Assembly: GCA_021772025.1 (NCBI GenBank)
Contig: JAETNT010000021.1
Location: forward strand, 1-62,880
DNA length: 62,880 nucleotides
Direction: 5' to 3'
Origin: Enterocloster bolteae
GTDB lineage: Bacteria > Bacillota > Clostridia > Lachnospirales > Lachnospiraceae
Made by a program: the position numbers and the translations under genes. The notes under the pieces are model-generated. The model searched no databases and was not told where the DNA came from. It saw only the letters and a list, made by a program, of their open reading frames with translations. Of this stretch, positions 1 through 62,880 are shown piece after piece. The stretch's first letter is position 1, and each line of letters begins with the position of its first letter.

Positions 1-1
1 G

Positions 2-271
2 AAACTTGAAATGTCAAAACCGCTTGATTTGCATCGGATACGTCATGGGGAATCAAAATATTTGATTCGGGAATTGTTCCGGAAAAAGTATCCTGGTATT
101 CCTGTTCCGGATAAGATTCCTATGCCGCGGCCTGTTGATACTTATTTTAAAGACTGGAAAGGGCCAGAAAGGCAGGAGTTTAAAGAAAATTTAGATATAG
201 AACAATTTACCGGAAATCAAAAGTGGCAGATATTCTGTCTGGAACAGTTTTTAAATTTATGTGAGCAGTAG
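2..271 (+). CDS. Asparagine synthase-like protein, C-terminal fragment (5' end outside window)
   Basis: The reading frame is open to the left edge, so this is the last ~90 residues of a longer protein rather than a gene starting at the ATG at 11. The tail contains a segment of the type PVDTYFKDWKGPER, which resembles the C-terminal end of asparagine-synthase/amidotransferase-domain proteins found in surface-polysaccharide clusters; this is family memory from a short stretch. The catalytic parts are not in the window. It ends 25 bases before the cytidylyltransferase gene, and the following epimerase and glycosyltransferase suggest a sugar-modification or cell-surface polymer cluster. Calling it asparagine synthase is tentative. 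Confidence 0.5.
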   Translation, partial: KLEMSKPLDLHRIRHGESKYLIRELFRKKYPGIPVPDKIPMPRPVDTYFKDWKGPERQEFKENLDIEQFTGNQKWQIFCLEQFLNLCEQ

Positions 272-296
272 CATTTAGAAAAGAGCGTGAAAGAAA

Positions 297-716
297 ATGG
301 TGATTGGATATACAGCAGGCGTGTTTGACCTGTTTCATGTGGGGCATTTAAATATGCTGAAAAATGCGAAAGCAATGTGTGATAAATTGATTGTTGGAGT
401 AACAACAGATGAGCTGGTTTCCTATAAACACAAAAAGGCGGTGATACCGTTTGAGGAACGTCTGGAAATTGTAAGAAATATTAAATTCGTTGATGCAGCC
501 ATACCCCAGAACTCTATGGACAAATTTGCCATGTGGAAAAAAATAAAATTTGATGTGATGTTCGTAGGAGACGACTGGTACGATACGGAGAAGTGGAATC
601 TTTATGATAAGCAGTTTGAAGAAGTGGGAGTTAAGATTATATATTTTCCATACTACAAAGGGACCTCTTCTACCTTGATTAATACCACACTGACAGAGCT
701 GCGGAAACATAATTAA
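297..716 (+). CDS. Glycerol-3-phosphate cytidylyltransferase-like protein (TagD family)
   Basis: A 139-residue nucleotidyltransferase of the usual length for the TagD/GCT family. It opens with the nucleotide-binding signature FDLFHVGHLNML (the HxGH histidines are about residues 14 and 17). It has a GDDWY motif near residue 91 and a KGTSST segment near 121-126 in the place of the family's RTxGISTT signature. Such enzymes transfer CMP from CTP to a phosphorylated small alcohol or sugar for wall polymer or glycan synthesis. The variant last signature means the substrate may not be glycerol-3-phosphate. It sits between the asparagine-synthase-like tail and an epimerase. It is cytosolic, with no membrane segment. 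Confidence 0.8.
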   Translation: MVIGYTAGVFDLFHVGHLNMLKNAKAMCDKLIVGVTTDELVSYKHKKAVIPFEERLEIVRNIKFVDAAIPQNSMDKFAMWKKIKFDVMFVGDDWYDTEKWNLYDKQFEEVGVKIIYFPYYKGTSSTLINTTLTELRKHN

Positions 717-750
717 TCTTTTGGAAATAAGGAAAACAGGAGAAGAGTCA

Positions 751-1704
751 TTGTCAAGTTATTTTATAACGGGAGCTACAGGCTATATTGGGTCTGCAAT
801 TTCAAAAAAGTTAATAACCGACGGAGAGGCTGTAACAGTCATTGTCCGTGACAGTAAACGTCTGGAACCGGAAATCTTATCCTCTGCCGAGATTATCATT
901 GCTGATATTACTGACCGAGAAAAGATATTCCGTATTACAGAAAGATATGACTACATCATTCATTGTGCGGCACCAACGAAATCATTCTATATGATGTCAA
1001 ATCCGGTGGAGGTCATCCATACCATTGTAAATGGAACAGAACATATACTAAATTTAGGGAAGAGGTGCGACGCGAAAAGTATGGTGTATCTTTCTTCTAT
1101 GGAAGTATATGGACAGATTGATTGTTCTGATGGGAGAAGAGTGTCTGAGAATGAGCTTGGCTTTATCAATGCGTCGAGCATCCGCAGCTGTTATCCTCTG
1201 GCAAAGCTTATGGCAGAAAACCTAAGTCAATCTTATTTATCGGAATATGGAGTTCCGGTGAAAATCGCCCGCCTGGCCCAAACCTTTGGACAGGGGGCCT
1301 TAAAGGATGACACCAGGGTATTTGCCCAGTTTGCAAATTCTGTAAGAAATCAGACGGATATATGCCTGCATACGGCAGGGGAGTCTATGGGGAATTACTG
1401 TGATATTAATGATGCTGTTGATGCTATTTTATTTATTTTAAAATACGGTGAAAATGGGCAGGTATACAATGTGGTAAATGAAAAAAATACCATGAGGATA
1501 AAGGAGATGGCAGAATTGGTGGCCCAAAGAATAGCCGGCGGCGCATTACGGGTTACATATGATATTGCTTCAGAGAATCAATACGGATATGCTGCCAATA
1601 CGGGGCTTTGCTTGTCCGGAGAAAAATTAAGAAAGCTGGGCTGGGAGGCAAAAACAAGCTTAGAGGAGATGTACCGTTCCATGCTGCTTTCTGAAATCAG
1701 GTGA
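751..1704 (+). CDS. NAD-dependent epimerase/dehydratase (extended SDR)
   Basis: About 317 residues. The N-terminus has the Rossmann dinucleotide-binding motif GATGYIGS. The catalytic region shows YLSSMEVYG (the SDR serine) and YPLAKLMAE, which gives the YxxxK pair. Extended SDRs of this kind interconvert or dehydrate nucleotide sugars. I place the start at TTG 751 because AGGAG at 738-742 is spaced 8 bases from it. An in-frame TTG at 721 has no visible ribosome binding site and lies 5 bases past the previous stop. The gene follows a cytidylyltransferase and precedes a GT2 gene, so it probably makes an activated sugar or alditol for surface or flagellar glycans. The exact substrate cannot be read from the sequence. 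Confidence 0.8.
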   Translation: MSSYFITGATGYIGSAISKKLITDGEAVTVIVRDSKRLEPEILSSAEIIIADITDREKIFRITERYDYIIHCAAPTKSFYMMSNPVEVIHTIVNGTEHILNLGKRCDAKSMVYLSSMEVYGQIDCSDGRRVSENELGFINASSIRSCYPLAKLMAENLSQSYLSEYGVPVKIARLAQTFGQGALKDDTRVFAQFANSVRNQTDICLHTAGESMGNYCDINDAVDAILFILKYGENGQVYNVVNEKNTMRIKEMAELVAQRIAGGALRVTYDIASENQYGYAANTGLCLSGEKLRKLGWEAKTSLEEMYRSMLLSEIR

Positions 1705-1776
1705 AATCAGGCAGGGAAAGACGGGTCTGTTGTCCTGAATATAAGGTACCAGAAATTAAAGCAAGGGGGAAAGGAC

Positions 1777-3108
1777 ATGCGTTTGTCACAGTGCATGATT
1801 GTAAAAAATGAGGAGCGCAATATAGAAAGGGCGCTTCGCTGGGGAAAGGGAGTTGTCTGGGAGCAGATTGTGGTAGACACAGGAAGTACGGACAGGACAG
1901 TGGAGCTGGCAGAGAAAATGGGGGCAAAGGTATTTTATTTTGAGTGGCAGGATGATTTTTCGGCTGCCAAAAACTTTGCCATCAGCAAAGCTTCCGGAGA
2001 CTGGATTGCGTTTTTAGATGCAGATGAATATTTTCCTTTGGAGGAGACCAAAAGGCTGATTCCTCTTTTGGAGCGTTTTGACAAAAAGGAGTACTACGCG
2101 GTAATGACCTCATGGCTTCAGGTACGGGAGGATGAAAGCATATTTGCCGGAGGAAGCCAGGCACGGCTGTTTAAAAAGACTGAGGGGCTGACCTACCGGT
2201 ACCGGATTCATGAGGAGCTTTCCTATCGTGGGGAGGGAATACTGCCTTATACGGCTGACGCAACGGACCTGCTTGCAATCTATCATACAGGATATGCGGG
2301 CAGTGACGTATATAACAAAGAAAAAGGGGAGCGGAATATAAGGCTGCTTCTAATGGAATTAAAAGAACATCCCGACAATTATCACTTGATGGGCTATCTT
2401 GGGGATTCCTATTTGACGGGAAAGGAATCCCAAAAGGCAAAGGAGTGGTATTACAAAGCCGTTAATCTGATGCCGGAAAAACTAAGCAGGCATGATTTCA
2501 TAAGCGCAATGACTTTTTGGAAACTTATGATAATCCTTGTTGAGGAGGACGATGAAAAAGCGCTTCTGGATATATATGAAAAGGCAGCGCGGCTCCTGCC
2601 AGAGGAAAGCGATTTTGATTTTATCGTAGGCAGGTTTTATGCGCAGAAAAATGAATTTGAAAAAGCTGCCTTTCATCTAAAAAAAAGCCTTTCATTGCTC
2701 GAAACCCATGGGAACGCCAATTGTGGGATGGTGGTCACCGGGGATCTTCCGGGAGCCTGGGAGCTGCTTGCCTTGTGCTGTTACCAGACAGGAGATTTGG
2801 GAGGATGCGTAAAGTACTGCACCGCTCTTTTGAAAGCAAATCCATATATTCCGTCCGCCCTGGTGCTGCTGCTTCGCGCGTTTCAAAGAGAGGATGGAGG
2901 CGGCCGGGAAAATGCAGAGCAGGTGGGTGCTTTTTTGGAGAGGCTATATAATATGGACCAGCTGAAGGACCGCCTCCTTTTAATGCGTGCTGCCAGAGAG
3001 GCAGGAGACAGCAGACTGGAAGAATTGATAAGGAAGAAGTGTTCCGGCATAGAGCTGCAGTGTTTTGATAAAGCAATGGAACAGCATGGAAAGAAAGCTG
3101 AAACCTAA
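1777..3108 (+). CDS. GT2-family glycosyltransferase with C-terminal TPR-like region
   Basis: 443 residues. The N-terminal ~90 residues are a GT-A fold: MIVKNEERNI at the start, VVDTGSTDRT near 33-41, and the DxD-type metal/nucleotide-sugar motif DADEY at 81-85. The C-terminal half is helical and TPR-like, as in SunS-type GT2 enzymes that glycosylate peptides or proteins. A paralog with the same motifs at the same residue numbers lies next to flagellin at 52717. A ribosome binding site (GGGGGAAAGG) precedes ATG 1777. The gene is convergent with the peptidase gene at 3113, with a hairpin terminator between and over their ends. The role could be flagellin or surface-polymer glycosylation; the acceptor is unknown. 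Confidence 0.75.
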   Translation: MRLSQCMIVKNEERNIERALRWGKGVVWEQIVVDTGSTDRTVELAEKMGAKVFYFEWQDDFSAAKNFAISKASGDWIAFLDADEYFPLEETKRLIPLLERFDKKEYYAVMTSWLQVREDESIFAGGSQARLFKKTEGLTYRYRIHEELSYRGEGILPYTADATDLLAIYHTGYAGSDVYNKEKGERNIRLLLMELKEHPDNYHLMGYLGDSYLTGKESQKAKEWYYKAVNLMPEKLSRHDFISAMTFWKLMIILVEEDDEKALLDIYEKAARLLPEESDFDFIVGRFYAQKNEFEKAAFHLKKSLSLLETHGNANCGMVVTGDLPGAWELLALCCYQTGDLGGCVKYCTALLKANPYIPSALVLLLRAFQREDGGGRENAEQVGAFLERLYNMDQLKDRLLLMRAAREAGDSRLEELIRKKCSGIELQCFDKAMEQHGKKAET

Positions 3109-3110
3109 AA

Positions 3111-3137
3111 AGTCAGCCTTCGGAAGGAAGGCTGACT
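3111..3137 (-). terminator. Intrinsic terminator at the end of the che operon
   Basis: A perfect 11-bp stem (3111-3121 with 3127-3137) and a 5-nt loop. Read on the minus strand it is followed by a T-rich run, so it fits a rho-independent terminator for the leftward che operon. It overlaps the last codons of the C39-like gene (stop at 3113-3115) and begins 3 bases after the GT2 stop, so it may also stop rightward transcripts, though the plus side lacks a good T tract. Confidence 0.8.
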
Positions 3138-4006
3138 GCCCAAAGGGGAGCCCCGCTGTCGCGGCTCTGCTTTAATTCAGACAGAAGCTGGGAAAGCTTC
3201 CATTCCTTTGTGCTGTTTGCATAGCTGTTGGGATCAGCTATACGGACATTTCCATTTTCTAAAATTTGGGTAATTATAATAAAATGACCGTTCTGGGTAA
3301 GGGAGCCCTTGCCCATAAGGGCTATTAAAATTGAACCTTCTTTGAGCAAATCTGATACATGCTTTTGGGAACGCTCCGTCACGCTTTGTACATTCAGGCC
3401 ATATGCGGTTAGCGAACCTGTAATGAGACTGTGATATGAACCCTGACCGCGGGCGTAAAATCCATTGGATGCCGCCCACTCAGCGGCCTCTGGCGGCGTA
3501 AGGCTTGCAGGAGAAAAGCTGGAGATGACCATAGCCGCGGCCGTGGGACCGCAGCCGTGGGACCGCATGGGATCTTCGTCTCCGTATAAATAATCCGCCC
3601 ACCGGCTGTCCCCCTGATTGTAATAAATCATAGGGCCCATAGCGCTGTCCATAATATAATAATAAGTAGTCTCATCCGTCTCTGCCGTAAGGTATGCATC
3701 AAAATCTTTTATTTCTCCCAGTTCCCCGGAGGAAATAAGCTCCTCCAATCCTTTTTGGGAATCCTCTCTCTCTGAGGGAAGCTCTGGGGAAGATGCCATG
3801 GTGGAATCCGTCTCCGTTTCAACGGATGCCTGCCCTGACCATGCCAAAAGCTCCTTTGGCAGAGAGACAGCCCTTGAAACAAGGCTGGGGTAAGCCCATA
3901 CTAAAATACTGGCGCACAGCGTGAAGGCGGACAGGGCAATGCCGGCTGTCAAAATATGCTGGAAAGATAAATGCGGTGATGGTAGTTTCTTTTTTGCGCG
4001 TTTCAT
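3113..4006 (-). CDS. C39-like papain-fold peptidase with N-terminal membrane anchor
   Basis: 297 residues. A hydrophobic segment at about residues 17-40 after a Lys/Arg-rich start suggests a signal anchor, with the rest outside the membrane. The catalytic pattern of the C39-like peptidase_C39_2 family is visible: QGDSRWADYLYG, then SHGCGPTAAAM with the nucleophile at Cys152, GHFIIIT with His241, and ADPNS with Asp258/Asn260. It is the last gene of the cheA-W-R-B operon, only 7 bases after cheB and without a clear ribosome binding site, so it is probably translationally coupled. A peptidase is not a usual partner of che genes. It could cleave a secreted or wall-linked substrate during flagellar passage, but no substrate is indicated. 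Confidence 0.75.
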   Translation of the reverse strand: MKRAKKKLPSPHLSFQHILTAGIALSAFTLCASILVWAYPSLVSRAVSLPKELLAWSGQASVETETDSTMASSPELPSEREDSQKGLEELISSGELGEIKDFDAYLTAETDETTYYYIMDSAMGPMIYYNQGDSRWADYLYGDEDPMRSHGCGPTAAAMVISSFSPASLTPPEAAEWAASNGFYARGQGSYHSLITGSLTAYGLNVQSVTERSQKHVSDLLKEGSILIALMGKGSLTQNGHFIIITQILENGNVRIADPNSYANSTKEWKLSQLLSELKQSRDSGAPLWAVSLPSEG

Positions 4007-4013
4007 GGCTGGT

Positions 4014-5090
4014 CTATGATGTCATCCCGGATTTTACGGTCAGACGGCTCATCACTATTTGAGGAATGGAGCTTAAGTTTGCCTGGACGCATACGGCTCC
4101 TATTTTATGCGCCTCCATTGGCATCCCATAGACAACGCAGGATTCCCGGTCCTGTCCGATGGTAAAGGCTCCGTTTTTTCTCATTCGCAGAAGTCCGGCA
4201 GCCCCATCGGCCCCCATGCCTGTAAGCAGGATGCCCATGGCGTTTTCCTTTGCAGTGTAGGCCACTGAATCAAAAAGCACATCCACAGAGGGCCGGTGCC
4301 CGCTTACCTTTTCACCGTTCATACATTGTACCGCATAACCAGTCCCCATCCGTACTACGCGCATCTGCCTGCCGCCGGGAGCCAGCAGCACAAGGTTAGG
4401 CTGAATCCGTTCTCCACCCTGAGCCTCCTTTACCGTAAGGCGGCACTGCCGGTTTAAGCGCTCCGCGTACATGGATGTAAAACCTTCCGGCATATGCTGG
4501 GTAACCACAATACCCGGCATGTTGGCAGGAAAACGGGTCAGAATTTCAAGAATGGCCTCGGTCCCTCCTGTGGAGGCCCCGATGGCGATGATCATGCCGT
4601 TGCCTGAGCCTGACCTTACAGGATGAAAGAAGCCGCGGCTTTTTGCCTGGCTAGGAGACCTCACCTCTGTTCTTTTTGTATCATCCGGAATGCGCACATG
4701 GAAATTGGAGGCAAACATAAGCTTGGAAGATAACTTTGTTAAAAAGGCGTCTTTTTCAGCAGAGCTTCCCATATCCGGTTTTTTTACATAATCCACGGCT
4801 CCGGCAGCAAGGGCATCAATTACCTTTATGCTTAAAGAGGATACAAGAATAACAGGAACCGGGTGGAGTGGAAGAAGTTTTTTTAAAAAATCAATGCCGG
4901 ACATCCCCGGCATCTCAATGTCCAGCGTAAGTATATCAGGCTTTAACAGCGGGATTTTCCGCTGGGCGTCAAAGGCATCCACTGCGTGCCCCACAATCTC
5001 AAAACGGTCATTTTTTGACAAGGAGCTTATGAGCCAGCTTCTGTAAACCGCGGAGTCATCAACTATCATCAAACGTATTTTTTTATCCAT
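4014..5090 (-). CDS. cheB: CheB, chemotaxis response regulator protein-glutamate methylesterase
   Basis: 358 residues with the full CheB layout. The receiver domain carries the phospho-acceptor Asp57 in LTLDIEMPGMSG. A short linker leads to the C-terminal esterase domain with the Ser-His-Asp triad: Ser173 in GASTGGTEA, His199 in TQHMPEG, Asp295 in GMGADGA. It removes methyl groups from, and deamidates, chemoreceptors in adaptation. It lies 31 bases after cheR in the leftward che operon. The ribosome binding site AAGGG precedes ATG 5090. Confidence 0.97.
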   Translation of the reverse strand: MDKKIRLMIVDDSAVYRSWLISSLSKNDRFEIVGHAVDAFDAQRKIPLLKPDILTLDIEMPGMSGIDFLKKLLPLHPVPVILVSSLSIKVIDALAAGAVDYVKKPDMGSSAEKDAFLTKLSSKLMFASNFHVRIPDDTKRTEVRSPSQAKSRGFFHPVRSGSGNGMIIAIGASTGGTEAILEILTRFPANMPGIVVTQHMPEGFTSMYAERLNRQCRLTVKEAQGGERIQPNLVLLAPGGRQMRVVRMGTGYAVQCMNGEKVSGHRPSVDVLFDSVAYTAKENAMGILLTGMGADGAAGLLRMRKNGAFTIGQDRESCVVYGMPMEAHKIGAVCVQANLSSIPQIVMSRLTVKSGMTS

Positions 5091-5121
5091 AACAAAATCC
5101 CTTCTTTTTGCATCATGCGGA

Positions 5122-5937
5122 TTATAGGCAGCGGCGGTAAATTGCAGGAACGATATAATTATAGGGGCAGTTTTCTTTGCTTAAGCTTTCTGAATGACCG
5201 ATAAAAAGATAACCGCCCGGTACGGTAGCCTGAAAAAAGCGCCGGACCAGGGCATCTTTTGTTGGCATATCAAAATAAATCATAACATTCCGGCAGAAGA
5301 TAATATCAAAAGGCCGCTTGAACTGAATCGAATCCATCAGATTAAAAGGCCGGAAAATAACATTCTCACGGATAACCGGCGCAATGGTATAGGAGCCGCT
5401 TCCATTCTTTACAAAATATTTGTGCTTCCATGAAGATGGGACGCGGGCCAGGCTTTCTTCATGGTAAGAGGGATGTTGAGCGGTATCCAGGATACTCTGT
5501 GAAATATCTGTGGCCAGGATTCGGGTATCCCAGGCAGAAGCCTGGGAACCGAAAAAATCCTTCAGATACATGGAAATGGTATAGGGCTCTTCTCCTGAAG
5601 AACAGCCTGCGCTCCAGATGGAAAGCACCTTATCATGGGCATGCTTTTTAGCCAGGTCAGGGAGCACGGTTTGATACAGATAATTAAAATGCTCTTCTTC
5701 GCGCATAAAGTATGTATAGTTAGTGGTCAGCTTATTAAGCATATCCGTAACCATTTCCGGTCTGCGGGAAGATACCAGATCATCCACGTACCTGGTAAAA
5801 TCCGTGTATCCCATCTTTGCAAGGGTATTGGAAAGCCTGCTTACAATCAGCTGCTTTTTTTTTGACAAGTCAATCCCATAATGTTTTTGGATATAAACAT
5901 ACATCCGATGAAAATCCGCTTCACTCAGGCTGATCAT
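5122..5937 (-). CDS. cheR: CheR, chemotaxis protein methyltransferase
   Basis: 271 residues, typical for CheR. The N-terminal helical domain (about residues 1-75) is followed by the SAM-binding domain with the motif I sequence SIWSAGCSSGEEPYT at 107-120 and the CRNVMIYFD signature at 215-223. It methylates glutamates on chemoreceptors and opposes CheB. GAGGAGG precedes the ATG with a slightly long spacing of about 11 bases. It lies between cheW and cheB. Confidence 0.96.
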   Translation of the reverse strand: MISLSEADFHRMYVYIQKHYGIDLSKKKQLIVSRLSNTLAKMGYTDFTRYVDDLVSSRRPEMVTDMLNKLTTNYTYFMREEEHFNYLYQTVLPDLAKKHAHDKVLSIWSAGCSSGEEPYTISMYLKDFFGSQASAWDTRILATDISQSILDTAQHPSYHEESLARVPSSWKHKYFVKNGSGSYTIAPVIRENVIFRPFNLMDSIQFKRPFDIIFCRNVMIYFDMPTKDALVRRFFQATVPGGYLFIGHSESLSKENCPYNYIVPAIYRRCL

Positions 5938-5965
5938 AAAAAGTCAATCCTCCTCTCGTAGTATT

Positions 5966-6445
5966 TCAGCACGGATCGTTAATAAGGGCTTTGCAGTCAA
6001 AGGACATGAGGACACGCCCGTCTTCCAGGGTTACCATGCCGTCTAAAAGCTTCTGCTGCCGCTTTACAGGAATGGAACGGACATTTGCCAGGTCAATATC
6101 AATTACCTGCTGCACGGAATCCACAATGATTCCCAAAGAAAGGGAGTCCACCTGGAGAACAATGATGCAGGTCTGGCGGGTGAATTCCATTTCCTCATGA
6201 CCCATGTAAAGGCGGATATCGACAACTGGAAGTATCTGTCCCCGAAGGTTTAAAATCCCCTTAATAAACGAAGGTATCATGGGAATCGGAGTGATGGAGT
6301 GGCCGTTTATGATTTCGATGACATAATTTGTACTCATAAACAGAGAAAGGGCTCCGGACTCAAAAACAAGACAGCGCTCAACAGACGGACTTCCTGTCTG
6401 AATTTCAGGCTGCTTCTCTGCTTGACTTTCAATGTGATTGGACAT
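5966..6445 (-). CDS. cheW: CheW, chemotaxis coupling protein
   Basis: 159 residues with a single CheW domain, including the conserved GILNLRGQILPVVDIR segment. It links receptors to the kinase CheA in the signalling array. A GGGAGG ribosome binding site lies 9 bases before ATG 6445. It follows cheA by 19 bases. The N-terminal ~25 residues are a short polar extension. A second CheW-type domain in the locus is in CheV. Confidence 0.95.
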   Translation of the reverse strand: MSNHIESQAEKQPEIQTGSPSVERCLVFESGALSLFMSTNYVIEIINGHSITPIPMIPSFIKGILNLRGQILPVVDIRLYMGHEEMEFTRQTCIIVLQVDSLSLGIIVDSVQQVIDIDLANVRSIPVKRQQKLLDGMVTLEDGRVLMSFDCKALINDPC

Positions 6446-6464
6446 GACACAAAACCTCCCTCAA

Positions 6465-8558
6465 TTACATATTTTTAATAGCGGCAGCGTACAGGCCGAG
6501 AATATCCAGGATGATGCTGATATTTCCATCTCCAAGAATGGTGCATCCGCTTATACCATAATTTTTGAGTTCAAACGTGTTTAAATATGCGGGAAGAGGT
6601 TTTACCACAACCTGCTGTTCTCCTATAAGGCTGTCAACCAGCAGGCAGTAGGAACAGTCGCTGGCTTCCACCCATATCAGTATTCCATCCTTAATGTTGG
6701 GGGCATTTGTATCCATGTGGAAAAATTGATGAAGCCGGATGATGGGGTAAAAGCTGCCCAGACAGTCTACGATTTCATTGCCGTATTCATCATGAATCAC
6801 CTGTTCCTCCGTTACCTTGAAGGATTGGCGGATATTGGAAACAGGTATGGTAAAAATCGAATCGCCAACCGTTATCTTCATGCCGTCCACAATTGCCAGT
6901 GTAAGGGGAATCTTCATGCTGATCGTGGTGCCTAAACCTGCTTCGCTGGAAATGGAAATAGTCCCCCCCACTGATTCCACGTTCTTTTTTACTACATCCA
7001 TTCCCACACCGCGGCCGGAATATTCCGTTACAGCCTGGTTGGTTGAAAATCCGGGAAGCATAATAAGCCCCAGGGCTTCTTTTTGGCTGTACTCGCTCTC
7101 GGGTTTTGTAAGAAGCCCCTTTTCAGCCGCTTTTGCAAGGAGTTTTTGGGCGTTCATTCCATAGCCGTCATCAGATACAGAGATCACTACCTCGCTGCTG
7201 GTGTGGGAAGCGCTGAGAATGATCTCTCCCTGGGCTGCTTTGCCGGCTTCAATCCGTTCCTCCTGGGTTTCCTCAATGCCGTGGTCCATGCTGTTGCGGA
7301 CAATATGCATAATAGGGTCCTGTATGCTGTCAACGATTGTCTTGTCCACTTCCGTATCTTCTCCTATAATGGTAAGACGCACATCTTTTCCCAGCTTTTG
7401 CTTCATATCCCGGACAATGCGGTTCATCTTCTGAAATACCCCTGATATGGGCACCATGCGCAGCGACATGGAAATGTCCTGAAGGTCATGGGTGAGTTTG
7501 CGCAGCTGCCGCGCGGACTTCATAAAGTTGTCAAAGCTTTCTTTGGGCAGAAGGTTCAGCTCCGGAGAGGAGGTGACCATGGATTCCGTAATAACGATTT
7601 CGCCCACAATATCATTAAGGCTGTTTAGCTTCATCAGATTGACGCTGATCAAGCTCTGCTTTACCGGCGAATGGCTGGGCGCGGAGACGGAAGGACCGGC
7701 GGCCGCCGGCTTTGCGGCGGGGAGTGAGACATTGTCCTCCGCCGGGGAATCCTGGGTTTTAGCAGGAACGTCCCTGTCCTGAGTATGGTCCGGGGAATCC
7801 AGCAGTTCGTAGGACCGTATGTAATTCTGTGATTTTATTATGCCCTCCGCCTGGGCGGCGGCTTCATGGCTTTCAAAGGACAGGAAGAAACCGTTGTCAA
7901 TAAGGTCCTGGCAGACGGAAGGGTTGCTCTCCATATCCGCCGGATAATATCTGAATTCCAATCCGCATTCTTTGAGGGCATTGACGATAATATAAGCCCG
8001 GAGGTTTTCCATTCCTATCCCTTCCTCCAGGAAAACATGGAAAAAGCAGACCGCTTTGGGGTCCTGGGGCAGGGCAGGCGCATCCGGCCTGGCTTTTGGA
8101 ACCGCAGGATACTCCTGGGCTTCCTGTTCCATGGAACTGCTTTTTTCAACACTGATTTTTTTGAGAAATTCATTAATCTCAGATGAAAATGAGTCAATGT
8201 TATCAGAGAGCGGAGAACCGCTTTCCACCTTTCCCACCTCACTCCTTAAATAATCCTCTGATTTGAACATCAGGTCAAACAGTTCCCTTTTATGCTCCGG
8301 ATTCAGGGACTCGATTCCTTTATCGCGGATGTAGAAGAACAAATCCTCAATATGATGAGCGATTGTAGAAAGGGAATTAAATTCCATCATGGCAGAGGAG
8401 CCTTTGATGGTATGCATGATCCGGAAAATTTCATTCACGTCATCCGGGGAAAAGTCCCCTTCTTTTTCGTCCTTTACCAGCATTTCATCCAGCTGATCCA
8501 ACAAAGAATTGGATTCATACAGATAGGTATCAAGAATATTATCCATGCCGTTATCCAT
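6465..8558 (-). CDS. cheA: CheA, chemotaxis histidine kinase
   Basis: 697 residues. Domains in order: HPt (P1) with the phosphorylated His49 in IMHTIKGSSAMM; a CheY-binding-like P2 region around 165-250; a low-complexity Ala/Pro linker near 260-300; a dimerisation helix pair; an HATPase domain with HIVRNSMDHGIE (N box), VSDDGYGM (G1) and GRGVGMDVV (G2); and a C-terminal CheW-like regulatory domain. It phosphorylates CheY and CheB in response to receptors. It is the first gene of the leftward che operon and has a sigma28-type promoter about 60 bases upstream (8620-8646). It starts at ATG 8558 with GTGGG upstream; a second Met four codons on is possible. Confidence 0.97.
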   Translation of the reverse strand: MDNGMDNILDTYLYESNSLLDQLDEMLVKDEKEGDFSPDDVNEIFRIMHTIKGSSAMMEFNSLSTIAHHIEDLFFYIRDKGIESLNPEHKRELFDLMFKSEDYLRSEVGKVESGSPLSDNIDSFSSEINEFLKKISVEKSSSMEQEAQEYPAVPKARPDAPALPQDPKAVCFFHVFLEEGIGMENLRAYIIVNALKECGLEFRYYPADMESNPSVCQDLIDNGFFLSFESHEAAAQAEGIIKSQNYIRSYELLDSPDHTQDRDVPAKTQDSPAEDNVSLPAAKPAAAGPSVSAPSHSPVKQSLISVNLMKLNSLNDIVGEIVITESMVTSSPELNLLPKESFDNFMKSARQLRKLTHDLQDISMSLRMVPISGVFQKMNRIVRDMKQKLGKDVRLTIIGEDTEVDKTIVDSIQDPIMHIVRNSMDHGIEETQEERIEAGKAAQGEIILSASHTSSEVVISVSDDGYGMNAQKLLAKAAEKGLLTKPESEYSQKEALGLIMLPGFSTNQAVTEYSGRGVGMDVVKKNVESVGGTISISSEAGLGTTISMKIPLTLAIVDGMKITVGDSIFTIPVSNIRQSFKVTEEQVIHDEYGNEIVDCLGSFYPIIRLHQFFHMDTNAPNIKDGILIWVEASDCSYCLLVDSLIGEQQVVVKPLPAYLNTFELKNYGISGCTILGDGNISIILDILGLYAAAIKNM

Positions 8559-8619
8559 TGTGTTCCCACCACTTTCGTTAAATATAGTTGTAAATTGTAA
8601 ATCATAAAGCTTTATTTAT

Positions 8620-8646
8620 TTATCGGCAAAAAACAAAAAAGAATAA
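8620..8646 (-). promoter_or_regulatory. Sigma28 (FliA)-type promoter for the che operon
   Basis: On the minus strand TTAT (8646-8643), a 15-base T-rich spacer and GCCGATAA (8627-8620) match the sigma28 -10 consensus GCCGATAA exactly and share the -35 and spacing of the other sites in this window. It lies about 60 bases before cheA. Confidence 0.85.
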
Positions 8647-8674
8647 GAAAAAAATATGGGAATTAAAATAATAG

Positions 8675-8701
8675 TTATAGGTTGGGGAAAAGTGCCGATA
8701 T
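8675..8701 (+). promoter_or_regulatory. Sigma28-type promoter for the 8733 gene
   Basis: TTAT at 8675-8678, a 15-base spacer, then GCCGATAT at 8694-8701. It is divergent from the cheA promoter, the -35 boxes being about 30 bases apart. It places transcription start near 8707, which decides the ATG 8733 start of the next gene and rules out the TTG at 8682. Confidence 0.85.
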
Positions 8702-8732
8702 AAATAAAAAAGCGAGGAAAGGCGGCAGTAAC

Positions 8733-9551
8733 ATGCGGGAGCAATTGAGACAGAAGATGCGGGAAATGGTTGCCACCCTTGGAAACGGGGAAGCGCTACT
8801 GGATTCCGGGGTAAAGAAAAAAAATACGGATATGCTGGAACAGCTGCTTGAGGATATGCAGAATTCAGCGATTGCCATTGGAAAAATCATTGAGCAGGAA
8901 GAGGGATACGGAACAAAGACAGTGGCAATGCTGGAGGAATACTGCGAGCTGCTCTATGAGTACCTGACGGAGCAGGAACCCCGGGCACGCTTTAAAATAG
9001 GAAGAACGCTGGCCGGAAAGCGGGGAGAAATCAGCAAATACCTGGAAACGGAATTTGAGGGCACCCTGGTGGCTGTGTTTTTGGTTGGCAGCCGGGAAGG
9101 TTGGCATCTTATGGAACCCTTCTGGGACAGCTTCCGGGACAAAGGACAGCGCCGTCTATTCTGCGTATCAGACACATGTCCTGATGCCTTTGAGGGTACG
9201 AAGGCAGAAGACTTTGAATTGTATGATATGGCTGGGGAATGCCCGGATTTTGTGTTCCTGGACGGACCGGGAGGAAAAGCGGCCTGTGAGTTCGGACCGG
9301 TCAGGGAAAACGCGGAAATTGTAATCTACCTTCCCCACTGGGAGGGAGGCGAAGGGCCAAAGAAAGAAGACTGTATAAGCTCCGCGTCCCTTCAGTCAGA
9401 TATTCTTGTAGTTCCGTCAAAACAGACAGGGAATCTTTACAGCCAATACATAAGCTCTCTGGAAAATGGAAAGGAACTGGCGCGCAGGATTTATGTGGCC
9501 GGCGAGGGGGTCAGCGCCAGGCTGATGAAAAGATGTAAAAATTTTTCTTAA
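8733..9551 (+). CDS. Unrecognised 272-residue protein under sigma28 control, resembling the N-terminal part of LicD/CDP-glycerol transferase-type proteins
   Basis: I do not recognise a named family with certainty. Residues 1-90 are helical and charged, with EGYGTKTVAMLEEYCELLY. Residues ~105-230 look like an alpha/beta domain with FEGTLVAVFLVGSREGW, CPDFVFLDGP and AEIVIYLPHWEG. From memory this order (a helical region with a CELLY-like motif, then an alpha/beta segment with PDxxFxxxP and YIPxW/YF) is like the N-terminal region of clostridial CDP-glycerol:glycerophosphotransferase or LicD-linked proteins, but the catalytic transferase part is absent. The start is ATG 8733, with AGGAAAGGCGG before it. 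The strong sigma28 promoter at 8675-8701 makes it a late flagellar gene, possibly a flagellin modification or assembly factor. Confidence 0.6.
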   Translation: MREQLRQKMREMVATLGNGEALLDSGVKKKNTDMLEQLLEDMQNSAIAIGKIIEQEEGYGTKTVAMLEEYCELLYEYLTEQEPRARFKIGRTLAGKRGEISKYLETEFEGTLVAVFLVGSREGWHLMEPFWDSFRDKGQRRLFCVSDTCPDAFEGTKAEDFELYDMAGECPDFVFLDGPGGKAACEFGPVRENAEIVIYLPHWEGGEGPKKEDCISSASLQSDILVVPSKQTGNLYSQYISSLENGKELARRIYVAGEGVSARLMKRCKNFS

Positions 9552-9574
9552 CTATTTACAGTTTTTGACGATAT
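9548..9574 (+). promoter_or_regulatory. Sigma28-type promoter for the first chemoreceptor gene
   Basis: TTAA at 9548-9551, a 15-base spacer and GACGATAT at 9567-9574, one mismatch from GCCGATAT. It overlaps the stop of the preceding gene and lies about 48 bases before the receptor ATG. It is weaker than the other sites but has the same geometry. Confidence 0.65.
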
Positions 9575-9621
9575 ATAAAATAAATGTTTTCTACTAAATT
9601 ATAAGATAAAGGAGAACCACT

Positions 9622-11367
9622 ATGTTTGAAAAGGTGAAACTGAAAACTTATTTGTTAGCAGTATTTTCAGCTATTATTGTCCTGGGAGGCATCCTTACAG
9701 CTGTTTCCGTGTTCGGAATGGGGGAAATCGAAAGCAACACCAATAAACTGCTGGACAATATAATTGCCGCGGATACTGCCATAAAGGACTGCAGGATTCA
9801 TGTGAACGTTGCAGCCCGGGACCTGCGGGAGATGATGCTGGCGGAAGACAGGGTCTCGGAGGAAAACCTGAAATCTGAGATTAACGCAAGCCTGGCGTCT
9901 GCCAGGGAGAAGATAACCCAGTTCAAAAGCACTCACGGAGAGCGGGACGGGCTGGCGGCAGAGTATGAGGCTGCGTTTAACCAGTGGGTTGATATTGCCA
10001 ACAGGGCGGTTTCGGAGATAGAAAGGGGCAATAAGGAACAGGCAAAGCAGATTATATTGAATGAATGCTCTCCGGTTCTCAGCAGTCTCTCTTCCATCGC
10101 TCAGAGGGTCGATGCAGCCACAACCCTGGAGAGGAGTGAAAGTGAAAAAGCATCTCTGCAGGAAATTACAATCTTCAGGTGGCTGTGCATTTTCACATTC
10201 CTTATCGTACTGGTGGGAAGCCTTTTCCTTGCAGTTGTCACAACCAGAAAGATTACCGGTATTGTGAATAAGGTGGAGGAAGCGGTGGTTGGGCTTTCCA
10301 AGGGAGATTTGAAAAGTACAATTGATTACCAGGCAAACAATGAATTCGGCAGCCTGGTGGAGCGCATGAATTTTTCCTTCAAAGAGCTTCTGAAGTATGT
10401 GGAAACCATAGACTATGTAATGGGAGAATACGCAAAGGGCAATTTTGCCTGTGCCACGGATGCGGAATTCCTGGGGGATTTCAAGAATATAAAAATTTCG
10501 GTCAGGAATTTCCGCTCAAAGATAAGCGATGTGTTAAGCGAGCTGCATGCTGCTTCTGAACAGGTGAATGTGGGCGCCGGCCAGGTTGCCAGCGGGGCGC
10601 AGGCCCTGGCTCAGGGAGCCACCGAGCAGGCGGGAAGCGTGGAAGATTTGTCCGACAGGATTAACGAAATTTCCGAACAGATTTCTAAAAGCGCTGAATA
10701 TGCCCAAAATGCCAATGTGGTGGGGCATAAAGCCAGCGAGGTCGTAAACAGAAGCCGTGATGAAATGAAACAGATGCTTGGGGCCATAAAAGATATTGCT
10801 GTTGCTTCGGAGGATATTCAAAAAATCATTAAGGTGATTGACGATATTGCATTCCAGACTAATATTCTGGCATTAAACGCGGCAGTGGAAGCAGCGCGTG
10901 CAGGGAATGCGGGCAAGGGGTTTGCTGTTGTTGCGGATGAGGTTCGCAATCTGGCGCAGAAGTCAGCGGACGCGGCGAAAAATACCACAGAGCTGATTGG
11001 AAGATCCCTGCAGCATGTAAAAAATGGAGAGGAACTGGCAGCCAACACAGACGCGGCATTTGATGAAATGGCTAATCAGACAACGCAAATACTGGATATG
11101 GTAGAAAAAATCGCGGATTCCTCCCGGCAGCAGGCTGACGCTATCGCAAACATCTCCCAGGGCGTTAAGCAGATATCCTCAGTGGTGCAGATGAATTCCG
11201 CCACATCTGAAGAAAGCGCTGCGGCAAGCGAGGAACTGAGTGGGCAGGCCAATGTTATGAAGTCTCTTTTAAACCAGTTTCGGATATCGGAGGACGCTGG
11301 AAATAAAAGTGAGCCGTACATAGCGGAAAAGAGAAGGGAAACACGGGAGGACATGAGCAAATACTAA
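9622..11367 (+). CDS. Methyl-accepting chemotaxis protein
   Basis: 581 residues with transmembrane helices at about 10-32 and 187-208. They bracket a helical extracytoplasmic ligand domain of ~150 residues that looks like a four-helix-bundle MCP sensor. A HAMP-like segment and the cytoplasmic signalling domain follow. The receptor tip hairpin is clear: [20 protein letters not shown], then [16 protein letters not shown]. The N-terminal sensor suggests a small soluble ligand, which cannot be named. AAGGAG precedes ATG 9622. The gene has its own sigma28-type promoter and a terminator hairpin about 80 bases after it. A related receptor lies downstream of flagellin at 54807. Confidence 0.93.
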   Translation: MFEKVKLKTYLLAVFSAIIVLGGILTAVSVFGMGEIESNTNKLLDNIIAADTAIKDCRIHVNVAARDLREMMLAEDRVSEENLKSEINASLASAREKITQFKSTHGERDGLAAEYEAAFNQWVDIANRAVSEIERGNKEQAKQIILNECSPVLSSLSSIAQRVDAATTLERSESEKASLQEITIFRWLCIFTFLIVLVGSLFLAVVTTRKITGIVNKVEEAVVGLSKGDLKSTIDYQANNEFGSLVERMNFSFKELLKYVETIDYVMGEYAKGNFACATDAEFLGDFKNIKISVRNFRSKISDVLSELHAASEQVNVGAGQVASGAQALAQGATEQAGSVEDLSDRINEISEQISKSAEYAQNANVVGHKASEVVNRSRDEMKQMLGAIKDIAVASEDIQKIIKVIDDIAFQTNILALNAAVEAARAGNAGKGFAVVADEVRNLAQKSADAAKNTTELIGRSLQHVKNGEELAANTDAAFDEMANQTTQILDMVEKIADSSRQQADAIANISQGVKQISSVVQMNSATSEESAAASEELSGQANVMKSLLNQFRISEDAGNKSEPYIAEKRRETREDMSKY

Positions 11368-11449
11368 GTTTCCATGATGAAGCGGGAAAAATGGCTGAAT
11401 TTTATGGCTGAGAAATCGGAAATAACAGTTTCCTGAAATAACCAGTTTT

Positions 11450-11476
11450 GCCGAAGCGTAAAAAATACGCTCCGGC
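11450..11476 (+). terminator. Hairpin terminator after the chemoreceptor gene
   Basis: An 11-bp stem with one mismatch (11450-11460 with 11466-11476) around a 5-base A-rich loop, followed by ATTTTGTG. A second short GC hairpin (GAAAATGCCGGGATTTTC) follows at about 11486-11503. Together they would insulate the recombinase gene from the receptor transcript. Confidence 0.6.
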
Positions 11477-11554
11477 ATTTTGTGTGAAAATGCCGGGATT
11501 TTCTGGCAGTATTCCAGTTAAAGTTGATATCCATCCTTTTACTAAACTTGGAAA

Positions 11555-11606
11555 TTGGGTTTACTTCCATTATTGGGTATACTATAATAAAAAGATAACC
11601 CAATAA
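11555..11606 (+). promoter_or_regulatory. Candidate sigmaA promoter with repeated operator for the recombinase gene
   Basis: TTGGGT (11555-11560), a 17-base spacer and TATACT (11578-11583) form a plausible vegetative promoter about 50 bases before the recombinase ATG. The heptamer ATTGGGT occurs at 11554-11560 and 11572-11578 and inverted at 11598-11604. The latter two form a 9-bp dyad (TTATTGGGT, ACCCAATAA) that straddles the -10 and start site. That arrangement fits an operator for autoregulation or another DNA-binding protein; the protein is unknown. Confidence 0.5.
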
Positions 11607-11639
11607 CAAAACTGATTACAGTACTAGGAGGAAAACAAC

Positions 11640-12506
11640 ATGGAAGAGCAGAAACTGGAACAGTTTGCCGCTTGGCTGCGTGACAGGGAGCGCAGCAAGA
11701 ATACGGTGGAAAAATACGTTAGAGATGCCAGACGTTTCCTTGAATTTGCGGGAACAGATGCCTGGGGACGGGAACAGGTGCTTTTGTACAAGGGATACCT
11801 GCAGAAAAAATATAAGATTACCAGCGTTAATTCCATGCTGGTAGCTTTAAACAGTTATCTGCTATTTATTGGCAGGCCGGAGTGTTCTGTGAATATTTGC
11901 CGGGTGCAGAGGTGCCTTTTTCGGGATGAATCCCGGGAACTTTCCTATCGGGAATATAAAAATCTGGTGAGAGTTGCTAATATGCAGAAAAAGATACAGC
12001 TGAGCTGTATACTGCAGACCATTGCATCCACAGGGATTCGGGTCAGTGAACTGAAATATATTACAGTGGAAGCATTGAAAGACCAAATGGTGGAAATCGA
12101 CTGTAAGGGAAAATACAGGTTTATTCCATTGCCTGCTGCCCTTGTGATTGTTCTGAAAGACTATTGCCGCAAGAAAAAGATTAAAAAGGGCAGTATTTTT
12201 GTTACAGACAAGGGAGAGCCAATGGACAGGAGAAATATCTGGGCAGGGATGAAAGAATTATGCGGTGAGGCCCAGGTGGTGGAAACAAAGGTATTTCCTC
12301 ATAATCTGCGTCACCTGTTTGCGCGCTGTTACTACGAGCAGAAAAAGGATCTTGTCCGGCTGGCTGACTTCCTGGGGCACAGCAGCGTGGAAACAACCAG
12401 GCGTTATACCATGGTCAGCAGCAAAGAGGCCTACCAGAAGCAATTGGAACTGGGACTTGTGTTTGATGATAAGAGTGAAAACCTTCAAGAAAAATCAGTA
12501 TTATGA
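11640..12506 (+). CDS. Tyrosine site-specific recombinase, likely the invertase of the adjacent flagellar switch
   Basis: 288 residues, about the XerC/XerD size with no large integrase arm domain. The N-terminal core-binding helices (about 1-95) precede a catalytic domain with all expected residues: Arg134 in TGIRVSEL, Lys157/159 in the beta hairpin, His221 and Arg224 in HNLRHLFA, His247 in LGHSS, and the nucleophile Tyr256 in TRRYTM. AGGAGG lies 8 bases before ATG 11640. Its stop codon lies inside the outer arm of the left inverted repeat (12501-12528). The other repeat and flgB follow. This resembles the RecV-type control of the Clostridioides difficile flg switch, but here the enzyme is encoded beside its putative site. 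A paralog is at 61900. Confidence 0.93.
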   Translation: MEEQKLEQFAAWLRDRERSKNTVEKYVRDARRFLEFAGTDAWGREQVLLYKGYLQKKYKITSVNSMLVALNSYLLFIGRPECSVNICRVQRCLFRDESRELSYREYKNLVRVANMQKKIQLSCILQTIASTGIRVSELKYITVEALKDQMVEIDCKGKYRFIPLPAALVIVLKDYCRKKKIKKGSIFVTDKGEPMDRRNIWAGMKELCGEAQVVETKVFPHNLRHLFARCYYEQKKDLVRLADFLGHSSVETTRRYTMVSSKEAYQKQLELGLVFDDKSENLQEKSVL

Positions 12507-12528
12507 CATAATGTGGATTATGTCATAA
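12501..12528 (+). repeat. Left recombination site (inverted repeat, Xer-like 11-6-11 dyad)
   Basis: Arm TTATGACATAA (12501-12511), core TGTGGA (12512-12517), arm TTATGTCATAA (12518-12528). The two arms are perfect inverse complements and the core is asymmetric, as in dif-type sites bound by two tyrosine recombinase protomers. Bases 12505-12529 recur exactly, inverted, at 12862-12886. The stop codon of the recombinase gene is at 12504-12506. Confidence 0.92.
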
Positions 12529-12628
12529 ATCATAGCCGGATTCGATAATTTCCTGTCTAAGCTTAATGCATAAATTAATATTAATTTTATTAATTTTAAC
12601 AAATTTTAGGGATTTTAAAAATTTGGGG

Positions 12629-12657
12629 TTGCAATCTTAATATAATTGTCATATCAT
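12629..12657 (+). promoter_or_regulatory. Candidate sigmaA promoter inside the invertible segment, facing flgB
   Basis: TTGCAA (12629-12634), a 17-base spacer and TATCAT (12652-12657). This is the best vegetative promoter match I see between the recombinase and flgB on the plus strand. Transcription from it would run out of the segment, through a leader of about 430 nt, into flgB. Confidence 0.6.
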
Positions 12658-12742
12658 GGTATCAGTTGCACTGTACCATCTCATGGAACCAATTAAAGTC
12701 GTGCTGTAAAAAACACAGCAGCAACTAAAAAAAATCCGGGAA

Positions 12743-12768
12743 AAAAGTAAGGGGATTCCCATACTTTT
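12743..12768 (-). terminator. Terminator-like hairpin inside the invertible segment, oriented leftward
   Basis: Stem AAAAGTA (12743-12749) with TACTTTT (12762-12768), plus an inner GGG/CCC stem. Read on the minus strand it is followed by TTTTTT (complement of 12746-12741), giving a U tract; on the plus strand it has none. If the segment flipped, this terminator would face flgB. Confidence 0.5.
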
Positions 12769-12862
12769 AGATGTGGCAGAAGCCATTGGATGTATGAGTT
12801 GTTCTGTTGTTTGTATATTTTGAAGCATTAATTACAATATGTAATTTTTCTATTCTATTTTT

Positions 12863-12890
12863 TTATGACATAATCCACATTATGTCGTAT
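12863..12890 (-). repeat. Right recombination site (inverted copy)
   Basis: Arm TTATGACATAA (12863-12873), core TCCACA (12874-12879, inverse complement of the left core), outer arm TTATGTCGTAT (12880-12890), which differs from the left arm at its last bases. The exact match with the left site is 25 bases (12862-12886). Confidence 0.92.
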
Positions 12891-13097
12891 CTTAGGTGGA
12901 TTTTTTATTGAGCCTTAAAATATTGATTGAAAAAAATACTCATATCGGGTGCTTATATAGATGAAATTTTGTGTGATTTTACAATAGACATCAGTCAGTA
13001 CTTTTTAAAATGAGATTGTTAATGGCGGTTTCATAACCATAAGGCCTGATTGTTGCTATATATAATGTTGAAATTTGAAATATAAAGGAGTGGTAAT
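12887..13097 (+). promoter_or_regulatory. Fixed part of the flgB leader
   Basis: A stretch of 211 AT-rich bases without an ORF between the right recombination site and flgB. A TATAAT-like string lies near 13059-13064 but has no convincing -35 partner. I see no sigma28 site and no c-di-GMP (GEMM) riboswitch signature. It ends in AGGAG (13086-13090), 7 bases before the GTG of flgB. Confidence 0.45.
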
Positions 13098-13493
13098 GTG
13101 TCAGGAATGTATGGAAATGGAATAGGGCTTACGGAAAAGGTTCTGGACTATTTATGGGGGAGGCAGAACATTACTTTAAATAATATTGCCAATGTGGATA
13201 CCCCTGGTTTTAAAGCCCAGTATGTAACGTTTGAGGAAGAATTGGCAAAAAGGATTCAAAATGCCGGCGGCGCAGATGGGAGGAAGACCCGGAGCACAAT
13301 AGCGGAAGCCATCAGGTCAAGCAGAGCAGGACTGCGCACAACCTGGAATGAAGCTACCCGTCTGGATGGCAATAATGTAGACATGGATCAGGAGCAGGTG
13401 GAGCTTGTGCGCACGGCCTACGAGTATCAGCAGGCGGCAAATTCAATCAACAGTGAATTGAACCGTCTGCGCACTGCGGCCAAAACTTTTTAA
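13098..13493 (+). CDS. flgB: FlgB, flagellar proximal rod protein
   Basis: 131 residues, normal for FlgB. It has the rod-protein signature NIANVDTPGFKAQYVTFEEE near the N-terminus and the C-terminal helix with DGNNVDMDQEQVELVRTAYEYQ. It is exported by the flagellar type III system and forms the proximal rod. The start is GTG 13098, with AGGAG 7 bases upstream; an ATG three codons in is an alternative. It is the first gene of the main operon, directly after the invertible segment. The usual partner flgC does not follow; it is at 25794. Confidence 0.94.
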   Translation: MSGMYGNGIGLTEKVLDYLWGRQNITLNNIANVDTPGFKAQYVTFEEELAKRIQNAGGADGRKTRSTIAEAIRSSRAGLRTTWNEATRLDGNNVDMDQEQVELVRTAYEYQQAANSINSELNRLRTAAKTF

Positions 13494-13536
13494 GCAGGCA
13501 TTGCCCATTAAATTTAATTAACAGGAGATGTAGAGG

Positions 13537-13866
13537 ATGGAATTATCAATGGAATTATCAGCAGAATTTATCAGGCCAATGGAGGAGCGGAACTCCGTGC
13601 CGGGTATAGGGGCTGCTGAAAACAAAAATGTTTTTGGGGAAAAGAAATCCCTTTTTCAGAACATATTGGAAAACGCCGTGGAACAGGTGCGCATTACCCA
13701 GGAAGACGCGGAGAATAAAAAATATCTTTTGGCCACAGGGCAGTTGGACGATGCTCATTCTCTGCCTATTGCTGAGGCAAAAGCAGCACTTAGCGTTGAG
13801 GTGCTGGTTGCTTTGAGAAATAAGGCAATGGAGTCTTATAACGAAATCATGAAAATGAGCGTATAG
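13537..13866 (+). CDS. fliE: FliE, hook-basal body adapter protein
   Basis: 109 residues, the usual FliE size. The C-terminus is diagnostic: LPIAEAKAALSVEVLVALRN followed by KAMESYNEIMKMSV. FliE joins the MS-ring to the rod. The N-terminus has two in-frame Met codons (MELSMELS); the first fits AGGAG at 13522-13526. It is 43 bases after flgB and 34 before fliF, so flgC is missing from the usual flgB-flgC-fliE order. Confidence 0.9.
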   Translation: MELSMELSAEFIRPMEERNSVPGIGAAENKNVFGEKKSLFQNILENAVEQVRITQEDAENKKYLLATGQLDDAHSLPIAEAKAALSVEVLVALRNKAMESYNEIMKMSV

Positions 13867-13900
13867 TTCAAACCAATAATGGCAGAAGGCTGGATGGAAA

Positions 13901-15628
13901 ATGCACACTCTAAAGGAAAACTGGCAGAAATTGTCGGATAAATCAAAGAAAATGTTAATGACAATCACTGGAGTGACGGCAGTGGTTGTTGTTTTTGCGG
14001 TTATAGCCCTTAAATTTGGCTGGCAGCCAGAATACAGCACTCTTTTCACGGGGCTGAATCAGGAGGAAGCCCAGGAGGTGGTGTCGCTTCTTCAAGAGGA
14101 AAATGTTGACTATCGGTTTAATGATAAAGAGGGTGCAATCCAGGTCACCAAGGAAAATGTGGATCAGACAAGAGCGAGACTTTTGAGTCAGGGGTATCCC
14201 AAGAGCGGGTTTACCTATGATATGTACAGAGATAACGCAGGCCTGATGACAACAGAATCAGATAAAAAGCAGTACACGCTTTATGACCTGCAGGACCGTC
14301 TGGGCGCCCAGATTCGTTTGTTTGAGGGAGTAAGGGATGCGAAGGTAACAATAGCAGAGGCTGGTGAGCAGAAATACGCTATTTCTGACCAGACCGGCGC
14401 GGATGCATCGGCCTCTGTTGTGGTAACCATGGAGAGTGGAAAGGCCCTTACGCAGGATAAAGCGGCGGCCATAAAGAACCTGATCGCCCGCGCCGTAAAG
14501 GGAATGAATTTTACCAGCGTCTCTGTTTTTGACGCGGAAACCATGATGGAGATTGGGGACAACAGCGCGGACGAAAGCGGCCTGGGCGGCGCAAAGGACC
14601 TGACTGCCCTTACAAGCCTGATTGAAAACAATATCGGGGCAAATGTGCGGCGCGTACTGGAAAAGCTTTACGGCCAGGGGAACGTGGCTGTCTCAGTTAA
14701 GGGAACCCTGAACATGGAAAAGCTGATTCAGGAAAATACACAGTATTCCACTCCGGATAAGATTGACGAGCAGGATAAAACCGGTCTGCTACATAAAGAA
14801 GATGTTGTAAATGATAATTCACTGGCAGCAGATATGTCTGCCGGCGGCGTGGCAGGCGCGGACGCCAATGCAGATACGCCCAGGTATACAAATAATGATA
14901 ATACCCAGACGGTGGCGGACAACTATACTAACAGCAGCGCCGCAAGGGAATGGCTGTATAACACAGTGAAGGAGCAGCGCCAGGTAGAGCCGGGGGTGTT
15001 GGAAAATATCACGGTGGGAATTGTGATTAATACGGATGATATGTCCGTAAGCCAGAATGATCTTGTAAAGCTGGTTGCTAACTCCGCAGGCATTCCCCAG
15101 GATGCGGCGGAGCAGAACATCGCAATCGTGCGTGCGGCAGCCTCCGGCGTGGTCCGGTCTCCTGATACGGAAGCCCAGCCGGTGAGCGCCCAGCCGGATC
15201 AGGCTTTGAATCTTCCTCTGCCGGTGGTGATTGCAATTATTTCAGGCATAGTGCTGCTTGTGCTGCTGATTCTTTTGCTCATAATCCGCGGCAGGGGCAG
15301 GAAGAAGGCAAAAGCCGGGGATGCGGACATGGACGGGCTGTTCGACCTTGTGGAAAATACAGAGGAGGAGTTTGTGGCTGGAAAGTCGCCCGGAATAGCT
15401 GATGGGGAAGCAGCTGAAGCGGGGGTAGCCGCACAGGATGATGAGATGCGCAGGAACGAAGAAATCATCAACCTTCGCATGCAGCATAGTATGAAGCTGA
15501 AACAGAATATCGGTGATTTTGTGGATCAGAATCCGCAGATTGCCGCAAAATTAGTGCAGAGTTGGCTGAGAGGAGAGGTCGAGGACATTGGCAGAAAAGG
15601 CAGTGATACAAGAAGAAAAGAAAAATGA
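13901..15628 (+). CDS. fliF: FliF, flagellar MS-ring protein
   Basis: 575 residues with one transmembrane helix near 18-39 (ITGVTAVVVVFAVIALKFGW) and a second near 435-460 (VVIAIISGIVLLVLLILLLI). The YscJ-like ring domain follows the first (FTGLNQEEAQEVVSLLQEEN). The C-terminal tail (NPQIAAKLVQSWLRGE) is the FliG-binding end. It forms the membrane ring that carries the rod and rotor. It overlaps fliG by 41 bases. Confidence 0.97.
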   Translation: MHTLKENWQKLSDKSKKMLMTITGVTAVVVVFAVIALKFGWQPEYSTLFTGLNQEEAQEVVSLLQEENVDYRFNDKEGAIQVTKENVDQTRARLLSQGYPKSGFTYDMYRDNAGLMTTESDKKQYTLYDLQDRLGAQIRLFEGVRDAKVTIAEAGEQKYAISDQTGADASASVVVTMESGKALTQDKAAAIKNLIARAVKGMNFTSVSVFDAETMMEIGDNSADESGLGGAKDLTALTSLIENNIGANVRRVLEKLYGQGNVAVSVKGTLNMEKLIQENTQYSTPDKIDEQDKTGLLHKEDVVNDNSLAADMSAGGVAGADANADTPRYTNNDNTQTVADNYTNSSAAREWLYNTVKEQRQVEPGVLENITVGIVINTDDMSVSQNDLVKLVANSAGIPQDAAEQNIAIVRAAASGVVRSPDTEAQPVSAQPDQALNLPLPVVIAIISGIVLLVLLILLLIIRGRGRKKAKAGDADMDGLFDLVENTEEEFVAGKSPGIADGEAAEAGVAAQDDEMRRNEEIINLRMQHSMKLKQNIGDFVDQNPQIAAKLVQSWLRGEVEDIGRKGSDTRRKEK

Positions 15629-16640
15629 CACAGATATCATTACTGATACCAGGCAAAAAGCTGCCATTGTGGTCGTGTCCCTGGGAGCGGACCGGGCTTC
15701 GCAGATTTACAAGTATCTCAGCGAGCAGGATATTGAGGACCTGACCTATGAAGTGGCGAAGATGGGAAAAACCTCCAACAGTCAGGTGGAAAATTCCCTG
15801 GATGAATTCTATAAACTGTGTCTGACCCACAAGATGATGTCAGACGGAGGACTGGATTATGCCAGAAATGTACTTGAAAAGGCATTTGGGGAAACAGCAG
15901 CCAGAAGTCTTTTGGAAAAAGTTTCCAGAACCTTGCAGTCCAAACCCTTTAATTTTTTCATGAAAGGAGATCCGAAAGCGCTGCTGTCTCTGCTGCAGCA
16001 TGAACGTCCCCAGGTAATCGCCCTTATTATGGCTTATATGGATCCCAAGCAGGCTGCTCTGGTACTGGAGCAGCTTCCGGATAAAAAGCGGATTCCGATT
16101 TTGGAGAAAATGGCTAATATGGACAGGGTATCCCCGGAGGCCATTGCCATTGTTGAGGAGGAGATGAAGCGTAAGTTTGCAACTATTATCACCAGCGAGG
16201 ACAATATGAATCTTGGCGGAATCGACTTTGTGGCAGATGTTATGAACAATGTGGACAGAAGCAGTGAAAGACGTATTTTTGATGAGATGGATAAACATAA
16301 TCCTGATTTGTCACAGAATATCAGGTCCAGGATGTTTGTATTCGAGAACATTCTGGATATGGATGACAGGTCCATTCAGCGCTTTGTCCGTGACTGCGAT
16401 ACAAAGGATATTGTGTATGCCCTTAAGAGCGCTCCGGATGAGATGAAGCAGGTATTCTTTGCCAATATGTCCAAGCGTATGGCTGAGACTGTAAAGGGAG
16501 ATTTGGAGGTTACCACCAATGTAAGGCTTAAGGATGTTGAGGAGGCACAGCAGCGTATTGTCAATATTATCCGAAGCCTGGAAGAAGCAGGAGAGGTCAT
16601 TATAAAGAAGGGAGGCGAGGATGATAACATCATCGTTTAA
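15588..16640 (+). CDS. fliG: FliG, flagellar motor switch protein
   Basis: 350 residues with N, middle and C domains of the usual length. The middle/C region shows ERPQVIALIMAYMDPKQAA and an armadillo-like helix set, and the C-terminal domain has the charged torque helix region around DIVYALKSAPDEMKQVFFAN. It starts at TTG 15588 behind GAGGACA; the start lies inside the end of fliF, which implies coupling. It overlaps fliH by 20 bases. FliG transmits stator torque and binds FliF and FliM. Confidence 0.96.
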   Translation: MAEKAVIQEEKKNDTDIITDTRQKAAIVVVSLGADRASQIYKYLSEQDIEDLTYEVAKMGKTSNSQVENSLDEFYKLCLTHKMMSDGGLDYARNVLEKAFGETAARSLLEKVSRTLQSKPFNFFMKGDPKALLSLLQHERPQVIALIMAYMDPKQAALVLEQLPDKKRIPILEKMANMDRVSPEAIAIVEEEMKRKFATIITSEDNMNLGGIDFVADVMNNVDRSSERRIFDEMDKHNPDLSQNIRSRMFVFENILDMDDRSIQRFVRDCDTKDIVYALKSAPDEMKQVFFANMSKRMAETVKGDLEVTTNVRLKDVEEAQQRIVNIIRSLEEAGEVIIKKGGEDDNIIV

Positions 16641-17451
16641 AGGCATTGTAAAGCCGGGGGAGGCGAAGGTCGAAGCCTTTTCTTTTCCTGTCCAGATGTC
16701 TTTTCCAGCAAAAAAATCAGTAAAGGAAAAGGGGACAAAGACAGAAGCGGTCCATCTTCCTTGCCAGGAGCCGCAGGAGGCGGCGGCCTGCATGGCCCTT
16801 GATGAGGCAGGAGCAATCATAGAGGAAGCAAAAGCGGATGCCCGGCAAATCCTCATGGAAGCAAATGCGCAGGCTGAAGAAATTCTTGCAAAAGCAAGGG
16901 AAAACGCAGACAGGGTAAAGAGGGAATCCGCCTCCAAGGGCAGGGAAGAGGGATACAGGGAGGGATATGAGCAGGGCCGGAAAGAGAGCATGGAAAAAAG
17001 CAGCAAGGTGATGAGCGCGCAGCAGGACGTGTTTCGCAGCAGCCTGGAGAACGCCCTCAGCGCCATTGATGCTGCCAAGGAAAGAAGTCTTGAGAAATAC
17101 CTTGATGAATTAAAAGACTGCTCTCTTGCCGTGGCGGAAAAAGTGATTTGCGTCAGTCTTAAATCCAGCGGCCAGATTATCAAGAGAATGCTTGTTTCAG
17201 AAATAGAAAAACTGAAACGGACCGCATGGGTAAAAATATACATGGAGAAAAGCGATTACAATATGATGATGGAGGCGGACGCGGACGTTGTAAATGAACT
17301 GGCCAGGCTGTCGGACAATATCAAATTTATAGTCATGAATAAAGAAAGCAATGGAAGCTGCATCATTGAAATGCCGGAAGAAATCGTGGATATCAGTGTG
17401 GATACCCAGATGGATAATATAAGGGAATTGCTGGAAAACATCAAAGTTTAG
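16621..17451 (+). CDS. fliH: FliH, flagellar export ATPase regulator
   Basis: 276 residues, Ala/Glu-rich coiled coil in the middle (about residues 60-150, with GREEGYREGYEQGRKE containing GxxxG-like repeats typical of FliH) and a compact C-terminal domain (VAEKVICVSLKSSGQ). FliH binds and restrains FliI and carries it to the export gate. It starts within the end of fliG and ends 8 bases before fliI, in the conserved fliF-G-H-I-J order. Confidence 0.92.
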   Translation: MITSSFKGIVKPGEAKVEAFSFPVQMSFPAKKSVKEKGTKTEAVHLPCQEPQEAAACMALDEAGAIIEEAKADARQILMEANAQAEEILAKARENADRVKRESASKGREEGYREGYEQGRKESMEKSSKVMSAQQDVFRSSLENALSAIDAAKERSLEKYLDELKDCSLAVAEKVICVSLKSSGQIIKRMLVSEIEKLKRTAWVKIYMEKSDYNMMMEADADVVNELARLSDNIKFIVMNKESNGSCIIEMPEEIVDISVDTQMDNIRELLENIKV

Positions 17452-17459
17452 GAGCGCTT

Positions 17460-18761
17460 ATGTTTAAGAAAATACCTCAGATGGTGGCTAAGGCGGAGGT
17501 TGTAAGCCATATTGGGAAAATTGAAAATGTGGTAGGGATGTCCATAGAAGCATCAGGCGGCCGGTCCGGTATCGGAGATATTGTAATGATTTATAACGAA
17601 GAGCAGAACCGTCAGGTGCCGGCAGAGGTTGTTGGCTTTAAAGATGGAAAAATCCAGCTTATGACCTATGAACCCACCAGTGGGATAACCTCCGGAAGCT
17701 TTGTGCGCAACACAAGGCGCAGGCTTAAGGTGCCGGTGGGAAATTTCCTGCGGGGCAGGATTATCAATGCCCTGGGAGAACCCTTGGACGGAAAAGAGGA
17801 ATTTCAGCCAACCCAGTTTTATACGGTCAACAGTTCCTATACAAATCCCTTAAGCCGGCCGCCGATCCGGGAACGTCTGGAGTTTGGAGTCAAGGCGATT
17901 GATGGACTTAATACCATTGGAAAGGGCCAGAGAATAGGGATTTTTGCAGGTTCAGGCGTGGGAAAAAGCACATTGATGGGAATGATTGCTAAAAATGTAA
18001 AGGCCGACATTAATGTGATTGCGCTGGTGGGGGAGCGGGGGCGGGAGGTCCTGGAGTTTGTGCAAAAGGACTTGGGAGAAGAGGGAATGAACCGGTCTGT
18101 TTTAGTGGTGGCAACATCGGACCAGCCCGCCATGCTCAGAATGAAATGCCCCTTGGTCGCAACTACAATAGCGGAGTATTTCAGGGACAGGGGAAATGAC
18201 GTGCTTTTGATGATGGACTCCCTTACCCGCTATGCCATGGCCCAGCGGGAAGTTGGGCTTGCCATCGGGGAACCGCCTATTGCCAGGGGCTATACGCCCT
18301 CTATCTATGCCGAGCTTCCAAAGCTTTTGGAGCGGAGCGGGAATTTTAATCAGGGCTCCATAACAGGGGTATACACGGTGCTGGTGGAGGGCGATGATAC
18401 AAACGAACCGATTTCCGACACGGTCCGGGGGATTCTGGACGGCCATATCGTGCTCAGCCGGCAGCTTGCAAGTGAGAACCATTTTCCCGCCATTGACATT
18501 GGAGCCAGTATTTCAAGATTAATGGTAGAGGTAGTTTCAAAGGAACACAGGATTTTGGCCTCCCGTTTCCGGAATATGATGGGGCTGTATCAGAAAAACG
18601 CAGACCTTATCTCAATCGGCGCATATAAAAAAGGAAGCAACGGAGCCTTAGACGAGGCGGTTTCTAAAATTGACCGCATGAACCAGTTCCTGGAGCAGGA
18701 CATTGATGAAAGCTTTGAATACCATGAGGTATTGGCATTATTGAAAGAAATTACCGGATAG
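17460..18761 (+). CDS. fliI: FliI, flagellar type III export ATPase
   Basis: 433 residues. The Walker A motif is at 163-171 (AGSGVGKST) and Walker B in VLLMMDSLTR, with the conserved F1-like signature VGERGREVLEF. It energises or primes export of rod, hook and filament subunits together with FliH and FliJ. Its ribosome binding site TAGGAG overlaps the fliH stop. Standard length and position; nothing unusual. Confidence 0.98.
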   Translation: MFKKIPQMVAKAEVVSHIGKIENVVGMSIEASGGRSGIGDIVMIYNEEQNRQVPAEVVGFKDGKIQLMTYEPTSGITSGSFVRNTRRRLKVPVGNFLRGRIINALGEPLDGKEEFQPTQFYTVNSSYTNPLSRPPIRERLEFGVKAIDGLNTIGKGQRIGIFAGSGVGKSTLMGMIAKNVKADINVIALVGERGREVLEFVQKDLGEEGMNRSVLVVATSDQPAMLRMKCPLVATTIAEYFRDRGNDVLLMMDSLTRYAMAQREVGLAIGEPPIARGYTPSIYAELPKLLERSGNFNQGSITGVYTVLVEGDDTNEPISDTVRGILDGHIVLSRQLASENHFPAIDIGASISRLMVEVVSKEHRILASRFRNMMGLYQKNADLISIGAYKKGSNGALDEAVSKIDRMNQFLEQDIDESFEYHEVLALLKEITG

Positions 18762-18772
18762 GAGACAATGAC

Positions 18773-19231
18773 ATGAAGCAGTTCCGGTTTGGCCTGGATA
18801 CGGTCCTTGATTATAAGATGCAGACATTGGAACATTTAAAAACAGAACATGCTGCCATTAACAGAAAAGTCATCCGTCAGGAGGAAGAGGTAATCCGCGC
18901 CCACAGCAGCCTGAGCGGTTATGAAGATGCATTTGACCGTACAAAGGGTTCCGGGGCCTTAATTGAATATTACCGCCTGTATGATATGTGCATTGAACGG
19001 ATGGGAAAAATCCTGGAGGAAGAAGAGGGAAGGCTTGAGGATTTAAGGGTAAAGGAAGAATGCAAAAAAAAGGAGGTTGTGGCGGCTAAGATAGACACCT
19101 CTAAATTTGAGAAGCTGAAGGACAGGCGCCAGACCGCATATAATAAAGAGCTGATGAGAGCGGAAGAACGGTTCTCCGAAGAATTTGTAATCCGGAGCGC
19201 GGTGCTAAACCGCAGCCAGCACCGGGGATAA
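18773..19231 (+). CDS. fliJ: FliJ, flagellar export chaperone/stalk protein
   Basis: 152 residues, almost entirely charged helix as expected for the FliJ coiled-coil hairpin (MKQFRFGLDTVLDYKMQTLE at the start, long Glu/Lys/Arg-rich helices after). It follows fliI by 11 bases. FliJ sits in the FliI hexamer and helps engage FlhA. Sequence identity in this family is always low; the call rests on the N-terminal FRF.L..VL.YK pattern, length and position. Confidence 0.9.
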   Translation: MKQFRFGLDTVLDYKMQTLEHLKTEHAAINRKVIRQEEEVIRAHSSLSGYEDAFDRTKGSGALIEYYRLYDMCIERMGKILEEEEGRLEDLRVKEECKKKEVVAAKIDTSKFEKLKDRRQTAYNKELMRAEERFSEEFVIRSAVLNRSQHRG

Positions 19232-19290
19232 GACTGATAATTGCAGCAGCAGCTGTTGATTATAAAAATAATAATGAGGAGGAAACGCTT

Positions 19291-20475
19291 ATGGCCAATA
19301 TTGAGATGGTGCGGATGATAAGGCAGGATAAGAAGCTGTCCAATCCATCAAAGCCATCCGGAAGGAATAATGCGGATTTTTCCCACATGCTCAGCGCAAA
19401 GGCTGCAGATGTGAGGGATGCCGGATTGCCGCGGCCGGATGGGAAAGTCCGGGAAAAGGAGGACGGCGGGCAAACAAAACCAAAGGAGGAGCCGGACGCT
19501 GATGATTTCCAGACCCTGAAACTGTACCATGATTTTGCGGCAAGGTTTGAATGGGGTATGAGCCAATCTATTCCGGTGTGTGGAGAGCTGCTTTTGGAAC
19601 AGGGTGAAGCAGTCCCGGATTTGGAATTTGTGAAGGCGCAGCAAAGCGGGATTGCGGAAGGAGAAAATACGGCCAGGATAATCGCAGAAAGCCGGACAAT
19701 CCCGGAGGAAACTGCCGCCCCCCGGAAAATGCTTCAGGCGGAACAGGAAACAAAGGGGTCAAAGACAATGGCTGATATGGGACTTCCCATGGATGGGACA
19801 GAAAAACTTAAAAAGACCGGGGCAGGGCAGGATTCCCATGCGCTGCGGCAGGAAAAGGCCGGGGATTTGAAGGAAGGCTCCAAACCACAGGCAGATGAAC
19901 CGTCCAGCCAGGCAGATGGAAAAATAGCTGAGATTGGTTCGAAAGAGAAAGAAGCCGGCCGGCCGGGGCAGGAGATGGAGAATGAAGCTCCGGAACAAGC
20001 ACATTTTGCATCCGCGGCGGAAGGCGGCAAAGGGGCAGAGGGGGCCGTACATCAGGAGGTCAGACATGTTGAGACAATCAGAACGACCCGGCAGGAACTT
20101 CCGGCTGATGTTGGAAAAACCATTGCCAACAGGATGCCGCAGAAAAATGGGGAGATAACCATTGAACTGGAACCGGCGAGCCTTGGCAGAATTATTGTCC
20201 GTGTGACCTACGATGCAGACAGGGCATCAGTGGCGCTTATGTCCGCTAATCCCAGGACACTTGAAATCCTGAGCCGGGATGCGGGCAGCATTGCAGGAAT
20301 GATTGAGGAAAAAACCGGCCAGGAGACAGTTGTTTACATACCACAGCAGGAAGCCTATCCTGAGGAATCCGGGAGAGAACGCGGGTCAGAGGGCCGGGAA
20401 CAAAAGCAGCAAAAAGACAGAAAAAAACAACAGTCCGAGTCTTTTATACAACAGGTCAGACTGGGGCTGGTCTGA
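19291..20475 (+). CDS. fliK: FliK, flagellar hook-length control protein
   Basis: 394 residues. The N-terminal two thirds are low complexity (Lys, Glu, Gln, Gly and Ala rich), fitting a molecular-ruler region. The C-terminal Flg_hook domain at about 275-350 contains NGEITIELEPASLGRIIVRV and EKTGQETVVYIPQQ. FliK measures hook length and switches FlhB specificity to filament substrates. AGGAGG lies upstream of ATG 19291, with a 59-base gap after fliJ. It is followed by flgD. Confidence 0.92.
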   Translation: MANIEMVRMIRQDKKLSNPSKPSGRNNADFSHMLSAKAADVRDAGLPRPDGKVREKEDGGQTKPKEEPDADDFQTLKLYHDFAARFEWGMSQSIPVCGELLLEQGEAVPDLEFVKAQQSGIAEGENTARIIAESRTIPEETAAPRKMLQAEQETKGSKTMADMGLPMDGTEKLKKTGAGQDSHALRQEKAGDLKEGSKPQADEPSSQADGKIAEIGSKEKEAGRPGQEMENEAPEQAHFASAAEGGKGAEGAVHQEVRHVETIRTTRQELPADVGKTIANRMPQKNGEITIELEPASLGRIIVRVTYDADRASVALMSANPRTLEILSRDAGSIAGMIEEKTGQETVVYIPQQEAYPEESGRERGSEGREQKQQKDRKKQQSESFIQQVRLGLV

Positions 20476-20487
20476 GAAGGAGGAAAA

Positions 20488-21000
20488 ATGGCTGATAGTT
20501 TAGGGGTAAGCGGCACAAATAACCCATACATAACGCAAACTTATTCAGCATCTTCCAATGAGAAGAATACGCTGACAATCGAAAGCTACTTCAAGCTGCT
20601 GGCTGCGCAGCTTCAGAATCAGGATATGACAAATCCCATGAGCAACAGCGAGATGATGGCGCAGATGACGCAGATGGCAATGGTCCAGTCTATTGGCACA
20701 ATGACAGACGCTGTAAATAATTCTATGAACATTACAACACAGACCTACGCAGCCGGGCTGGTGGGACAGGAGATTACAGTTGCCGTAACAGAAGAAAATG
20801 AATATGGACAGCCGGTGGCCGTGGGTGTGAAATATGGAATCGTTGAGTCCGTGAGTTTAGTGGGAGGAAACCCCACCATCAGGCTTGCGGATGACGGCAC
20901 AGATTATTCTCTTTCCTATATAGTGGGAATGGGAAAAATTGATAATCCCTTTGGAGGAACAGATAAGGGAGAGGAAGAGAAGGTTCAGTTTCTTGTGTAG
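20488..21000 (+). CDS. flgD: FlgD, hook capping/scaffolding protein
   Basis: 170 residues. The N-terminal FlgD signature is clear: FKLLAAQLQNQDMTNPMSNS then EMMAQMTQMAMVQSI. It lacks the longer C-terminal Ig-like domains of enteric FlgD and is of the compact Gram-positive kind. It scaffolds hook assembly and leaves when the hook is done. AAGGAGG precedes ATG 20488, 12 bases after fliK. Confidence 0.95.
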   Translation: MADSLGVSGTNNPYITQTYSASSNEKNTLTIESYFKLLAAQLQNQDMTNPMSNSEMMAQMTQMAMVQSIGTMTDAVNNSMNITTQTYAAGLVGQEITVAVTEENEYGQPVAVGVKYGIVESVSLVGGNPTIRLADDGTDYSLSYIVGMGKIDNPFGGTDKGEEEKVQFLV

Positions 21001-21014
21001 AGGAAAAAGGGAAT

Positions 21015-21293
21015 ATGGAGATAAAAGCAGTAGAAGGCCTGAACTTTTCCAAACATGCCGCGAAGCGGAGTATAGAGCGGGGGATTACAACAGACGGACA
21101 GTTTAAGAATGTTCTGGAACACGCGGTAGATGAGGCCCGGAAAAAGGGGGCTAAGGATTTGGCGGTTATTGGAAGCCAGGCGGTTTTTGTTGTAAACGTA
21201 CCTAATAATGTAGTGGTTACAGTCATGTCCAGAGAGGACATGAAGGACAGAATATTTACAAATATTGACAGTGCTGTTCTCATTCCAAAATAG
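21015..21293 (+). CDS. Small flagellar operon protein (TIGR02530-type)
   Basis: 92 residues with a central FSKHAAKRSIERGI motif and a C-terminal segment AVFVVNVPNNVVVTVMSRED. This matches my memory of the uncharacterised flagellar operon protein family found between flgD and flgE in Firmicutes (TIGR02530). Its role is not established. It lies 14 bases after flgD, with AGGAAAAAGGG before the ATG, and 71 bases before flgE. Confidence 0.8.
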   Translation: MEIKAVEGLNFSKHAAKRSIERGITTDGQFKNVLEHAVDEARKKGAKDLAVIGSQAVFVVNVPNNVVVTVMSREDMKDRIFTNIDSAVLIPK

Positions 21294-21364
21294 GCAGGAC
21301 CGAAAGGATGCCTGGCGAAGTGCCGGAAGTGCAATAGTTGAGACAGCGGAAAGGGAGATAGAAA

Positions 21365-22306
21365 ATGTTAAGAGCAATGGATTCAGCAATATCAGGGCTG
21401 AGGGCACATCAGAACAAACTGGATGTAATCGGACACAACATTGCAAATGTGAATACCTTTGGGTTTAAGGCTCAGAGCTATAGTTTTAAGGAGGCCATGT
21501 ATCAGACAGCCACCCAGTCAACAGGCGGAGTTCAAGATGGCAACACAACGGCGGCCGGTACAAACGGAGCCCAGTATGGATACGGCAGTATGATGGGTTC
21601 CATCAGTACAGATATGCTTTCCAGCACACCTACCTATGTGGGAGGACTGAACGCATGTATTAATGGTCAGGGTTTTTTTGCAACCCAGGCCATATCAACA
21701 AAAGAGATTGATGTAGACGGGGATGCCGCTGATGTGACAGATGCATTAAAGGAAGCGGAATTTGCCTATACACGTGTGGGACAGTTCCAGCTTGACAGTC
21801 AGGGATACCTTACCGATGGAACGAATTTTATATACGGATTCCGCCCGGATGGCAACAATGGATTTGAAACAGGCAGTTTAGTGGCGCTCAGGGTTCCCTC
21901 TGATTTAAATAATGGGTTTGATGATGATGCGCTTCAAGCCGCCAGTGTGAAGATTAATGAACTGGGAGAGGTTACAGCCACTGTTACGAACCCGGACAAT
22001 GGTGAGAGCGTCCAGGTATCTTTGGGGAAGATAGCCATTGTAACCTTTCAAAATCAGGAAGGCCTTATGAAAAGCGGAGGAAGCTATTACTCCGCAAGCA
22101 TTGGCGATAATACGGGCTTTTGTTCCGCAACCATCCCAGGCGGTTCCACATCCAAATTGATGACCGGTTACCTGGAGGCATCCAACGTGGATCTGGCAAA
22201 AGAGTTTTCAGAAATGATTACGACACAGAGGGGATTTCAGGCAAATACTAAGATGATTACTGTCAGTGACGAGATATTATCAGACCTGATCAGTATGAAA
22301 CGATAA
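21365..22306 (+). CDS. flgE: FlgE, flagellar hook protein
   Basis: 313 residues. The N-terminal D0 signature GLRAHQNKLDVIGHNIANVN runs into TFGFKAQSY; the C-terminal D0 is NVDLAKEFSEMITTQRGFQA then TKMITVSDEILSDLI. The middle is short, giving a compact hook subunit compared with the 400+ residues of many homologs. It is exported and forms the hook. GGGAG lies 7 bases before ATG 21365. A 6-bp hairpin (22320-22343) lies between it and flbD. Confidence 0.94.
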   Translation: MLRAMDSAISGLRAHQNKLDVIGHNIANVNTFGFKAQSYSFKEAMYQTATQSTGGVQDGNTTAAGTNGAQYGYGSMMGSISTDMLSSTPTYVGGLNACINGQGFFATQAISTKEIDVDGDAADVTDALKEAEFAYTRVGQFQLDSQGYLTDGTNFIYGFRPDGNNGFETGSLVALRVPSDLNNGFDDDALQAASVKINELGEVTATVTNPDNGESVQVSLGKIAIVTFQNQEGLMKSGGSYYSASIGDNTGFCSATIPGGSTSKLMTGYLEASNVDLAKEFSEMITTQRGFQANTKMITVSDEILSDLISMKR

Positions 22307-22370
22307 TAAATACTTTTCTCAGGGCTGTCTGACGGCGGCCCTGGGAGGATAAGGGCGAAAAGAGAATGTT

Positions 22371-22565
22371 ATGATTAAAGTAATCCGTTTGAATGGTGAG
22401 GCACTTTTACTTAATTTCTTCCAGATTGAATCCGTGGAAATGATACCTGAGACAAAGATTAAGATGATGAATGGGACGTTTTATCTTGTGAAGGACAGCG
22501 CAGAATCCATTACCCAGCAGGTAAAAGAAGTTATGAGGGATTGCTGCCTACATCTTTTGCAGTGA
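22371..22565 (+). CDS. FlbD/SwrD-family small protein
   Basis: 64 residues. The pattern MIKVIRLNG, then LNFFQIESVEMIPETKIKM and a short helical tail matches the FlbD family; in Bacillus subtilis the homolog SwrD lies at the same place after flgE and supports motor torque. It sits between flgE and motA. Unlike the B. subtilis operon, fliL does not follow; the stator genes motA and motB occupy that place. Confidence 0.85.
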   Translation: MIKVIRLNGEALLLNFFQIESVEMIPETKIKMMNGTFYLVKDSAESITQQVKEVMRDCCLHLLQ

Positions 22566-22583
22566 TACAGGAGGCATTTTCGT

Positions 22584-23396
22584 ATGGATTTGACAACATT
22601 AATAGGAATCGTATGCGGTATTTTTCTGGTTATCAACGGAATTGGACTGGATAAGATTGGAAATTTTGTGGATATACCCAGTATCCTGATTGTGGTGGGA
22701 GGCACCCTTGCCGCCACCATTGCCAGCTATCCTCTATCAATCCTGCTGGATATACCAAAACATATTTTAATATTGTTCCGGGGAAAAAAATATAATATTC
22801 CGGCACTGGTGGAGCAGATGGTGGATCTGGCCATGGTGGCGCGGCAGAATGGCCTGCTGGCTTTGGAAGAGAAGGCGGAGGAAATCAAAAATCCGTTTTT
22901 TAAACAGAGTGTGCTGATGATTGTTGACGCCAATGATCCGGATAAGGTCCGTTTTGTGCTGGAGCGGGAACTGGAAAACATGATGGTCCGCCATGACGCG
23001 GCGGCCGGGCTGTATGAAAAGGCGTCCGCCTATGCTCCGGCTTTTGGAATGGTGGGTACCCTGGTGGGACTAATCAACATGCTGAAAGGCCTTAATCTGG
23101 ATGGCAGCGGAGGAGCTTCCAATTTGGGACAGGATATGTCGGTTGCTCTTATTACAACCTTTTACGGAAGCTTTCTCTCCAATCTGTTTTTCCATCCAAT
23201 TGCTAAAAAACTGCGTATCCGCAATGATGAAGAGGAGCTTTACTGCTCTACCATTATTGAGGGGATTATTGCCATACAGGCAGGGGAAAATCCAAAATAT
23301 CTGCGGGAGCACCTTCTGGCTTCCACGAAACAATCCGTTCAGCGTAAGCTGCTGGCAAAAGCAGAAAAGGCCCCCAATCCAGAGGCAGGTGAGTAA
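22584..23396 (+). CDS. motA: MotA, flagellar stator protein
   Basis: 270 residues with four hydrophobic segments (about 3-20, 33-50, 145-170, 180-202). The conserved region APAFGMVGTLVGLINMLKGL carries the proline and glycine positions of MotA, and the cytoplasmic loop between TM2 and TM3 is charged as required for contact with FliG. It forms the proton or sodium channel with MotB. AGGAGG precedes the ATG. It sits inside the main operon, not with cheA. Confidence 0.95.
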   Translation: MDLTTLIGIVCGIFLVINGIGLDKIGNFVDIPSILIVVGGTLAATIASYPLSILLDIPKHILILFRGKKYNIPALVEQMVDLAMVARQNGLLALEEKAEEIKNPFFKQSVLMIVDANDPDKVRFVLERELENMMVRHDAAAGLYEKASAYAPAFGMVGTLVGLINMLKGLNLDGSGGASNLGQDMSVALITTFYGSFLSNLFFHPIAKKLRIRNDEEELYCSTIIEGIIAIQAGENPKYLREHLLASTKQSVQRKLLAKAEKAPNPEAGE

Positions 23397-23398
23397 CA

Positions 23399-24322
23399 AT
23401 GAAGAAAAAGAAAGGGAACCGTCCCACAGACGGGGGCGGAAACTGGATGGATACATACGGCGACATGGTTACCCTGCTGTTGACATTTTTTATCATGCTC
23501 TATTCCATGTCCAGTTTAAGCGAACAGAAATGGGAAATCTTTGTCCGCAGTATATATCCTGAGGATGTGAAGGAAGCTCAGGAGCAAATTGACGTTGGCG
23601 GAATCATTGACCCTGATGCAGCGGTAGAGGGGATGAAGCCGGATGAACTCACCACGGATGACGCGGAAGATTTAAATAAGCTCTATCTGACCATTGCCCA
23701 GAGAATGAATGAGAATGGGGCTGAGGGCGTGACAATTTCAAGAGGGGACGGATACACATACGTAAGCTTTAATGACAATGTGTTCTTTAACGGAAATGAG
23801 TCTGCTATAACGGAGTCCGGCCAAAGGATTCTGGCTGCCTTCTGCTCGGCAATCAGCCCGATGAGTGATAAGCTGTCCCAGATTAATATTATGGCCCATA
23901 CGGCTCAGGGGGACCCCAGGCGGCTTAACAATCCGCGTGTAGACCGCATGCTGTCAGCCATGCGGGGGGCGGAGGTGTGTATCTTTATACAGGAAAAGAA
24001 TGTAATCGGACCGGATAAATTAGTCAATATCAGCTATGGAGAGTTCAGGCCGGTGGCTTCCAATGACACCTCGGAGGGAAGGGCAAAAAACCGCAGGGTT
24101 GAGATGCTGCTGATTGATGAGGGCACGGCCGAGCGTTCCATAAGCGAATATATTGAAGAGTATAACAGCGGAAAGAATGCAGACAAGACCGTTGTGACAG
24201 GCAGCCAGAACGGGAACGCTGACTCTGGGTTTACACAGACACAGCCCTCGCCTGAGAATATAGCCAGCACAATGCCGCCCTCAGGCACAGAGGCTTTTGC
24301 AGGCGGAGAGACATCAGAATAA
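23399..24322 (+). CDS. motB: MotB, flagellar stator protein with OmpA-like domain
   Basis: 307 residues. A short basic N-terminus leads to one transmembrane helix with the essential channel aspartate in WMDTYGDMVTLLLTFFIMLY. The C-terminal OmpA/MotB peptidoglycan-binding domain includes NIMAHTAQ and RRVEMLLID, and a Ser/Pro/Gly-rich tail follows. It anchors the stator to the wall. It starts 3 bases after motA. The stop at 24320-24322 lies 22 bases before the chosen fliM start. Confidence 0.95.
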   Translation: MKKKKGNRPTDGGGNWMDTYGDMVTLLLTFFIMLYSMSSLSEQKWEIFVRSIYPEDVKEAQEQIDVGGIIDPDAAVEGMKPDELTTDDAEDLNKLYLTIAQRMNENGAEGVTISRGDGYTYVSFNDNVFFNGNESAITESGQRILAAFCSAISPMSDKLSQINIMAHTAQGDPRRLNNPRVDRMLSAMRGAEVCIFIQEKNVIGPDKLVNISYGEFRPVASNDTSEGRAKNRRVEMLLIDEGTAERSISEYIEEYNSGKNADKTVVTGSQNGNADSGFTQTQPSPENIASTMPPSGTEAFAGGETSE

Positions 24323-24344
24323 AAGAGTAAAGGTGGTTTCAGCA

Positions 24345-25403
24345 ATGGCAGATGTACTATCCCAAAGCCAGATAGATGCGCTTCTTAAATCAATGCAGAA
24401 TGATGGTCCTGAAAAGATGGAACAGTCAGTTGAAAAGAAGCTGGAGGCCGAAGAGACAAAGTACAGTAAATATGATTTCTACAGTCCAAGAAAGTTTACA
24501 AAGGACAAAATAAAAATACTGAACAGCGTCTTTGAAAATTATGCCCGTATTCTGACTTCTCAGGTAAACGGAATATTCAGGGTTCTTACAGACATAACCG
24601 TGATGGAAGTGCAGGAGCGCAGATACTATGAGTTCGTCAATTCACTTCATGAAAATGACAGTATTACATTGGCGGATGTTGAGATTTCTGACAAGGGAAA
24701 GAATAATGTTCCGCTCATGGTGTATGTTACTCCCGGATTGGTCATCACACTGATTAACCACATGCTGGGCGGCGGAGATGAAATCGTGAAGCTGGAAGAA
24801 AATTACCATTATTCTGATGTGGAAGTGGCGTTATACCGGAGAGTGGTGAAGTATTTTGTGCAGGCGTTAAAAGACGGTTTTTCTAATTATATCAATGCCA
24901 GTTTTGAGGTACAAAGAATTGAAGAAAACCCAAGCATGGTCCAGGAAATCGGTCTTGACGAGACCGTGGCAATCATACTTCTCAATGTGGATGTGGCAGG
25001 CATGGCGGTAGAAAAGATAAAAATATGCATTCCAGGCACGCTGCTGGAGTACATGTTCCATCTGATTGACAGCCGCAAGCATATTGCCAGAGGCTATTCT
25101 TATGAGGACAACAGAGAAGTGATTATGGATAACCTGCGCTATACGGCGCTTCCTGTAACAGGGCAGCTGGGTACCGTGGAACTGGAGCTGGAGACCCTTT
25201 ATAACCTGAAGGTGGGGGATGTCATTTCCATGAACAAACCCAAGGATGGAAATGTAAAGATTTTTGTGGGCCGCCAGCCCTGGTTTACCGGAAAGATGGG
25301 GGCCTATAAGAAAAACATAGCTGTCTGCATTGAAAAACAGATTTATGAGGAAGCTGAAAACGGGGAAAGTGAAGGGCATCTTAGACAAGAAAATACAAAT
25401 TAA
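24345..25403 (+). CDS. fliM: FliM, flagellar motor switch protein
   Basis: 352 residues from ATG 24345, chosen over an upstream ATG at 24297 because MADVLSQSQIDALLKSM is the standard FliM N-terminus (CheY-binding peptide SQSxIDALL) and AAAGGTGG lies about 8 bases before it. The middle domain has LVITLINHMLGGGDE, and the C-terminal SPOA domain follows (LELETLYNLKVGDVISMNKP). It binds CheY-P and FliG in the C-ring. Confidence 0.96.
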   Translation: MADVLSQSQIDALLKSMQNDGPEKMEQSVEKKLEAEETKYSKYDFYSPRKFTKDKIKILNSVFENYARILTSQVNGIFRVLTDITVMEVQERRYYEFVNSLHENDSITLADVEISDKGKNNVPLMVYVTPGLVITLINHMLGGGDEIVKLEENYHYSDVEVALYRRVVKYFVQALKDGFSNYINASFEVQRIEENPSMVQEIGLDETVAIILLNVDVAGMAVEKIKICIPGTLLEYMFHLIDSRKHIARGYSYEDNREVIMDNLRYTALPVTGQLGTVELELETLYNLKVGDVISMNKPKDGNVKIFVGRQPWFTGKMGAYKKNIAVCIEKQIYEEAENGESEGHLRQENTN

Positions 25404-25418
25404 AGCGAGGATGAAAAA

Positions 25419-25781
25419 ATGGAAAAAATTATGTTGGTAGATGATGCTGCGTTCATGCGGATGATGATAAAAAATGCTTTGACAAAGAGCGGTTACAGTA
25501 ATTTTGTGGAGGCGCAGGATGGGGCAGAAGCAGTGAAAAAGTATGAGGAGGAAAAGCCGGATCTGGTTATCATGGACATTACCATGCCCAATATGGATGG
25601 CCTCCAGGCCCTTAAGAAAATCAAGGAGGGGGATTCGTCTGCAAAAGTTGTTATGTGTACTGCAATGGGACAGGAAAGCATGGTGGTGGATGCCATAAAA
25701 TCCGGAGCAAAGGATTTTATCGTAAAGCCGTTTAATGCAGACAGGATTGTCCAGACAGTCAATTCCATTTTTGGAAAATAG
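25419..25781 (+). CDS. cheY: CheY, chemotaxis response regulator
   Basis: 120 residues, a stand-alone receiver domain: acidic pocket in LVDDAAF, phospho-acceptor Asp53 in VIMDITMPNMDG, Thr81 and Lys103 in FIVKPF. It is located between fliM and flgC/fliY, as in Bacillus, where CheY-P binds FliM and is dephosphorylated by FliY and CheC. GAGGATG precedes the start. No C-terminal output domain. Confidence 0.96.
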   Translation: MEKIMLVDDAAFMRMMIKNALTKSGYSNFVEAQDGAEAVKKYEEEKPDLVIMDITMPNMDGLQALKKIKEGDSSAKVVMCTAMGQESMVVDAIKSGAKDFIVKPFNADRIVQTVNSIFGK

Positions 25782-25793
25782 GGAGGGATACAG

Positions 25794-26243
25794 ATGGCGT
25801 TTTTAAGTTCTTTTGATATTGCCGCCTCCGGTATGAGCGCTCAGAGACTCCGGATGGATATTGCAGCGGAAAATATAGCTAATATTGACACCACGCGGAC
25901 AGAGGCAGGAGGGCCTTACAGAAGAAAAGATGTGCTGTTTGAGAGCTACGGGGCCGGGTCCTTCCGGGAGGCTTTGCGCAGTGCTTCCCTGGGCAAGGGA
26001 TTTTTAAGCAGGAATGCAGGGGTGAGGGTGGCAGGTATTATTGAGGATGACAGAGAGCTGAAGCGGGTCTACAATCCGGGACACCCGGATGCAGATGCAC
26101 AGGGATATGTGAATTATCCAAATGTGGATTTATTAAAGGAAACAGTGGACAGTATGTCGGCTACCAGATCCTACGAGGCAAATGTGACGGCATTAAATGC
26201 AATGAAGGTTATGGCTCAGAAAGCGCTGGATATAGGGAAATAG
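25794..26243 (+). CDS. flgC: FlgC, flagellar proximal rod protein (displaced)
   Basis: 149 residues. FDIAASGMSAQRLRMDIAAE then NIANIDTTRTEAGGPYRRK is the FlgC N-terminus, and YVNYPNVDLLKETVDSMSAT with RSYEANVTALNAMK is the C-terminal rod helix. Normal length. Its position between cheY and fliY, 12 kb from flgB, is unusual: in most Firmicutes flgB-flgC-fliE are contiguous. AGGGAGGG precedes ATG 25794. Confidence 0.94.
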   Translation: MAFLSSFDIAASGMSAQRLRMDIAAENIANIDTTRTEAGGPYRRKDVLFESYGAGSFREALRSASLGKGFLSRNAGVRVAGIIEDDRELKRVYNPGHPDADAQGYVNYPNVDLLKETVDSMSATRSYEANVTALNAMKVMAQKALDIGK

Positions 26244-26283
26244 AGGTATGGCAAGAAAATGAAAGAGCAAAAGGAGACAAACA

Positions 26284-27582
26284 ATGGGCGCTTGTGATTT
26301 TACGGAAATGGAACTGGATGCCATAGGCGAGATAATGAATATCAGTCTGGGGGCATCGGCAACAGCCGTATCTAAAATGCTTGGCGAAACGGTAAATATT
26401 ACCACTCCTACTGTCCGGGTATTAATGAGAGACGAGTTTGATTTTAAAAAACTGGAACCGGCGGTGGGGGTCGAGATTGCCTATGTAGAAGGATTAACGG
26501 GCAATAATGTTATGATGTTTGCCCTTAATGATGTCCGTATTATCGTAGGGATGCTCATGGGGGCGGAGATACCGGCGGAGGAATTTGAACTGGATGAGAT
26601 TAATATGAGTGCAATATGCGAGGTTATGAACCAGATGATGGGGTCATCCGCAACTGCGCTTTCTGAGTTCTTTGGCTATGCCGTTAATATATCCACGCCG
26701 GTATCTTTTCCTGTGGAAAGTGAAGAGTGGTTTAAAGAGCGATTCTTTCCCCAGGGCGAAAAGATGGTAGTGGTACATTTCCTGCTTGAAATAGAAGGAA
26801 AGCTGAAAAATGAATTTTTGAATATTATGTCCACTGATTTGGTAAAGCATTTGATTGAGCCTTTTACGGAAAGCCTGAAAGAAAATGAAAGCCAAATCGC
26901 GGCGGAACCAGAAGATAGCGGGGCAATTCAGGAACCGGATTCAGCGGAAGAGTCAAAAGAGCTGTCAGCAAAACGGCAGGAGCAGCCGGTACAGGAGCCG
27001 CAGCCAATGGCACAGCCGCAGCCAATGGCACAGCCGCAGCCAATGGCAGAGCCGCAGCTAATGGCAGAGCCGCAGCCATCGGCACAGCCAGTGTTACAGC
27101 CGCAGCCCGCAGTATCACCCTCCGCTTTTACGGTAACTCCCGGATATCAGTCAATGCCGGTGGATTCAGGGATGCTGCAGCTGATAAACCAGATGCAGCA
27201 GTCTCAGATGCAGATGCTGGAACTGATGAAGGATATGAAGGAAAAGGGAAGTCGGGAAAGCACGCTGATTCATCCTGCCCAAAATAAGCCGCTGGAGGCA
27301 GGCGCCTTAAACGGAGAGGAGGAGACCGTAAACCAGGAAATGCTGATGAAGGTTCCATTGGAAATATCCGTGGAGATTGGCCGGACAAAAAAGCTGGTCA
27401 AGGATATTCTGGAATTGACCCAGGGCTCCCTGGTAGTGCTGGACAAAATGGCAGGAGAGCAGGCTGATTTATATGTCAATGGCCAGTGCGTTGCCAGAGG
27501 AGACATTGTTGTGGTGGAAGACAATTTCGGCATCCGTATCACTGAAATTATTGCCAGGAATTTAAACCCGGAGATTTTATAG
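26284..27582 (+). CDS. fliY: FliY, CheC-like/FliN switch protein with CheY-P phosphatase sites
   Basis: 432 residues. The N-terminal half is CheC-like with two intact phosphatase motifs of the form (D/S)xxxExxN-x22-P: DAIGEIMN and SAICEVMN, each followed at the right distance by proline. A Pro/Gln-rich linker holds five tandem 18-bp units (27001-27090, repeating QPMAQP-like residues). The C-terminal SPOA/FliN domain ends near residue 430 (LELTQGSLVVLDKMAGEQAD). It replaces fliN in the C-ring and removes phosphate from CheY-P. AAGGAG precedes the ATG. Confidence 0.93.
   Translation: MGACDFTEMELDAIGEIMNISLGASATAVSKMLGETVNITTPTVRVLMRDEFDFKKLEPAVGVEIAYVEGLTGNNVMMFALNDVRIIVGMLMGAEIPAEEFELDEINMSAICEVMNQMMGSSATALSEFFGYAVNISTPVSFPVESEEWFKERFFPQGEKMVVVHFLLEIEGKLKNEFLNIMSTDLVKHLIEPFTESLKENESQIAAEPEDSGAIQEPDSAEESKELSAKRQEQPVQEPQPMAQPQPMAQPQPMAEPQLMAEPQPSAQPVLQPQPAVSPSAFTVTPGYQSMPVDSGMLQLINQMQQSQMQMLELMKDMKEKGSRESTLIHPAQNKPLEAGALNGEEETVNQEMLMKVPLEISVEIGRTKKLVKDILELTQGSLVVLDKMAGEQADLYVNGQCVARGDIVVVEDNFGIRITEIIARNLNPEIL
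27001..27090 (+). repeat. Five 18-bp in-frame tandem repeats in the FliY linker
   Basis: The unit CAGCCAATGGCACAGCCG occurs at 27001 and 27019, then with few changes at 27037, 27055 and 27073. It encodes a Q-P-M/S-A-Q/E-P hexapeptide. Because the unit is 18 bp, copy-number change would keep the reading frame. Confidence 0.9.
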
Positions 27583-27584
27583 TT

Positions 27585-27887
27585 ATGGAACTTTTTTCAC
27601 TATTCAGCGCCATATTTATGGTGGTTCTTGTGCTGCTGCTGGCCTGGTGGTTCAGCCGGCAGCTGGGCAGCCGTTATATGAAAGCGTCTTCAGACCAAAA
27701 TATAAGGATTCTGGAACAAATACGTCTGGGGACAGACCAGCGTCTTCTTCTTATGAAGATGAGGGAGAGAGTGTTTCTGATTGGAGTCAGTCAGGCAGGG
27801 ATTCAGCTGCTGGCTGAATTGGGAGAGGATTTTAAAGGAGAATATGAGGCCCGTATAGGAAAGGAACAGGAGGAAGAAAATGAATGA
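27585..27887 (+). CDS. fliO: FliO/FliZ, flagellar export assembly protein
   Basis: 100 residues. One N-terminal transmembrane helix (about 5-22, FSAIFMVVLVLLLAWWF) is followed by a short cytoplasmic beta-rich domain (QIRLGTDQRLLLMKMRER). FliO assists FliP assembly. It starts 2 bases after the fliY stop and overlaps fliP by 8 bases; it precedes fliP-Q-R as expected. Confidence 0.85.
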   Translation: MELFSLFSAIFMVVLVLLLAWWFSRQLGSRYMKASSDQNIRILEQIRLGTDQRLLLMKMRERVFLIGVSQAGIQLLAELGEDFKGEYEARIGKEQEEENE

Positions 27888-28536
27888 TCTTCTGACAGGG
27901 CTTAATGGAGGCAATGTACCGGCTCTGGAATTGATTTTTATGATTACATTAGTGGCGCTGCTTCCATCCATTGTAGTCATGATGACTTCTTTTACAAGAA
28001 CCATCATTATCCTTTCTTTCACCAGAAATGCAATGGGGATTCAGCAGACTCCGCCCAATCTGGTGTTAGCCGGGATTTCTTTGTTTTTGACCCTTTATAT
28101 TATGGGTCCTGTTATTGGACAAATCAATGAGACCGCATATCAGCCCTATCTGCGGGGAGAGCTTACGCAGGAGGAGGCTGTGGCTCAAATGTCTGTTCCA
28201 ATGAAAGAATTCATGCTGCGCAACACGGAAAAGGAAACATTAGATCATTTTGTGGAAATGTCCGGAACAGAGATAAGGGAGGATGTAACGGATTATCCAA
28301 TGACCATAGTGACTCCTGCTTTTATGACCAGTGAACTGAAGCGCGGATTTATGGCAGGCTTTCTTATTTACCTGCCGTTTCTCCTGATTGATATTGTGGT
28401 TGCCACAACGCTTATGTCTATGGGGATGGTCATGCTGCCTCCCACAATGGTTTCATTGCCCTTTAAACTTTTGCTGTTTGTAACTGTTAACGGATGGGAA
28501 CTGCTGTTTTCCAGTATTGTGAGAAGCTTCCGCTAG
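27880..28536 (+). CDS. fliP: FliP, flagellar export gate protein
   Basis: 218 residues with four hydrophobic segments (about 15-38, 56-76, 158-180, 188-207). Diagnostic FliP motifs include TSFTRTIIILSFTRNAMGIQ and GFLIYLPFLLIDIVVA. It forms the FliP5-Q-R gate core. It is at the short end for the family because the cleavable N-terminal signal sequence seen in many FliPs is not evident. AGGAGG precedes ATG 27880. Confidence 0.96.
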   Translation: MNDLLTGLNGGNVPALELIFMITLVALLPSIVVMMTSFTRTIIILSFTRNAMGIQQTPPNLVLAGISLFLTLYIMGPVIGQINETAYQPYLRGELTQEEAVAQMSVPMKEFMLRNTEKETLDHFVEMSGTEIREDVTDYPMTIVTPAFMTSELKRGFMAGFLIYLPFLLIDIVVATTLMSMGMVMLPPTMVSLPFKLLLFVTVNGWELLFSSIVRSFR

Positions 28537-28558
28537 GCAGGCCGGATGGGAGGTAATT

Positions 28559-28822
28559 ATGAGCAACGTCCAGGTATTGGATGTAATGTACCAGGCATTA
28601 CAGCTGATGATGAGGCTGTCGCTGCCCTTTTTGATCATCAGCATGGCAGTTGGCGTGCTTGTTGCTATTTTTCAGGCAGCAACGCAGATTAATGAACAGA
28701 CGATTACGTTTGTTCCAAAGTTACTGGCTATTTTAGGGCTTCTTGGAGTGTTGGGCAGTTCCATGCTGGTAATGCTCCAGGATTTTGTCAGGATGATTTT
28801 TGAAATAATAGCCGGAGGATGA
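28559..28822 (+). CDS. fliQ: FliQ, flagellar export gate protein
   Basis: 87 residues with two transmembrane helices (about 17-38 and 53-75), with FLIISMAVGVLVAIFQAATQ and INEQTITFVPKLLAI, as in all FliQs. It packs around FliP in the export gate. GGGAGG precedes the ATG. It is 22 bases after fliP and 6 before fliR. Confidence 0.96.
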   Translation: MSNVQVLDVMYQALQLMMRLSLPFLIISMAVGVLVAIFQAATQINEQTITFVPKLLAILGLLGVLGSSMLVMLQDFVRMIFEIIAGG

Positions 28823-28828
28823 TAAGGG

Positions 28829-29581
28829 ATGTTTATATTATTTTCCTTGATTGTCATGCGGATGAGCGGGGCAAGTGCATTAAACCCCATATGTGGAAGA
28901 AACAATTTCCCGTCTTCTGCAAAAGCCGCTTTTGTGTTTGTATGTTCGCTTATGCTTTACGCCGGCATGGGGCAGGCTCTGGAACGCGAACCCTCCGGTC
29001 TGATAGAATACGGTGTGATGCTGGCGTCAGAACTGTTATTTGGGTTTATTTTAGGCTTTGGAATGGAATTATGCGTTCTGGTGGTCCGTTTTGCCTCGTC
29101 TGTCATGGATTATATGATGGGACTTAACATGGCGCAGATTTACGATCCTCAGTACAACTCCCAGATGACAATTACATCAGGAATGTACTACGCATTTTTG
29201 ATGCTGCTTTTTTTTGCTGTTGACGGCCATTTGAAGCTGTTTGGGATTTTTTTCGCCGCGGCCCGTTTCATACCCTTTGGTTCTGTGTCAATAAGGCCGG
29301 AGCTGTCGGAAGCGGTATTGAAGATATTCCAGGACAGCATCCTGATGGGGCTTCAGTATGCAATGCCTCTTATTGCAATGGAATTGGTAGCGGAAGTGGC
29401 AGTGGGGATTATTATGCGTATGATTCCCCATATTAATGTGTTTGTTATCAATTTTCAGATGAAGATTATTGTAGGAATTTTGATGCTGATGTTTTTATTC
29501 AGTCCCATGTCGGATAAGCTGAACATGATAATAGATACCATGTTCCGGTCACTTTGGAGGCTGGCGCTGATGATGAGGTAA
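28829..29581 (+). CDS. fliR: FliR, flagellar export gate protein
   Basis: 250 residues with about six hydrophobic segments. It contains ELLFGFILGFGMELCVLVVR and GLNMAQIYDPQYNSQ (FliR region), and a C-terminal FLFSPMSDKLNMI. It closes the FliP-Q-R gate helix. GGAGG lies about 10 bases before ATG 28829. Normal length; 26 bases separate it from flhB. Confidence 0.94.
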   Translation: MFILFSLIVMRMSGASALNPICGRNNFPSSAKAAFVFVCSLMLYAGMGQALEREPSGLIEYGVMLASELLFGFILGFGMELCVLVVRFASSVMDYMMGLNMAQIYDPQYNSQMTITSGMYYAFLMLLFFAVDGHLKLFGIFFAAARFIPFGSVSIRPELSEAVLKIFQDSILMGLQYAMPLIAMELVAEVAVGIIMRMIPHINVFVINFQMKIIVGILMLMFLFSPMSDKLNMIIDTMFRSLWRLALMMR

Positions 29582-29607
29582 TTGTCCGGAGAAGGGAGTG
29601 GTGAAGG

Positions 29608-30681
29608 GTGGCGGATAACGGCGGACAGGAAAAGACCGAACAGCCTACCAGTAAACGCCGTAAAGATGCCAGAAAAGAAGGAAATGTATTCCAGAGCAAG
29701 GATATTGCCACGGTTGTAATGCTTTTGGGGATTTTTTTTGTGATGCGGCTGCTGATGCCGTTTATATACCGCAATATACGGGATTATATGAAGTTTGTGA
29801 TTGACAGTATCAGCCTGGAACAGGAGTCTGTCCTGGCATACAGGCTTTTTGCAGCCACAGCAATTACATTTTTAAAATGCAGCCTTCCTCTGCTCCTTTC
29901 CTCCATGGCTCTGGGAATTGCGGCTCATGGGGTCCAGACGCGTTTTAATATATCATTTAAAACATTAAAGCCTAAATTTGACAGGCTTAATCCCATCAGT
30001 GGAATAAAAAAAATGTTTGCTGTAAGAAATGCGGTGGAGCTGCTGAAGAACCTGCTTAAAATAGCAGTACTGGGAGTCCTGCTTTTTAACCTGATTAAAG
30101 GTGATATCGTACAGGTGGCCCGGATGATTGATGTGGAGCCCCTGAATTCATGTATCCATTTGCTTCAAATGGCGTTTCAGTTAATTCTCAAGGTCTGTAT
30201 GGTATTTATAATTGTGGCATTTTTTGATTTTCTGTATCAGAGATGGGAGTATGAGAAGAATCTGAAAATGACCAAGCAGGAAGTTAAGGATGAATATAAG
30301 CAGACGGAAGGGAATCCTGAAATAAAAGGGCGAATACGCAGGATTCAGAGACAGATGGCCCTTAGCAGGATGATACAGAAGGTTCCGGAGGCTGATGTGA
30401 TTGTAAGGAACCCCACGCATTTTGCAGTGGCTCTGAAATATGACCCAAAGCGCCATGGGGCGCCGGTGGTATTGGCAAAAGGCCAGGATGAGCTGGCGCT
30501 GCGCATTGTAAAAGCAGGAGCGGAAAACGGGGTTTTTATGATTGAAAATAAACCCCTGGCAAGAGCCTTATATGCTTCCTGCAGGCTGGACCAGGAGATT
30601 CCCGCGGAGTTTTACGGCGCGGTAGCAGAGATACTTATATATATCTACAGGGCCAGCCACAGGGAAGACATGTTCCAATAA
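29608..30681 (+). CDS. flhB: FlhB, flagellar export switch protein
   Basis: 357 residues from GTG 29608. The start EKTEQPTSKRRKDARKEGNV is the classic FlhB N-terminus; four membrane segments follow (about 33-53, 85-107, 148-163, 190-210). The cytoplasmic domain has the autocleavage site NPTH at 268-271 in IVRNPTHFAVALKYD. It switches specificity from hook to filament substrates under FliK. A second, membrane-free copy of the C-terminal domain is at 48445. Confidence 0.97.
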   Translation: MADNGGQEKTEQPTSKRRKDARKEGNVFQSKDIATVVMLLGIFFVMRLLMPFIYRNIRDYMKFVIDSISLEQESVLAYRLFAATAITFLKCSLPLLLSSMALGIAAHGVQTRFNISFKTLKPKFDRLNPISGIKKMFAVRNAVELLKNLLKIAVLGVLLFNLIKGDIVQVARMIDVEPLNSCIHLLQMAFQLILKVCMVFIIVAFFDFLYQRWEYEKNLKMTKQEVKDEYKQTEGNPEIKGRIRRIQRQMALSRMIQKVPEADVIVRNPTHFAVALKYDPKRHGAPVVLAKGQDELALRIVKAGAENGVFMIENKPLARALYASCRLDQEIPAEFYGAVAEILIYIYRASHREDMFQ

Positions 30682-30702
30682 AACCAGGATGGAGTTAGTT
30701 TC

Positions 30703-32826
30703 ATGAAAAAGATACTTAATTACACGGTTGTGCTGTTTGTGCTGACCATCATACTTTTATTAATTATACCGCTGCCGGCCGGAATGGTGGATGTTGCAAT
30801 CATATTAAATATGGCTCTTTCCATGATGATTCTGGTGTCTACCATGACAATCCGGGAACCCCTGGAACTTTCAATTTTTCCATCCCTTCTTCTGGTAACC
30901 ACTCTTTTCAGGCTTGGCATCAATGTTTCTACAACCCGGAACATTCTTTCCAATGGAGGTTCCTCAGGCCAGATTATAAAAGCCTTTGGTGATTTTATCC
31001 TTCGCGGGAATGTGGTAGTGGGTTTTATCATTTTCCTTATTATTGTCTTAATGCAGTTTATTGTCATTACAAAAGGAGCTGAGCGCGTTGCAGAGGTAGC
31101 GGCCAGATTTAACCTGGATGCCATGCCGGGGAAACAGATGGCCATTGATGCGGATTTGAGCTCCGGCCTTATTAACGAGCAGCAGGCAAAGGATCGCAGA
31201 CAAAAGGTTCAGAGAGAGGCGGACTTTTACGGCGCAATGGACGGCGCCACAAAGATAGTTAAGGGAGACGCCGTCATGTCCCTGATTACAACGGCGATTA
31301 ACTTAATCGGGGGAAGCGTCATAGGCATCCTTCAGTCAGGAGGCAGCATTGGAACGGTATTAAATACATATTCTATTGCAACCGTGGGGGATGGACTGGT
31401 GTCCCAGATCCCGGCTCTGCTCATATCTGTTTCAACGGGAATGATTGTAACAAGAGCTGTCTCTGACGGCAGTCTGAATGAGGATATCTCCAGACAGTTT
31501 ATGTCACAGCCCTATGCCATTATGATGAGCGGTGTGGTAATGGCGGTCCTGACTTTTATCCCGGGAATGCCTGTACTGCAGCTGCTTATTATCTCCGCGG
31601 CTTTAATATCAGGGGGATATTATCTGTCCAGAAAAGTGGCGGAAGCCTCCTATGCTCCGGGAGCGGTGCTCTATCAGGATTCCGAGGCGGTTCAGGAATC
31701 CCAGGCAGAAGCCGCGGCGTCTAATGCTGTTGCAGAGGACGAGTATTTCAAGGATGTCAATAATGTTTACACACTATTGACGGTGGAGCCCATAGAAATG
31801 GAATTTGGATACAGCCTTATTCCACTGGCTGATGAATCAGTGGGAGGAAGGCTTATCAGCAGGATTGTCATATTCCGCAGACAATATGCGCAGGATATGG
31901 GGTTTGTGATACCATCCATCCGGCTCAGGGACAGCTCAGGGCTCAGCACCAACCAATACTGCATCAAGATAAAGGGAGAAGAGGTGGCAAGGGGCGAGCT
32001 TTTGGTGGATTATTACCTGGCTCTGGAACCGGAACATCCGGAAAAAGAGGTGGATGGAATTGAGGCAATTGAGCCGGCTTACGGGATTCCCAGCCGCTGG
32101 ATAAGGCCGGAGGACAGGGAACGGGCGGAATTGTACGGATATACGGTCATTGACCCTCTTTCCGTTATGGTTACGCATCTTTCAGAAATCATACGGCAGC
32201 ACGCTTTTGAGCTTGTTACAAGACAGGAAGTAATCCGCTTAATCGAGAATGTGAAAAAGACTTCTCCGGAACTGGTGGAGGAAGCCTTCCCGGGCCTTAT
32301 CTCCTACAATCTGTTTCAGCGTGTGCTCACGGCTCTCTTAAAAGAGGGGGTGCCGGTCAAGGACCTGGAGACCATCATAGAAACCATGATAGAAACCATA
32401 TCTGAGGCAGGTCTTCCCGTCAGGGATTTTGACGGAATTATTGAGCAGATACGGATAGCGCTGAAACGGACCATTACCAGACTGTACTGCGAGGATGGAA
32501 GCATGAAAGTCATTACCCTGGATACGGAGCTGGAACGCACCATGGCAGGCTCTGTACAGAAAGGTGAGAGCGGAATGTATCTGGCCCTGCAGCCGGATAT
32601 TCTCCAAAGTCTTATAAGCCAGCTGGCTGAACAGATGAAAAAATTTAATGGCCTTACACAAAACCCGGTTATTCTGACCTCACAGGTAATGCGGATACAT
32701 TTTTACCATTTAATTGAGCAGTTCTATCCGAAAGCGCGTGTTCTGTCATTTAATGAGATTGCAAACAATGTGCAGATACAATCAATCGGCAGCCTTAGAC
32801 TGGAGGAGACCAGGAGCCATATGTGA
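30703..32826 (+). CDS. flhA: FlhA, flagellar export gate and substrate-docking protein
   Basis: 707 residues. An N-terminal membrane domain with about eight helices contains REPLELSIFPSLLLVTTLFR and the FHIPEP-family loop GAERVAEVAARFNLDAMPGK. A soluble C-terminal domain follows from about residue 340, with the linker motif IPSIRLRDSSGL, where many FlhAs have RDN. It forms the nonameric docking ring for export chaperones. In most Bacilli flhF and flhG follow; here fliA follows at once, with its start overlapping the flhA stop. Confidence 0.97.
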   Translation: MKKILNYTVVLFVLTIILLLIIPLPAGMVDVAIILNMALSMMILVSTMTIREPLELSIFPSLLLVTTLFRLGINVSTTRNILSNGGSSGQIIKAFGDFILRGNVVVGFIIFLIIVLMQFIVITKGAERVAEVAARFNLDAMPGKQMAIDADLSSGLINEQQAKDRRQKVQREADFYGAMDGATKIVKGDAVMSLITTAINLIGGSVIGILQSGGSIGTVLNTYSIATVGDGLVSQIPALLISVSTGMIVTRAVSDGSLNEDISRQFMSQPYAIMMSGVVMAVLTFIPGMPVLQLLIISAALISGGYYLSRKVAEASYAPGAVLYQDSEAVQESQAEAAASNAVAEDEYFKDVNNVYTLLTVEPIEMEFGYSLIPLADESVGGRLISRIVIFRRQYAQDMGFVIPSIRLRDSSGLSTNQYCIKIKGEEVARGELLVDYYLALEPEHPEKEVDGIEAIEPAYGIPSRWIRPEDRERAELYGYTVIDPLSVMVTHLSEIIRQHAFELVTRQEVIRLIENVKKTSPELVEEAFPGLISYNLFQRVLTALLKEGVPVKDLETIIETMIETISEAGLPVRDFDGIIEQIRIALKRTITRLYCEDGSMKVITLDTELERTMAGSVQKGESGMYLALQPDILQSLISQLAEQMKKFNGLTQNPVILTSQVMRIHFYHLIEQFYPKARVLSFNEIANNVQIQSIGSLRLEETRSHM

Positions 32827-33614
32827 TGATAGCGAAGGTGATTATGATGCAAAAGGGAATGGAAGAGATGACAAATGAGGAGCTGCTTGTCCTTTACCAG
32901 GAGAGCAGGGACCAGGGAATAAAACAGGAATTAACACTCCGGTATCTTTACCTGGCAAAGTCTGTGGCAATTCAAATGAACAATCTGTACTCTGATTTTA
33001 TGCAGATGGATGATATCATTCATGAGGGGGTTATTGCAATCATGAAAGGTATTGACCGATATGATCCGGAACGGGACAGTAAATTTGAGACATTTATTTC
33101 GCGGCGCATACGGGGAACAGTGATAGATCTTATCCGCAAAAATAACTGGATACCAAGAAATTATCACAAGAACCGTCAGTCTATTGAAAATGCAAGGCAG
33201 TATTTGTATGAAAAGCAGGGGCATATACCTTCCGATGAAGAGATAGCAGGGTATTTGAAGATGAATCTAAGAAAATATCAGCGGATTCAGAGGATGAGCA
33301 CCATGATGAATGTACTTTCATTGGATATGATTACACGGGGGGATGAAAACGGGCAGGCGATTCAGGTGCCGAGCGATGATATCGAGGGACAGCCGGAGGA
33401 CATTTTTTTTAAGGGAGAAACGGTAAAAACACTGGTTAAGGCAGTTGAAAAGCTGAAAGAAAAGGAAAAGCTGGTTATCTCTCTTTATTATGTAGAGGAA
33501 TTGAGCATGACGCAGGTGGCTCAGGTCTTAAATGTGAGCGAGCCAAGGATTTCCCAAATCCACAGCGAGGCGATTCGAAAGCTGAAAGCATACATGAAAT
33601 CACATCTTGGATAA
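32826..33614 (+). CDS. fliA: FliA/SigD, flagellar sigma-28 factor
   Basis: 262 residues with regions 2, 3 and 4 of a FliA/WhiG-type sigma-70 factor: YLAKSVAIQMNNLYSDFMQM, DDIIHEGVIAIMKGIDRYDP, FISRRIRGTVIDLIRKNNWI, and a C-terminal helix-turn-helix (SMTQVAQVLNVSEPRISQIH). It reads the GCCGATAT/A promoters in this window. The start is taken as ATG 32826, one base overlapping the flhA stop with AGGAG 9 bases upstream; GTG 32823 or ATG 32862 are alternatives. Its place inside the main operon means FliA depends on the operon promoter, and so on the invertible switch. Confidence 0.95.
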   Translation: MIAKVIMMQKGMEEMTNEELLVLYQESRDQGIKQELTLRYLYLAKSVAIQMNNLYSDFMQMDDIIHEGVIAIMKGIDRYDPERDSKFETFISRRIRGTVIDLIRKNNWIPRNYHKNRQSIENARQYLYEKQGHIPSDEEIAGYLKMNLRKYQRIQRMSTMMNVLSLDMITRGDENGQAIQVPSDDIEGQPEDIFFKGETVKTLVKAVEKLKEKEKLVISLYYVEELSMTQVAQVLNVSEPRISQIHSEAIRKLKAYMKSHLG

Positions 33615-33636
33615 TAAAAAGGAGGATGAAGCAAAA

Positions 33637-34416
33637 ATGTATCAGGGTTTTTATAATCTGGCTTCTGGAATGCTTACCCAGAGCCGGAACTTAAATGTTA
33701 TCAGCAATAATATGGTAAACCTTCAAACCGCTGGTTATAAGCGGGATAAAATGGTTTCCAGCACCTTTCAGGAGGAGATGCTTTACCGTACCGGAAGGCG
33801 CGATAAAGGAACGGCTGAACCTCTGGCCTCCACATCAAAGATTCGTACAGCTTCCAGGACCTATGTGAATTATGAGCAGGGAAGCTATGAGCCTACGGAG
33901 GGCATCTATGATTTTGCAATTGGAGGAAAGGGGTTTTTCTGTATACAGACGCCAAATGGGATTCAGTATACCAGAAACGGTTCCTTTGCCGTGGATTCTG
34001 AAGGATATCTTGTACTGGGGGAAAACGGCAGGGTGCTCTCAGCCGGCGGCCAGCCCATTCGGATTCAGAATGAAAATTTCACAGTGGATGATAAAGGGCG
34101 CATTACAGCCTCTGAACAGACGGATGGAAGCGCGGAACAGATGAATCTGGGGACGCTTCAAATAGTGGACTTTGGGGATTACGGACAGCTTCATAAGGAG
34201 GATAACGGGCTGTTCTCCGCAAACCAGGCAGGGGCGCAGGTAAGTGGGGAAGAAACGCAAATTCTCTGGAAGACGCTTGAGAAATCAAACGTTGACATGG
34301 TGGATGAAATGACTGCAATGATGTCTTCCCAAAGAGCGCTTCAGAGCGCGGCTCAGGTATTAAGAATGTATGATCAGATTATGGGAAAATCTGCATCTGA
34401 CGTAGGAAGGGTATAA
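33637..34416 (+). CDS. flgF: Flagellar rod/hook-basal body protein (FlgF/FlgG family, FlhO-like)
   Basis: 259 residues from ATG 33637, which has AAGGAGG upstream and begins MYQGFYNLASGMLTQSRNLN; an in-frame start 10 codons earlier would lie within the end of fliA. The N-terminal NVISNNMVNLQTAGYKRDKM and the C-terminal SNVDMVDEMTAMMSSQRALQ are the axial-protein D0 signatures. The family makes the distal rod. Which of this gene and the next is the FlgF and which the FlgG equivalent is uncertain. In Bacillus the pair is called flhO and flhP. Confidence 0.85.
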   Translation: MYQGFYNLASGMLTQSRNLNVISNNMVNLQTAGYKRDKMVSSTFQEEMLYRTGRRDKGTAEPLASTSKIRTASRTYVNYEQGSYEPTEGIYDFAIGGKGFFCIQTPNGIQYTRNGSFAVDSEGYLVLGENGRVLSAGGQPIRIQNENFTVDDKGRITASEQTDGSAEQMNLGTLQIVDFGDYGQLHKEDNGLFSANQAGAQVSGEETQILWKTLEKSNVDMVDEMTAMMSSQRALQSAAQVLRMYDQIMGKSASDVGRV

Positions 34417-34428
34417 GGAGGAAGGAAT

Positions 34429-35208
34429 ATGAACCAGTCATTTTATGTGGGAGCTGTTGGCGCCGGAAGCTGTACGGAAAAGCTCAGCGTCATTGCAAAT
34501 AATCTTGCCAATGTAAATAACAATGGATTTAAGCCTAAGACAGCTGTTTTTTCCGATCTGATTAACTACAATCTCAATGATTCCACTGGCGTTGTGACAC
34601 AACTGCAGGCAGGAGCCGGTTCACGTGTTGAAAGGACATATACCAGTTTTGACAGCGCGGGAATTACTCAGACCGGGGAGCAGTATGATTACGCAATTTT
34701 AGAGCCCAACGCATTTTTTAAGGTCCAGGACCCGGGAACAGGGGCAGTCAGTTATACCAGAAACGGACACTTTCATCGGGCGGAGCGGGAGGATGGCTTT
34801 TATCTGATGACAGATTCCGGAAAGCTGGTTTTGGACCAAAACAGCCAGCCGCTCAAACTGGAAGTGATGGATGTGGAAGAGCTGCGGGCGGAGATGGAAG
34901 AAGGGTATGAGAGGGATGAGGATGTAACGGACGAGGACGAGAAGCCAAAGGTCAGTCTATATACGTTTCAGAATCCCAGCAGGCTTGTGAGCACGGGCAG
35001 CCAGGAGTATGTTCCCAGGGACGGGGGCGTGGAAGCGGTCCTGATAGAAAAACCGGCCCTGGCGCAGGGGGCCCTGGAAGCATCGGGAACAGATATGGCC
35101 AAAGAAATGACCAGACTAATCGAATGCCAGCGGGCATTTTCCTATGCACTGCGCATGGTAATTACATCAGATGAAATTGAGGGGACCATTAACTCTCTGC
35201 GGGGATAG
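34429..35208 (+). CDS. flgG: Flagellar rod/hook-basal body protein (FlgG family, FlhP-like)
   Basis: 259 residues, 12 bases after its paralog. It has the axial N-terminus KLSVIANNLANVNNNGFKPK and C-terminus GTDMAKEMTRLIECQRAFSY. The middle has an acidic insertion around residues 140-165 (EEGYERDEDVTDEDE) not present in the neighbour. It is exported and builds the rod. AGGAGG precedes ATG 34429. Confidence 0.85.
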   Translation: MNQSFYVGAVGAGSCTEKLSVIANNLANVNNNGFKPKTAVFSDLINYNLNDSTGVVTQLQAGAGSRVERTYTSFDSAGITQTGEQYDYAILEPNAFFKVQDPGTGAVSYTRNGHFHRAEREDGFYLMTDSGKLVLDQNSQPLKLEVMDVEELRAEMEEGYERDEDVTDEDEKPKVSLYTFQNPSRLVSTGSQEYVPRDGGVEAVLIEKPALAQGALEASGTDMAKEMTRLIECQRAFSYALRMVITSDEIEGTINSLRG

Positions 35209-35245
35209 GGAATGATGATGAATAAACGGTAAAGGTGGGATGGAC

Positions 35246-35866
35246 ATGAAGATTAATGATTACGGGGAGCTGAAGCTGCAGGAACTGGATGTGATGCGGG
35301 AAATCAGCAGTATTGGCACCAGCCATGCGGCCACGGCTCTTTCCAAACTTCTTCAAAAGGAAATACGCATTACCCTTCCACAGGTCAATGTCCTGGGATA
35401 TGAGGACGCGGTGAACCGAATTGGCAATATTGAAGAAATCGTAGCAGCGACCCTGGTTAAAATGAGCGGGGACGTGGAAGGGCTGATGCTTTTTCTGTTT
35501 AACATGGAGTTTGCCAATACGCTGTTGGAAAAGCTTCTGGGAAAACGTTTCTCCAGTTTTGAAGAACTGGACGATCTGGCTTATTCCGCATTGGAAGAGG
35601 TGGGAAACATCGCGATCTGTTCTTATATAAATGCCTTTGCCCAGCTGGTGAAAATGGATATACGGCTTTCAGTGCCCAGCTCCACCGTGAATATGCTGGG
35701 CGGCATATTGACGGTTCCTATGGCGGAGTACGGATATGAGACAGATAAACTGATGTATTTTAACTCGGATTTTATTATGGATGAAACGCGGCTTTCAGAC
35801 TGGCTTTTAATGCTTCCTGATATGAAGTCTTTAAATGATATTTTAGAGAAGTTAGGAGTCTTATAA
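35246..35866 (+). CDS. cheC: CheC, CheY-P phosphatase
   Basis: 206 residues from ATG 35246; an ATG two codons earlier is too close to the ribosome binding site AAGGTGGG. CheC has two (D/S)xxxExxN-x22-P sites. The second is intact (SALEEVGN, then Pro after 22 residues). The first reads DVMREISS, with Ser in the place of the catalytic Asn, so only one site is expected to work. CheC dephosphorylates CheY-P and is stimulated by CheD, whose gene starts at the last base of this one. Confidence 0.92.
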   Translation: MKINDYGELKLQELDVMREISSIGTSHAATALSKLLQKEIRITLPQVNVLGYEDAVNRIGNIEEIVAATLVKMSGDVEGLMLFLFNMEFANTLLEKLLGKRFSSFEELDDLAYSALEEVGNIAICSYINAFAQLVKMDIRLSVPSSTVNMLGGILTVPMAEYGYETDKLMYFNSDFIMDETRLSDWLLMLPDMKSLNDILEKLGVL

Positions 35867-36351
35867 TGCAGGAGAGGGAACTGAGGGTAGGAATTGGAGA
35901 TATGAAATTTACCAGAGGCACCGGGAAAATCATTACATATGCTCTGGGCTCCTGCATTGGAATCTCGTTTTGGGACCCCTTTTTACATCTGGGGGCTCTT
36001 CTTCATATTATGCTTCCTGAACGTCATGACGCGGAGGAGGGGAATATTTATAAATACGCTGATTCCGGTATCCATGAGACAATCCGGAAATTAAGCGCTT
36101 TCGGCATGGTAAAATCCAGAACCGTGGTTAAAATCGCCGGAGGCGCGAAGATGTTTGAAATCCGGGGAAATGCGGAGTTTGGAAATATTGGCTCCAGGAA
36201 TACTTTTATGGTAAAAAAGATACTGCAGGAAGAGAATATGAGGATTTCGGCAGAGGATACCGGCGGCGCCTTTGCAAGGACCATGATATTGGATATTGAA
36301 AGCGGTGATGTTGCAATCCGCACAATGGGAAAGCCTGAGCGGCATTTATAG
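35866..36351 (+). CDS. cheD: CheD, chemoreceptor glutamine deamidase
   Basis: 161 residues. It has the Cys in YALGSCIGIS, the His in GALLHIMLPE and the Thr region FGNIGSRNTFMV, which form the CheD catalytic triad. It deamidates receptors and binds CheC. Its ATG overlaps the cheC stop by one base (TAATG). It is followed by cheV after 12 bases. Confidence 0.95.
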   Translation: MQERELRVGIGDMKFTRGTGKIITYALGSCIGISFWDPFLHLGALLHIMLPERHDAEEGNIYKYADSGIHETIRKLSAFGMVKSRTVVKIAGGAKMFEIRGNAEFGNIGSRNTFMVKKILQEENMRISAEDTGGAFARTMILDIESGDVAIRTMGKPERHL

Positions 36352-36363
36352 AGGAGGTAACTG

Positions 36364-37305
36364 ATGAAAAGGGAAAAGGAAGGAATTTTGCTTGAATCCG
36401 GAACAAATGAAATTGAAATCATGAAATTTACAATCCAGGATGAGTTTTACGGCATTAATGTGGCAAAGGTCAAGGAAATTATGATGAGTCAAAAGGTAAA
36501 ATCCATGCCCCATGCCAATCCGTCCGTAGAGGGAATCTTTAAACCAAGGGATACGCTGATTACAGTGATTGACCTGGCATGCTATCTTTCAGGAGCGCAG
36601 GTGGAAAAAGGGGCCAGGGATTTATTTATTGTGACCAACTTTAATAAAATGACTGTGGCGTTCCGGGTTCAGGGGATTGAGGGAATCAGCCGCATATCCT
36701 GGGGAGATATCCAGAAACCGGATAAGACCATAGCCAATGGGGATGAAAGCATAGCCACAGGGATTGCCCAGTGCGACGGCCAGCTGGTTACTATTCTGGA
36801 TTTTGAGAAAATCGTGGCGGAGCTTGCCCCGGAAACCACCATTCAGGTTTCAGAGGTAGATGCCATGGGGGACCGGCCTTTGAACGAGGCGCCCATTGTG
36901 ATTGCGGAAGATTCTGTTCTGCTCAGGAAAATGATTGACGATTCACTGGAACGGGCAGGCTTTACCAACATACATAATTTTGGAAATGGAAAGGAGGCCT
37001 GGGATTATCTGTCATCCATAAAGGATGAACCCGATTTATATGAAAAAGTCAAGCTTATAATAACAGATATTGAGATGCCCCAGATGGACGGGCACCGTCT
37101 CACAAAGCTTATTAAGGATGATTCCAGGCTTAAGAAGATTCCCGTCATCATCTTTTCATCCCTGATTGACGACCAGATGCGGAGAAAGGGAAAGGAACTG
37201 GGAGCCGATGACCAGCTGGCAAAACCGGAAATCGGCCGTCTGGTGGCGCTGATGGATAAGCTTCTGAAAGAATATGAAGAGACAAGGGCAAAAGCAAGAG
37301 GGTAG
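36364..37305 (+). CDS. cheV: CheV, CheW-receiver fusion coupling protein
   Basis: 313 residues. A CheW domain (about 15-160) is followed by a receiver domain from about 175, with acidic pocket VIAEDSV and phospho-acceptor Asp235 in LIITDIEMPQMDGH. It couples receptors to CheA and gives phosphorylation-dependent adaptation. AGGAGG precedes the ATG. It is the last chemotaxis gene of the main operon. Confidence 0.94.
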   Translation: MKREKEGILLESGTNEIEIMKFTIQDEFYGINVAKVKEIMMSQKVKSMPHANPSVEGIFKPRDTLITVIDLACYLSGAQVEKGARDLFIVTNFNKMTVAFRVQGIEGISRISWGDIQKPDKTIANGDESIATGIAQCDGQLVTILDFEKIVAELAPETTIQVSEVDAMGDRPLNEAPIVIAEDSVLLRKMIDDSLERAGFTNIHNFGNGKEAWDYLSSIKDEPDLYEKVKLIITDIEMPQMDGHRLTKLIKDDSRLKKIPVIIFSSLIDDQMRRKGKELGADDQLAKPEIGRLVALMDKLLKEYEETRAKARG

Positions 37306-37306
37306 T

Positions 37307-38227
37307 ATGAATACGGAGAAGGGGAAGCGCACCATATTCCGGATGCTGCCAGCTGTGGCTGCTTTTTCCCTGCTCTCCCCCTTCCATTCCCTGGCCGCAA
37401 AGGGGACCTGGGAACTTCAGGAGGATGGAAAACGGTGGAAATACATGTATTCTCCCGGAGAACCTGCTGTGGACCAATGGATTGAGGACCAGGGAAAGGA
37501 ATATTATGTGGATTCCAATGGATACATGCGCACAGGATGGGTAACTGACAGGAAAGACAAGCAGCGCTATTACATGGGGGAAGACGGAGCGAAATGTTTT
37601 AATATCTTTACCCCGGATAACCATTATGTGGGGCCGGAAGGAGTCATACTGGAGGAGTTTGACACTTACCGCAGGAAGGTATCAAAGCAGCTGAAGACAT
37701 TTGTTGATAAAAAGGCGGCCGATATGGTACAGCCCGGTTTTCTGCTGGCGGATTTAAACGGGGACGGATACAGGGATATTGCGGTATTTGACAATGCAAT
37801 ATCATCTAAACGTGTTTTGCTGGTAGCAGTGTGGATGCCCGAGGATGAAGAACTGGCCGTCTCATCAAAGTCGGATCCCGATGCGGCGGAGCAATCCTTC
37901 CTCACCTATAATGCGGAACAACAATTAACCTATCTTACAATCGTGGAGGACAATGGGGGAAGAAATTATTTTTCCCTGAGGGAAGGGAGCTGCGATTTTG
38001 AGAATATATGGAGCCTGGAGCTGGAACAGGATGACTGGGGAGAGCCTGTGTATTATGTTAACGGGGATGAGGCGGATGCAGAGGAATGGGAGGAAGTGGC
38101 TGAAATGGCGCAGACCCAGGCTGGGGCGCCGTTTTCTGAATACCTGCTGCCGGTAAATGAGGAGAATATAAAACGGAAGGTGGATTGCAGTCCTTCTGAG
38201 AATGAGCTTGCCCTGTGGCAGCGTTAA
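37307..38227 (+). CDS. Secreted protein with choline/cell-wall-binding repeats
   Basis: About 306 residues from ATG 37307 (an in-frame ATG at 37274 lies inside cheV). A signal peptide at about 1-31 ends in LAAKG. Two to three repeats of the CW_binding/choline-binding type follow (KYMYSPGE, QWIEDQGKEYYVDSNGYMRT, GWVTDRKDKQRYYMGEDG). The C-terminal ~200 residues, with LADLNGDGYRDIAVFD, look like an FG-GAP/EF-hand-like segment but have no named family. It starts one base after cheV, so it belongs to the flagellar operon. Similar repeats occur at 48732 and 50113. The role is unknown; wall or surface attachment is inferred. Confidence 0.7.
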   Translation: MNTEKGKRTIFRMLPAVAAFSLLSPFHSLAAKGTWELQEDGKRWKYMYSPGEPAVDQWIEDQGKEYYVDSNGYMRTGWVTDRKDKQRYYMGEDGAKCFNIFTPDNHYVGPEGVILEEFDTYRRKVSKQLKTFVDKKAADMVQPGFLLADLNGDGYRDIAVFDNAISSKRVLLVAVWMPEDEELAVSSKSDPDAAEQSFLTYNAEQQLTYLTIVEDNGGRNYFSLREGSCDFENIWSLELEQDDWGEPVYYVNGDEADAEEWEEVAEMAQTQAGAPFSEYLLPVNEENIKRKVDCSPSENELALWQR

Positions 38228-38293
38228 AATGTATTTGAAAACAGTCCGGTTATTTTGATATGAACATACACGAAAGAATAGGGAGGAAATATT

Positions 38294-39094
38294 TTGGCTA
38301 TTATCATAACTGTTTCTAATCAGAAAGGCGGTGTGGGAAAAACCACTACCTCAGCCGCGTTGGCTACAGGAATATCTTCCAGGGGCAGGCGGGTGCTGGG
38401 GATTGATTTGGATCCCCAGGGAAATCTGGGTTTCTGCCTTGGGCTTGGCTCCTCTGATATGTCCACAGTGCTGGATGCCTTAAAAGGAAAGCTTCCAATA
38501 CAGGAAGCCATTATACGGACAGAATACTGTGATATCCTTCCCTCGGATATTACACTCAGCAGCAGCGGCCTGGAGCAGGGGAATTCCGGAAGAAAAGAAT
38601 ATCTTATGCGCGATGTCCTGATGCCCGTAATGGAGAAATACGATTATATTATTATCGATACACCGCCGGCGCTGAACCTCCTCACAGTGAATGCTTATGT
38701 GGTATCTGATTTTTTAATCATTCCCATGGCGTCCGATATCCTTAGTCTGGTGGGGCTGTCACAATTAAAGGAAACCATAGAATCCGTGCAGGAAAATCTG
38801 AACCCTGAATTAAATGTGCTGGGGATTTTATTAACCCGTTTTAACAGGCGGACGCTTCTTTCAAGGGATGTGCTGGAAATGGCGCAGCAGCTGGCCAGGC
38901 AGATGAAAACAACAGTATTTGGCACGAAAATACGAAGCGGGGTTGCAATTGCTGAAGCGCCGGCCCATGGGGAAAGCATTTTTGATTATAATCCCCGTTC
39001 AGCAGCGGTAAAAGATTATCAGGAGTTGATTGATGAGATTGCAGAGAGGATTCACTTAAAGGAGGCGGCGGGATATGCCAAAGAAAACGAATAA
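38294..39094 (+). CDS. ParA/Soj-family ATPase
   Basis: 266 residues from TTG 38294, with GGAGG 7 bases upstream. Deviant Walker A NQKGGVGKTT at 9-18, the DLDPQGNLGFCLG signature and IIIDTPPALN are those of ParA/Soj partition ATPases. It has the ParA DPQGN signature, not the FlhG/MinD-like form seen after flhF. No parB partner follows; instead the ComFB gene overlaps its end by 20 bases. It could position flagella, receptor arrays or another cargo, as ParC-type ATPases do, but this is inference. Confidence 0.85.
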   Translation: MAIIITVSNQKGGVGKTTTSAALATGISSRGRRVLGIDLDPQGNLGFCLGLGSSDMSTVLDALKGKLPIQEAIIRTEYCDILPSDITLSSSGLEQGNSGRKEYLMRDVLMPVMEKYDYIIIDTPPALNLLTVNAYVVSDFLIIPMASDILSLVGLSQLKETIESVQENLNPELNVLGILLTRFNRRTLLSRDVLEMAQQLARQMKTTVFGTKIRSGVAIAEAPAHGESIFDYNPRSAAVKDYQELIDEIAERIHLKEAAGYAKENE

Positions 39095-39686
39095 GACATC
39101 TCATGTATTGAGCCTGCTTACCAATGGCGCAGACCCGGAGGAAATTTCCGGACAGGATTTGTCCGGAGAAAGAAACACTAAAAAGCAGGAAAAGGCGGGG
39201 ACGGAAGCAGCCCCCATGGAATCCGTGCAAAAGGTATCTTCCTCGGGAGATAAGATGGTAGTTGTGGTGGATGATCAGGAGGAGAATATCTCAAACAGGA
39301 TTTTTGATGATTTGGCAAAGCAGTTGGAGAACCAGGAAGCGCAGGACAGGGCTCAGGAATATCAGAGCGGAGGTCAGGAACCGCTGGACGGGGGCCAGGA
39401 TTCCGAACAGGAGGCATGCCACATTGAAAATGTTATGGAAAATATCATTACGCGTATGGATTTAAAAAAATATATGGAGCAGTACGGTGTGTGCATGTGC
39501 AGCCGCTGCTGCGCAGATGTAAAAGCATTGATTTTAACCAGGCTTCCGTCCAAATATGTTGTGGCTCATGAGGATTCGGTGGCTCCAATGATAGGATTCT
39601 ATGAAAATAAATTTAAAGTCAGGATTTTCACTGAGATTCTGAAAGCCTGCCTGCAGGTCAAGGAAAAGCCGAGACACGGTTTATAA
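39075..39686 (+). CDS. ComFB-domain protein
   Basis: 203 residues. The first ~110 are acidic, Gln-rich and probably disordered. The C-terminal ~90 match the ComFB family: ENVMENIITRMDLKKYMEQY, then a Cys cluster CMCSRCCADVKAL and RLPSKYVV. ComFB is known from the Bacillus comF operon, and homologs in cyanobacteria have been reported to bind cyclic dinucleotides. It overlaps the ParA gene by 20 bases, so the two are coexpressed. The long acidic extension is unusual for ComFB, which is normally under 100 residues. Confidence 0.8.
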   Translation: MPKKTNKTSHVLSLLTNGADPEEISGQDLSGERNTKKQEKAGTEAAPMESVQKVSSSGDKMVVVVDDQEENISNRIFDDLAKQLENQEAQDRAQEYQSGGQEPLDGGQDSEQEACHIENVMENIITRMDLKKYMEQYGVCMCSRCCADVKALILTRLPSKYVVAHEDSVAPMIGFYENKFKVRIFTEILKACLQVKEKPRHGL

Positions 39687-39727
39687 GCTGAAGTAAACCG
39701 TGCATGGGGCTGCCCGGTCAGGGCAGC
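39675..39727 (+). other. Two adjacent RNA hairpins in the comFB-3D gap
   Basis: CACGGTTT (39675-39682) pairs with AAACCGTG (39695-39702), overlapping the comFB stop. GCTGCCC (39709-39715) pairs with GGGCAGC (39721-39727). Neither has a T tract, so they are more likely processing or stability elements than terminators. Confidence 0.4.
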
Positions 39728-39775
39728 ACAGAAGTAATACATAAGATAAAGAAGAGTTCCAGGAGAGTGACCCCA

Positions 39776-40612
39776 ATGTTGAAAAAACGTTTTGGCATAA
39801 AATCACGGTTTTTGACTGGTATTCAATGCAGTGTGGGAGTAGCGGTAATTGTAATAAGTGTTCTGGCAGCTGTGGTTACCAGTAATGGCGATACGGAAAC
39901 GGCAGGAGAGGATTTAACAGCAATTGTACCATTAGAGAAAGATGTAATCGCATCCGTTTCGGGTGAACGCCAAGGGGGCGCTTCTTTGATAGCTGAGGAA
40001 GAAGAAACAGAAGAATACCTGGGAGAGATGGAGATAGCTGCTTACTGCAGCTGCGAAATCTGTATAAAGAAGTCCGACGGCTATCTTACCTATTCCGGGC
40101 AGAGGCCTGCGCAGGGGATTACTGTGGCTGCCAATCTTGAAGTTTTCCAGATAGGAGATAGGTTAAGGATTGGAGGACATGTATACGAAGTACAGGATAA
40201 GCTGTCGGCCAGGGCCAGAGAAACCCTGAGTCTGTATTTTGACAGCCATGAGGCAGCCCTGGCCTTTGGAAGAGCAAGGCTTCCGGTATATAAGATTCAC
40301 CAGAAGGAAACACATGAAGGGATGCTGTTAGGGGTATTTGATATCACCGGTTACTGCGGTTGTGAAGTGTGCTGCGGAAAGAAGGAGAAATATTTAACAA
40401 AAACAGAGACCATACCAAGAGCCGGATATACTGTGGCGGCAGATCCAAGCATTCTGGAAATGGGTACAAAAGTGGAAATCGGTGGGATTGTCTATACAGT
40501 AGAGGATACAGGGGAGAGTGTGACAGGCAATGTGATTGACATTTATTTTGATACCCATGAGGAGGCGGTCAGATTCGGAAGGCAGAGGAAGGAAGTTTAC
40601 TTAGTTCAATAA
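39776..40612 (+). CDS. Membrane-anchored protein with two 3D domains
   Basis: About 278 residues from ATG 39776 (AGGAG 10 bases upstream). A transmembrane anchor lies near 20-37 (VGVAVIVISVLAAVVTS). Two tandem units of about 85 residues follow, each starting with a Tyr-Cys motif (YCSCEIC, YCGCEVC) and ending with a DSHEAA/DTHEEA helix. The second unit has the three aspartates of 3D domains (VAADPS, VEDTG, IDIYFDTHEEA). In the first, the first Asp is Asn (VAANLE) and the third is Ser (LSLYFDSHEAA), so it is probably structural. 3D domains occur in MltA-type lytic transglycosylases and resuscitation-factor-like proteins, so a wall-hydrolytic role is likely. Confidence 0.8.
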   Translation: MLKKRFGIKSRFLTGIQCSVGVAVIVISVLAAVVTSNGDTETAGEDLTAIVPLEKDVIASVSGERQGGASLIAEEEETEEYLGEMEIAAYCSCEICIKKSDGYLTYSGQRPAQGITVAANLEVFQIGDRLRIGGHVYEVQDKLSARARETLSLYFDSHEAALAFGRARLPVYKIHQKETHEGMLLGVFDITGYCGCEVCCGKKEKYLTKTETIPRAGYTVAADPSILEMGTKVEIGGIVYTVEDTGESVTGNVIDIYFDTHEEAVRFGRQRKEVYLVQ

Positions 40613-40624
40613 TAGGAGATTTTT

Positions 40625-41821
40625 ATGGAACGATTAATCTACGAAGGCCGTTTTCTTGTCAATACAGTAGGCGGGATTATGCGTCAGGATGATTTGCGGG
40701 AAATGTACGGCAGGGTAAATTGGGAAAAAATGTTTCGGGAAGCGGATTACCATAAAATTGCCAATATCATATATTTAGCTTCATTGGGAAAAGGCGACGA
40801 AATACCGGAGCGGTGGAGGGAACGATTTTTTGAACGTTATCAGAAGGCACTGAGGTTTGGGGATGTGTACAGGGAGGCTCAGCAGGAAATTTTGATGATG
40901 ATGGAAATGATGAATCTTCCCTGTTTTGTTATTTCTTCCTGTGCTATCCGTGAATTATACCCGGTTCCGGAGATGGCGGCCTGCGGTCTGCTTAAACTTT
41001 TGGTGGATGAAAAGAGTTATGTGCTGGCCAAGGGGTATATGGTGGATTTGGGTTATGAGACAGATTATTCTTATAAGGGATATGGAGAACATATGAAGAA
41101 TGCAGCCGGCTTTGATATGGAGATTTATTATAAGCTGCCTTTACGCACCAGGCTGTATGATAAAAATATGAAGCTTATGCTGGAGACCGCGCCTTTTTGG
41201 GGCAGATATAAATATGTGAGGGGCTTTTCACTTGAAAATCAATTTGTGTATATGCTGGCAAGCGCGGCTTACGCATATGTAACAGATGCGCTTTTAATTC
41301 GCAATGTATTGGATTTGTATGTGTTTCACAGGATGTGGAAAGAAAAAATGAATATAGAATCCATTGAGAAACGGATGGAGGGCTTTCGGGTTGATGAATT
41401 GGGAAAGAAAATCCTTCAGATTGCATATATGTGGTTTGGGAGCAAAGGTGAAAAGGCATCTGACGGCTTGCCTGAGGATATAAAAGTATACGATATACTG
41501 GAGAACCGGATTTTGAGCAGAGGTGTTCTGAACAATGAGACGGACCAGCAGGCATTAGAACTGGAGCGTTTAGTCCAACGGGAAATTAATAGGGAACAGT
41601 CCCGGGAAAAGAGGATTGCATTCATTGATAAGTGGAGAAAGAGGCGGAAAAATATAGGACGGATGTTGAGATGGGTATTTCCGGAACATAAATATATGTG
41701 TGTTATCTATCCCGTACTGGAGGATTTTCCGATTCTTTTGCCAATCTGCTGGATATGGAGGGGAATTCGGCAGTTAAAGGGATTGCTCATAAGCAATCTG
41801 TTTAAAAAGAAGCCGGATTGA
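40625..41821 (+). CDS. Uncharacterised nucleotidyltransferase-family protein (NTP_transf_5-like)
   Basis: 398 residues. The region LPCFVISSCAIRELYPVPEM, then an acidic LVDEK and FDMEIYYKLP resembles the NTP_transf_5 family of putative nucleotidyltransferases found in polysaccharide and other clusters; the family normally shows G(K/S) and DxD-type residues, here weak. The C-terminus is basic with a hydrophobic patch. AGGAG precedes ATG 40625. It is the last gene of the ParA-ComFB-3D group and is convergent with csrA. Function unknown. Confidence 0.6.
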   Translation: MERLIYEGRFLVNTVGGIMRQDDLREMYGRVNWEKMFREADYHKIANIIYLASLGKGDEIPERWRERFFERYQKALRFGDVYREAQQEILMMMEMMNLPCFVISSCAIRELYPVPEMAACGLLKLLVDEKSYVLAKGYMVDLGYETDYSYKGYGEHMKNAAGFDMEIYYKLPLRTRLYDKNMKLMLETAPFWGRYKYVRGFSLENQFVYMLASAAYAYVTDALLIRNVLDLYVFHRMWKEKMNIESIEKRMEGFRVDELGKKILQIAYMWFGSKGEKASDGLPEDIKVYDILENRILSRGVLNNETDQQALELERLVQREINREQSREKRIAFIDKWRKRRKNIGRMLRWVFPEHKYMCVIYPVLEDFPILLPICWIWRGIRQLKGLLISNLFKKKPD

Positions 41822-41838
41822 TATTATTCCCGGACTTC
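41809..41838 (-). terminator. Intrinsic terminator after csrA
   Basis: On the minus strand GAAGTCCGG (41838-41830) pairs with CCGGCTTC (41816-41809) with one bulged base, followed by TTTTTAAA. It overlaps the csrA stop and closes the leftward flgM-csrA unit. Confidence 0.7.
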
Positions 41839-42069
41839 CTTTCTGTGCTGTTCCAATATCTCCTGCAGGGAATGGATGGAACTGATGGAAGGAAGAAGAG
41901 ATGCTTCGTTTGTTTTGGCTGCAATAGCCAGCTCCTCCCGCATGATTCTGATATCTTTGGGGGCGTCAATTGCCAGACGAACCCCCATAGATGAATTTTC
42001 AATCACTGTAATTCTGATATAATCCCCTATTAAAATACTTTCATTCGTTTTCCGGTGCAGTATCAGCAT
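41824..42069 (-). CDS. csrA: CsrA, carbon storage regulator / flagellin translation repressor
   Basis: 81 residues. The start MLILHRKTNESILIGDYIRI and GVRLAIDAPKDIRIMREEL contain the RNA-binding beta strands and the R-E-E helix of CsrA. The tail is about 15 residues longer than the ~60-residue enteric form. It binds GGA motifs in mRNA leaders; in Firmicutes it represses flagellin translation and is titrated by FliW, encoded immediately upstream with a 29-base overlap. AGGAG lies 8 bases before the ATG. Confidence 0.96.
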   Translation of the reverse strand: MLILHRKTNESILIGDYIRITVIENSSMGVRLAIDAPKDIRIMREELAIAAKTNEASLLPSISSIHSLQEILEQHRKEVRE

Positions 42070-42535
42070 GGCAGTTACTCCTGTCTTGTGTTTTTTTTGT
42101 AATGCTGGAAAAGGTATTCAGCTTATGGCGGTATCCGTAATCGGTGTTTTCTAAAATTACCTGACGGGCCGCTTTTGTTTTAGGATTGATAGCCAGCGGG
42201 CATTTGAGGTTGACAGTGTCCTCAAGGTAGTTGTCTTTTATAACACATACTGCATAATAGGAAAGCTCATTGCAGTCTTGTGTATCCAGTGCGGACAAAT
42301 CTTCCGCTGTAAGGACAGGAGAATAATCCGGGCATAGAATGGTTGGCGCAATGACTACAAAAGCCACCTGGGAGTTTTCAACGGACTGCATTAAAAGCAG
42401 GGAGTCATTATCCTCATCCAAGCGGAGAGGAAGAAATTGTTTAAGTTCAGGGAAGCCAAAGAATCCGTCTGCCACCACAATTAAATCGGACAGATTATAT
42501 TCGATTTCTCCATAATAGTCGGTTTGCGTTTTCAT
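42041..42535 (-). CDS. fliW: FliW, flagellar assembly factor and CsrA antagonist
   Basis: 164 residues. It has GFFGFPELKQFLPLRLD near the N-terminus and CPLAINPKTKAARQVILEN, typical of FliW. It binds free flagellin or CsrA in a partner switch that couples flagellin translation to secretion. It overlaps csrA and follows the DUF6470 gene, the same order as in Bacillus (flgM-flgN-flgK-flgL-yviE-fliW-csrA). Confidence 0.95.
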   Translation of the reverse strand: MKTQTDYYGEIEYNLSDLIVVADGFFGFPELKQFLPLRLDEDNDSLLLMQSVENSQVAFVVIAPTILCPDYSPVLTAEDLSALDTQDCNELSYYAVCVIKDNYLEDTVNLKCPLAINPKTKAARQVILENTDYGYRHKLNTFSSITKKTQDRSNCHADTAPENE

Positions 42536-42562
42536 GAAAAGTCTGCCTTTCTTTGATGCTGT

Positions 42563-43153
42563 TTATGCTTGTATATTAATCGTGCTTCCTATGGTGTTCT
42601 TACGGGGAGGCACATAGTTAAATTCACCGGTGTACTCAAAACGAATTTCAGGGTACTGTGTCACAATTGTTACAGACAGGGGCGGGATGTAAGAAAAGTC
42701 GCCTTTTGCTATGCGGAATTCAAAAGCTTCTCTTTGGACCAGGTATTCTGAAACGGTCTCCATGGAGGCTGTCCCAGGCGCTGCGGATTCCCCGGCATCA
42801 ATTGGAGTAAAGCTTGTCATTGAGGCAGAAGGATAGCCGGATGCAGACGCTGTGCCGGAACCCAGGCTGTTTTTTTGATTAACAGCCTGGAAAGAGGATA
42901 CCCCCTGGGGTAATCCGGTACCCTGTGACGGGACGGGCGCAGGGGAGCCGGAAGGGAATGCCTGCCTGACCTGACTTATAAAATCAAAACCGGAATAACT
43001 CCCCCTGCCGCGGTATTGGTGCTGGTACGCACGATGAAGGGATAATGCCTTCTGCCGTTCTGCTGCCACCCTATCAGATGGAACCAAACGGGCATTCTGT
43101 GTAAAACGAATGGATTCAAAGGGTATCGAAGTAACCTTGATAAGCGTTCCCAT
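42563..43153 (-). CDS. DUF6470 (YviE-like) flagellar operon protein
   Basis: About 196 residues from ATG 43153 (GGAGGTGAT upstream); an in-frame start at 43198 would lie inside flgL. It has LIKVTSIPFESIRFTQNARL at the start and a C-terminal beta region FEFRIAKGDFSYIPPLSVTI with FEYTGEFNYVPPR, typical of the DUF6470 protein between flgL and fliW (YviE in Bacillus). The middle is Ser/Gly/Pro-rich. Its function is unknown. Confidence 0.8.
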   Translation of the reverse strand: MGTLIKVTSIPFESIRFTQNARLVPSDRVAAERQKALSLHRAYQHQYRGRGSYSGFDFISQVRQAFPSGSPAPVPSQGTGLPQGVSSFQAVNQKNSLGSGTASASGYPSASMTSFTPIDAGESAAPGTASMETVSEYLVQREAFEFRIAKGDFSYIPPLSVTIVTQYPEIRFEYTGEFNYVPPRKNTIGSTINIQA

Positions 43154-43181
43154 GATATCACCTCCAGTTCGAACATGGGAA

Positions 43182-44339
43182 TCAGCGCATAAAATCAAAT
43201 AATGATGTTCCTATCATATAGGAACCAACCTTTAGCGCGGCTTGGTAGGATTGCTGATAGGAATACATTTCAATGATTGAATCATAGGGATCCGCCCCCA
43301 GCTTGTTTTTGTATTGCTCTGTCAGGCTTACCTTGTCTGTTGTCAGTTTATCCTCCACATTTTCCAAAATGGCATATTTGTTGCCCAAATCACTATATAC
43401 CGTGCTGAGCCGGTGCTCGGACACAGTCATTGTATCCATGATTGCCCCAAGGGATTCTGAAAATTCGGTTTTGCTCCCGCCGTCCATGTAGCCGTTTACT
43501 GTCTGCACGGCCCGCCCCACTAATCCAATGGGGCTGTTGTTTAAAAGATCCTTTATTTGATTCCGCAGGCCGGTCGGGTTCGATTGGTCCATTGCCCTTA
43601 CAGCATCGGAGGACAGGCCGGTGATAGCGTTCAGGCCGCCTGTATAGGTATCCATCAGGGTTTCGCGGTCAGAGATTGTTCCATAGCCTATATCCATCCT
43701 TCCCTGTTCTTTCATGGAGCGGACAATAGCATCAAGCGTCTGGCCTTCATCCAGGGCAGCGGACCCTTTGCTGCCGCTGAATTCATACTTATAACTTCCG
43801 TCCGCCTGTTTTGTCAGGGTCATCACCATTTTAGTCGTTTCCGTATCACCGGAAAATCTGTGGGTATAAGTCAGGGTCTTTCCATCCGCGCTGAGGGAAA
43901 AGGGAGCAGTGGACACATCATTCCCTCCATAAATATAAAAATCCTGATATTGGGCATTTAAATCATTGGCCATGGTCTGCTGAAAGGCCAGAAGCTCATC
44001 CCTGGTAGTCTGCACCAAGCCGGGGTCGGCATTGTTTGCATCATTAAGGATATATTCTACGCGGCCCTTTGCTTTTGATAACCGTGACTGAATATCCCGG
44101 ATGCCCAGCTCCTGCTGGTACAGGCGGTTTTTTACATCGGGTATCAGGTTCAATTTACTCAGTGTATCCAGATACTGGTTGTCGATTTTTTTTCCCTCAT
44201 AGTAAGCAAGGGGGTTATCAGCTGCCTTTTCATAAGCCTTTCCACTTGATATCTTATTCATACTTTTATTAAGACGGCTGTGGACATCGTTAACAGAACC
44301 ACTGAAATTACGGTAAGCCGCAGTAGTTGTAACACGCAT
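43182..44339 (-). CDS. flgL: FlgL, hook-filament junction protein
   Basis: 385 residues. The start MRVTTTAAYRNFSGSVNDVH then LNKSMNKISSGKAYEKAADN is the flagellin-like D0/D1 of FlgL, with the C-terminal helix LGADPYDSIIEMYSYQQSYQ. It is longer than many FlgLs (about 300) because of a central insertion. It forms the second junction layer between hook and filament. GGAGG lies about 11 bases before the ATG. Confidence 0.92.
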   Translation of the reverse strand: MRVTTTAAYRNFSGSVNDVHSRLNKSMNKISSGKAYEKAADNPLAYYEGKKIDNQYLDTLSKLNLIPDVKNRLYQQELGIRDIQSRLSKAKGRVEYILNDANNADPGLVQTTRDELLAFQQTMANDLNAQYQDFYIYGGNDVSTAPFSLSADGKTLTYTHRFSGDTETTKMVMTLTKQADGSYKYEFSGSKGSAALDEGQTLDAIVRSMKEQGRMDIGYGTISDRETLMDTYTGGLNAITGLSSDAVRAMDQSNPTGLRNQIKDLLNNSPIGLVGRAVQTVNGYMDGGSKTEFSESLGAIMDTMTVSEHRLSTVYSDLGNKYAILENVEDKLTTDKVSLTEQYKNKLGADPYDSIIEMYSYQQSYQAALKVGSYMIGTSLFDFMR

Positions 44340-44364
44340 AATAAACAGTACCTCCTTCTCTATA

Positions 44365-46065
44365 TTATCTGCCTACCAGGCCGGTATTATTAATCAATGT
44401 ATTAAGGGCCTCATCTAAGACTGTCATCAGCCGTGATGCCGCATTATATGCAGAAATGTAGGACATCATATTGGCTCCTTCCTCATCCATGCTGACGCCG
44501 GAAATAGAATCCCTGGAATTCTGAATGCCGTTTAACACGGTAACGTCTGTTTTCAGGGTATTGGAGTTATAACTGGAATCATTGGCCAAGACTGTGGAAA
44601 TATTATTCATATAATCAACAAATGATTTGTTATCCAAATCCGCATATGTATCCGTCATGGAATTGAGCATATCCAAAATGGTGTCTGTGGGATTATTCCT
44701 CATTTCGTTAATATGGGCTTTGCCGCTGATCCAATCCTCACTTATACCGATATTAAGAGCCGTAATATCTGCCGTGGAGTTGTTCTGCTTATTGGCAAGA
44801 AGAACTCCGCCGCCTTTGCCGCCTGGTATAAAATCGTTTTTATCATTAATTCCATTTATGGTATCGGCAAAGGTTTTAGCCAGGGTATCCAGCCTGTTCA
44901 TATAATATTGATAACCTCTTACATCATCAATAACAGCGGTTTGGTTAATCGGATTACCGGTACCGGTTTTTCCAAGCATATCAAGACTGGCCTGAATGGA
45001 GCCTCCGGACAGCTGGACCCCGGATGCGGAAGCGGATGCAGACTTCGTCCCGCTTGAAACGGCTGCCGTAAATTTCACAGATGCATTTGCGGGATCATCC
45101 TGACTCCCCCCGTCAATGGAAAGAGAACCGTAATTTTCGCCTTTTATGCCCTCTGTTCCGTTGACAAGTGTGAGGCGCTGCTGGCTGCCGTCAGCAGCTG
45201 TATAAAGGAGCTCCACCTTCAGGTCGTCCGGCCAGTCCTTTCTTCCTATAATATTGCCGTAGTGGTCGTATTCATATAACTCCTCCGGAGCGTTTTCCAT
45301 GGTAACGCCGTCCGCGCCCAGTTTAACGCCGTCATGGTCACTGTCTTTAAAATAAGAAACCTCAATGGGGATATAGCTGGAAAGCGTATCCAGAAGATTG
45401 TTCCTCTCATCCTGCAGCTCCAGGCTTTGCTGTCCGAGAATCTGGTTTTGTTTAATCTGCCGGTTTAAATCCCCAATCTGCTGCAGAATCTGGTTGACCG
45501 TGTCTACAGCGCCATTCTCGCTGGTGCCTTTACCGTCCAGCTTTGAAAATTCCGATTTTTCAGCAGACTCAATCTGCCGCGCAGCGTCATTTAAAAGATT
45601 GGTGAGTTCGTTCATGCGGGAACGAAGGTTGCTTTCAAATACTGTGTCATGAAATTTGTCTAAATCCTGCATGTCAGTGAGGACGGCCTGAATATCGTCA
45701 ATGGCCGTGCGGATCCCATCTATATTACTTTCATCAAAGGGCCTTGAAAGAACGTCCAGGGAGGTCTGCATGGATTCAGCGTAGCCGGCCTTTTTCATCT
45801 GGGTCCGGTACTGGGCGTCCAGATATGGGTCGCGTATTTGGGAAACCTTGTCCATGTGGACGCCGAAACCCACGGCTATCTCAGAACCGTTCATATAATG
45901 GGCAATGGGCTTTGTATAATTCAGGCTGGAGGTTTCCAGCTGCTGGCGGGTATATCCCGCCGTATTCATATTTGACAGATTCTGTCCGACTATATCCAGC
46001 CGCTTCTGATTCGCCTGCAGGGCGGAAAGAGCAGTGGAAAAACCGGCAAATGTAGCTCGTACCAT
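44365..46065 (-). CDS. flgK: FlgK, hook-associated protein 1
   Basis: 566 residues. The N-terminus contains STALSALQANQKRLDIVGQN then LSNMNTAGYTRQQLE, and the C-terminus DEEGANMMSYISAYNAASRL then MTVLDEALNTLINNTG; both are FlgK-type. It forms the first hook-filament junction layer. It lies 3 bases after flgN, with AAGGAAAG before the ATG, and 25 bases before flgL. Confidence 0.95.
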   Translation of the reverse strand: MVRATFAGFSTALSALQANQKRLDIVGQNLSNMNTAGYTRQQLETSSLNYTKPIAHYMNGSEIAVGFGVHMDKVSQIRDPYLDAQYRTQMKKAGYAESMQTSLDVLSRPFDESNIDGIRTAIDDIQAVLTDMQDLDKFHDTVFESNLRSRMNELTNLLNDAARQIESAEKSEFSKLDGKGTSENGAVDTVNQILQQIGDLNRQIKQNQILGQQSLELQDERNNLLDTLSSYIPIEVSYFKDSDHDGVKLGADGVTMENAPEELYEYDHYGNIIGRKDWPDDLKVELLYTAADGSQQRLTLVNGTEGIKGENYGSLSIDGGSQDDPANASVKFTAAVSSGTKSASASASGVQLSGGSIQASLDMLGKTGTGNPINQTAVIDDVRGYQYYMNRLDTLAKTFADTINGINDKNDFIPGGKGGGVLLANKQNNSTADITALNIGISEDWISGKAHINEMRNNPTDTILDMLNSMTDTYADLDNKSFVDYMNNISTVLANDSSYNSNTLKTDVTVLNGIQNSRDSISGVSMDEEGANMMSYISAYNAASRLMTVLDEALNTLINNTGLVGR

Positions 46066-46068
46066 ATA

Positions 46069-46494
46069 TCATGCTTTCCTTTCAAATAGTTGGTTTGCCT
46101 GTCCATGTTTCAAAAGGGCCTGCTGAAACTCAGCCAGACGGAGGGTAATCATCCGATCTGCGCTGTCCTTGGCATCCAGCAGAAGCTTAAGTTCCCTGTC
46201 CAGGTCTGTAAACAGGGGAAGCAGGCGCTCTTTCTGTGCTTTGGGTAATCCGGAAAGTATCCCGCGGAACGTAAGGTCTTTCCAGCCCATGGCTTCCATA
46301 CAGCGAAGCCTGCTCTGCTCCAGGCCCCGCAGTTTGAGAAGAAATACCTGTTCCTGTTTTAAAAATCCATCCATTTTATCGTGCCGCCCTTCCGAAGCGG
46401 AAATTGCTTTCTGCTCTTCAATCTGCCGGAGTTCCTTCACGGTATCCGTAATCAGAGTGATGGAACAGGCGAATTCATTCAGCGTGTTATCCAT
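46069..46494 (-). CDS. flgN: FlgN-like export chaperone
   Basis: About 141 residues from ATG 46494 (GGAGGG upstream; an in-frame TTG at 46524 has no ribosome binding site). All helical and charged, ITDTVKELRQIEEQKAISAS and TRLAEFQQ-type C-terminal helix, as in FlgN family chaperones. It is identified by length, helical content and its position between flgM and flgK. It would escort FlgK and FlgL to FlhA. Confidence 0.8.
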   Translation of the reverse strand: MDNTLNEFACSITLITDTVKELRQIEEQKAISASEGRHDKMDGFLKQEQVFLLKLRGLEQSRLRCMEAMGWKDLTFRGILSGLPKAQKERLLPLFTDLDRELKLLLDAKDSADRMITLRLAEFQQALLKHGQANQLFERKA

Positions 46495-46510
46495 ATTCCC
46501 TCCATTTTTG

Positions 46511-46816
46511 TTACCGGTAGCCAAGCATATGTTCGGCTATGCGCCTGGAATCCGGCCTATAAGTCCCGGCCTCGATTTGCTGCTTTAAAGAGAGAATCCG
46601 TTCCCTGCCTGCGCCTGCTTCGAGCTTGACAGCTGTTTCATGGGCCAGGGCGCGGGCAAAGGATGCGTCATCCGGAGAATGAGAGGATTCCTTAAGGGAT
46701 ACCCTGTCAAAATCACATGTCAGGCGCCCCGCAGATGCTCTGGACGGATTTGCAGAAGAAGCGGGAGAAACGTAATCTAATCCTCCGGCTCTGTTTATAT
46801 ATGGTTTAATATTCAT
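46511..46816 (-). CDS. flgM: FlgM, anti-sigma28 factor
   Basis: 101 residues. The conserved C-terminal FlgM pattern is RVSLKES, then IEAGTYRPDSRRIAEHML. FlgM binds FliA and is exported after hook completion, freeing sigma28. The gene is the first of the leftward unit and is behind its own sigma28 promoter (46904-46930), giving feedback. AAGGAGG precedes the ATG. Confidence 0.9.
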   Translation of the reverse strand: MNIKPYINRAGGLDYVSPASSANPSRASAGRLTCDFDRVSLKESSHSPDDASFARALAHETAVKLEAGAGRERILSLKQQIEAGTYRPDSRRIAEHMLGYR

Positions 46817-46903
46817 AAAAACCTCCTTCCCTTTATGGATGAATCCATTATCTCACAGACAAAACCAGATGTTTTGCCAGAATGAAGCTTCCGCATGCTT
46901 ATT

Positions 46904-46930
46904 ATATCGGCTCTTTTTTGCAGATAATAA
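46904..46930 (-). promoter_or_regulatory. Sigma28-type promoter for flgM-csrA
   Basis: On the minus strand TTAT (46930-46927), a 15-base spacer and GCCGATAT (46911-46904). Divergent from the plus-strand site at 46974-47000; about 90 bases upstream of flgM. Confidence 0.85.
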
Positions 46931-46973
46931 GGCCTGAGTGAAAAACTATCTAAATATTTTTTAAATATAGTGC

Positions 46974-47000
46974 TAATGGAAAATGAAAATATGCCGATAT
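46974..47000 (+). promoter_or_regulatory. Sigma28-type promoter for the 47040 unit
   Basis: TAAT (46974-46977), a 15-base spacer and GCCGATAT (46993-47000), about 40 bases before the ATG. It would drive the FliK-like gene and those behind it. Confidence 0.85.
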
Positions 47001-47039
47001 TAAAATAGGAATAGAATGGTCTTTATTCATGGAGGTATT

Positions 47040-48467
47040 ATGGCAAATATTTTGCAGGTAAGCAATATCCCTGTCAGGCCTGACAGAAATATACCGGACG
47101 GACAGAAAACCGGAGGCTATGAGGAAAGCCAGCAGGTTCACAATCCGGTGGATATATCCCGTGTTGTACGGGCGGACGGACAGGAAACAGAGGACGCAGG
47201 GAATACGGCATCAGGGAACAGTTACAGCGTTATAGACTATGAAAGCAATTACGGAGCTTTTATTAAAAAAATCGGAGAAGGGGTTCAGACATCCAGGCTG
47301 TTGGAACAGCTGTTTGCCCGAGAGGGGACCGGTCTTTTATCAGGGGATGCAGCCGGGGTGGGAGAACTTGTGGAACAGATGATGGCCTCAGTCCGGCTGG
47401 AGACGCCGGAAGAGCTTTTATCCTTTTTTAAAGAACAGCAGTCTGTGCAGGCAAAGTTTTCAGGTGCCTTTTTTGACGGGCTGAGGAGTATCCTGGGACA
47501 AGGGGCGTCTGACAGCTTAAGGGAAGCCGTCCTTTCCTTTTTAAAAGTTTATAATGATTTTTCATCAGGGGAGCATTTTCTCCATCAAATGCGGTCCATT
47601 GCGGAGGATATAAACCAGCTGATGTTTCGGGGCTTTAGAGATGAGTTTGAACAGATACTGGATGGCATGGAGTGGGGGGCTGAAAATGGGGATACGGCTG
47701 CTAATACAGCGGTTTTAAATAACAGCCTGATTCCTTTTTTATCTAATTACATATCCAGGACCCATGACTATGGGGCGGTCAGAGATGCAATTATGCTGTT
47801 TGTTTTCCATGCCGTGCGGTATGAGAACGGAAGCAGGGACAGGCTGGCTCAGCTATATGAGCGCATGACCGGAAACCGTGAATATGAGCGTTTTGACAAA
47901 AACGGAGGGGATCAGGATCTGTCCCGGATTTTGGAGACCCTGAAGCAATCAGAAAGAGAAAGGGCTTTTTCCGACGCGTTTGCTGCCCTTCTTTTAAAGG
48001 GGGCAAAGGGACAGGGGGGATTGGAGAATGTCCAGCAGTTTCATAACGCGCTGGACGGAATGCTTTTGAATGAGAGCGTGTATATGCCTGTTTTGCATTT
48101 GCTGCTCCCTTTCAGGTTCAGGGAAAAGGACGTCATGTCGGAATTATGGATTAATCCGGATTCAGAAAAAGAGGGGGATATGGGGGGACGCAGGATTAAA
48201 CTGCTGCTGAAATTTGATGTGCAGGATTTAGGGGGATTTCAGCTGTTTTTGTCCCTTCAGGACAGGAAGGTGGACATGCAGCTGGATGTTCCGGAAATTT
48301 TGGTTAAAAAGCAGGATGTAATCCAGAAAGGCATTGCCGAGATTTTTAAGAAAAACGGTATGGGAGTAAACCGTTTTCTGGTAAAGGGAAAAGACAGGGA
48401 TATAGAAATCCAGGATGCTTTCCCGGAAATAAGAGAGAGGGGGCATGGAGTCAATGTCAGAATTTGA
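47040..48467 (+). CDS. FliK-like protein (YlqG-type), function uncertain
   Basis: About 475 residues from ATG 47040 (GGAGG upstream); an earlier in-frame ATG at 47016 has no ribosome binding site. There is no signal peptide. The N-terminal ~80 residues are polar and low complexity, the centre is helical, and the C-terminal ~90 (GRRIKLLLKFDVQDLGGFQL then FLSLQDRKVDMQLDVPE) is a beta-rich domain like the FliK/Flg_hook C-terminus. In Bacillus a similar gene, ylqG, precedes ylqH, which encodes an FlhB C-domain protein, exactly as here. It is sigma28-driven, so it is made late. It overlaps the FlhB-like gene by 23 bases. Confidence 0.65.
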   Translation: MANILQVSNIPVRPDRNIPDGQKTGGYEESQQVHNPVDISRVVRADGQETEDAGNTASGNSYSVIDYESNYGAFIKKIGEGVQTSRLLEQLFAREGTGLLSGDAAGVGELVEQMMASVRLETPEELLSFFKEQQSVQAKFSGAFFDGLRSILGQGASDSLREAVLSFLKVYNDFSSGEHFLHQMRSIAEDINQLMFRGFRDEFEQILDGMEWGAENGDTAANTAVLNNSLIPFLSNYISRTHDYGAVRDAIMLFVFHAVRYENGSRDRLAQLYERMTGNREYERFDKNGGDQDLSRILETLKQSERERAFSDAFAALLLKGAKGQGGLENVQQFHNALDGMLLNESVYMPVLHLLLPFRFREKDVMSELWINPDSEKEGDMGGRRIKLLLKFDVQDLGGFQLFLSLQDRKVDMQLDVPEILVKKQDVIQKGIAEIFKKNGMGVNRFLVKGKDRDIEIQDAFPEIRERGHGVNVRI

Positions 48468-48735
48468 CAACCTGATTAAAAAAAGAGCGGTTGCTTTAAA
48501 ATACGATTCAAAGAATAACCGGGCGCCGATTATTGTAGCTTCCGGAATGGGGTATCTGGCGGAGAGAATTACGGAAGCCGCCGCTGAGGCGGGAGTACCT
48601 GTATACGAGGATGATTCCCTGGCAGTCCTGCTGAGTCAGATGAAACTGGGTTCAGCCATACCGGAGGAACTGTATCAGGCGGTGGTGGAAATATATTTGT
48701 ATTTTTTGGATTATAAACCGGAGGAGGGGCTATGA
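48445..48735 (+). CDS. FlhB cytoplasmic-domain paralog (FlhX/YlqH-type)
   Basis: 96 residues. The stretch IKKRAVALKYDSKNNRAPII then VASGMGYLAERITEAAAEAG and IPEELYQAVVEIYLYFLDYK corresponds to the part of FlhB just after the NPTH cleavage site; the membrane domain and the NPTH itself are absent. Such proteins can substitute for the FlhB C-terminal fragment in some bacteria. Two in-frame starts (48445, 48454) are possible. It overlaps its neighbours by 23 and 4 bases, so it belongs to the same transcript. Confidence 0.85.
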   Translation: MESMSEFDNLIKKRAVALKYDSKNNRAPIIVASGMGYLAERITEAAAEAGVPVYEDDSLAVLLSQMKLGSAIPEELYQAVVEIYLYFLDYKPEEGL

Positions 48736-50102
48736 AAATACGGCGGATAGGAATGGCTCTGGCCATATGTTTTCTGATGCTGGGAATGCCGTCAGAGGCA
48801 GAGGCGGCAGCCAGGCCCATCCATACTGTCAGCGTGAAAGTGAATTCCAAACTGGAACCGGGAGGGCGTCTGCCTTCAATCGGGATTGGGACCCGGAGCC
48901 TGAAGGACGGGGAAATAAGCGTTTCGGGCAGCAACAGTAAATATCATGTGACGGAAGCTGAGTGGGTGGACAAGGGGGATAAGGTAATCAAAGCCGCGGA
49001 TGAACCGCGGATGAAGGTGACTCTTGAACCTGCTGATGTGGGTGAGGACTACTTTCTGGCAAGCTATAAGAAATCAGACGTAAAAGTCAGCGGAGGAACA
49101 TTTGTATCGGCAAGGCGCGATGGAGACGCCCTGGTTGTAACCATTCGGGTAAACGGCGTAAAGGGAGAGTATGACCCGCCCCCTGATGCATTCTGGCATG
49201 AAGATAACCTGGGGGAAGCCAGGTGGGAGAAGCCGGAAAATACCTCGGGATATTATGAGGCGCAGCTTCTGAGGGATGGCAGGACAGTTTATAAACTGGC
49301 AAAAGTATCGGGCCTGCGCTATAACTTTTACCCCTACATGACGGAAAAGGGCATGTACAGTTTTAAAATCAGGACCGTACCGGAGACAGAGGCGCAGGTA
49401 AAGTACGGGAAGAAAAGTGAATGGATTGAATCAGGCGAGCTGGAGATTACGGACCGTTATGTTTCCGATGGAAAAGGACAGCAAAACAAAGAAAGCACAG
49501 TGGCAAAAGGAACAATGGACACCGTTGGCTGGACAGAAGAGAACGGCGTCTGGAGGTACCGTTATCCCAGCGGAGAATTGTGCCGTGGAAGATGGGCTGA
49601 AATAAACGGGTATTGGTACTATTTTAATGTGGACGGCATTATGCTTACGGGCTGGCAGCAGATTGGAGGCAGGTATTATTACTTATATCCCAATGGACAG
49701 ATGGCGGTGGGCTGGGCCAGGCTGGACGGACTTTGGTATTTCTTCTGCACGGAACAGGAAGGAGAGAACCCGTTGGGCAGTATGGCGGCGGGAGGCTGGA
49801 GAGTCATAGGGCCGTATTATTATTATTTCAATGATGACGGCTCCCTTTACACCGGCTGGCTGTTTAAGGACGGACATTGGTATTATCTGAATACAGTGGA
49901 TAACAGCCTTCTGGGAGCTATGTTTACCGGATGGATTAAGAGGGATGGAAAAACATACTTTGCGGATACAAACGGAGAAATGGCTGAAGGATGGTGCTGT
50001 ATTGACGGAGCCTGGCATTATTTTTATCCGGGCTCCGGGGAAATGGCGCATAATGCAGAGATAAACGGATTCCGTGTAGACGAGGACGGTATCTGGAGAT
50101 AA
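48732..50102 (+). CDS. Secreted choline/cell-wall-binding repeat protein
   Basis: 456 residues. A signal peptide lies at about 1-26. Residues ~30-250 are beta-rich with no named domain (TVSVKVNSKLEPGGRLPSIG; SGGTFVSARRDGDA). From about 265 there are seven to eight CW_binding repeats of the pattern GW...GYWYYFN.DG.M.TGW, e.g. EINGYWYYFNVDGIMLTGWQ. These bind choline or wall polymers in other Firmicutes. GGAGG precedes the ATG, which overlaps the FlhX stop by 4 bases. A paralog follows. The location in a sigma28-driven unit suggests surface display with late flagellar genes. Confidence 0.8.
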   Translation: MKIRRIGMALAICFLMLGMPSEAEAAARPIHTVSVKVNSKLEPGGRLPSIGIGTRSLKDGEISVSGSNSKYHVTEAEWVDKGDKVIKAADEPRMKVTLEPADVGEDYFLASYKKSDVKVSGGTFVSARRDGDALVVTIRVNGVKGEYDPPPDAFWHEDNLGEARWEKPENTSGYYEAQLLRDGRTVYKLAKVSGLRYNFYPYMTEKGMYSFKIRTVPETEAQVKYGKKSEWIESGELEITDRYVSDGKGQQNKESTVAKGTMDTVGWTEENGVWRYRYPSGELCRGRWAEINGYWYYFNVDGIMLTGWQQIGGRYYYLYPNGQMAVGWARLDGLWYFFCTEQEGENPLGSMAAGGWRVIGPYYYYFNDDGSLYTGWLFKDGHWYYLNTVDNSLLGAMFTGWIKRDGKTYFADTNGEMAEGWCCIDGAWHYFYPGSGEMAHNAEINGFRVDEDGIWR

Positions 50103-50112
50103 GGAGGCAGGG

Positions 50113-51264
50113 ATGAAAAGAAGATATGGTCTGATGCTGGCATTTGCAGCGGCATGTATGGTTACGGCAAAGCCGTGTATTTACGCGGAGGGAGCCCAGT
50201 CCAGCGTGATTGAGAAGGTTTCGGTAAATCTGAAAACTGACTACGGGGAAGCGGGAGTAATTCCGGAGCCGGTAATCACTGTAAGCACAAAGGGCTGCAC
50301 CCTGGAGGATATTCAGTACAGGACAGACTATGAAAAATGGAAACCGGGAAAAAAGGTGAGGATAGAAATCACGGTAAATGCAGATGACGGGAAATATTTT
50401 CCTGCTTCCCTTAACCGCTCTGAATGTAAGGTAACGGGAGCCGATTTTGTGTCGGCCCGCGCCCTGGAGGACGCGAGACTGCAGATAAAGGTGGATTACA
50501 GACCTGTTTCCGTATTGGGAGAGACAGAACGGGCGGGCTGGAGCAGCAGTTCCAAAAAGAAGGCGGTATGGAAATCAGTGGAGTATGCCCCAGGGTACAC
50601 GGTAACGCTCTATGGGGATAATAAGGTAGTAAAACGGATGACAGTGGAATCCAACAGCGCTAATCTTGCGGAATTTATGGAAGATATGGATAAGACATAT
50701 TATTATGAGGTCAAGGCTGTTCCGATTACTGCGGATGAAAAGAAGTATCTGAAGGAAGGGCAGTATGTATCCTCCACATCCCAGGAGTTTGACTGGGATG
50801 ATTATGGGGAGGAAGAAAAAAGGACACAGAGACCGGACGATGGAGGGGAATTTAAGGGGGATTCCTACATAATGCCTGATGGAAGCAGGGCGTCCAATAC
50901 CTGGAAAAAGGTTTCAGGCAAGTGGTATTTCTTTGACAGCAGCGGAATCCGGGTCAAGGGCTGGGTGCAGACAGGAGGCAGATGGTATTACATGGACCAG
51001 AACGGCGCCATGTGCACGGGCTGGGTTTCACCTGACAGCCATACCTGGTATTATCTGAATGAAAATGGAGAAATGCAGACGGGCTGGGTGCAGCCCTCCC
51101 CCGGTTCCTGGTACTATTTGAGGGAAGACGGCCTGATGAAGACAGGATGGCTGTTAGACGGGGAACGTTGGTATTATCTAAGAGAAGATGGAACCATGGC
51201 TGTGGATACAACTGTGGATGGATGGCAGATAGGGGCGGACGGCGCAGCATACTTGAATCCCTAA
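50113..51264 (+). CDS. Secreted choline/cell-wall-binding repeat protein (paralog)
   Basis: 383 residues. A signal peptide at about 1-25 ends around CIYAEGAQ. A beta-rich N-terminal region (VSVNLKTDYGEAGVIPEPVI; TGADFVSARALEDARLQIKV) parallels the preceding protein. About five CW_binding repeats run from ~255 to the end (SGKWYFFDSSGIRVKGWVQT, TWYYLNENGEMQTGWVQ). AGGAGG lies 5-6 bases before ATG 50113. The N-terminal domains of the two proteins share the VSARxxxDAxLxIxV block, so they are related by duplication. Confidence 0.8.
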   Translation: MKRRYGLMLAFAAACMVTAKPCIYAEGAQSSVIEKVSVNLKTDYGEAGVIPEPVITVSTKGCTLEDIQYRTDYEKWKPGKKVRIEITVNADDGKYFPASLNRSECKVTGADFVSARALEDARLQIKVDYRPVSVLGETERAGWSSSSKKKAVWKSVEYAPGYTVTLYGDNKVVKRMTVESNSANLAEFMEDMDKTYYYEVKAVPITADEKKYLKEGQYVSSTSQEFDWDDYGEEEKRTQRPDDGGEFKGDSYIMPDGSRASNTWKKVSGKWYFFDSSGIRVKGWVQTGGRWYYMDQNGAMCTGWVSPDSHTWYYLNENGEMQTGWVQPSPGSWYYLREDGLMKTGWLLDGERWYYLREDGTMAVDTTVDGWQIGADGAAYLNP

Positions 51265-51311
51265 GGACCACCGGAAAGCGTAAATACCATAGAGAGGAGG
51301 ACTGATTTACC

Positions 51312-52076
51312 ATGGGATTAATTTCAACCGTGGCGGAAGCGGAGTCATTGCGTTTAAGGGCAGGCGAAAGCGGGAAGCGGGAAAAGAACAGCTGTGAATT
51401 TGGAAATATATTAAAGAACAGCGCAAAAAACATGGCAATGGACGCTATATTTGAACAGGCTGGAAAAACATTTGGACTGTCGCCGGACCTTCTGCGGGCA
51501 GTGGCCAAAACAGAGTCTGATTTTAACCCCAATGCAGTGTCGAAAGCGGGGGCAATGGGCGTGATGCAGCTGATGCCGGGCACGGCCAAAAGCCTGGGAG
51601 TTGCGGACCCATATGACCCATGGCAGAATATTATGGGAGGAGCAAAATATTTGAAAGAAAACCTGGATCGCTTTAAGGATGTGAAGCTGGCTCTGGCCGC
51701 TTACAATGCAGGTCCGGGAAGCGTTCAGAAATATGGGGGCATACCTCCTTATGAGGAGACACAGAATTATGTAAAAAAGGTAATGGGATATATGGGGGAA
51801 ACCCTGACAGCTGACCGGGATGTCAGAAGTCCGTATAAGGGCATAGATGGGAACGGCATGGCGGGGAACAGCTGTTTCCTGGCAGGCTTTGACGTGTACA
51901 GAGGCTGGGGCGGAAACAGCCTGACAAACACACCAGGGGTATTTGAAAATCTGTCTTTCCGGCAGCAGGGGGACGAGATTGTTATGGATAAAGAGAGCTT
52001 TAACAGCCTGATTCAGATTCTTCGCATACAGATGATGATGAATGCAGGAAGGGAAATTGGAGTCATGGAGATTTGA
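51312..52076 (+). CDS. Lytic transglycosylase (SLT domain)
   Basis: 254 residues. The SLT catalytic Glu68 is in [20 protein letters not shown], followed by [14 protein letters not shown] and [12 protein letters not shown]. There is no classical signal peptide; the ~40-residue polar N-terminus might instead be a flagellar export signal, as for FlgJ-type enzymes. It probably opens peptidoglycan for rod or filament, since no separate flgJ is seen. The C-terminal ~70 residues after the SLT domain are unassigned. AGGAGG precedes the ATG. Confidence 0.88.
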
Positions 52077-52081
52077 ATTAA

Positions 52082-52720
52082 ATGGAAATAAATGAAAGAG
52101 ATGCGGTTTTAAAAAATTGCAGCCGTTGTGCTGTATATAATCATAAAGGAAAACGTCTTGCTGAAGCCAGGGTGGTACATACAAATAATAAAATCTCCCT
52201 TTTTTTCACCGAATATGGGCTTTCAGACGGACGTTTTAGAACAAGAGTGGATTTTTTTGATGAAAGACGCGGGATGATTATAACGCTGAGCGAGGTTATC
52301 ATACACAGAAATCCATCCTTTCCTGAGGAGGCGGAACCCTGGGCTGCGGAGTGCGTTATACTGGATGTAAAGCAGGTGGTGCAGCGCCAAAAGGATATCC
52401 GTGTAAAAATAAAGATAGATATTAAATTCAGGAAATGCAGCGATGGGTCTGCCTTTTTCGGGACAGTCCGGAATTTATCTGCCGGCGGTCTCTATATGAC
52501 AACCAAAAAGCCGCTGTTAAAAGGAGAGAAGATTGCTTTTTCCTATAACTTCCGGACACTGGAACGCCCCTTTGAACTTGAGGTTTTACGGGTGGGACAG
52601 GCCGGAGGAAAAGGGTATGGGTATGGCTGCCGTTTTGTGGGGCTGACAGACGGCGGAGAAGCAGCGATTCGAGGCTTTGTATACAAGAAACAGAGGGAAA
52701 AGGGCTCTGAGAAGATATGA
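52082..52720 (+). CDS. PilZ/YcgR-like flagellar brake protein
   Basis: 212 residues. The N-terminal half looks like a YcgR-N type beta domain. The PilZ domain starts at about residue 95 with QRQKDIRVKI and has NLSAGGLYM. The usual c-di-GMP pattern is QRRxxxR and (D/N)xSxxG; here the second Arg of the first motif is Gln (QRQ), so binding may be altered. PilZ proteins of this layout slow the motor or act on stators. The gene lies between the transglycosylase and the GT2 gene, overlapping the latter by 4 bases. Confidence 0.8.
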   Translation: MEINERDAVLKNCSRCAVYNHKGKRLAEARVVHTNNKISLFFTEYGLSDGRFRTRVDFFDERRGMIITLSEVIIHRNPSFPEEAEPWAAECVILDVKQVVQRQKDIRVKIKIDIKFRKCSDGSAFFGTVRNLSAGGLYMTTKKPLLKGEKIAFSYNFRTLERPFELEVLRVGQAGGKGYGYGCRFVGLTDGGEAAIRGFVYKKQREKGSEKI

Positions 52721-53799
52721 AAATCAATCTTGTGATGATTGTAAAAAATGAGGAGCGTTCTTTGGGACAATGCCTGGAGCAGGCCGGAGGGCTTGTGGAT
52801 GAGATTGTAATAGCCGACACAGGCTCAACGGACCGTTCAGTGGAAATTGCCAGAAAATATGGAGCAAAAGTGTGGGAATATGGGTGGAAAGACGACTTTG
52901 CGGCAGCCAGGAATTTTGCCCTCAGGCATTCGGACGCGGAGTGGAATCTGGTATTGGATGCGGATGAGTATCTGCTGCCTTGCAGCAGAGAAAAACTGGA
53001 GCGGCAGATTTATGATTATTCCGCCAGATATGGTGGAAGATGGATCGGCAGCCTACTGCGCAGGGACTTTTGGAAGGAGGAGGGGAGGACAGAAAGCAGT
53101 CTTACTTATCTCCCTAGGCTTCTTCCAAGAAGGGCCTGCTATTTTGGCATTATCCACGAGCAGCCGGAAGAGACAGGCCCCTTTTTAAAGCTTCCCCTGG
53201 AAGCGGAGCACGATGGATACCTATATACGGATAAAAGCAGGCGCAATCTGGAATATTTAAAGAAAGCGGTCCGGTACTATCCGGAAGATATGTATTATAG
53301 GTTTCAAATGGCAGTTACACTGCGAAACGCAAACATGTCTCAGGAAAGCCTTTTCTGGTTTCGGGAATTTTATAATAATGCATCAAGGAAATCCGGGTAT
53401 TGGTCAGAAGGTGTGGTTTCCTATCTGTACGCTTTGCTGGAGACCGGAACACAATCCGGTTTGTCCGAGGCTTTCGCGGTTGTAAAAAGGGAACAGTCAT
53501 ATATGCAGGACCAGGCGGATTTCTGGTTTGTATGCGGTTTGTTTTATATGAAGCTGGTGCTTTCAGATGTTTCATTATATATTGAGTTTCTGCCCAGGAT
53601 TGAGGACAGCTTCCTGGAATGTCTTCGGATTGGCGAACGCCCGGGCGGCGTGACTGGTACCGGCTCTTTTAAGGCGGCATACAACCTGGCTTTATGGTAT
53701 GAAGTATCAGGTCAGACAGAAAAGGCGGTAAAATATTATAAGGACGCGGCTGCCAGCTTTGAACCTGCCGGAGAACGGCTTAAGATGCTTATTTTTTAA
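52717..53799 (+). CDS. GT2-family glycosyltransferase with TPR-like C-terminus
   Basis: 360 residues. N-terminus MKINLVMIVKNEERSLGQCL, then ADTGSTDRSVEI and the metal motif DADEY at 81-85, the same positions as in the protein at 1777. The helical C-terminal half (YNLALWYEVSGQTEKAVKYY near the end) is TPR-like. It ends about 80 bases before the flagellin ATG, so flagellin O-glycosylation is a reasonable hypothesis, since such genes often neighbour flagellin. The sugar is unknown. Confidence 0.8.
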   Translation: MKINLVMIVKNEERSLGQCLEQAGGLVDEIVIADTGSTDRSVEIARKYGAKVWEYGWKDDFAAARNFALRHSDAEWNLVLDADEYLLPCSREKLERQIYDYSARYGGRWIGSLLRRDFWKEEGRTESSLTYLPRLLPRRACYFGIIHEQPEETGPFLKLPLEAEHDGYLYTDKSRRNLEYLKKAVRYYPEDMYYRFQMAVTLRNANMSQESLFWFREFYNNASRKSGYWSEGVVSYLYALLETGTQSGLSEAFAVVKREQSYMQDQADFWFVCGLFYMKLVLSDVSLYIEFLPRIEDSFLECLRIGERPGGVTGTGSFKAAYNLALWYEVSGQTEKAVKYYKDAAASFEPAGERLKMLIF

Positions 53800-53805
53800 A
53801 AATAC

Positions 53806-53832
53806 TTATGTTTTTAACGAATATGCCGATAT
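53806..53832 (+). promoter_or_regulatory. Sigma28-type promoter for flagellin
   Basis: TTAT (53806-53809), a 15-base spacer and GCCGATAT (53825-53832). Transcripts would start near 53838 and have a ~40-base leader with GGA motifs at 53843, 53868 and 53872, candidate CsrA contacts. Confidence 0.9.
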
Positions 53833-53877
53833 TAAAACATATGGAATATAGAATAAAGCAGAAAGGTGGAAGGACAG

Positions 53878-54729
53878 ATGCGGATACAGAACAACATAGC
53901 ATCAATAAATTCGGCCAGAAACCAGGGTATAGCAAAAGGAAAAATCAATAAAACTCTGGAAAAGCTGTCATCCGGTTATCGGATTAACCGAGCCGGAGAT
54001 GATGCGGCAGGACTGGCTATATCGGAACTGATGCGCAGCCAGATTGCAGGGCTGGACCAGGCCATGCGCAATAACAACGATGGTATCAGTATGACCAACA
54101 CTGGTGAGGGAGCGCTTCAGGAGGTTCATTCCATGCTTCAGAGAATGAAGACTTTGGCTGTCCAGGCAGCCAATGGTACATATGATTCAGTAGCCAGGGC
54201 AAATATTGATATGGAGCGTCAGGAACTGCTGGGAGAGATTGACCGTATCAGCCAGACAACTGATTTTGCCGGAATACCATTGTTTGGAACCGCAGAAACA
54301 ATTCCGCCTGGCTTCACACCGCCGGAATTAAAGGATAACATAGTGCTTCAGATTGGTCATTCATCGGAAGAAACCATGGATGTGGGTCGGTATTATATGG
54401 GAAGCAAAGAATTGCTTCTGGATAAGGTCAGCTTTCGCAGCGGAGAGACTGCCAATGAGGCAATGGGAAAGATTGACGCGGCAATTGAAGCGGTGGCTGA
54501 CGTAAGGGCATCTTTCGGGGCAACTTTAAACCATCTGGAGCATACCAATAATAATTTAGGAGTGACAAAGGAGAACATGACGGCTGCAGAAAGCGGGATA
54601 CGTGACACGAATATGGCTGAGAAGTTTACAGAATTTACTACGGAAAATATATTGCTTCAGGCTGCCAATGCCATGCTCTCCCATGCAAATAATCTGCCGG
54701 AATTTACGCTTCGGCTTCTCCAGGGCTAA
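53878..54729 (+). CDS. Flagellin
   Basis: 283 residues from ATG 53878 (AAAGGTGG 8 bases upstream; a GTG at 53866 overlaps that site and is rejected). N-terminal D0/D1: MRIQNNIASINSARNQGI, then TLEKLSSGYRINRAGDDAAG. The C-terminal D0 is TENILLQAANAMLSHANN ending in LLQG. The variable domain is very short, typical of small Firmicute flagellins. It is the only flagellin gene in the window and probably a main filament subunit. It has its own sigma28 promoter, and fliW-csrA and fliS are in the same locus. Confidence 0.96.
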   Translation: MRIQNNIASINSARNQGIAKGKINKTLEKLSSGYRINRAGDDAAGLAISELMRSQIAGLDQAMRNNNDGISMTNTGEGALQEVHSMLQRMKTLAVQAANGTYDSVARANIDMERQELLGEIDRISQTTDFAGIPLFGTAETIPPGFTPPELKDNIVLQIGHSSEETMDVGRYYMGSKELLLDKVSFRSGETANEAMGKIDAAIEAVADVRASFGATLNHLEHTNNNLGVTKENMTAAESGIRDTNMAEKFTEFTTENILLQAANAMLSHANNLPEFTLRLLQG

Positions 54730-54806
54730 GTAATCAAGAGAAAAGTAAGCGATAAAACCCTGGTGTGTATGGTAATATATGATTTATTAATGCGGGGGAG
54801 AAAAAA

Positions 54807-56486
54807 ATGTTTAAAGACTTAAAAGTCGGAAGAAAGCTGCAGATTGGATTTGGAATTGTTTTAGGGTTTAATATAATAGCTGTTTTAGTTACAATTATGG
54901 GATTTAACCGCATGTTTAATAAGCTGGATCAATTTTACCGCGTACCCTATCCATCGGTAAAGGCGGCTGTGGAAGCGCAGGCGCTTACAAGGAAGATTCA
55001 GCTGAACGTGTACCGTTCTTATGAACTTGATGATGACGCTCAGATTCAGTCAATCATGCGTGAGATTGAAGGCGAGGCGTCTGCGCTTTCCGTTACGCTG
55101 GAAGCTCTTAAGGACGCATGGAATGGCAGCACGGCTTTATGGCAGGCGGTTGAGAACACGTCTGCAAATGTAAGCTCCCTCCGCGGCAAAGCGGTGGAGT
55201 ATATCAGTGCGCGGGATGACAAAAACGCCCTTCTTGTAATTGAGGGAGAATACAGGCAGGCCTGCGGGAATTTTGATACGGCGCTTCAGAACGTGATAGA
55301 GGAGTCTCAGAAAAGTGCCCAGTCTTATTATGATTCCGGAGTGGCTACCGTCCGCATGAGCTATGTTTTTTTGTCTGTGTTTTCCCTTATGCTTTTGTTT
55401 ATTACAGTTATTATAACCCAACGCCTGACCAGGGAATTGGTTTTTCCTATAACGGAGATAGAAAACGCTGTCAGAGAAATGGCCAATGGAAATATGGGCT
55501 CTAAGGTCACTTATACTTCAAAGGATGAGCTTGGCGGACTTGCGGAGAACCTGCGCTTTGTTTTATCCACATTGTCTGCATACATCCGCCATATATGCAG
55601 CCGCCTGGACTCAATGGCTTCCGGAGATTTTACTATAGAGATGGATATGGACTATCTCGGCGAATTTGCATCCATCAAGGATTCCGGGAACAAGATAATC
55701 AGCACCTTGAATGACGCCCTGAGTCAGATTCACCGGGCCTCCAACCAGGTGGCCAGCGGATCAGAGCAGGTATCCAGCGGCGCTCAGTCCCTTAGTCAGG
55801 GAGCAACCGAGCAGGCAAGTTCCATTGAAGAGCTGGCAGCTACAATTAATGAACTGTCTGAGCAGGTTAAGCAGACAGCCCAAAATTCCGGCGACATCAA
55901 TGTGCTGGTGGAGGCTGCGGGCAATGGGGTAGAGGGCAGCAATCAGCAAATGAAAGAAATGATGTCCGCAATGACAAGGATTAACGAGAGTTCCAGTGAA
56001 ATTGAAAAAATAATCAAAACCATTGAGGATATTGCGTTCCAGACCAATATCCTTGCCCTGAACGCAGCAGTTGAAGCAGCGCGGGCAGGCACTGCGGGAA
56101 AAGGCTTTGCAGTGGTTGCCGATGAGGTTCGGAGCCTGGCATCCAAGAGTGCGGAGGCTGCAAAAGATACAACGGTATTGATTAACCACTCGTTAGAAGC
56201 AGTGGCAGAGGGGACACGGATTGCCAGGGAGACACAAAGTTCCCTGCTTAATGTTGTTGAAAAAGCCCAGAAGATTACAGTGGGTATGGCAAAGATTACG
56301 GAAGCGGCCAGTATGCAGGCTGAAGGAATTGCCCAGGTAACTACGGGAGTTGATCAGATATCATCTGTTGTACAGACTAATGCAGCTACAGCCGAGGAGA
56401 GCGCGGCAACAAGCCAGGAATTGTCAAGCCAGTCAAGCCTGCTTAAGGATCTTGTAGGCCGTTTTAGACTGAAGGATATGCGCTGA
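54807..56486 (+). CDS. Methyl-accepting chemotaxis protein
   Basis: 559 residues. Transmembrane helices at about 13-35 and 187-208, an extracytoplasmic helical sensor between, then HAMP and a signalling domain with [20 protein letters not shown] and [15 protein letters not shown]. The overall layout matches the receptor at 9622, with a different sensor. It follows flagellin by 77 bases without a clear terminator and may be read through from the flagellin promoter. A weak sigma28-like AGCGATAA (54748-54755) lacks a good -35. Confidence 0.93.
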
Positions 56487-56527
56487 CTTTTTTTGATAAA
56501 AAAATGATATGTAAGGAGATTCACAGT

Positions 56528-56632
56528 ATGGTTGATTTATTATTTTATATGGTGGCAGCAGTTGCTATAATCGGGGGAATTATAAAGATTGTGGCAAAAA
56601 AGAAGAAAGATAAGGAAGACGAAAAAGAGTAG
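56528..56632 (+). CDS. Small single-pass membrane peptide (34 residues)
   Basis: The ORF starts at ATG 56528 with AAGGAG about 8 bases upstream and ends at TAG 56630-56632. It encodes a hydrophobic stretch (LLFYMVAAVAIIGGIIKIVA) followed by a Lys/Glu/Asp-rich tail KKKKDKEDEKE. The good ribosome binding site, hydrophobic-then-charged layout and terminator just after it argue for a real small protein. It is too short to assign to a family. It is probably cotranscribed with the receptor gene, 41 bases before it. Confidence 0.6.
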   Translation: MVDLLFYMVAAVAIIGGIIKIVAKKKKDKEDEKE

Positions 56633-56655
56633 CAGGATACGGAAAAACTGAGTCC

Positions 56656-56695
56656 AGGCCGGTCGGAGCGGTATTTATGCTGCTCTGGCCGGCCT
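56656..56695 (+). terminator. Hairpin terminator before fliD
   Basis: A GC-rich stem of 14 positions with two mismatches (56656-56669 with 56682-56695, AGGCCGG paired with CCGGCCT at the base) and a 12-base loop, followed by TTCAACTTTATT. It would end the flagellin-receptor-small peptide transcript. Confidence 0.75.
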
Positions 56696-56718
56696 TTCAA
56701 CTTTATTGTCTTTCTTCC

Positions 56719-56745
56719 TTATTGTTTTCTAAAAAATGCCGATAA
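56719..56745 (+). promoter_or_regulatory. Sigma28-type promoter for fliD-fliS
   Basis: TTAT (56719-56722), a 15-base spacer and GCCGATAA (56738-56745), about 48 bases before the fliD ATG at 56793. Confidence 0.88.
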
Positions 56746-56792
56746 AATAAAGAGAAAAGTAAAATCAGTATGAGATGAAAGGAGAACGGAAA

Positions 56793-59315
56793 ATGGCAAG
56801 TGTATCTGGCGCAACGAGCAGTTTAGGAAATACGAGTTTAAGGGGATATGGCGGTCTGTCCTCCGGTATAGACCGCGATGCAATAATTGAGCAGATGACA
56901 GCAGGGACTCAGGCAAAGATAACCAGCCAGAATAAGAAGATGACAAGCCTTAGCTGGAAGCAGGAGGCGTATCAGTCTGTCAGCGCAAAAATTCTGGATC
57001 TGCAGGATAATTATTTTTCGTACAGCAGCGGCTTTAATCTGAAGGATGCTTCTGTATTTGCAAAAAACCGGGTGACGGCATTGGGAAAAACAGATGCGAC
57101 TAAGTTTGTATCAGCCAGCGGAAGTTCAAGCATGACAGATTATATGTCCATATTAGGTGTAAAGCAGATGGCATCTTCCACTACGCTGCTGTCAGCCGGC
57201 AAGCGGGCCCAAAGTATTAAGACCGGGATTACGGAGGACAGCCTTACAAATGAAGTTTACAGAACATCAAAGTTAAAAGGAACCAAGCTGGAATTCGGCA
57301 CCTACAGCGTAACGGATCACAGCTTTAAATCAGCCGGTACCTTTACTTTCCCGGCTTCCTATACGGATAAGGATGAGAATGGGAAAGAAATAACAGTCAC
57401 GCTGGATTATACCTCTGATATGGATGCAGTAAATAGCGAGACAGGCAGGCTGTTTGGGGAAGAACTGGCAGAGGGATTAAATAAGGCTCTGGCCCAGTCC
57501 AGCATTAAGTCGGGAAATGACAAACTTGCAGATGTAGCAGAGTTTAAATATGAAAATGGAGTTATGAAGCTGTCAGAGAAGAACGGCAAGACAACGGATC
57601 TTGTCATTCGGTCATCCTCCAGCGCATTGAAGGCACTGGGCTATGATTCGGAGGGAAAGGACGAATCCAACGGAATCAGCCTGGAGAAGCTGGGAGAAAA
57701 TCAGAAGCTCTTTAAAGATACATATGCATCCAGTGAGAATATGGTTGATTTTCTGAAGGGAAAGAAGCTGTCATTCAGTTTTGGCGGACAGACAAAGGAG
57801 ATAGAGCTGGTAAAATCAGGCGAAAGCTTTGCCAGTTTGGATGAACTTCAGCAGACCATGCAGAAACGTCTGGATCAGGCATTTGGAACAGACAACATTA
57901 AGGTAGAGAATCAAAATGGCAGCCTGGAATTCGACCTGGGACCGGCGGCTTCCCCAAACCAAACACTTACCATTACCTCCGGGGACGCGGATGTAAGAAA
58001 GACACTGGGAATTCAGAAGGGGGCCAGTAATAAGCTGAGCGCGGAGAGCAGTATCCGTGATAATATCGATAAATTGCTGCCGGATGCTACAGATGAGGAA
58101 AAGAAAGCTTTTCTTGAGGATTTGAATCAAAATGGCCTGATTATTAACGGCGTCAGAATAAAGGGAGTTACAGCCGACACGTCCATTAACGGAATGATAG
58201 AAAAAATTAATTCAACGGAAGATGCCGGTGTAAAAGCTTCCTACCTTTCAAGTTCCAACCAGTTTGTTCTGGTAACATCAGAGACAGGCAAGGGAAGGGA
58301 GATTACCCTTGACGGCGCTTCAAAAGCCATTTTTGGAGCCAGGACTGACAGCGGAGAATTTGTGGACAGCAGCTTTAAACAAACAGATACCAACAAGGTA
58401 ACCGAAGGCAGCCTAGAAGCAGGAAGAAACGCTGAGGTGCTTGTAAGCTATGGGAATGGGATAAAAACCCTTGTTGAAAGTTCCTCAAATACCTTTGACT
58501 TGGACGGTATGAAAGTCACTGTTTCCGGCGTTTTCGGAGATGTGAGGCAGGAGGACGGTTCATGGACTTCTGACACATCCATGGCAGTTACCTTCAGCGC
58601 ATCAGCGGATGTGGACGGCGTGACCGAAGCAGTAAAGAAATTTTTTGAAGAATATAATGCAATGGTTACAGAAGTCAATAAGCAGATTACTACCAGACCG
58701 GATTCATCATATGGTCCTCTGACCGATGCCCAAAAGGCTGAGATGACTGAAACCTCCATTGAAAACTGGGAGAAAAAAGCAAAGGAAGGGCTGCTGTTTA
58801 ACGATTCCACTATGCGTTCCCTGAGCACGGACCTGCAGTCCGTGATGACACAGATGTTAAACAGCGGAATCAGTTACCAGGACTTGGAGGAGATGGGGAT
58901 TACCATGTCAGATGATTACTTGGACGGGGGGACCATAACGTTTAATGAAGCAAAATTCAGGGCGGCTATGACCAGTGATCCGGATAAAGTGTCAAATGTA
59001 TTTACAGGCGGCGGCAGTGTGACTAAAGGTTTTACAAATATTGTAGAGGATACGCTGACCACATATGCGACCAGATACAGAAGTCAAAATGGAAATTCAT
59101 ACGGACGGCTTATTGAGGAGGCTGGTTCAGAGAAGATTCCTCTTTCAGTCATGAATAATCAGATTTACAGGCAGTTAAAGGATATGGAAGAGGTTCTGAA
59201 CAAATATAAATCCCAGCTTTCCACAGAGCAGGACCGTTATATAAAGCAGTTTACTTCCATGGAAACATTGATTAATCAGATGAACAGCCAGTCCAGCTAC
59301 CTGAGCCAGCTTTAG
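56793..59315 (+). CDS. fliD: FliD, filament cap protein
   Basis: About 840 residues from ATG 56793 (GGAG 8 bases upstream; the ATG at 56775 lies before the ribosome binding site). The N-terminus GYGGLSSGIDRDAIIEQMTA and QNKKMTSLSWKQEAYQSVSA is the FliD_N pattern, and the C-terminus has YRQLKDMEEVLNKYKSQLST and FTSMETLINQMNSQSSYLSQ. It caps the filament and folds flagellin subunits. It is longer than most FliDs, with extra variable domains in the middle. It has its own sigma28 promoter. Confidence 0.94.
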   Translation: MASVSGATSSLGNTSLRGYGGLSSGIDRDAIIEQMTAGTQAKITSQNKKMTSLSWKQEAYQSVSAKILDLQDNYFSYSSGFNLKDASVFAKNRVTALGKTDATKFVSASGSSSMTDYMSILGVKQMASSTTLLSAGKRAQSIKTGITEDSLTNEVYRTSKLKGTKLEFGTYSVTDHSFKSAGTFTFPASYTDKDENGKEITVTLDYTSDMDAVNSETGRLFGEELAEGLNKALAQSSIKSGNDKLADVAEFKYENGVMKLSEKNGKTTDLVIRSSSSALKALGYDSEGKDESNGISLEKLGENQKLFKDTYASSENMVDFLKGKKLSFSFGGQTKEIELVKSGESFASLDELQQTMQKRLDQAFGTDNIKVENQNGSLEFDLGPAASPNQTLTITSGDADVRKTLGIQKGASNKLSAESSIRDNIDKLLPDATDEEKKAFLEDLNQNGLIINGVRIKGVTADTSINGMIEKINSTEDAGVKASYLSSSNQFVLVTSETGKGREITLDGASKAIFGARTDSGEFVDSSFKQTDTNKVTEGSLEAGRNAEVLVSYGNGIKTLVESSSNTFDLDGMKVTVSGVFGDVRQEDGSWTSDTSMAVTFSASADVDGVTEAVKKFFEEYNAMVTEVNKQITTRPDSSYGPLTDAQKAEMTETSIENWEKKAKEGLLFNDSTMRSLSTDLQSVMTQMLNSGISYQDLEEMGITMSDDYLDGGTITFNEAKFRAAMTSDPDKVSNVFTGGGSVTKGFTNIVEDTLTTYATRYRSQNGNSYGRLIEEAGSEKIPLSVMNNQIYRQLKDMEEVLNKYKSQLSTEQDRYIKQFTSMETLINQMNSQSSYLSQL

Positions 59316-59352
59316 TAGTGATGAAAAGGTTTCCTGTTAGAAAGGGAATGCA

Positions 59353-59757
59353 ATGAACAGTTATCAAAAATACAAAGAAAACAGTGTCTATTCCATGAGC
59401 AGCTGGGAACTGCTTGATTTATTGTATGAAGAGGCGATTGGACGCTTGAGGAAGGCTGACTTGGCTTTGGATGATAAGGAATATGCGTTGTTTGATGATT
59501 GCCTGAGACGGGCTTCCAACATTGTGAGGTATTTAATTGATATCCTGGATATGAAACAGCCAATCAGCTATGACCTCCGGAGGATTTACGACTATTTAAT
59601 ACTGGATATCAGCAAAGTAAAGGCGGGCCGGGAACGGGAGCAAAAGGAAATTGGAAGGATAAGCCATATACTCAGCGAGTTGAAGGATGCATTTGAGCAG
59701 GCTGCCAGGGAGGTAAGTGATGTACATATGACAGATAGGAGAGGGGTGCTGGGATAG
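59353..59757 (+). CDS. fliS: FliS, flagellin export chaperone
   Basis: 134 residues, four-helix FliS type: MNSYQKYKENSVYSMSSWEL, LLYEEAIGRLRKADLAL and a C-terminal helical tail. It binds the flagellin C-terminus and prevents early polymerisation, and is also linked to FliW/CsrA control. It follows fliD by 37 bases with AAAGGG upstream. The next gene starts 6 bases after its stop. Confidence 0.93.
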   Translation: MNSYQKYKENSVYSMSSWELLDLLYEEAIGRLRKADLALDDKEYALFDDCLRRASNIVRYLIDILDMKQPISYDLRRIYDYLILDISKVKAGREREQKEIGRISHILSELKDAFEQAAREVSDVHMTDRRGVLG

Positions 59758-59763
59758 ACGGAT

Positions 59764-60159
59764 ATGGGGCTGGATTTGGAACAGGTGATGGTCTTGCTGC
59801 AGAGACGGTATAACTTCCTGAGAGAAATTAAACGTCTTACGGCTGATTTGCAGGACGCTGTCTCGCGGGAGGATTCCGTGTCAGCCGGTTTGATTCTCCA
59901 AATGCGTGCGGACGAAATGGAAAATATTGAAAATTGCCAGGAGCTGATTTGGAGAATGGCCGAAGAGGGACAAAGAGAAAATGAAGATATCCAAAGGCTT
60001 ATGTCCGGGGAATTCCTGTCAATGGCAGAAGGGATGAGCTATGAAGAGGATAAAATCCTGAAGCTTAGGAAAAAGACGGCGGCCCTTATTAAAGAGATAC
60101 AGGATGCGGACAAAATAGTAAATAAGAGAGCAGCTGGTACAAAGTCGTTTTACAAATAA
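59764..60159 (+). CDS. FliT-like flagellar chaperone, tentative
   Basis: 131 residues, entirely helical and charged: MGLDLEQVMVLLQRRYNFLR, then ADEMENIENCQELIWRMAEE. It matches no motif I can name with certainty, but small helical chaperones of the FliT type lie after fliD-fliS in many genomes, and length and position fit. Only 6 bases after fliS. A weak hairpin (60164-60188, ATAAAGC with GCTTTAT) follows it and may partly attenuate transcription. Confidence 0.6.
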   Translation: MGLDLEQVMVLLQRRYNFLREIKRLTADLQDAVSREDSVSAGLILQMRADEMENIENCQELIWRMAEEGQRENEDIQRLMSGEFLSMAEGMSYEEDKILKLRKKTAALIKEIQDADKIVNKRAAGTKSFYK

Positions 60160-60214
60160 AATGATAAAGCGCCACTCGAGGGCTTTATAAAAAATCAGAA
60201 AAGGAGGAATGAAT

Positions 60215-61531
60215 ATGGCGGTTAATGGATTATCCGGCAGCTATTACCAGTATCAAAACACTCTGAATATGCTCCAGCTGTCCAATGCAAGGCAGACATC
60301 GCGCTATCAGGCAGTGGAACCTGTGAACAGGGTGTCTTCCGCAGCCTATAGCAGCGGCTGTCATGATTTTCTAAGGAGCTATCAGAAAGAGCTTACATCT
60401 TTGGAAAGCGCGGCTTTTAAGCTGAAGGAAAGCAGCAGTAAGAATGTGTTTAATGATTACCAGGCAGCATCCACTAACAGCAAGGTGGCGGAGGTTTCCG
60501 GAACCTACAGCCTTAAGGGGGATACGGATATCAGCTTGAATGTCCAATCCCTGGCCCAGGCACAGCAGAATACCAGCGCAGCCCATGTGGGAGCGGAGGA
60601 AGTATCATTAGGAGATGATATGAACTTCGAGATAATGACATGTGACGGAAAGCGTGTATCTGTATCCATTGGAAGTACCAATGAGGACGGCACGACCAAA
60701 ACATATCATCAGATGTATCAGGAGGCTGCACAATCCATCAATGCCCAGGCTGGCTCCAGCGTAAAAGCTTCTGTAGCAAATGTGGAGGGAAAGGTCTCTC
60801 TGGTCCTTACTTCGGGAAAAGAGGGGGAGGCAGGAGGGTTTTCTGTCAGCGGAGAAACCGGAGCTGCGGCAGGTGTTGAAAGGGCGTCTGTTTTTGCCCA
60901 GGATGCGGTATATAGTGTAACTGAGAATGGGATTACCACTGAGTTCCAATCCGCGTCCAACAGAATCAGTTTAGATTATGGCAGAATAGAGGTACAGCTG
61001 AAAGGAACCGGTGAAAGCAGGATTTATACAGGAATAGACGAGGACGAGGTGGTATCCGCTGTAAAAGATTTAGTAAACGGATATAATTCCGTACAGTCCC
61101 TGCTTCAGGGAAATTCAGACAGGGGAACTGGCGCAGCTGCCCACGCACAGGCCTTTGGCAGAGGCATGGCTGATGAGAAAACATTGGCGGCTATTGGAAT
61201 TTCTTATAATAAGGATGGAAAACTGCAGCTGGATGAAAAGGAACTGAGAGAGGCTCTGGAAACTGATTTCGATGGAACAAAATCTATTATAGGAGGCCAA
61301 TTCGGTATTGCTGAAAAAGTTGCAGCCCGCTCTGATGCTGCTCTTTCAGATTCTGTACAGCGGATTGTGAGCAATGATTTGAAGGGGACAGCGGAGAAGG
61401 GAACAACTTCAAGTCAGAAGCAAAATTACGATCGTTCGATGTATCAGTATTTTTACAATTTTGCCAAGAGCAGTCCCTATAATTTAGGGAATTATTATGC
61501 GGTAGGCATGTTGATGAATACATTGGCATAG
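60215..61531 (+). CDS. FliD-like hook-associated/cap paralog
   Basis: 438 residues from ATG 60215 (AAGGAGG 7 bases upstream; the ATG at 60209 is too close to it). It has TYSLKGDTDISLNVQSLAQA and a C-terminal AVKDLVNGYNSVQSLLQGN with IGISYNKDGKLQLDEKELRE, patterns seen in FliD C-terminal domains, but it lacks the canonical FliD N-terminus and the coiled C-terminal end. It is read together with fliD-fliS. It may be a second cap, a minor filament-associated protein or a diversified fliD copy. It is followed by a terminator at 61580-61619. Confidence 0.6.
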   Translation: MAVNGLSGSYYQYQNTLNMLQLSNARQTSRYQAVEPVNRVSSAAYSSGCHDFLRSYQKELTSLESAAFKLKESSSKNVFNDYQAASTNSKVAEVSGTYSLKGDTDISLNVQSLAQAQQNTSAAHVGAEEVSLGDDMNFEIMTCDGKRVSVSIGSTNEDGTTKTYHQMYQEAAQSINAQAGSSVKASVANVEGKVSLVLTSGKEGEAGGFSVSGETGAAAGVERASVFAQDAVYSVTENGITTEFQSASNRISLDYGRIEVQLKGTGESRIYTGIDEDEVVSAVKDLVNGYNSVQSLLQGNSDRGTGAAAHAQAFGRGMADEKTLAAIGISYNKDGKLQLDEKELREALETDFDGTKSIIGGQFGIAEKVAARSDAALSDSVQRIVSNDLKGTAEKGTTSSQKQNYDRSMYQYFYNFAKSSPYNLGNYYAVGMLMNTLA

Positions 61532-61579
61532 TGGGAAATCTTTCATGCATATGAATGTGTAAATGCGAGATTAAATATG

Positions 61580-61619
61580 AAAATCCTGTAAAATGTTGGA
61601 GGACAGTTTACAGGATTTT
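61580..61619 (+). terminator. Terminator after the fliD-like gene
   Basis: A perfect 13-bp stem (AAAATCCTGTAAA at 61580-61592 with TTTACAGGATTTT at 61607-61619), a 14-base loop and a T-run. Part of its stem is repeated at 61801-61812. Confidence 0.8.
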
Positions 61620-61705
61620 TTAATAAGTTAATTGAAAACGGACAATTCAAAGATAACAGAGGAACGATAGAATCGCCCCTTTTTGTGTTTGCATATTATA
61701 GTGTT

Positions 61706-61735
61706 TTGAATCTGAGAGAATAAGTGTTTTATAAT
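61706..61735 (+). promoter_or_regulatory. Candidate sigmaA promoter for the second recombinase
   Basis: TTGAAT (61706-61711), an 18-base spacer and TATAAT (61730-61735). The start would be near 61742, giving a ~160-base leader with the second repeat copy and a 10-bp dyad before the ATG. Confidence 0.55.
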
Positions 61736-61835
61736 ATTCTCCCTTAGAAATAGGCTCCGTACATAAGCAGGCAAATCATTATACAAAGAAATCATATATG
61801 GAAATCCTGTAAAAAGGACGATTGCTGGTCATCTG

Positions 61836-61866
61836 GATAATCATGTGTATTTAGGGCATGATTATC
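61836..61866 (+). repeat. Perfect 10-bp dyad in the leader of the second recombinase
   Basis: GATAATCATG (61836-61845) and CATGATTATC (61857-61866), separated by 11 bases, lie about 34 bases before the ATG. This could be an operator or RNA hairpin; no T tract is present. Confidence 0.65.
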
Positions 61867-61899
61867 TTAAGTATTATATAATGTAAGGAGCAGAATGTA

Positions 61900-62790
61900 A
61901 TGATAAGAAGCAGTAATCCAGATAAGAGAAGAATTACAAAAGAGTCTGTTGAACAATATTGCCAATGGCTCTATGAATGTGAAAAAAGTAATGGAACTAT
62001 TAAGCAATACCGGCATTATATTGTATTGTTTATGCAATATATGAATGGAAAAAGTGTAGAAAAAAATGATGTTATTATGTGGAAAGGAATATTAAGGGAG
62101 AAATTAGCGCCGGTAACGGTTAATAGTGCCCTGGCAGCGATTAATGGTTTTTTTTCATATTATGCATGGAAGGATTGCAGGACTAAATTTCTAAAAGTGA
62201 GCCGCAGTGTGTTTTGTCCAGAGAACAAGGAAATCAGTAAGAGAGAGTATGAGTGTCTAGTGAAATCTGCTTATAAAAAAGGGGATGAACGGATTGCAAT
62301 GATTCTTCAAACCATATGCGCCACAGGGATAAGGATTTCTGAGGTGCCGTATATTACTTTGGAAGCAGTAAAACAGGGAAAGGCAGAAATTGAGTGTAAA
62401 GGAAGGATAAGGACTGTTTTTTTTACAAGCCGTCTCTGTCATATGCTAATGGACTACGCGAAAAGAAATCATATTGACAAAGGGATGATTTTTGTAACGA
62501 GAAATGGAAAAGCCGTGGATAGAAGTAATATATGGAGAAATATGAAAAGTTTGTGTGAAGAAGCAGGTGTCATAGGAGATAAGGTATTCCCTCATAATTT
62601 TCGGCATTTGTTTGCCAGAATCTACTACGAACAGGAAAAAAATTTAATTAGGCTTGCGGATATGTTGGGCCACAGTAATGTTAATACAACTCGCATTTAT
62701 ACAATGGAGAGTGGACGAGATTATATAAGACAATTGGAAAAACTGGATGTATTATTTGACTTTAACAACAAAATTCCTCTTTTGTTGTAA
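61900..62790 (+). CDS. Tyrosine site-specific recombinase (paralog of the switch recombinase)
   Basis: 296 residues with the same layout as the enzyme at 11640 and clear similarity along its length. Catalytic residues: Arg145 in TGIRISEV, Lys168, His232 and Arg235 in HNFRHLFA, His258 in LGHSN, Tyr267 in TRIYTM. AAGGAG lies 9 bases before ATG 61900. Near the end it runs through a dyad with a 6-base core that overlaps the stop codon (62763-62790), the same arrangement as at the first recombinase. It probably acts on its own invertible site, the second half of which is not in this window. Confidence 0.9.
   Translation: MIRSSNPDKRRITKESVEQYCQWLYECEKSNGTIKQYRHYIVLFMQYMNGKSVEKNDVIMWKGILREKLAPVTVNSALAAINGFFSYYAWKDCRTKFLKVSRSVFCPENKEISKREYECLVKSAYKKGDERIAMILQTICATGIRISEVPYITLEAVKQGKAEIECKGRIRTVFFTSRLCHMLMDYAKRNHIDKGMIFVTRNGKAVDRSNIWRNMKSLCEEAGVIGDKVFPHNFRHLFARIYYEQEKNLIRLADMLGHSNVNTTRIYTMESGRDYIRQLEKLDVLFDFNNKIPLLL
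62763..62790 (+). repeat. Candidate recombination half-site dyad overlapping the recombinase stop
   Basis: Arms ACAACAAAA (62765-62773) and TTTTGTTGT (62780-62788) are perfect inverse complements around the core TTCCTC (62774-62779). With two more bases each side it is 11-6-11, like 12501-12528. The stop codon is 62788-62790. No partner is visible in the last 90 bases. Confidence 0.55.
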
Positions 62791-62880
62791 AAAATCTGCA
62801 TATACTATCCATTATTTTACTACATATCTTCAAAGATGTCTATATCAAAATTATGCAATAATGTTTTTAGGTATAATAAA

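Follow-up and report, generated by a model that had tools for sequence, protein, structure and literature searches.

The recombinase genes of the E. coli fimBE-fimS locus lie next to the switch, and Salmonella hin is encoded inside its own invertible segment. The fimS segment is 314 bp long (PMC5903667) and contains a promoter (PMC5386303), and Hin is a serine recombinase whose inversion reaction switches flagellin type (PMC11868660). In the flg switch of Clostridioides difficile (Cdi4), the segment measures 154 bp and is bounded by imperfect repeats of 21 bp; the recombinase RecV (CDR20291_1004) serves further switches, cwpV among them, and a promoter and a c-di-GMP riboswitch lie upstream, the switch itself carrying no promoter and working through Rho (PMC5386303, PMC7446863, PMC5903667).

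The locus described here lies in the window, the whole stretch of 62,880 nucleotides that was analysed, where a tyrosine recombinase gene (REC) is followed by a repeat-bounded segment and flgB. The 332-bp segment has opposite orientations in the window and in a sister genome (G426), and we consider it likely, with a probability of roughly 0.85, that it is a phase-variation switch that is flipped by the adjacent REC and toggles the flgB operon. By analogy, it may work like the C. difficile flg switch while being laid out like fimBE-fimS. As in Cdi4, the segment stands directly upstream of the flgB operon and is accompanied by a tyrosine recombinase, its orientations are opposite between genomes, and the operon carries the gene of the flagellar sigma factor; the parallel drawn by an earlier sequence-only reading of this DNA is borne out in position and in predicted function. 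That reading was also right that the recombinase adjoins the switch, which REC touches, and that the segment is longer than that of C. difficile (332 bp versus 154 bp). Unlike those of Cdi4, the repeats in the window are palindromic, of unrelated sequence and present at only two sites in the draft genome; no further site of this pattern exists there for REC, in contrast to the several switches of RecV. The segment also differs in having a promoter-like sequence inside and no riboswitch that we could find, two features that make it likely that the ON/OFF logic is not that of C. difficile.

With E. coli fimS (FimB/FimE), the locus shares a segment of about 300 bp, here predicted to carry the promoter, an adjacent tyrosine recombinase and a surface appendage as target, but it has one recombinase instead of two, unrelated sites and a flagellar operon as target. 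The fimS-type adjacency is present in the window, the promoter inside the segment being predicted only. Salmonella Hin likewise controls flagella by DNA inversion, whereas in the window a tyrosine recombinase is encoded outside the segment and the predicted target is the operon for basal body, export and motor. In a search restricted to open-licence PMC papers, we saw no entry that describes this flagellar arrangement or the recombinase family.

The switch lies between REC (11640..12506, forward strand) and flgB, the first gene downstream (13098..13493, forward strand; TIGR01396 above cut-off), and both neighbours were verified as the sequence-only reading had placed them. Recomputing the arms returned the perfect 25-nt inverted repeat of the original claim, at 12505-12529 and 12862-12886 with 332 nt between; when widened to 12502-12529 and 12862-12889, the arms form 27 of 28 pairs with one mismatch. 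On the basis of the repeat scan and a genome pattern search, the recombination sites were annotated as a left arm (12502..12529, forward strand) and a right arm (12862..12889, reverse strand), enclosing the invertible segment at 12530..12861. When all 62,880 bases were scanned for inverted repeats (18 nt or longer, identity of 90% or more, arms 20-1000 nt apart, exact seed 14), this was the sole repeat of its class, and the site pattern, searched at up to 3 mismatches in the draft genome (4.5 Mb, 198 contigs), was absent outside these two places. Each arm is itself nearly palindromic, TTATGACATAAT-GTGG-ATTATGTCATAA, with an asymmetric centre that reads GTGG on the left and CCAC on the right; near-palindromic arms with such a centre are expected for the core site of a tyrosine recombinase.

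REC encodes a protein of 288 aa, the predicted segment flipper, that matches PF00589 and PF02899 above cut-off, and its stop codon overlaps the left arm. Residues R134, K158, H221, R224, H247 and Y256, aligned with XerD, are invariant in REC across six homologues, and we take these R-K-H-R-H-Y positions to have catalytic roles. By sequence, the best matches among solved structures are XerC-like, XerD and XerA. The NCBIfam equivalog cut-offs are not reached (XerA 130.5 bits versus 220, XerC 114 versus 335, XerD 109 versus 330), and we thus do not call REC a housekeeping Xer; the label 'Xer-like' stands for the fold family, given both Pfam integrase domains and the Xer structure matches, but does not extend to the Xer equivalogs. 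Models of tyrosine-type invertases in NCBIfam gave low scores only. Upstream of REC, at window positions 11570-11606, an inverted repeat, TTATTGGGT...ACCCAATAA, surrounds a TATAAT-like element and is nearly kept in G426; it is possibly an operator controlling REC.

The sister genome G426 was found through a FliF search of the genus of G146, a genome that is discussed below. Its neighbourhood is the same as that of the window (MCP 95%, REC 96%, FlgB 96%, FliF 96% and FliG 99% identity), and its DNA flanks, which take in the left arm on one side and the right arm on the other, are collinear with those of the window (93.2% and 94.5% identity). Between the arms, the segment aligns to the opposite strand: with arms omitted, 297 of 332 alignment columns match when the segment is inverted and 140 of 338 when it is compared directly. 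The outer half of each arm keeps its flank in G426, as expected if exchange falls inside the arms. Both orientations of the locus are thus seen between genomes, in assemblies; assembly from short reads could place a segment flanked by 25-nt repeats the wrong way round. The sequence-only reading had staked its proposal on relatives not all sharing one orientation and survives this comparison, the segment of G426 being inverted exactly between the arms. The 25-nt arms are intact in both genomes (perfect in the window, with one mismatch in G426), REC of G426 is an open frame 96% identical to that of the window, and the two segments have diverged at about 10% of positions.

Of 397 sampled family genomes, 70 contain strong homologues of REC (E up to 1e-60), and named homologues were seen in Lachnospiraceae, Oscillospiraceae and related groups. 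Removal of duplicates reduced 150 hits to 124, and exclusion of a further 30 without 900 bp on both sides left 94 loci; these include the window's own and that of G426, and represent the homologues fetched, not an exhaustive set. The usual layout is a recombinase, then a repeat-bounded segment, then the target. With a repeat defined by at least 17 nt and at least 90% identity in loci with 900 bp on both sides, a repeat lies 3' of the recombinase in 80 of the 94 loci versus 5' in 2. Segments (n = 89) measure 143-468 bp, with a median of 237, and a median of 19 bp separates their start from the aligned recombinase end. At 22 of the 124 unique loci, the contig stops within 420 bp 3' of the recombinase, where the switch lies, compared with 3 of 124 for the 5' side, an excess expected if assemblers fork at active switches. 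The 81 REC hits at 80 named loci comprised 59 with a repeat, 10 more with a contig end within 500 bp and 12 with neither.

The commonest core among the family sites is ACATAAT-N4-ATTATGT, found in a loose form in 59 of 89 segments and in the exact N4 form in both arms in 45. In all 45 exact-core pairs the centres are reverse complements of each other, with 37 different centres and none self-complementary, a result partly forced by the way pairs are found. Matched site pairs of the same class were also observed at G022:C39:63968-64157 (ACTG/CAGT) and G368:C283:3083-3272 (ATTA/TAAT). Two loci of G032 (L049 and L051) have segments of 468 and 466 bp bounded by repeats of another class, with an additional recombinase-like gene close by.

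Downstream of flgB, Pfam and NCBIfam matches delineate a forward-strand run at 13537..32826, with fliE, fliF, fliG, fliH, a fliI-type ATPase, fliJ, fliK, flgD, a hook gene, flbD, motA, motB, fliM, a response regulator, a rod gene, a fliN/Y-type gene, fliP, fliQ, fliR, flhB and flhA. It continues on the same strand with fliA, encoding sigma-28 (32823..33614; TIGR02479 above cut-off), and with two rod/hook-type genes, cheC-, cheD- and cheW/response-regulator-type genes, a ParA-type ATPase and others (33607..41821; family matches and spacing). Gaps within 13537..32826 are mostly below 80 bp, and the single large gap in the run, at 22307-22583, contains flbD; this tight spacing suggests one transcript for the whole flagellar run. 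Of the operon of about 25 kb that had been described as starting at flgB and including fliA, the first gene and the presence of fliA were confirmed, but the length needs correction, as the run of flagellar and chemotaxis genes extends past fliA to about 41.8 kb.

In the mechanism that we propose, REC would bind the two palindromic sites and exchange strands across the asymmetric GTGG/CCAC centres, and the segment would thereby invert. In the window, a predicted promoter (TTGCAA-17-TATCAT; 12629..12657, forward strand) faces flgB, and this orientation would be ON. In G426, the promoter-like sequence would read towards REC and hairpins that have entered the flgB-reading path would block read-through, so that this orientation is predicted to be OFF. 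Late flagellar genes would follow the state of the switch, since fliA sits in the run. The ON and OFF states, catalysis by REC and the effect on expression are what we infer from sequence features.

The promoter-like sequence fits 9 of 12 consensus positions, a score that is common in shuffles and not significant alone, and it lies about 205 bp from the arm, versus 7-86 bp (mostly 22-47) for the strong promoters of the family. Its hexamers and spacing are identical in G426, and another relative, G368, differs once, in the first hexamer; these two are the only ones of 38 other flgB upstream regions in which the block is recognisable. In comparison with G368, 17, 15 and 14 of 20 positions match in the 20-bp bins over 12610-12669, and 0 to 15 in the other bins of the segment; the block thus stands out only modestly. 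Terminator-like hairpins with U-tracts lie on the opposite strand of the segment, among them one followed by a T run at 12743..12768 (reverse strand); in G426, inversion brings them onto the strand that reads from REC towards flgB. Counting against the predicted ON state, the flgB-reading strand also carries a weak hairpin (-8.5 kcal/mol) in the window orientation.

These features also bear on a serious rival, in which the segment inverts but control is exerted after transcription start: transcription would arrive from upstream, for example through REC, and be stopped by hairpins or Rho according to orientation. The orientation dependence of the hairpins with U-tracts, the weak score of the internal promoter and the C. 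difficile precedent (PMC5386303, PMC7446863) would all suit such an arrangement, which leaves unexplained why G426 and G368 have retained the promoter-like block and why many family segments contain near-consensus promoters. Of 89 segments, 5 have a promoter with 11 or more of 12 consensus positions that faces the target, and 18 have one that faces the recombinase (0.7% per strand in shuffles), and most assemblies with a strong promoter thus show the predicted OFF state. We regard control by termination alone as possible, and lean towards a switch that carries its own promoter.

A weaker terminator-like hairpin (12872..12906, forward strand; -7.1 by folding), made of the centre and outer flank of the right arm, precedes flgB in either orientation and likewise counts against the prediction, though the palindromic arm (-10) folds more stably. 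It pairs AATCCAC with GTGGATT, is followed by a T run and has a counterpart at 4425-4455 of locus L109. Although the arm is decayed in G368, two base pairs of the hairpin there have both partners replaced, and these paired changes suggest selection on the hairpin RNA. As for a riboswitch in the leader, an Rfam search of 11300-13600 gave no c-di-GMP match; its four matches were all far below gathering scores and were judged to be due to chance.

FliF was found in 39 of the 397 sampled family genomes, at 41 places. Of the 40 places other than the window itself, 35 had their upstream regions retrieved, and the divergent loci of G176, G175, G387, G073 and G018 were left out; three of the 35 loci had no FlgB match and one was on a contig with only 264 bp upstream of flgB. 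REC lies beside flgB in one of these 35 other flagellar loci, that of G146, and among six more loci with flgB from G426's genus, only that of G426 has this neighbour. Conversely, 80 named loci with REC homologues gave no flagellar basal-body match and one 35% match to the receiver-domain protein of the window. G146, of the same genus as G426, has a single site next to a G-run, and the only other match to this site in its genome has 2 mismatches and is on another contig. Between REC and flgB of G146 (L113, 3700-3910), we observed a single palindromic site, more than 10 G in a row and four imperfect direct repeats of 10-11 bp. The syntenic locus of G368 has neither REC nor the left arm, its remaining segment has the orientation of the window and its right site is decayed; here the switch was likely lost and locked.

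Such decay is what could be expected had the segment flipped once in one lineage, with REC inactive since and the genomes locked in opposite states. In the recombinase family, too, most similar segment pairs share orientation, and window/G426 is the only inverted one of 12. We nevertheless hold a fixed inversion to be improbable, as the two genomes have kept REC and both arms intact despite about 10% divergence of the segment and the contigs of the family break preferentially on the switch side. It is very improbable that the arms are a palindromic operator pair for a looping regulator and the G426 orientation an assembly error: each arm could bind a dimer, and assemblers can misorient segments between short repeats, but the segment is inverted in G426, the conserved family layout puts the repeat beside the recombinase in 80 of 94 loci, no regulator gene explains this layout, and the asymmetric centres vary between loci while matching as reverse complements within a pair.

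The switch of the window resembles the clostridial family loci in its homologous recombinase, its position just 3', its matched centres and its related core, and differs in its target, those tested in the family being mostly surface proteins or capsule genes and not flagella. For ten targets hand-picked from the 89 loci, long reading frames were favoured, and the sample thus leans to large surface proteins. The 16 proteins near 14 switches comprised ten surface-like ones (with choline-binding, leucine-rich, dockerin/cohesin, von Willebrand, beta-helix or Listeria-Bacteroides repeat features), one related to capsule (CpsB/CapC), one ABC-2 transporter, two with regulator-like domains (a transcriptional activator and a weak AP2) and two without a match. 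In a tree of 46 recombinases, the flagellar ones fall in one group of 11 (100/100 support). For the two flagellar linkages (window/G426 and G146), one origin or two are both possible: the flagellar label needs two changes on this tree and no bootstrap tree needs only one, but the starred branches force only one. We infer that a surface-type switch was recruited to flagella. More broadly, it seems somewhat probable that Clostridia contain many cassettes of one recombinase and one private switch, with a spacer-coded site 3' and usually adhesins or capsule as target, one of which would have been recruited to a flagellar operon with motor and sigma-28 genes, a second cassette with another site class standing at the far end of the contig.

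The immune system responds strongly to the flagellin of gut clostridia. Under a heritable all-or-none switch, motility and antigen display would thus be bet-hedged, in a manner masked in average expression data. If the proposed switch is real, C. difficile is not alone in switching a whole flagellar operon, and the parts used need not be the same. A recombinase with a 3' repeat could serve to predict phase-variable loci from assemblies, and the many recombinase-site pairs with distinct centres may offer orthogonal inversion tools.

Three contigs of G000 (C149, C165 and C187) carry three different FliF genes (100, 69 and 64%), which points to either mis-binning or several flagellar systems. FliF had no match in the three other genomes of this genus, while the genus of G426 and G146 gave a match of 96%; the contig may thus be mis-binned (contamination 7.26%). 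Part of another flagellar contig, used as DNA query, had no match in five genomes, which settles nothing on the origin of the contig. Another recombinase, with 41-44% identity to REC, follows a FliD-like gene near the far end of the window (61900-62880). The 3' end of this recombinase gene is overlapped by a palindromic left arm, ACAACAAA...TTTTGTTGT, at 62765-62788, for which the draft genome yielded no partner. The contig ends 92 bp after this arm, probably because a second switch here interrupted the assembly.
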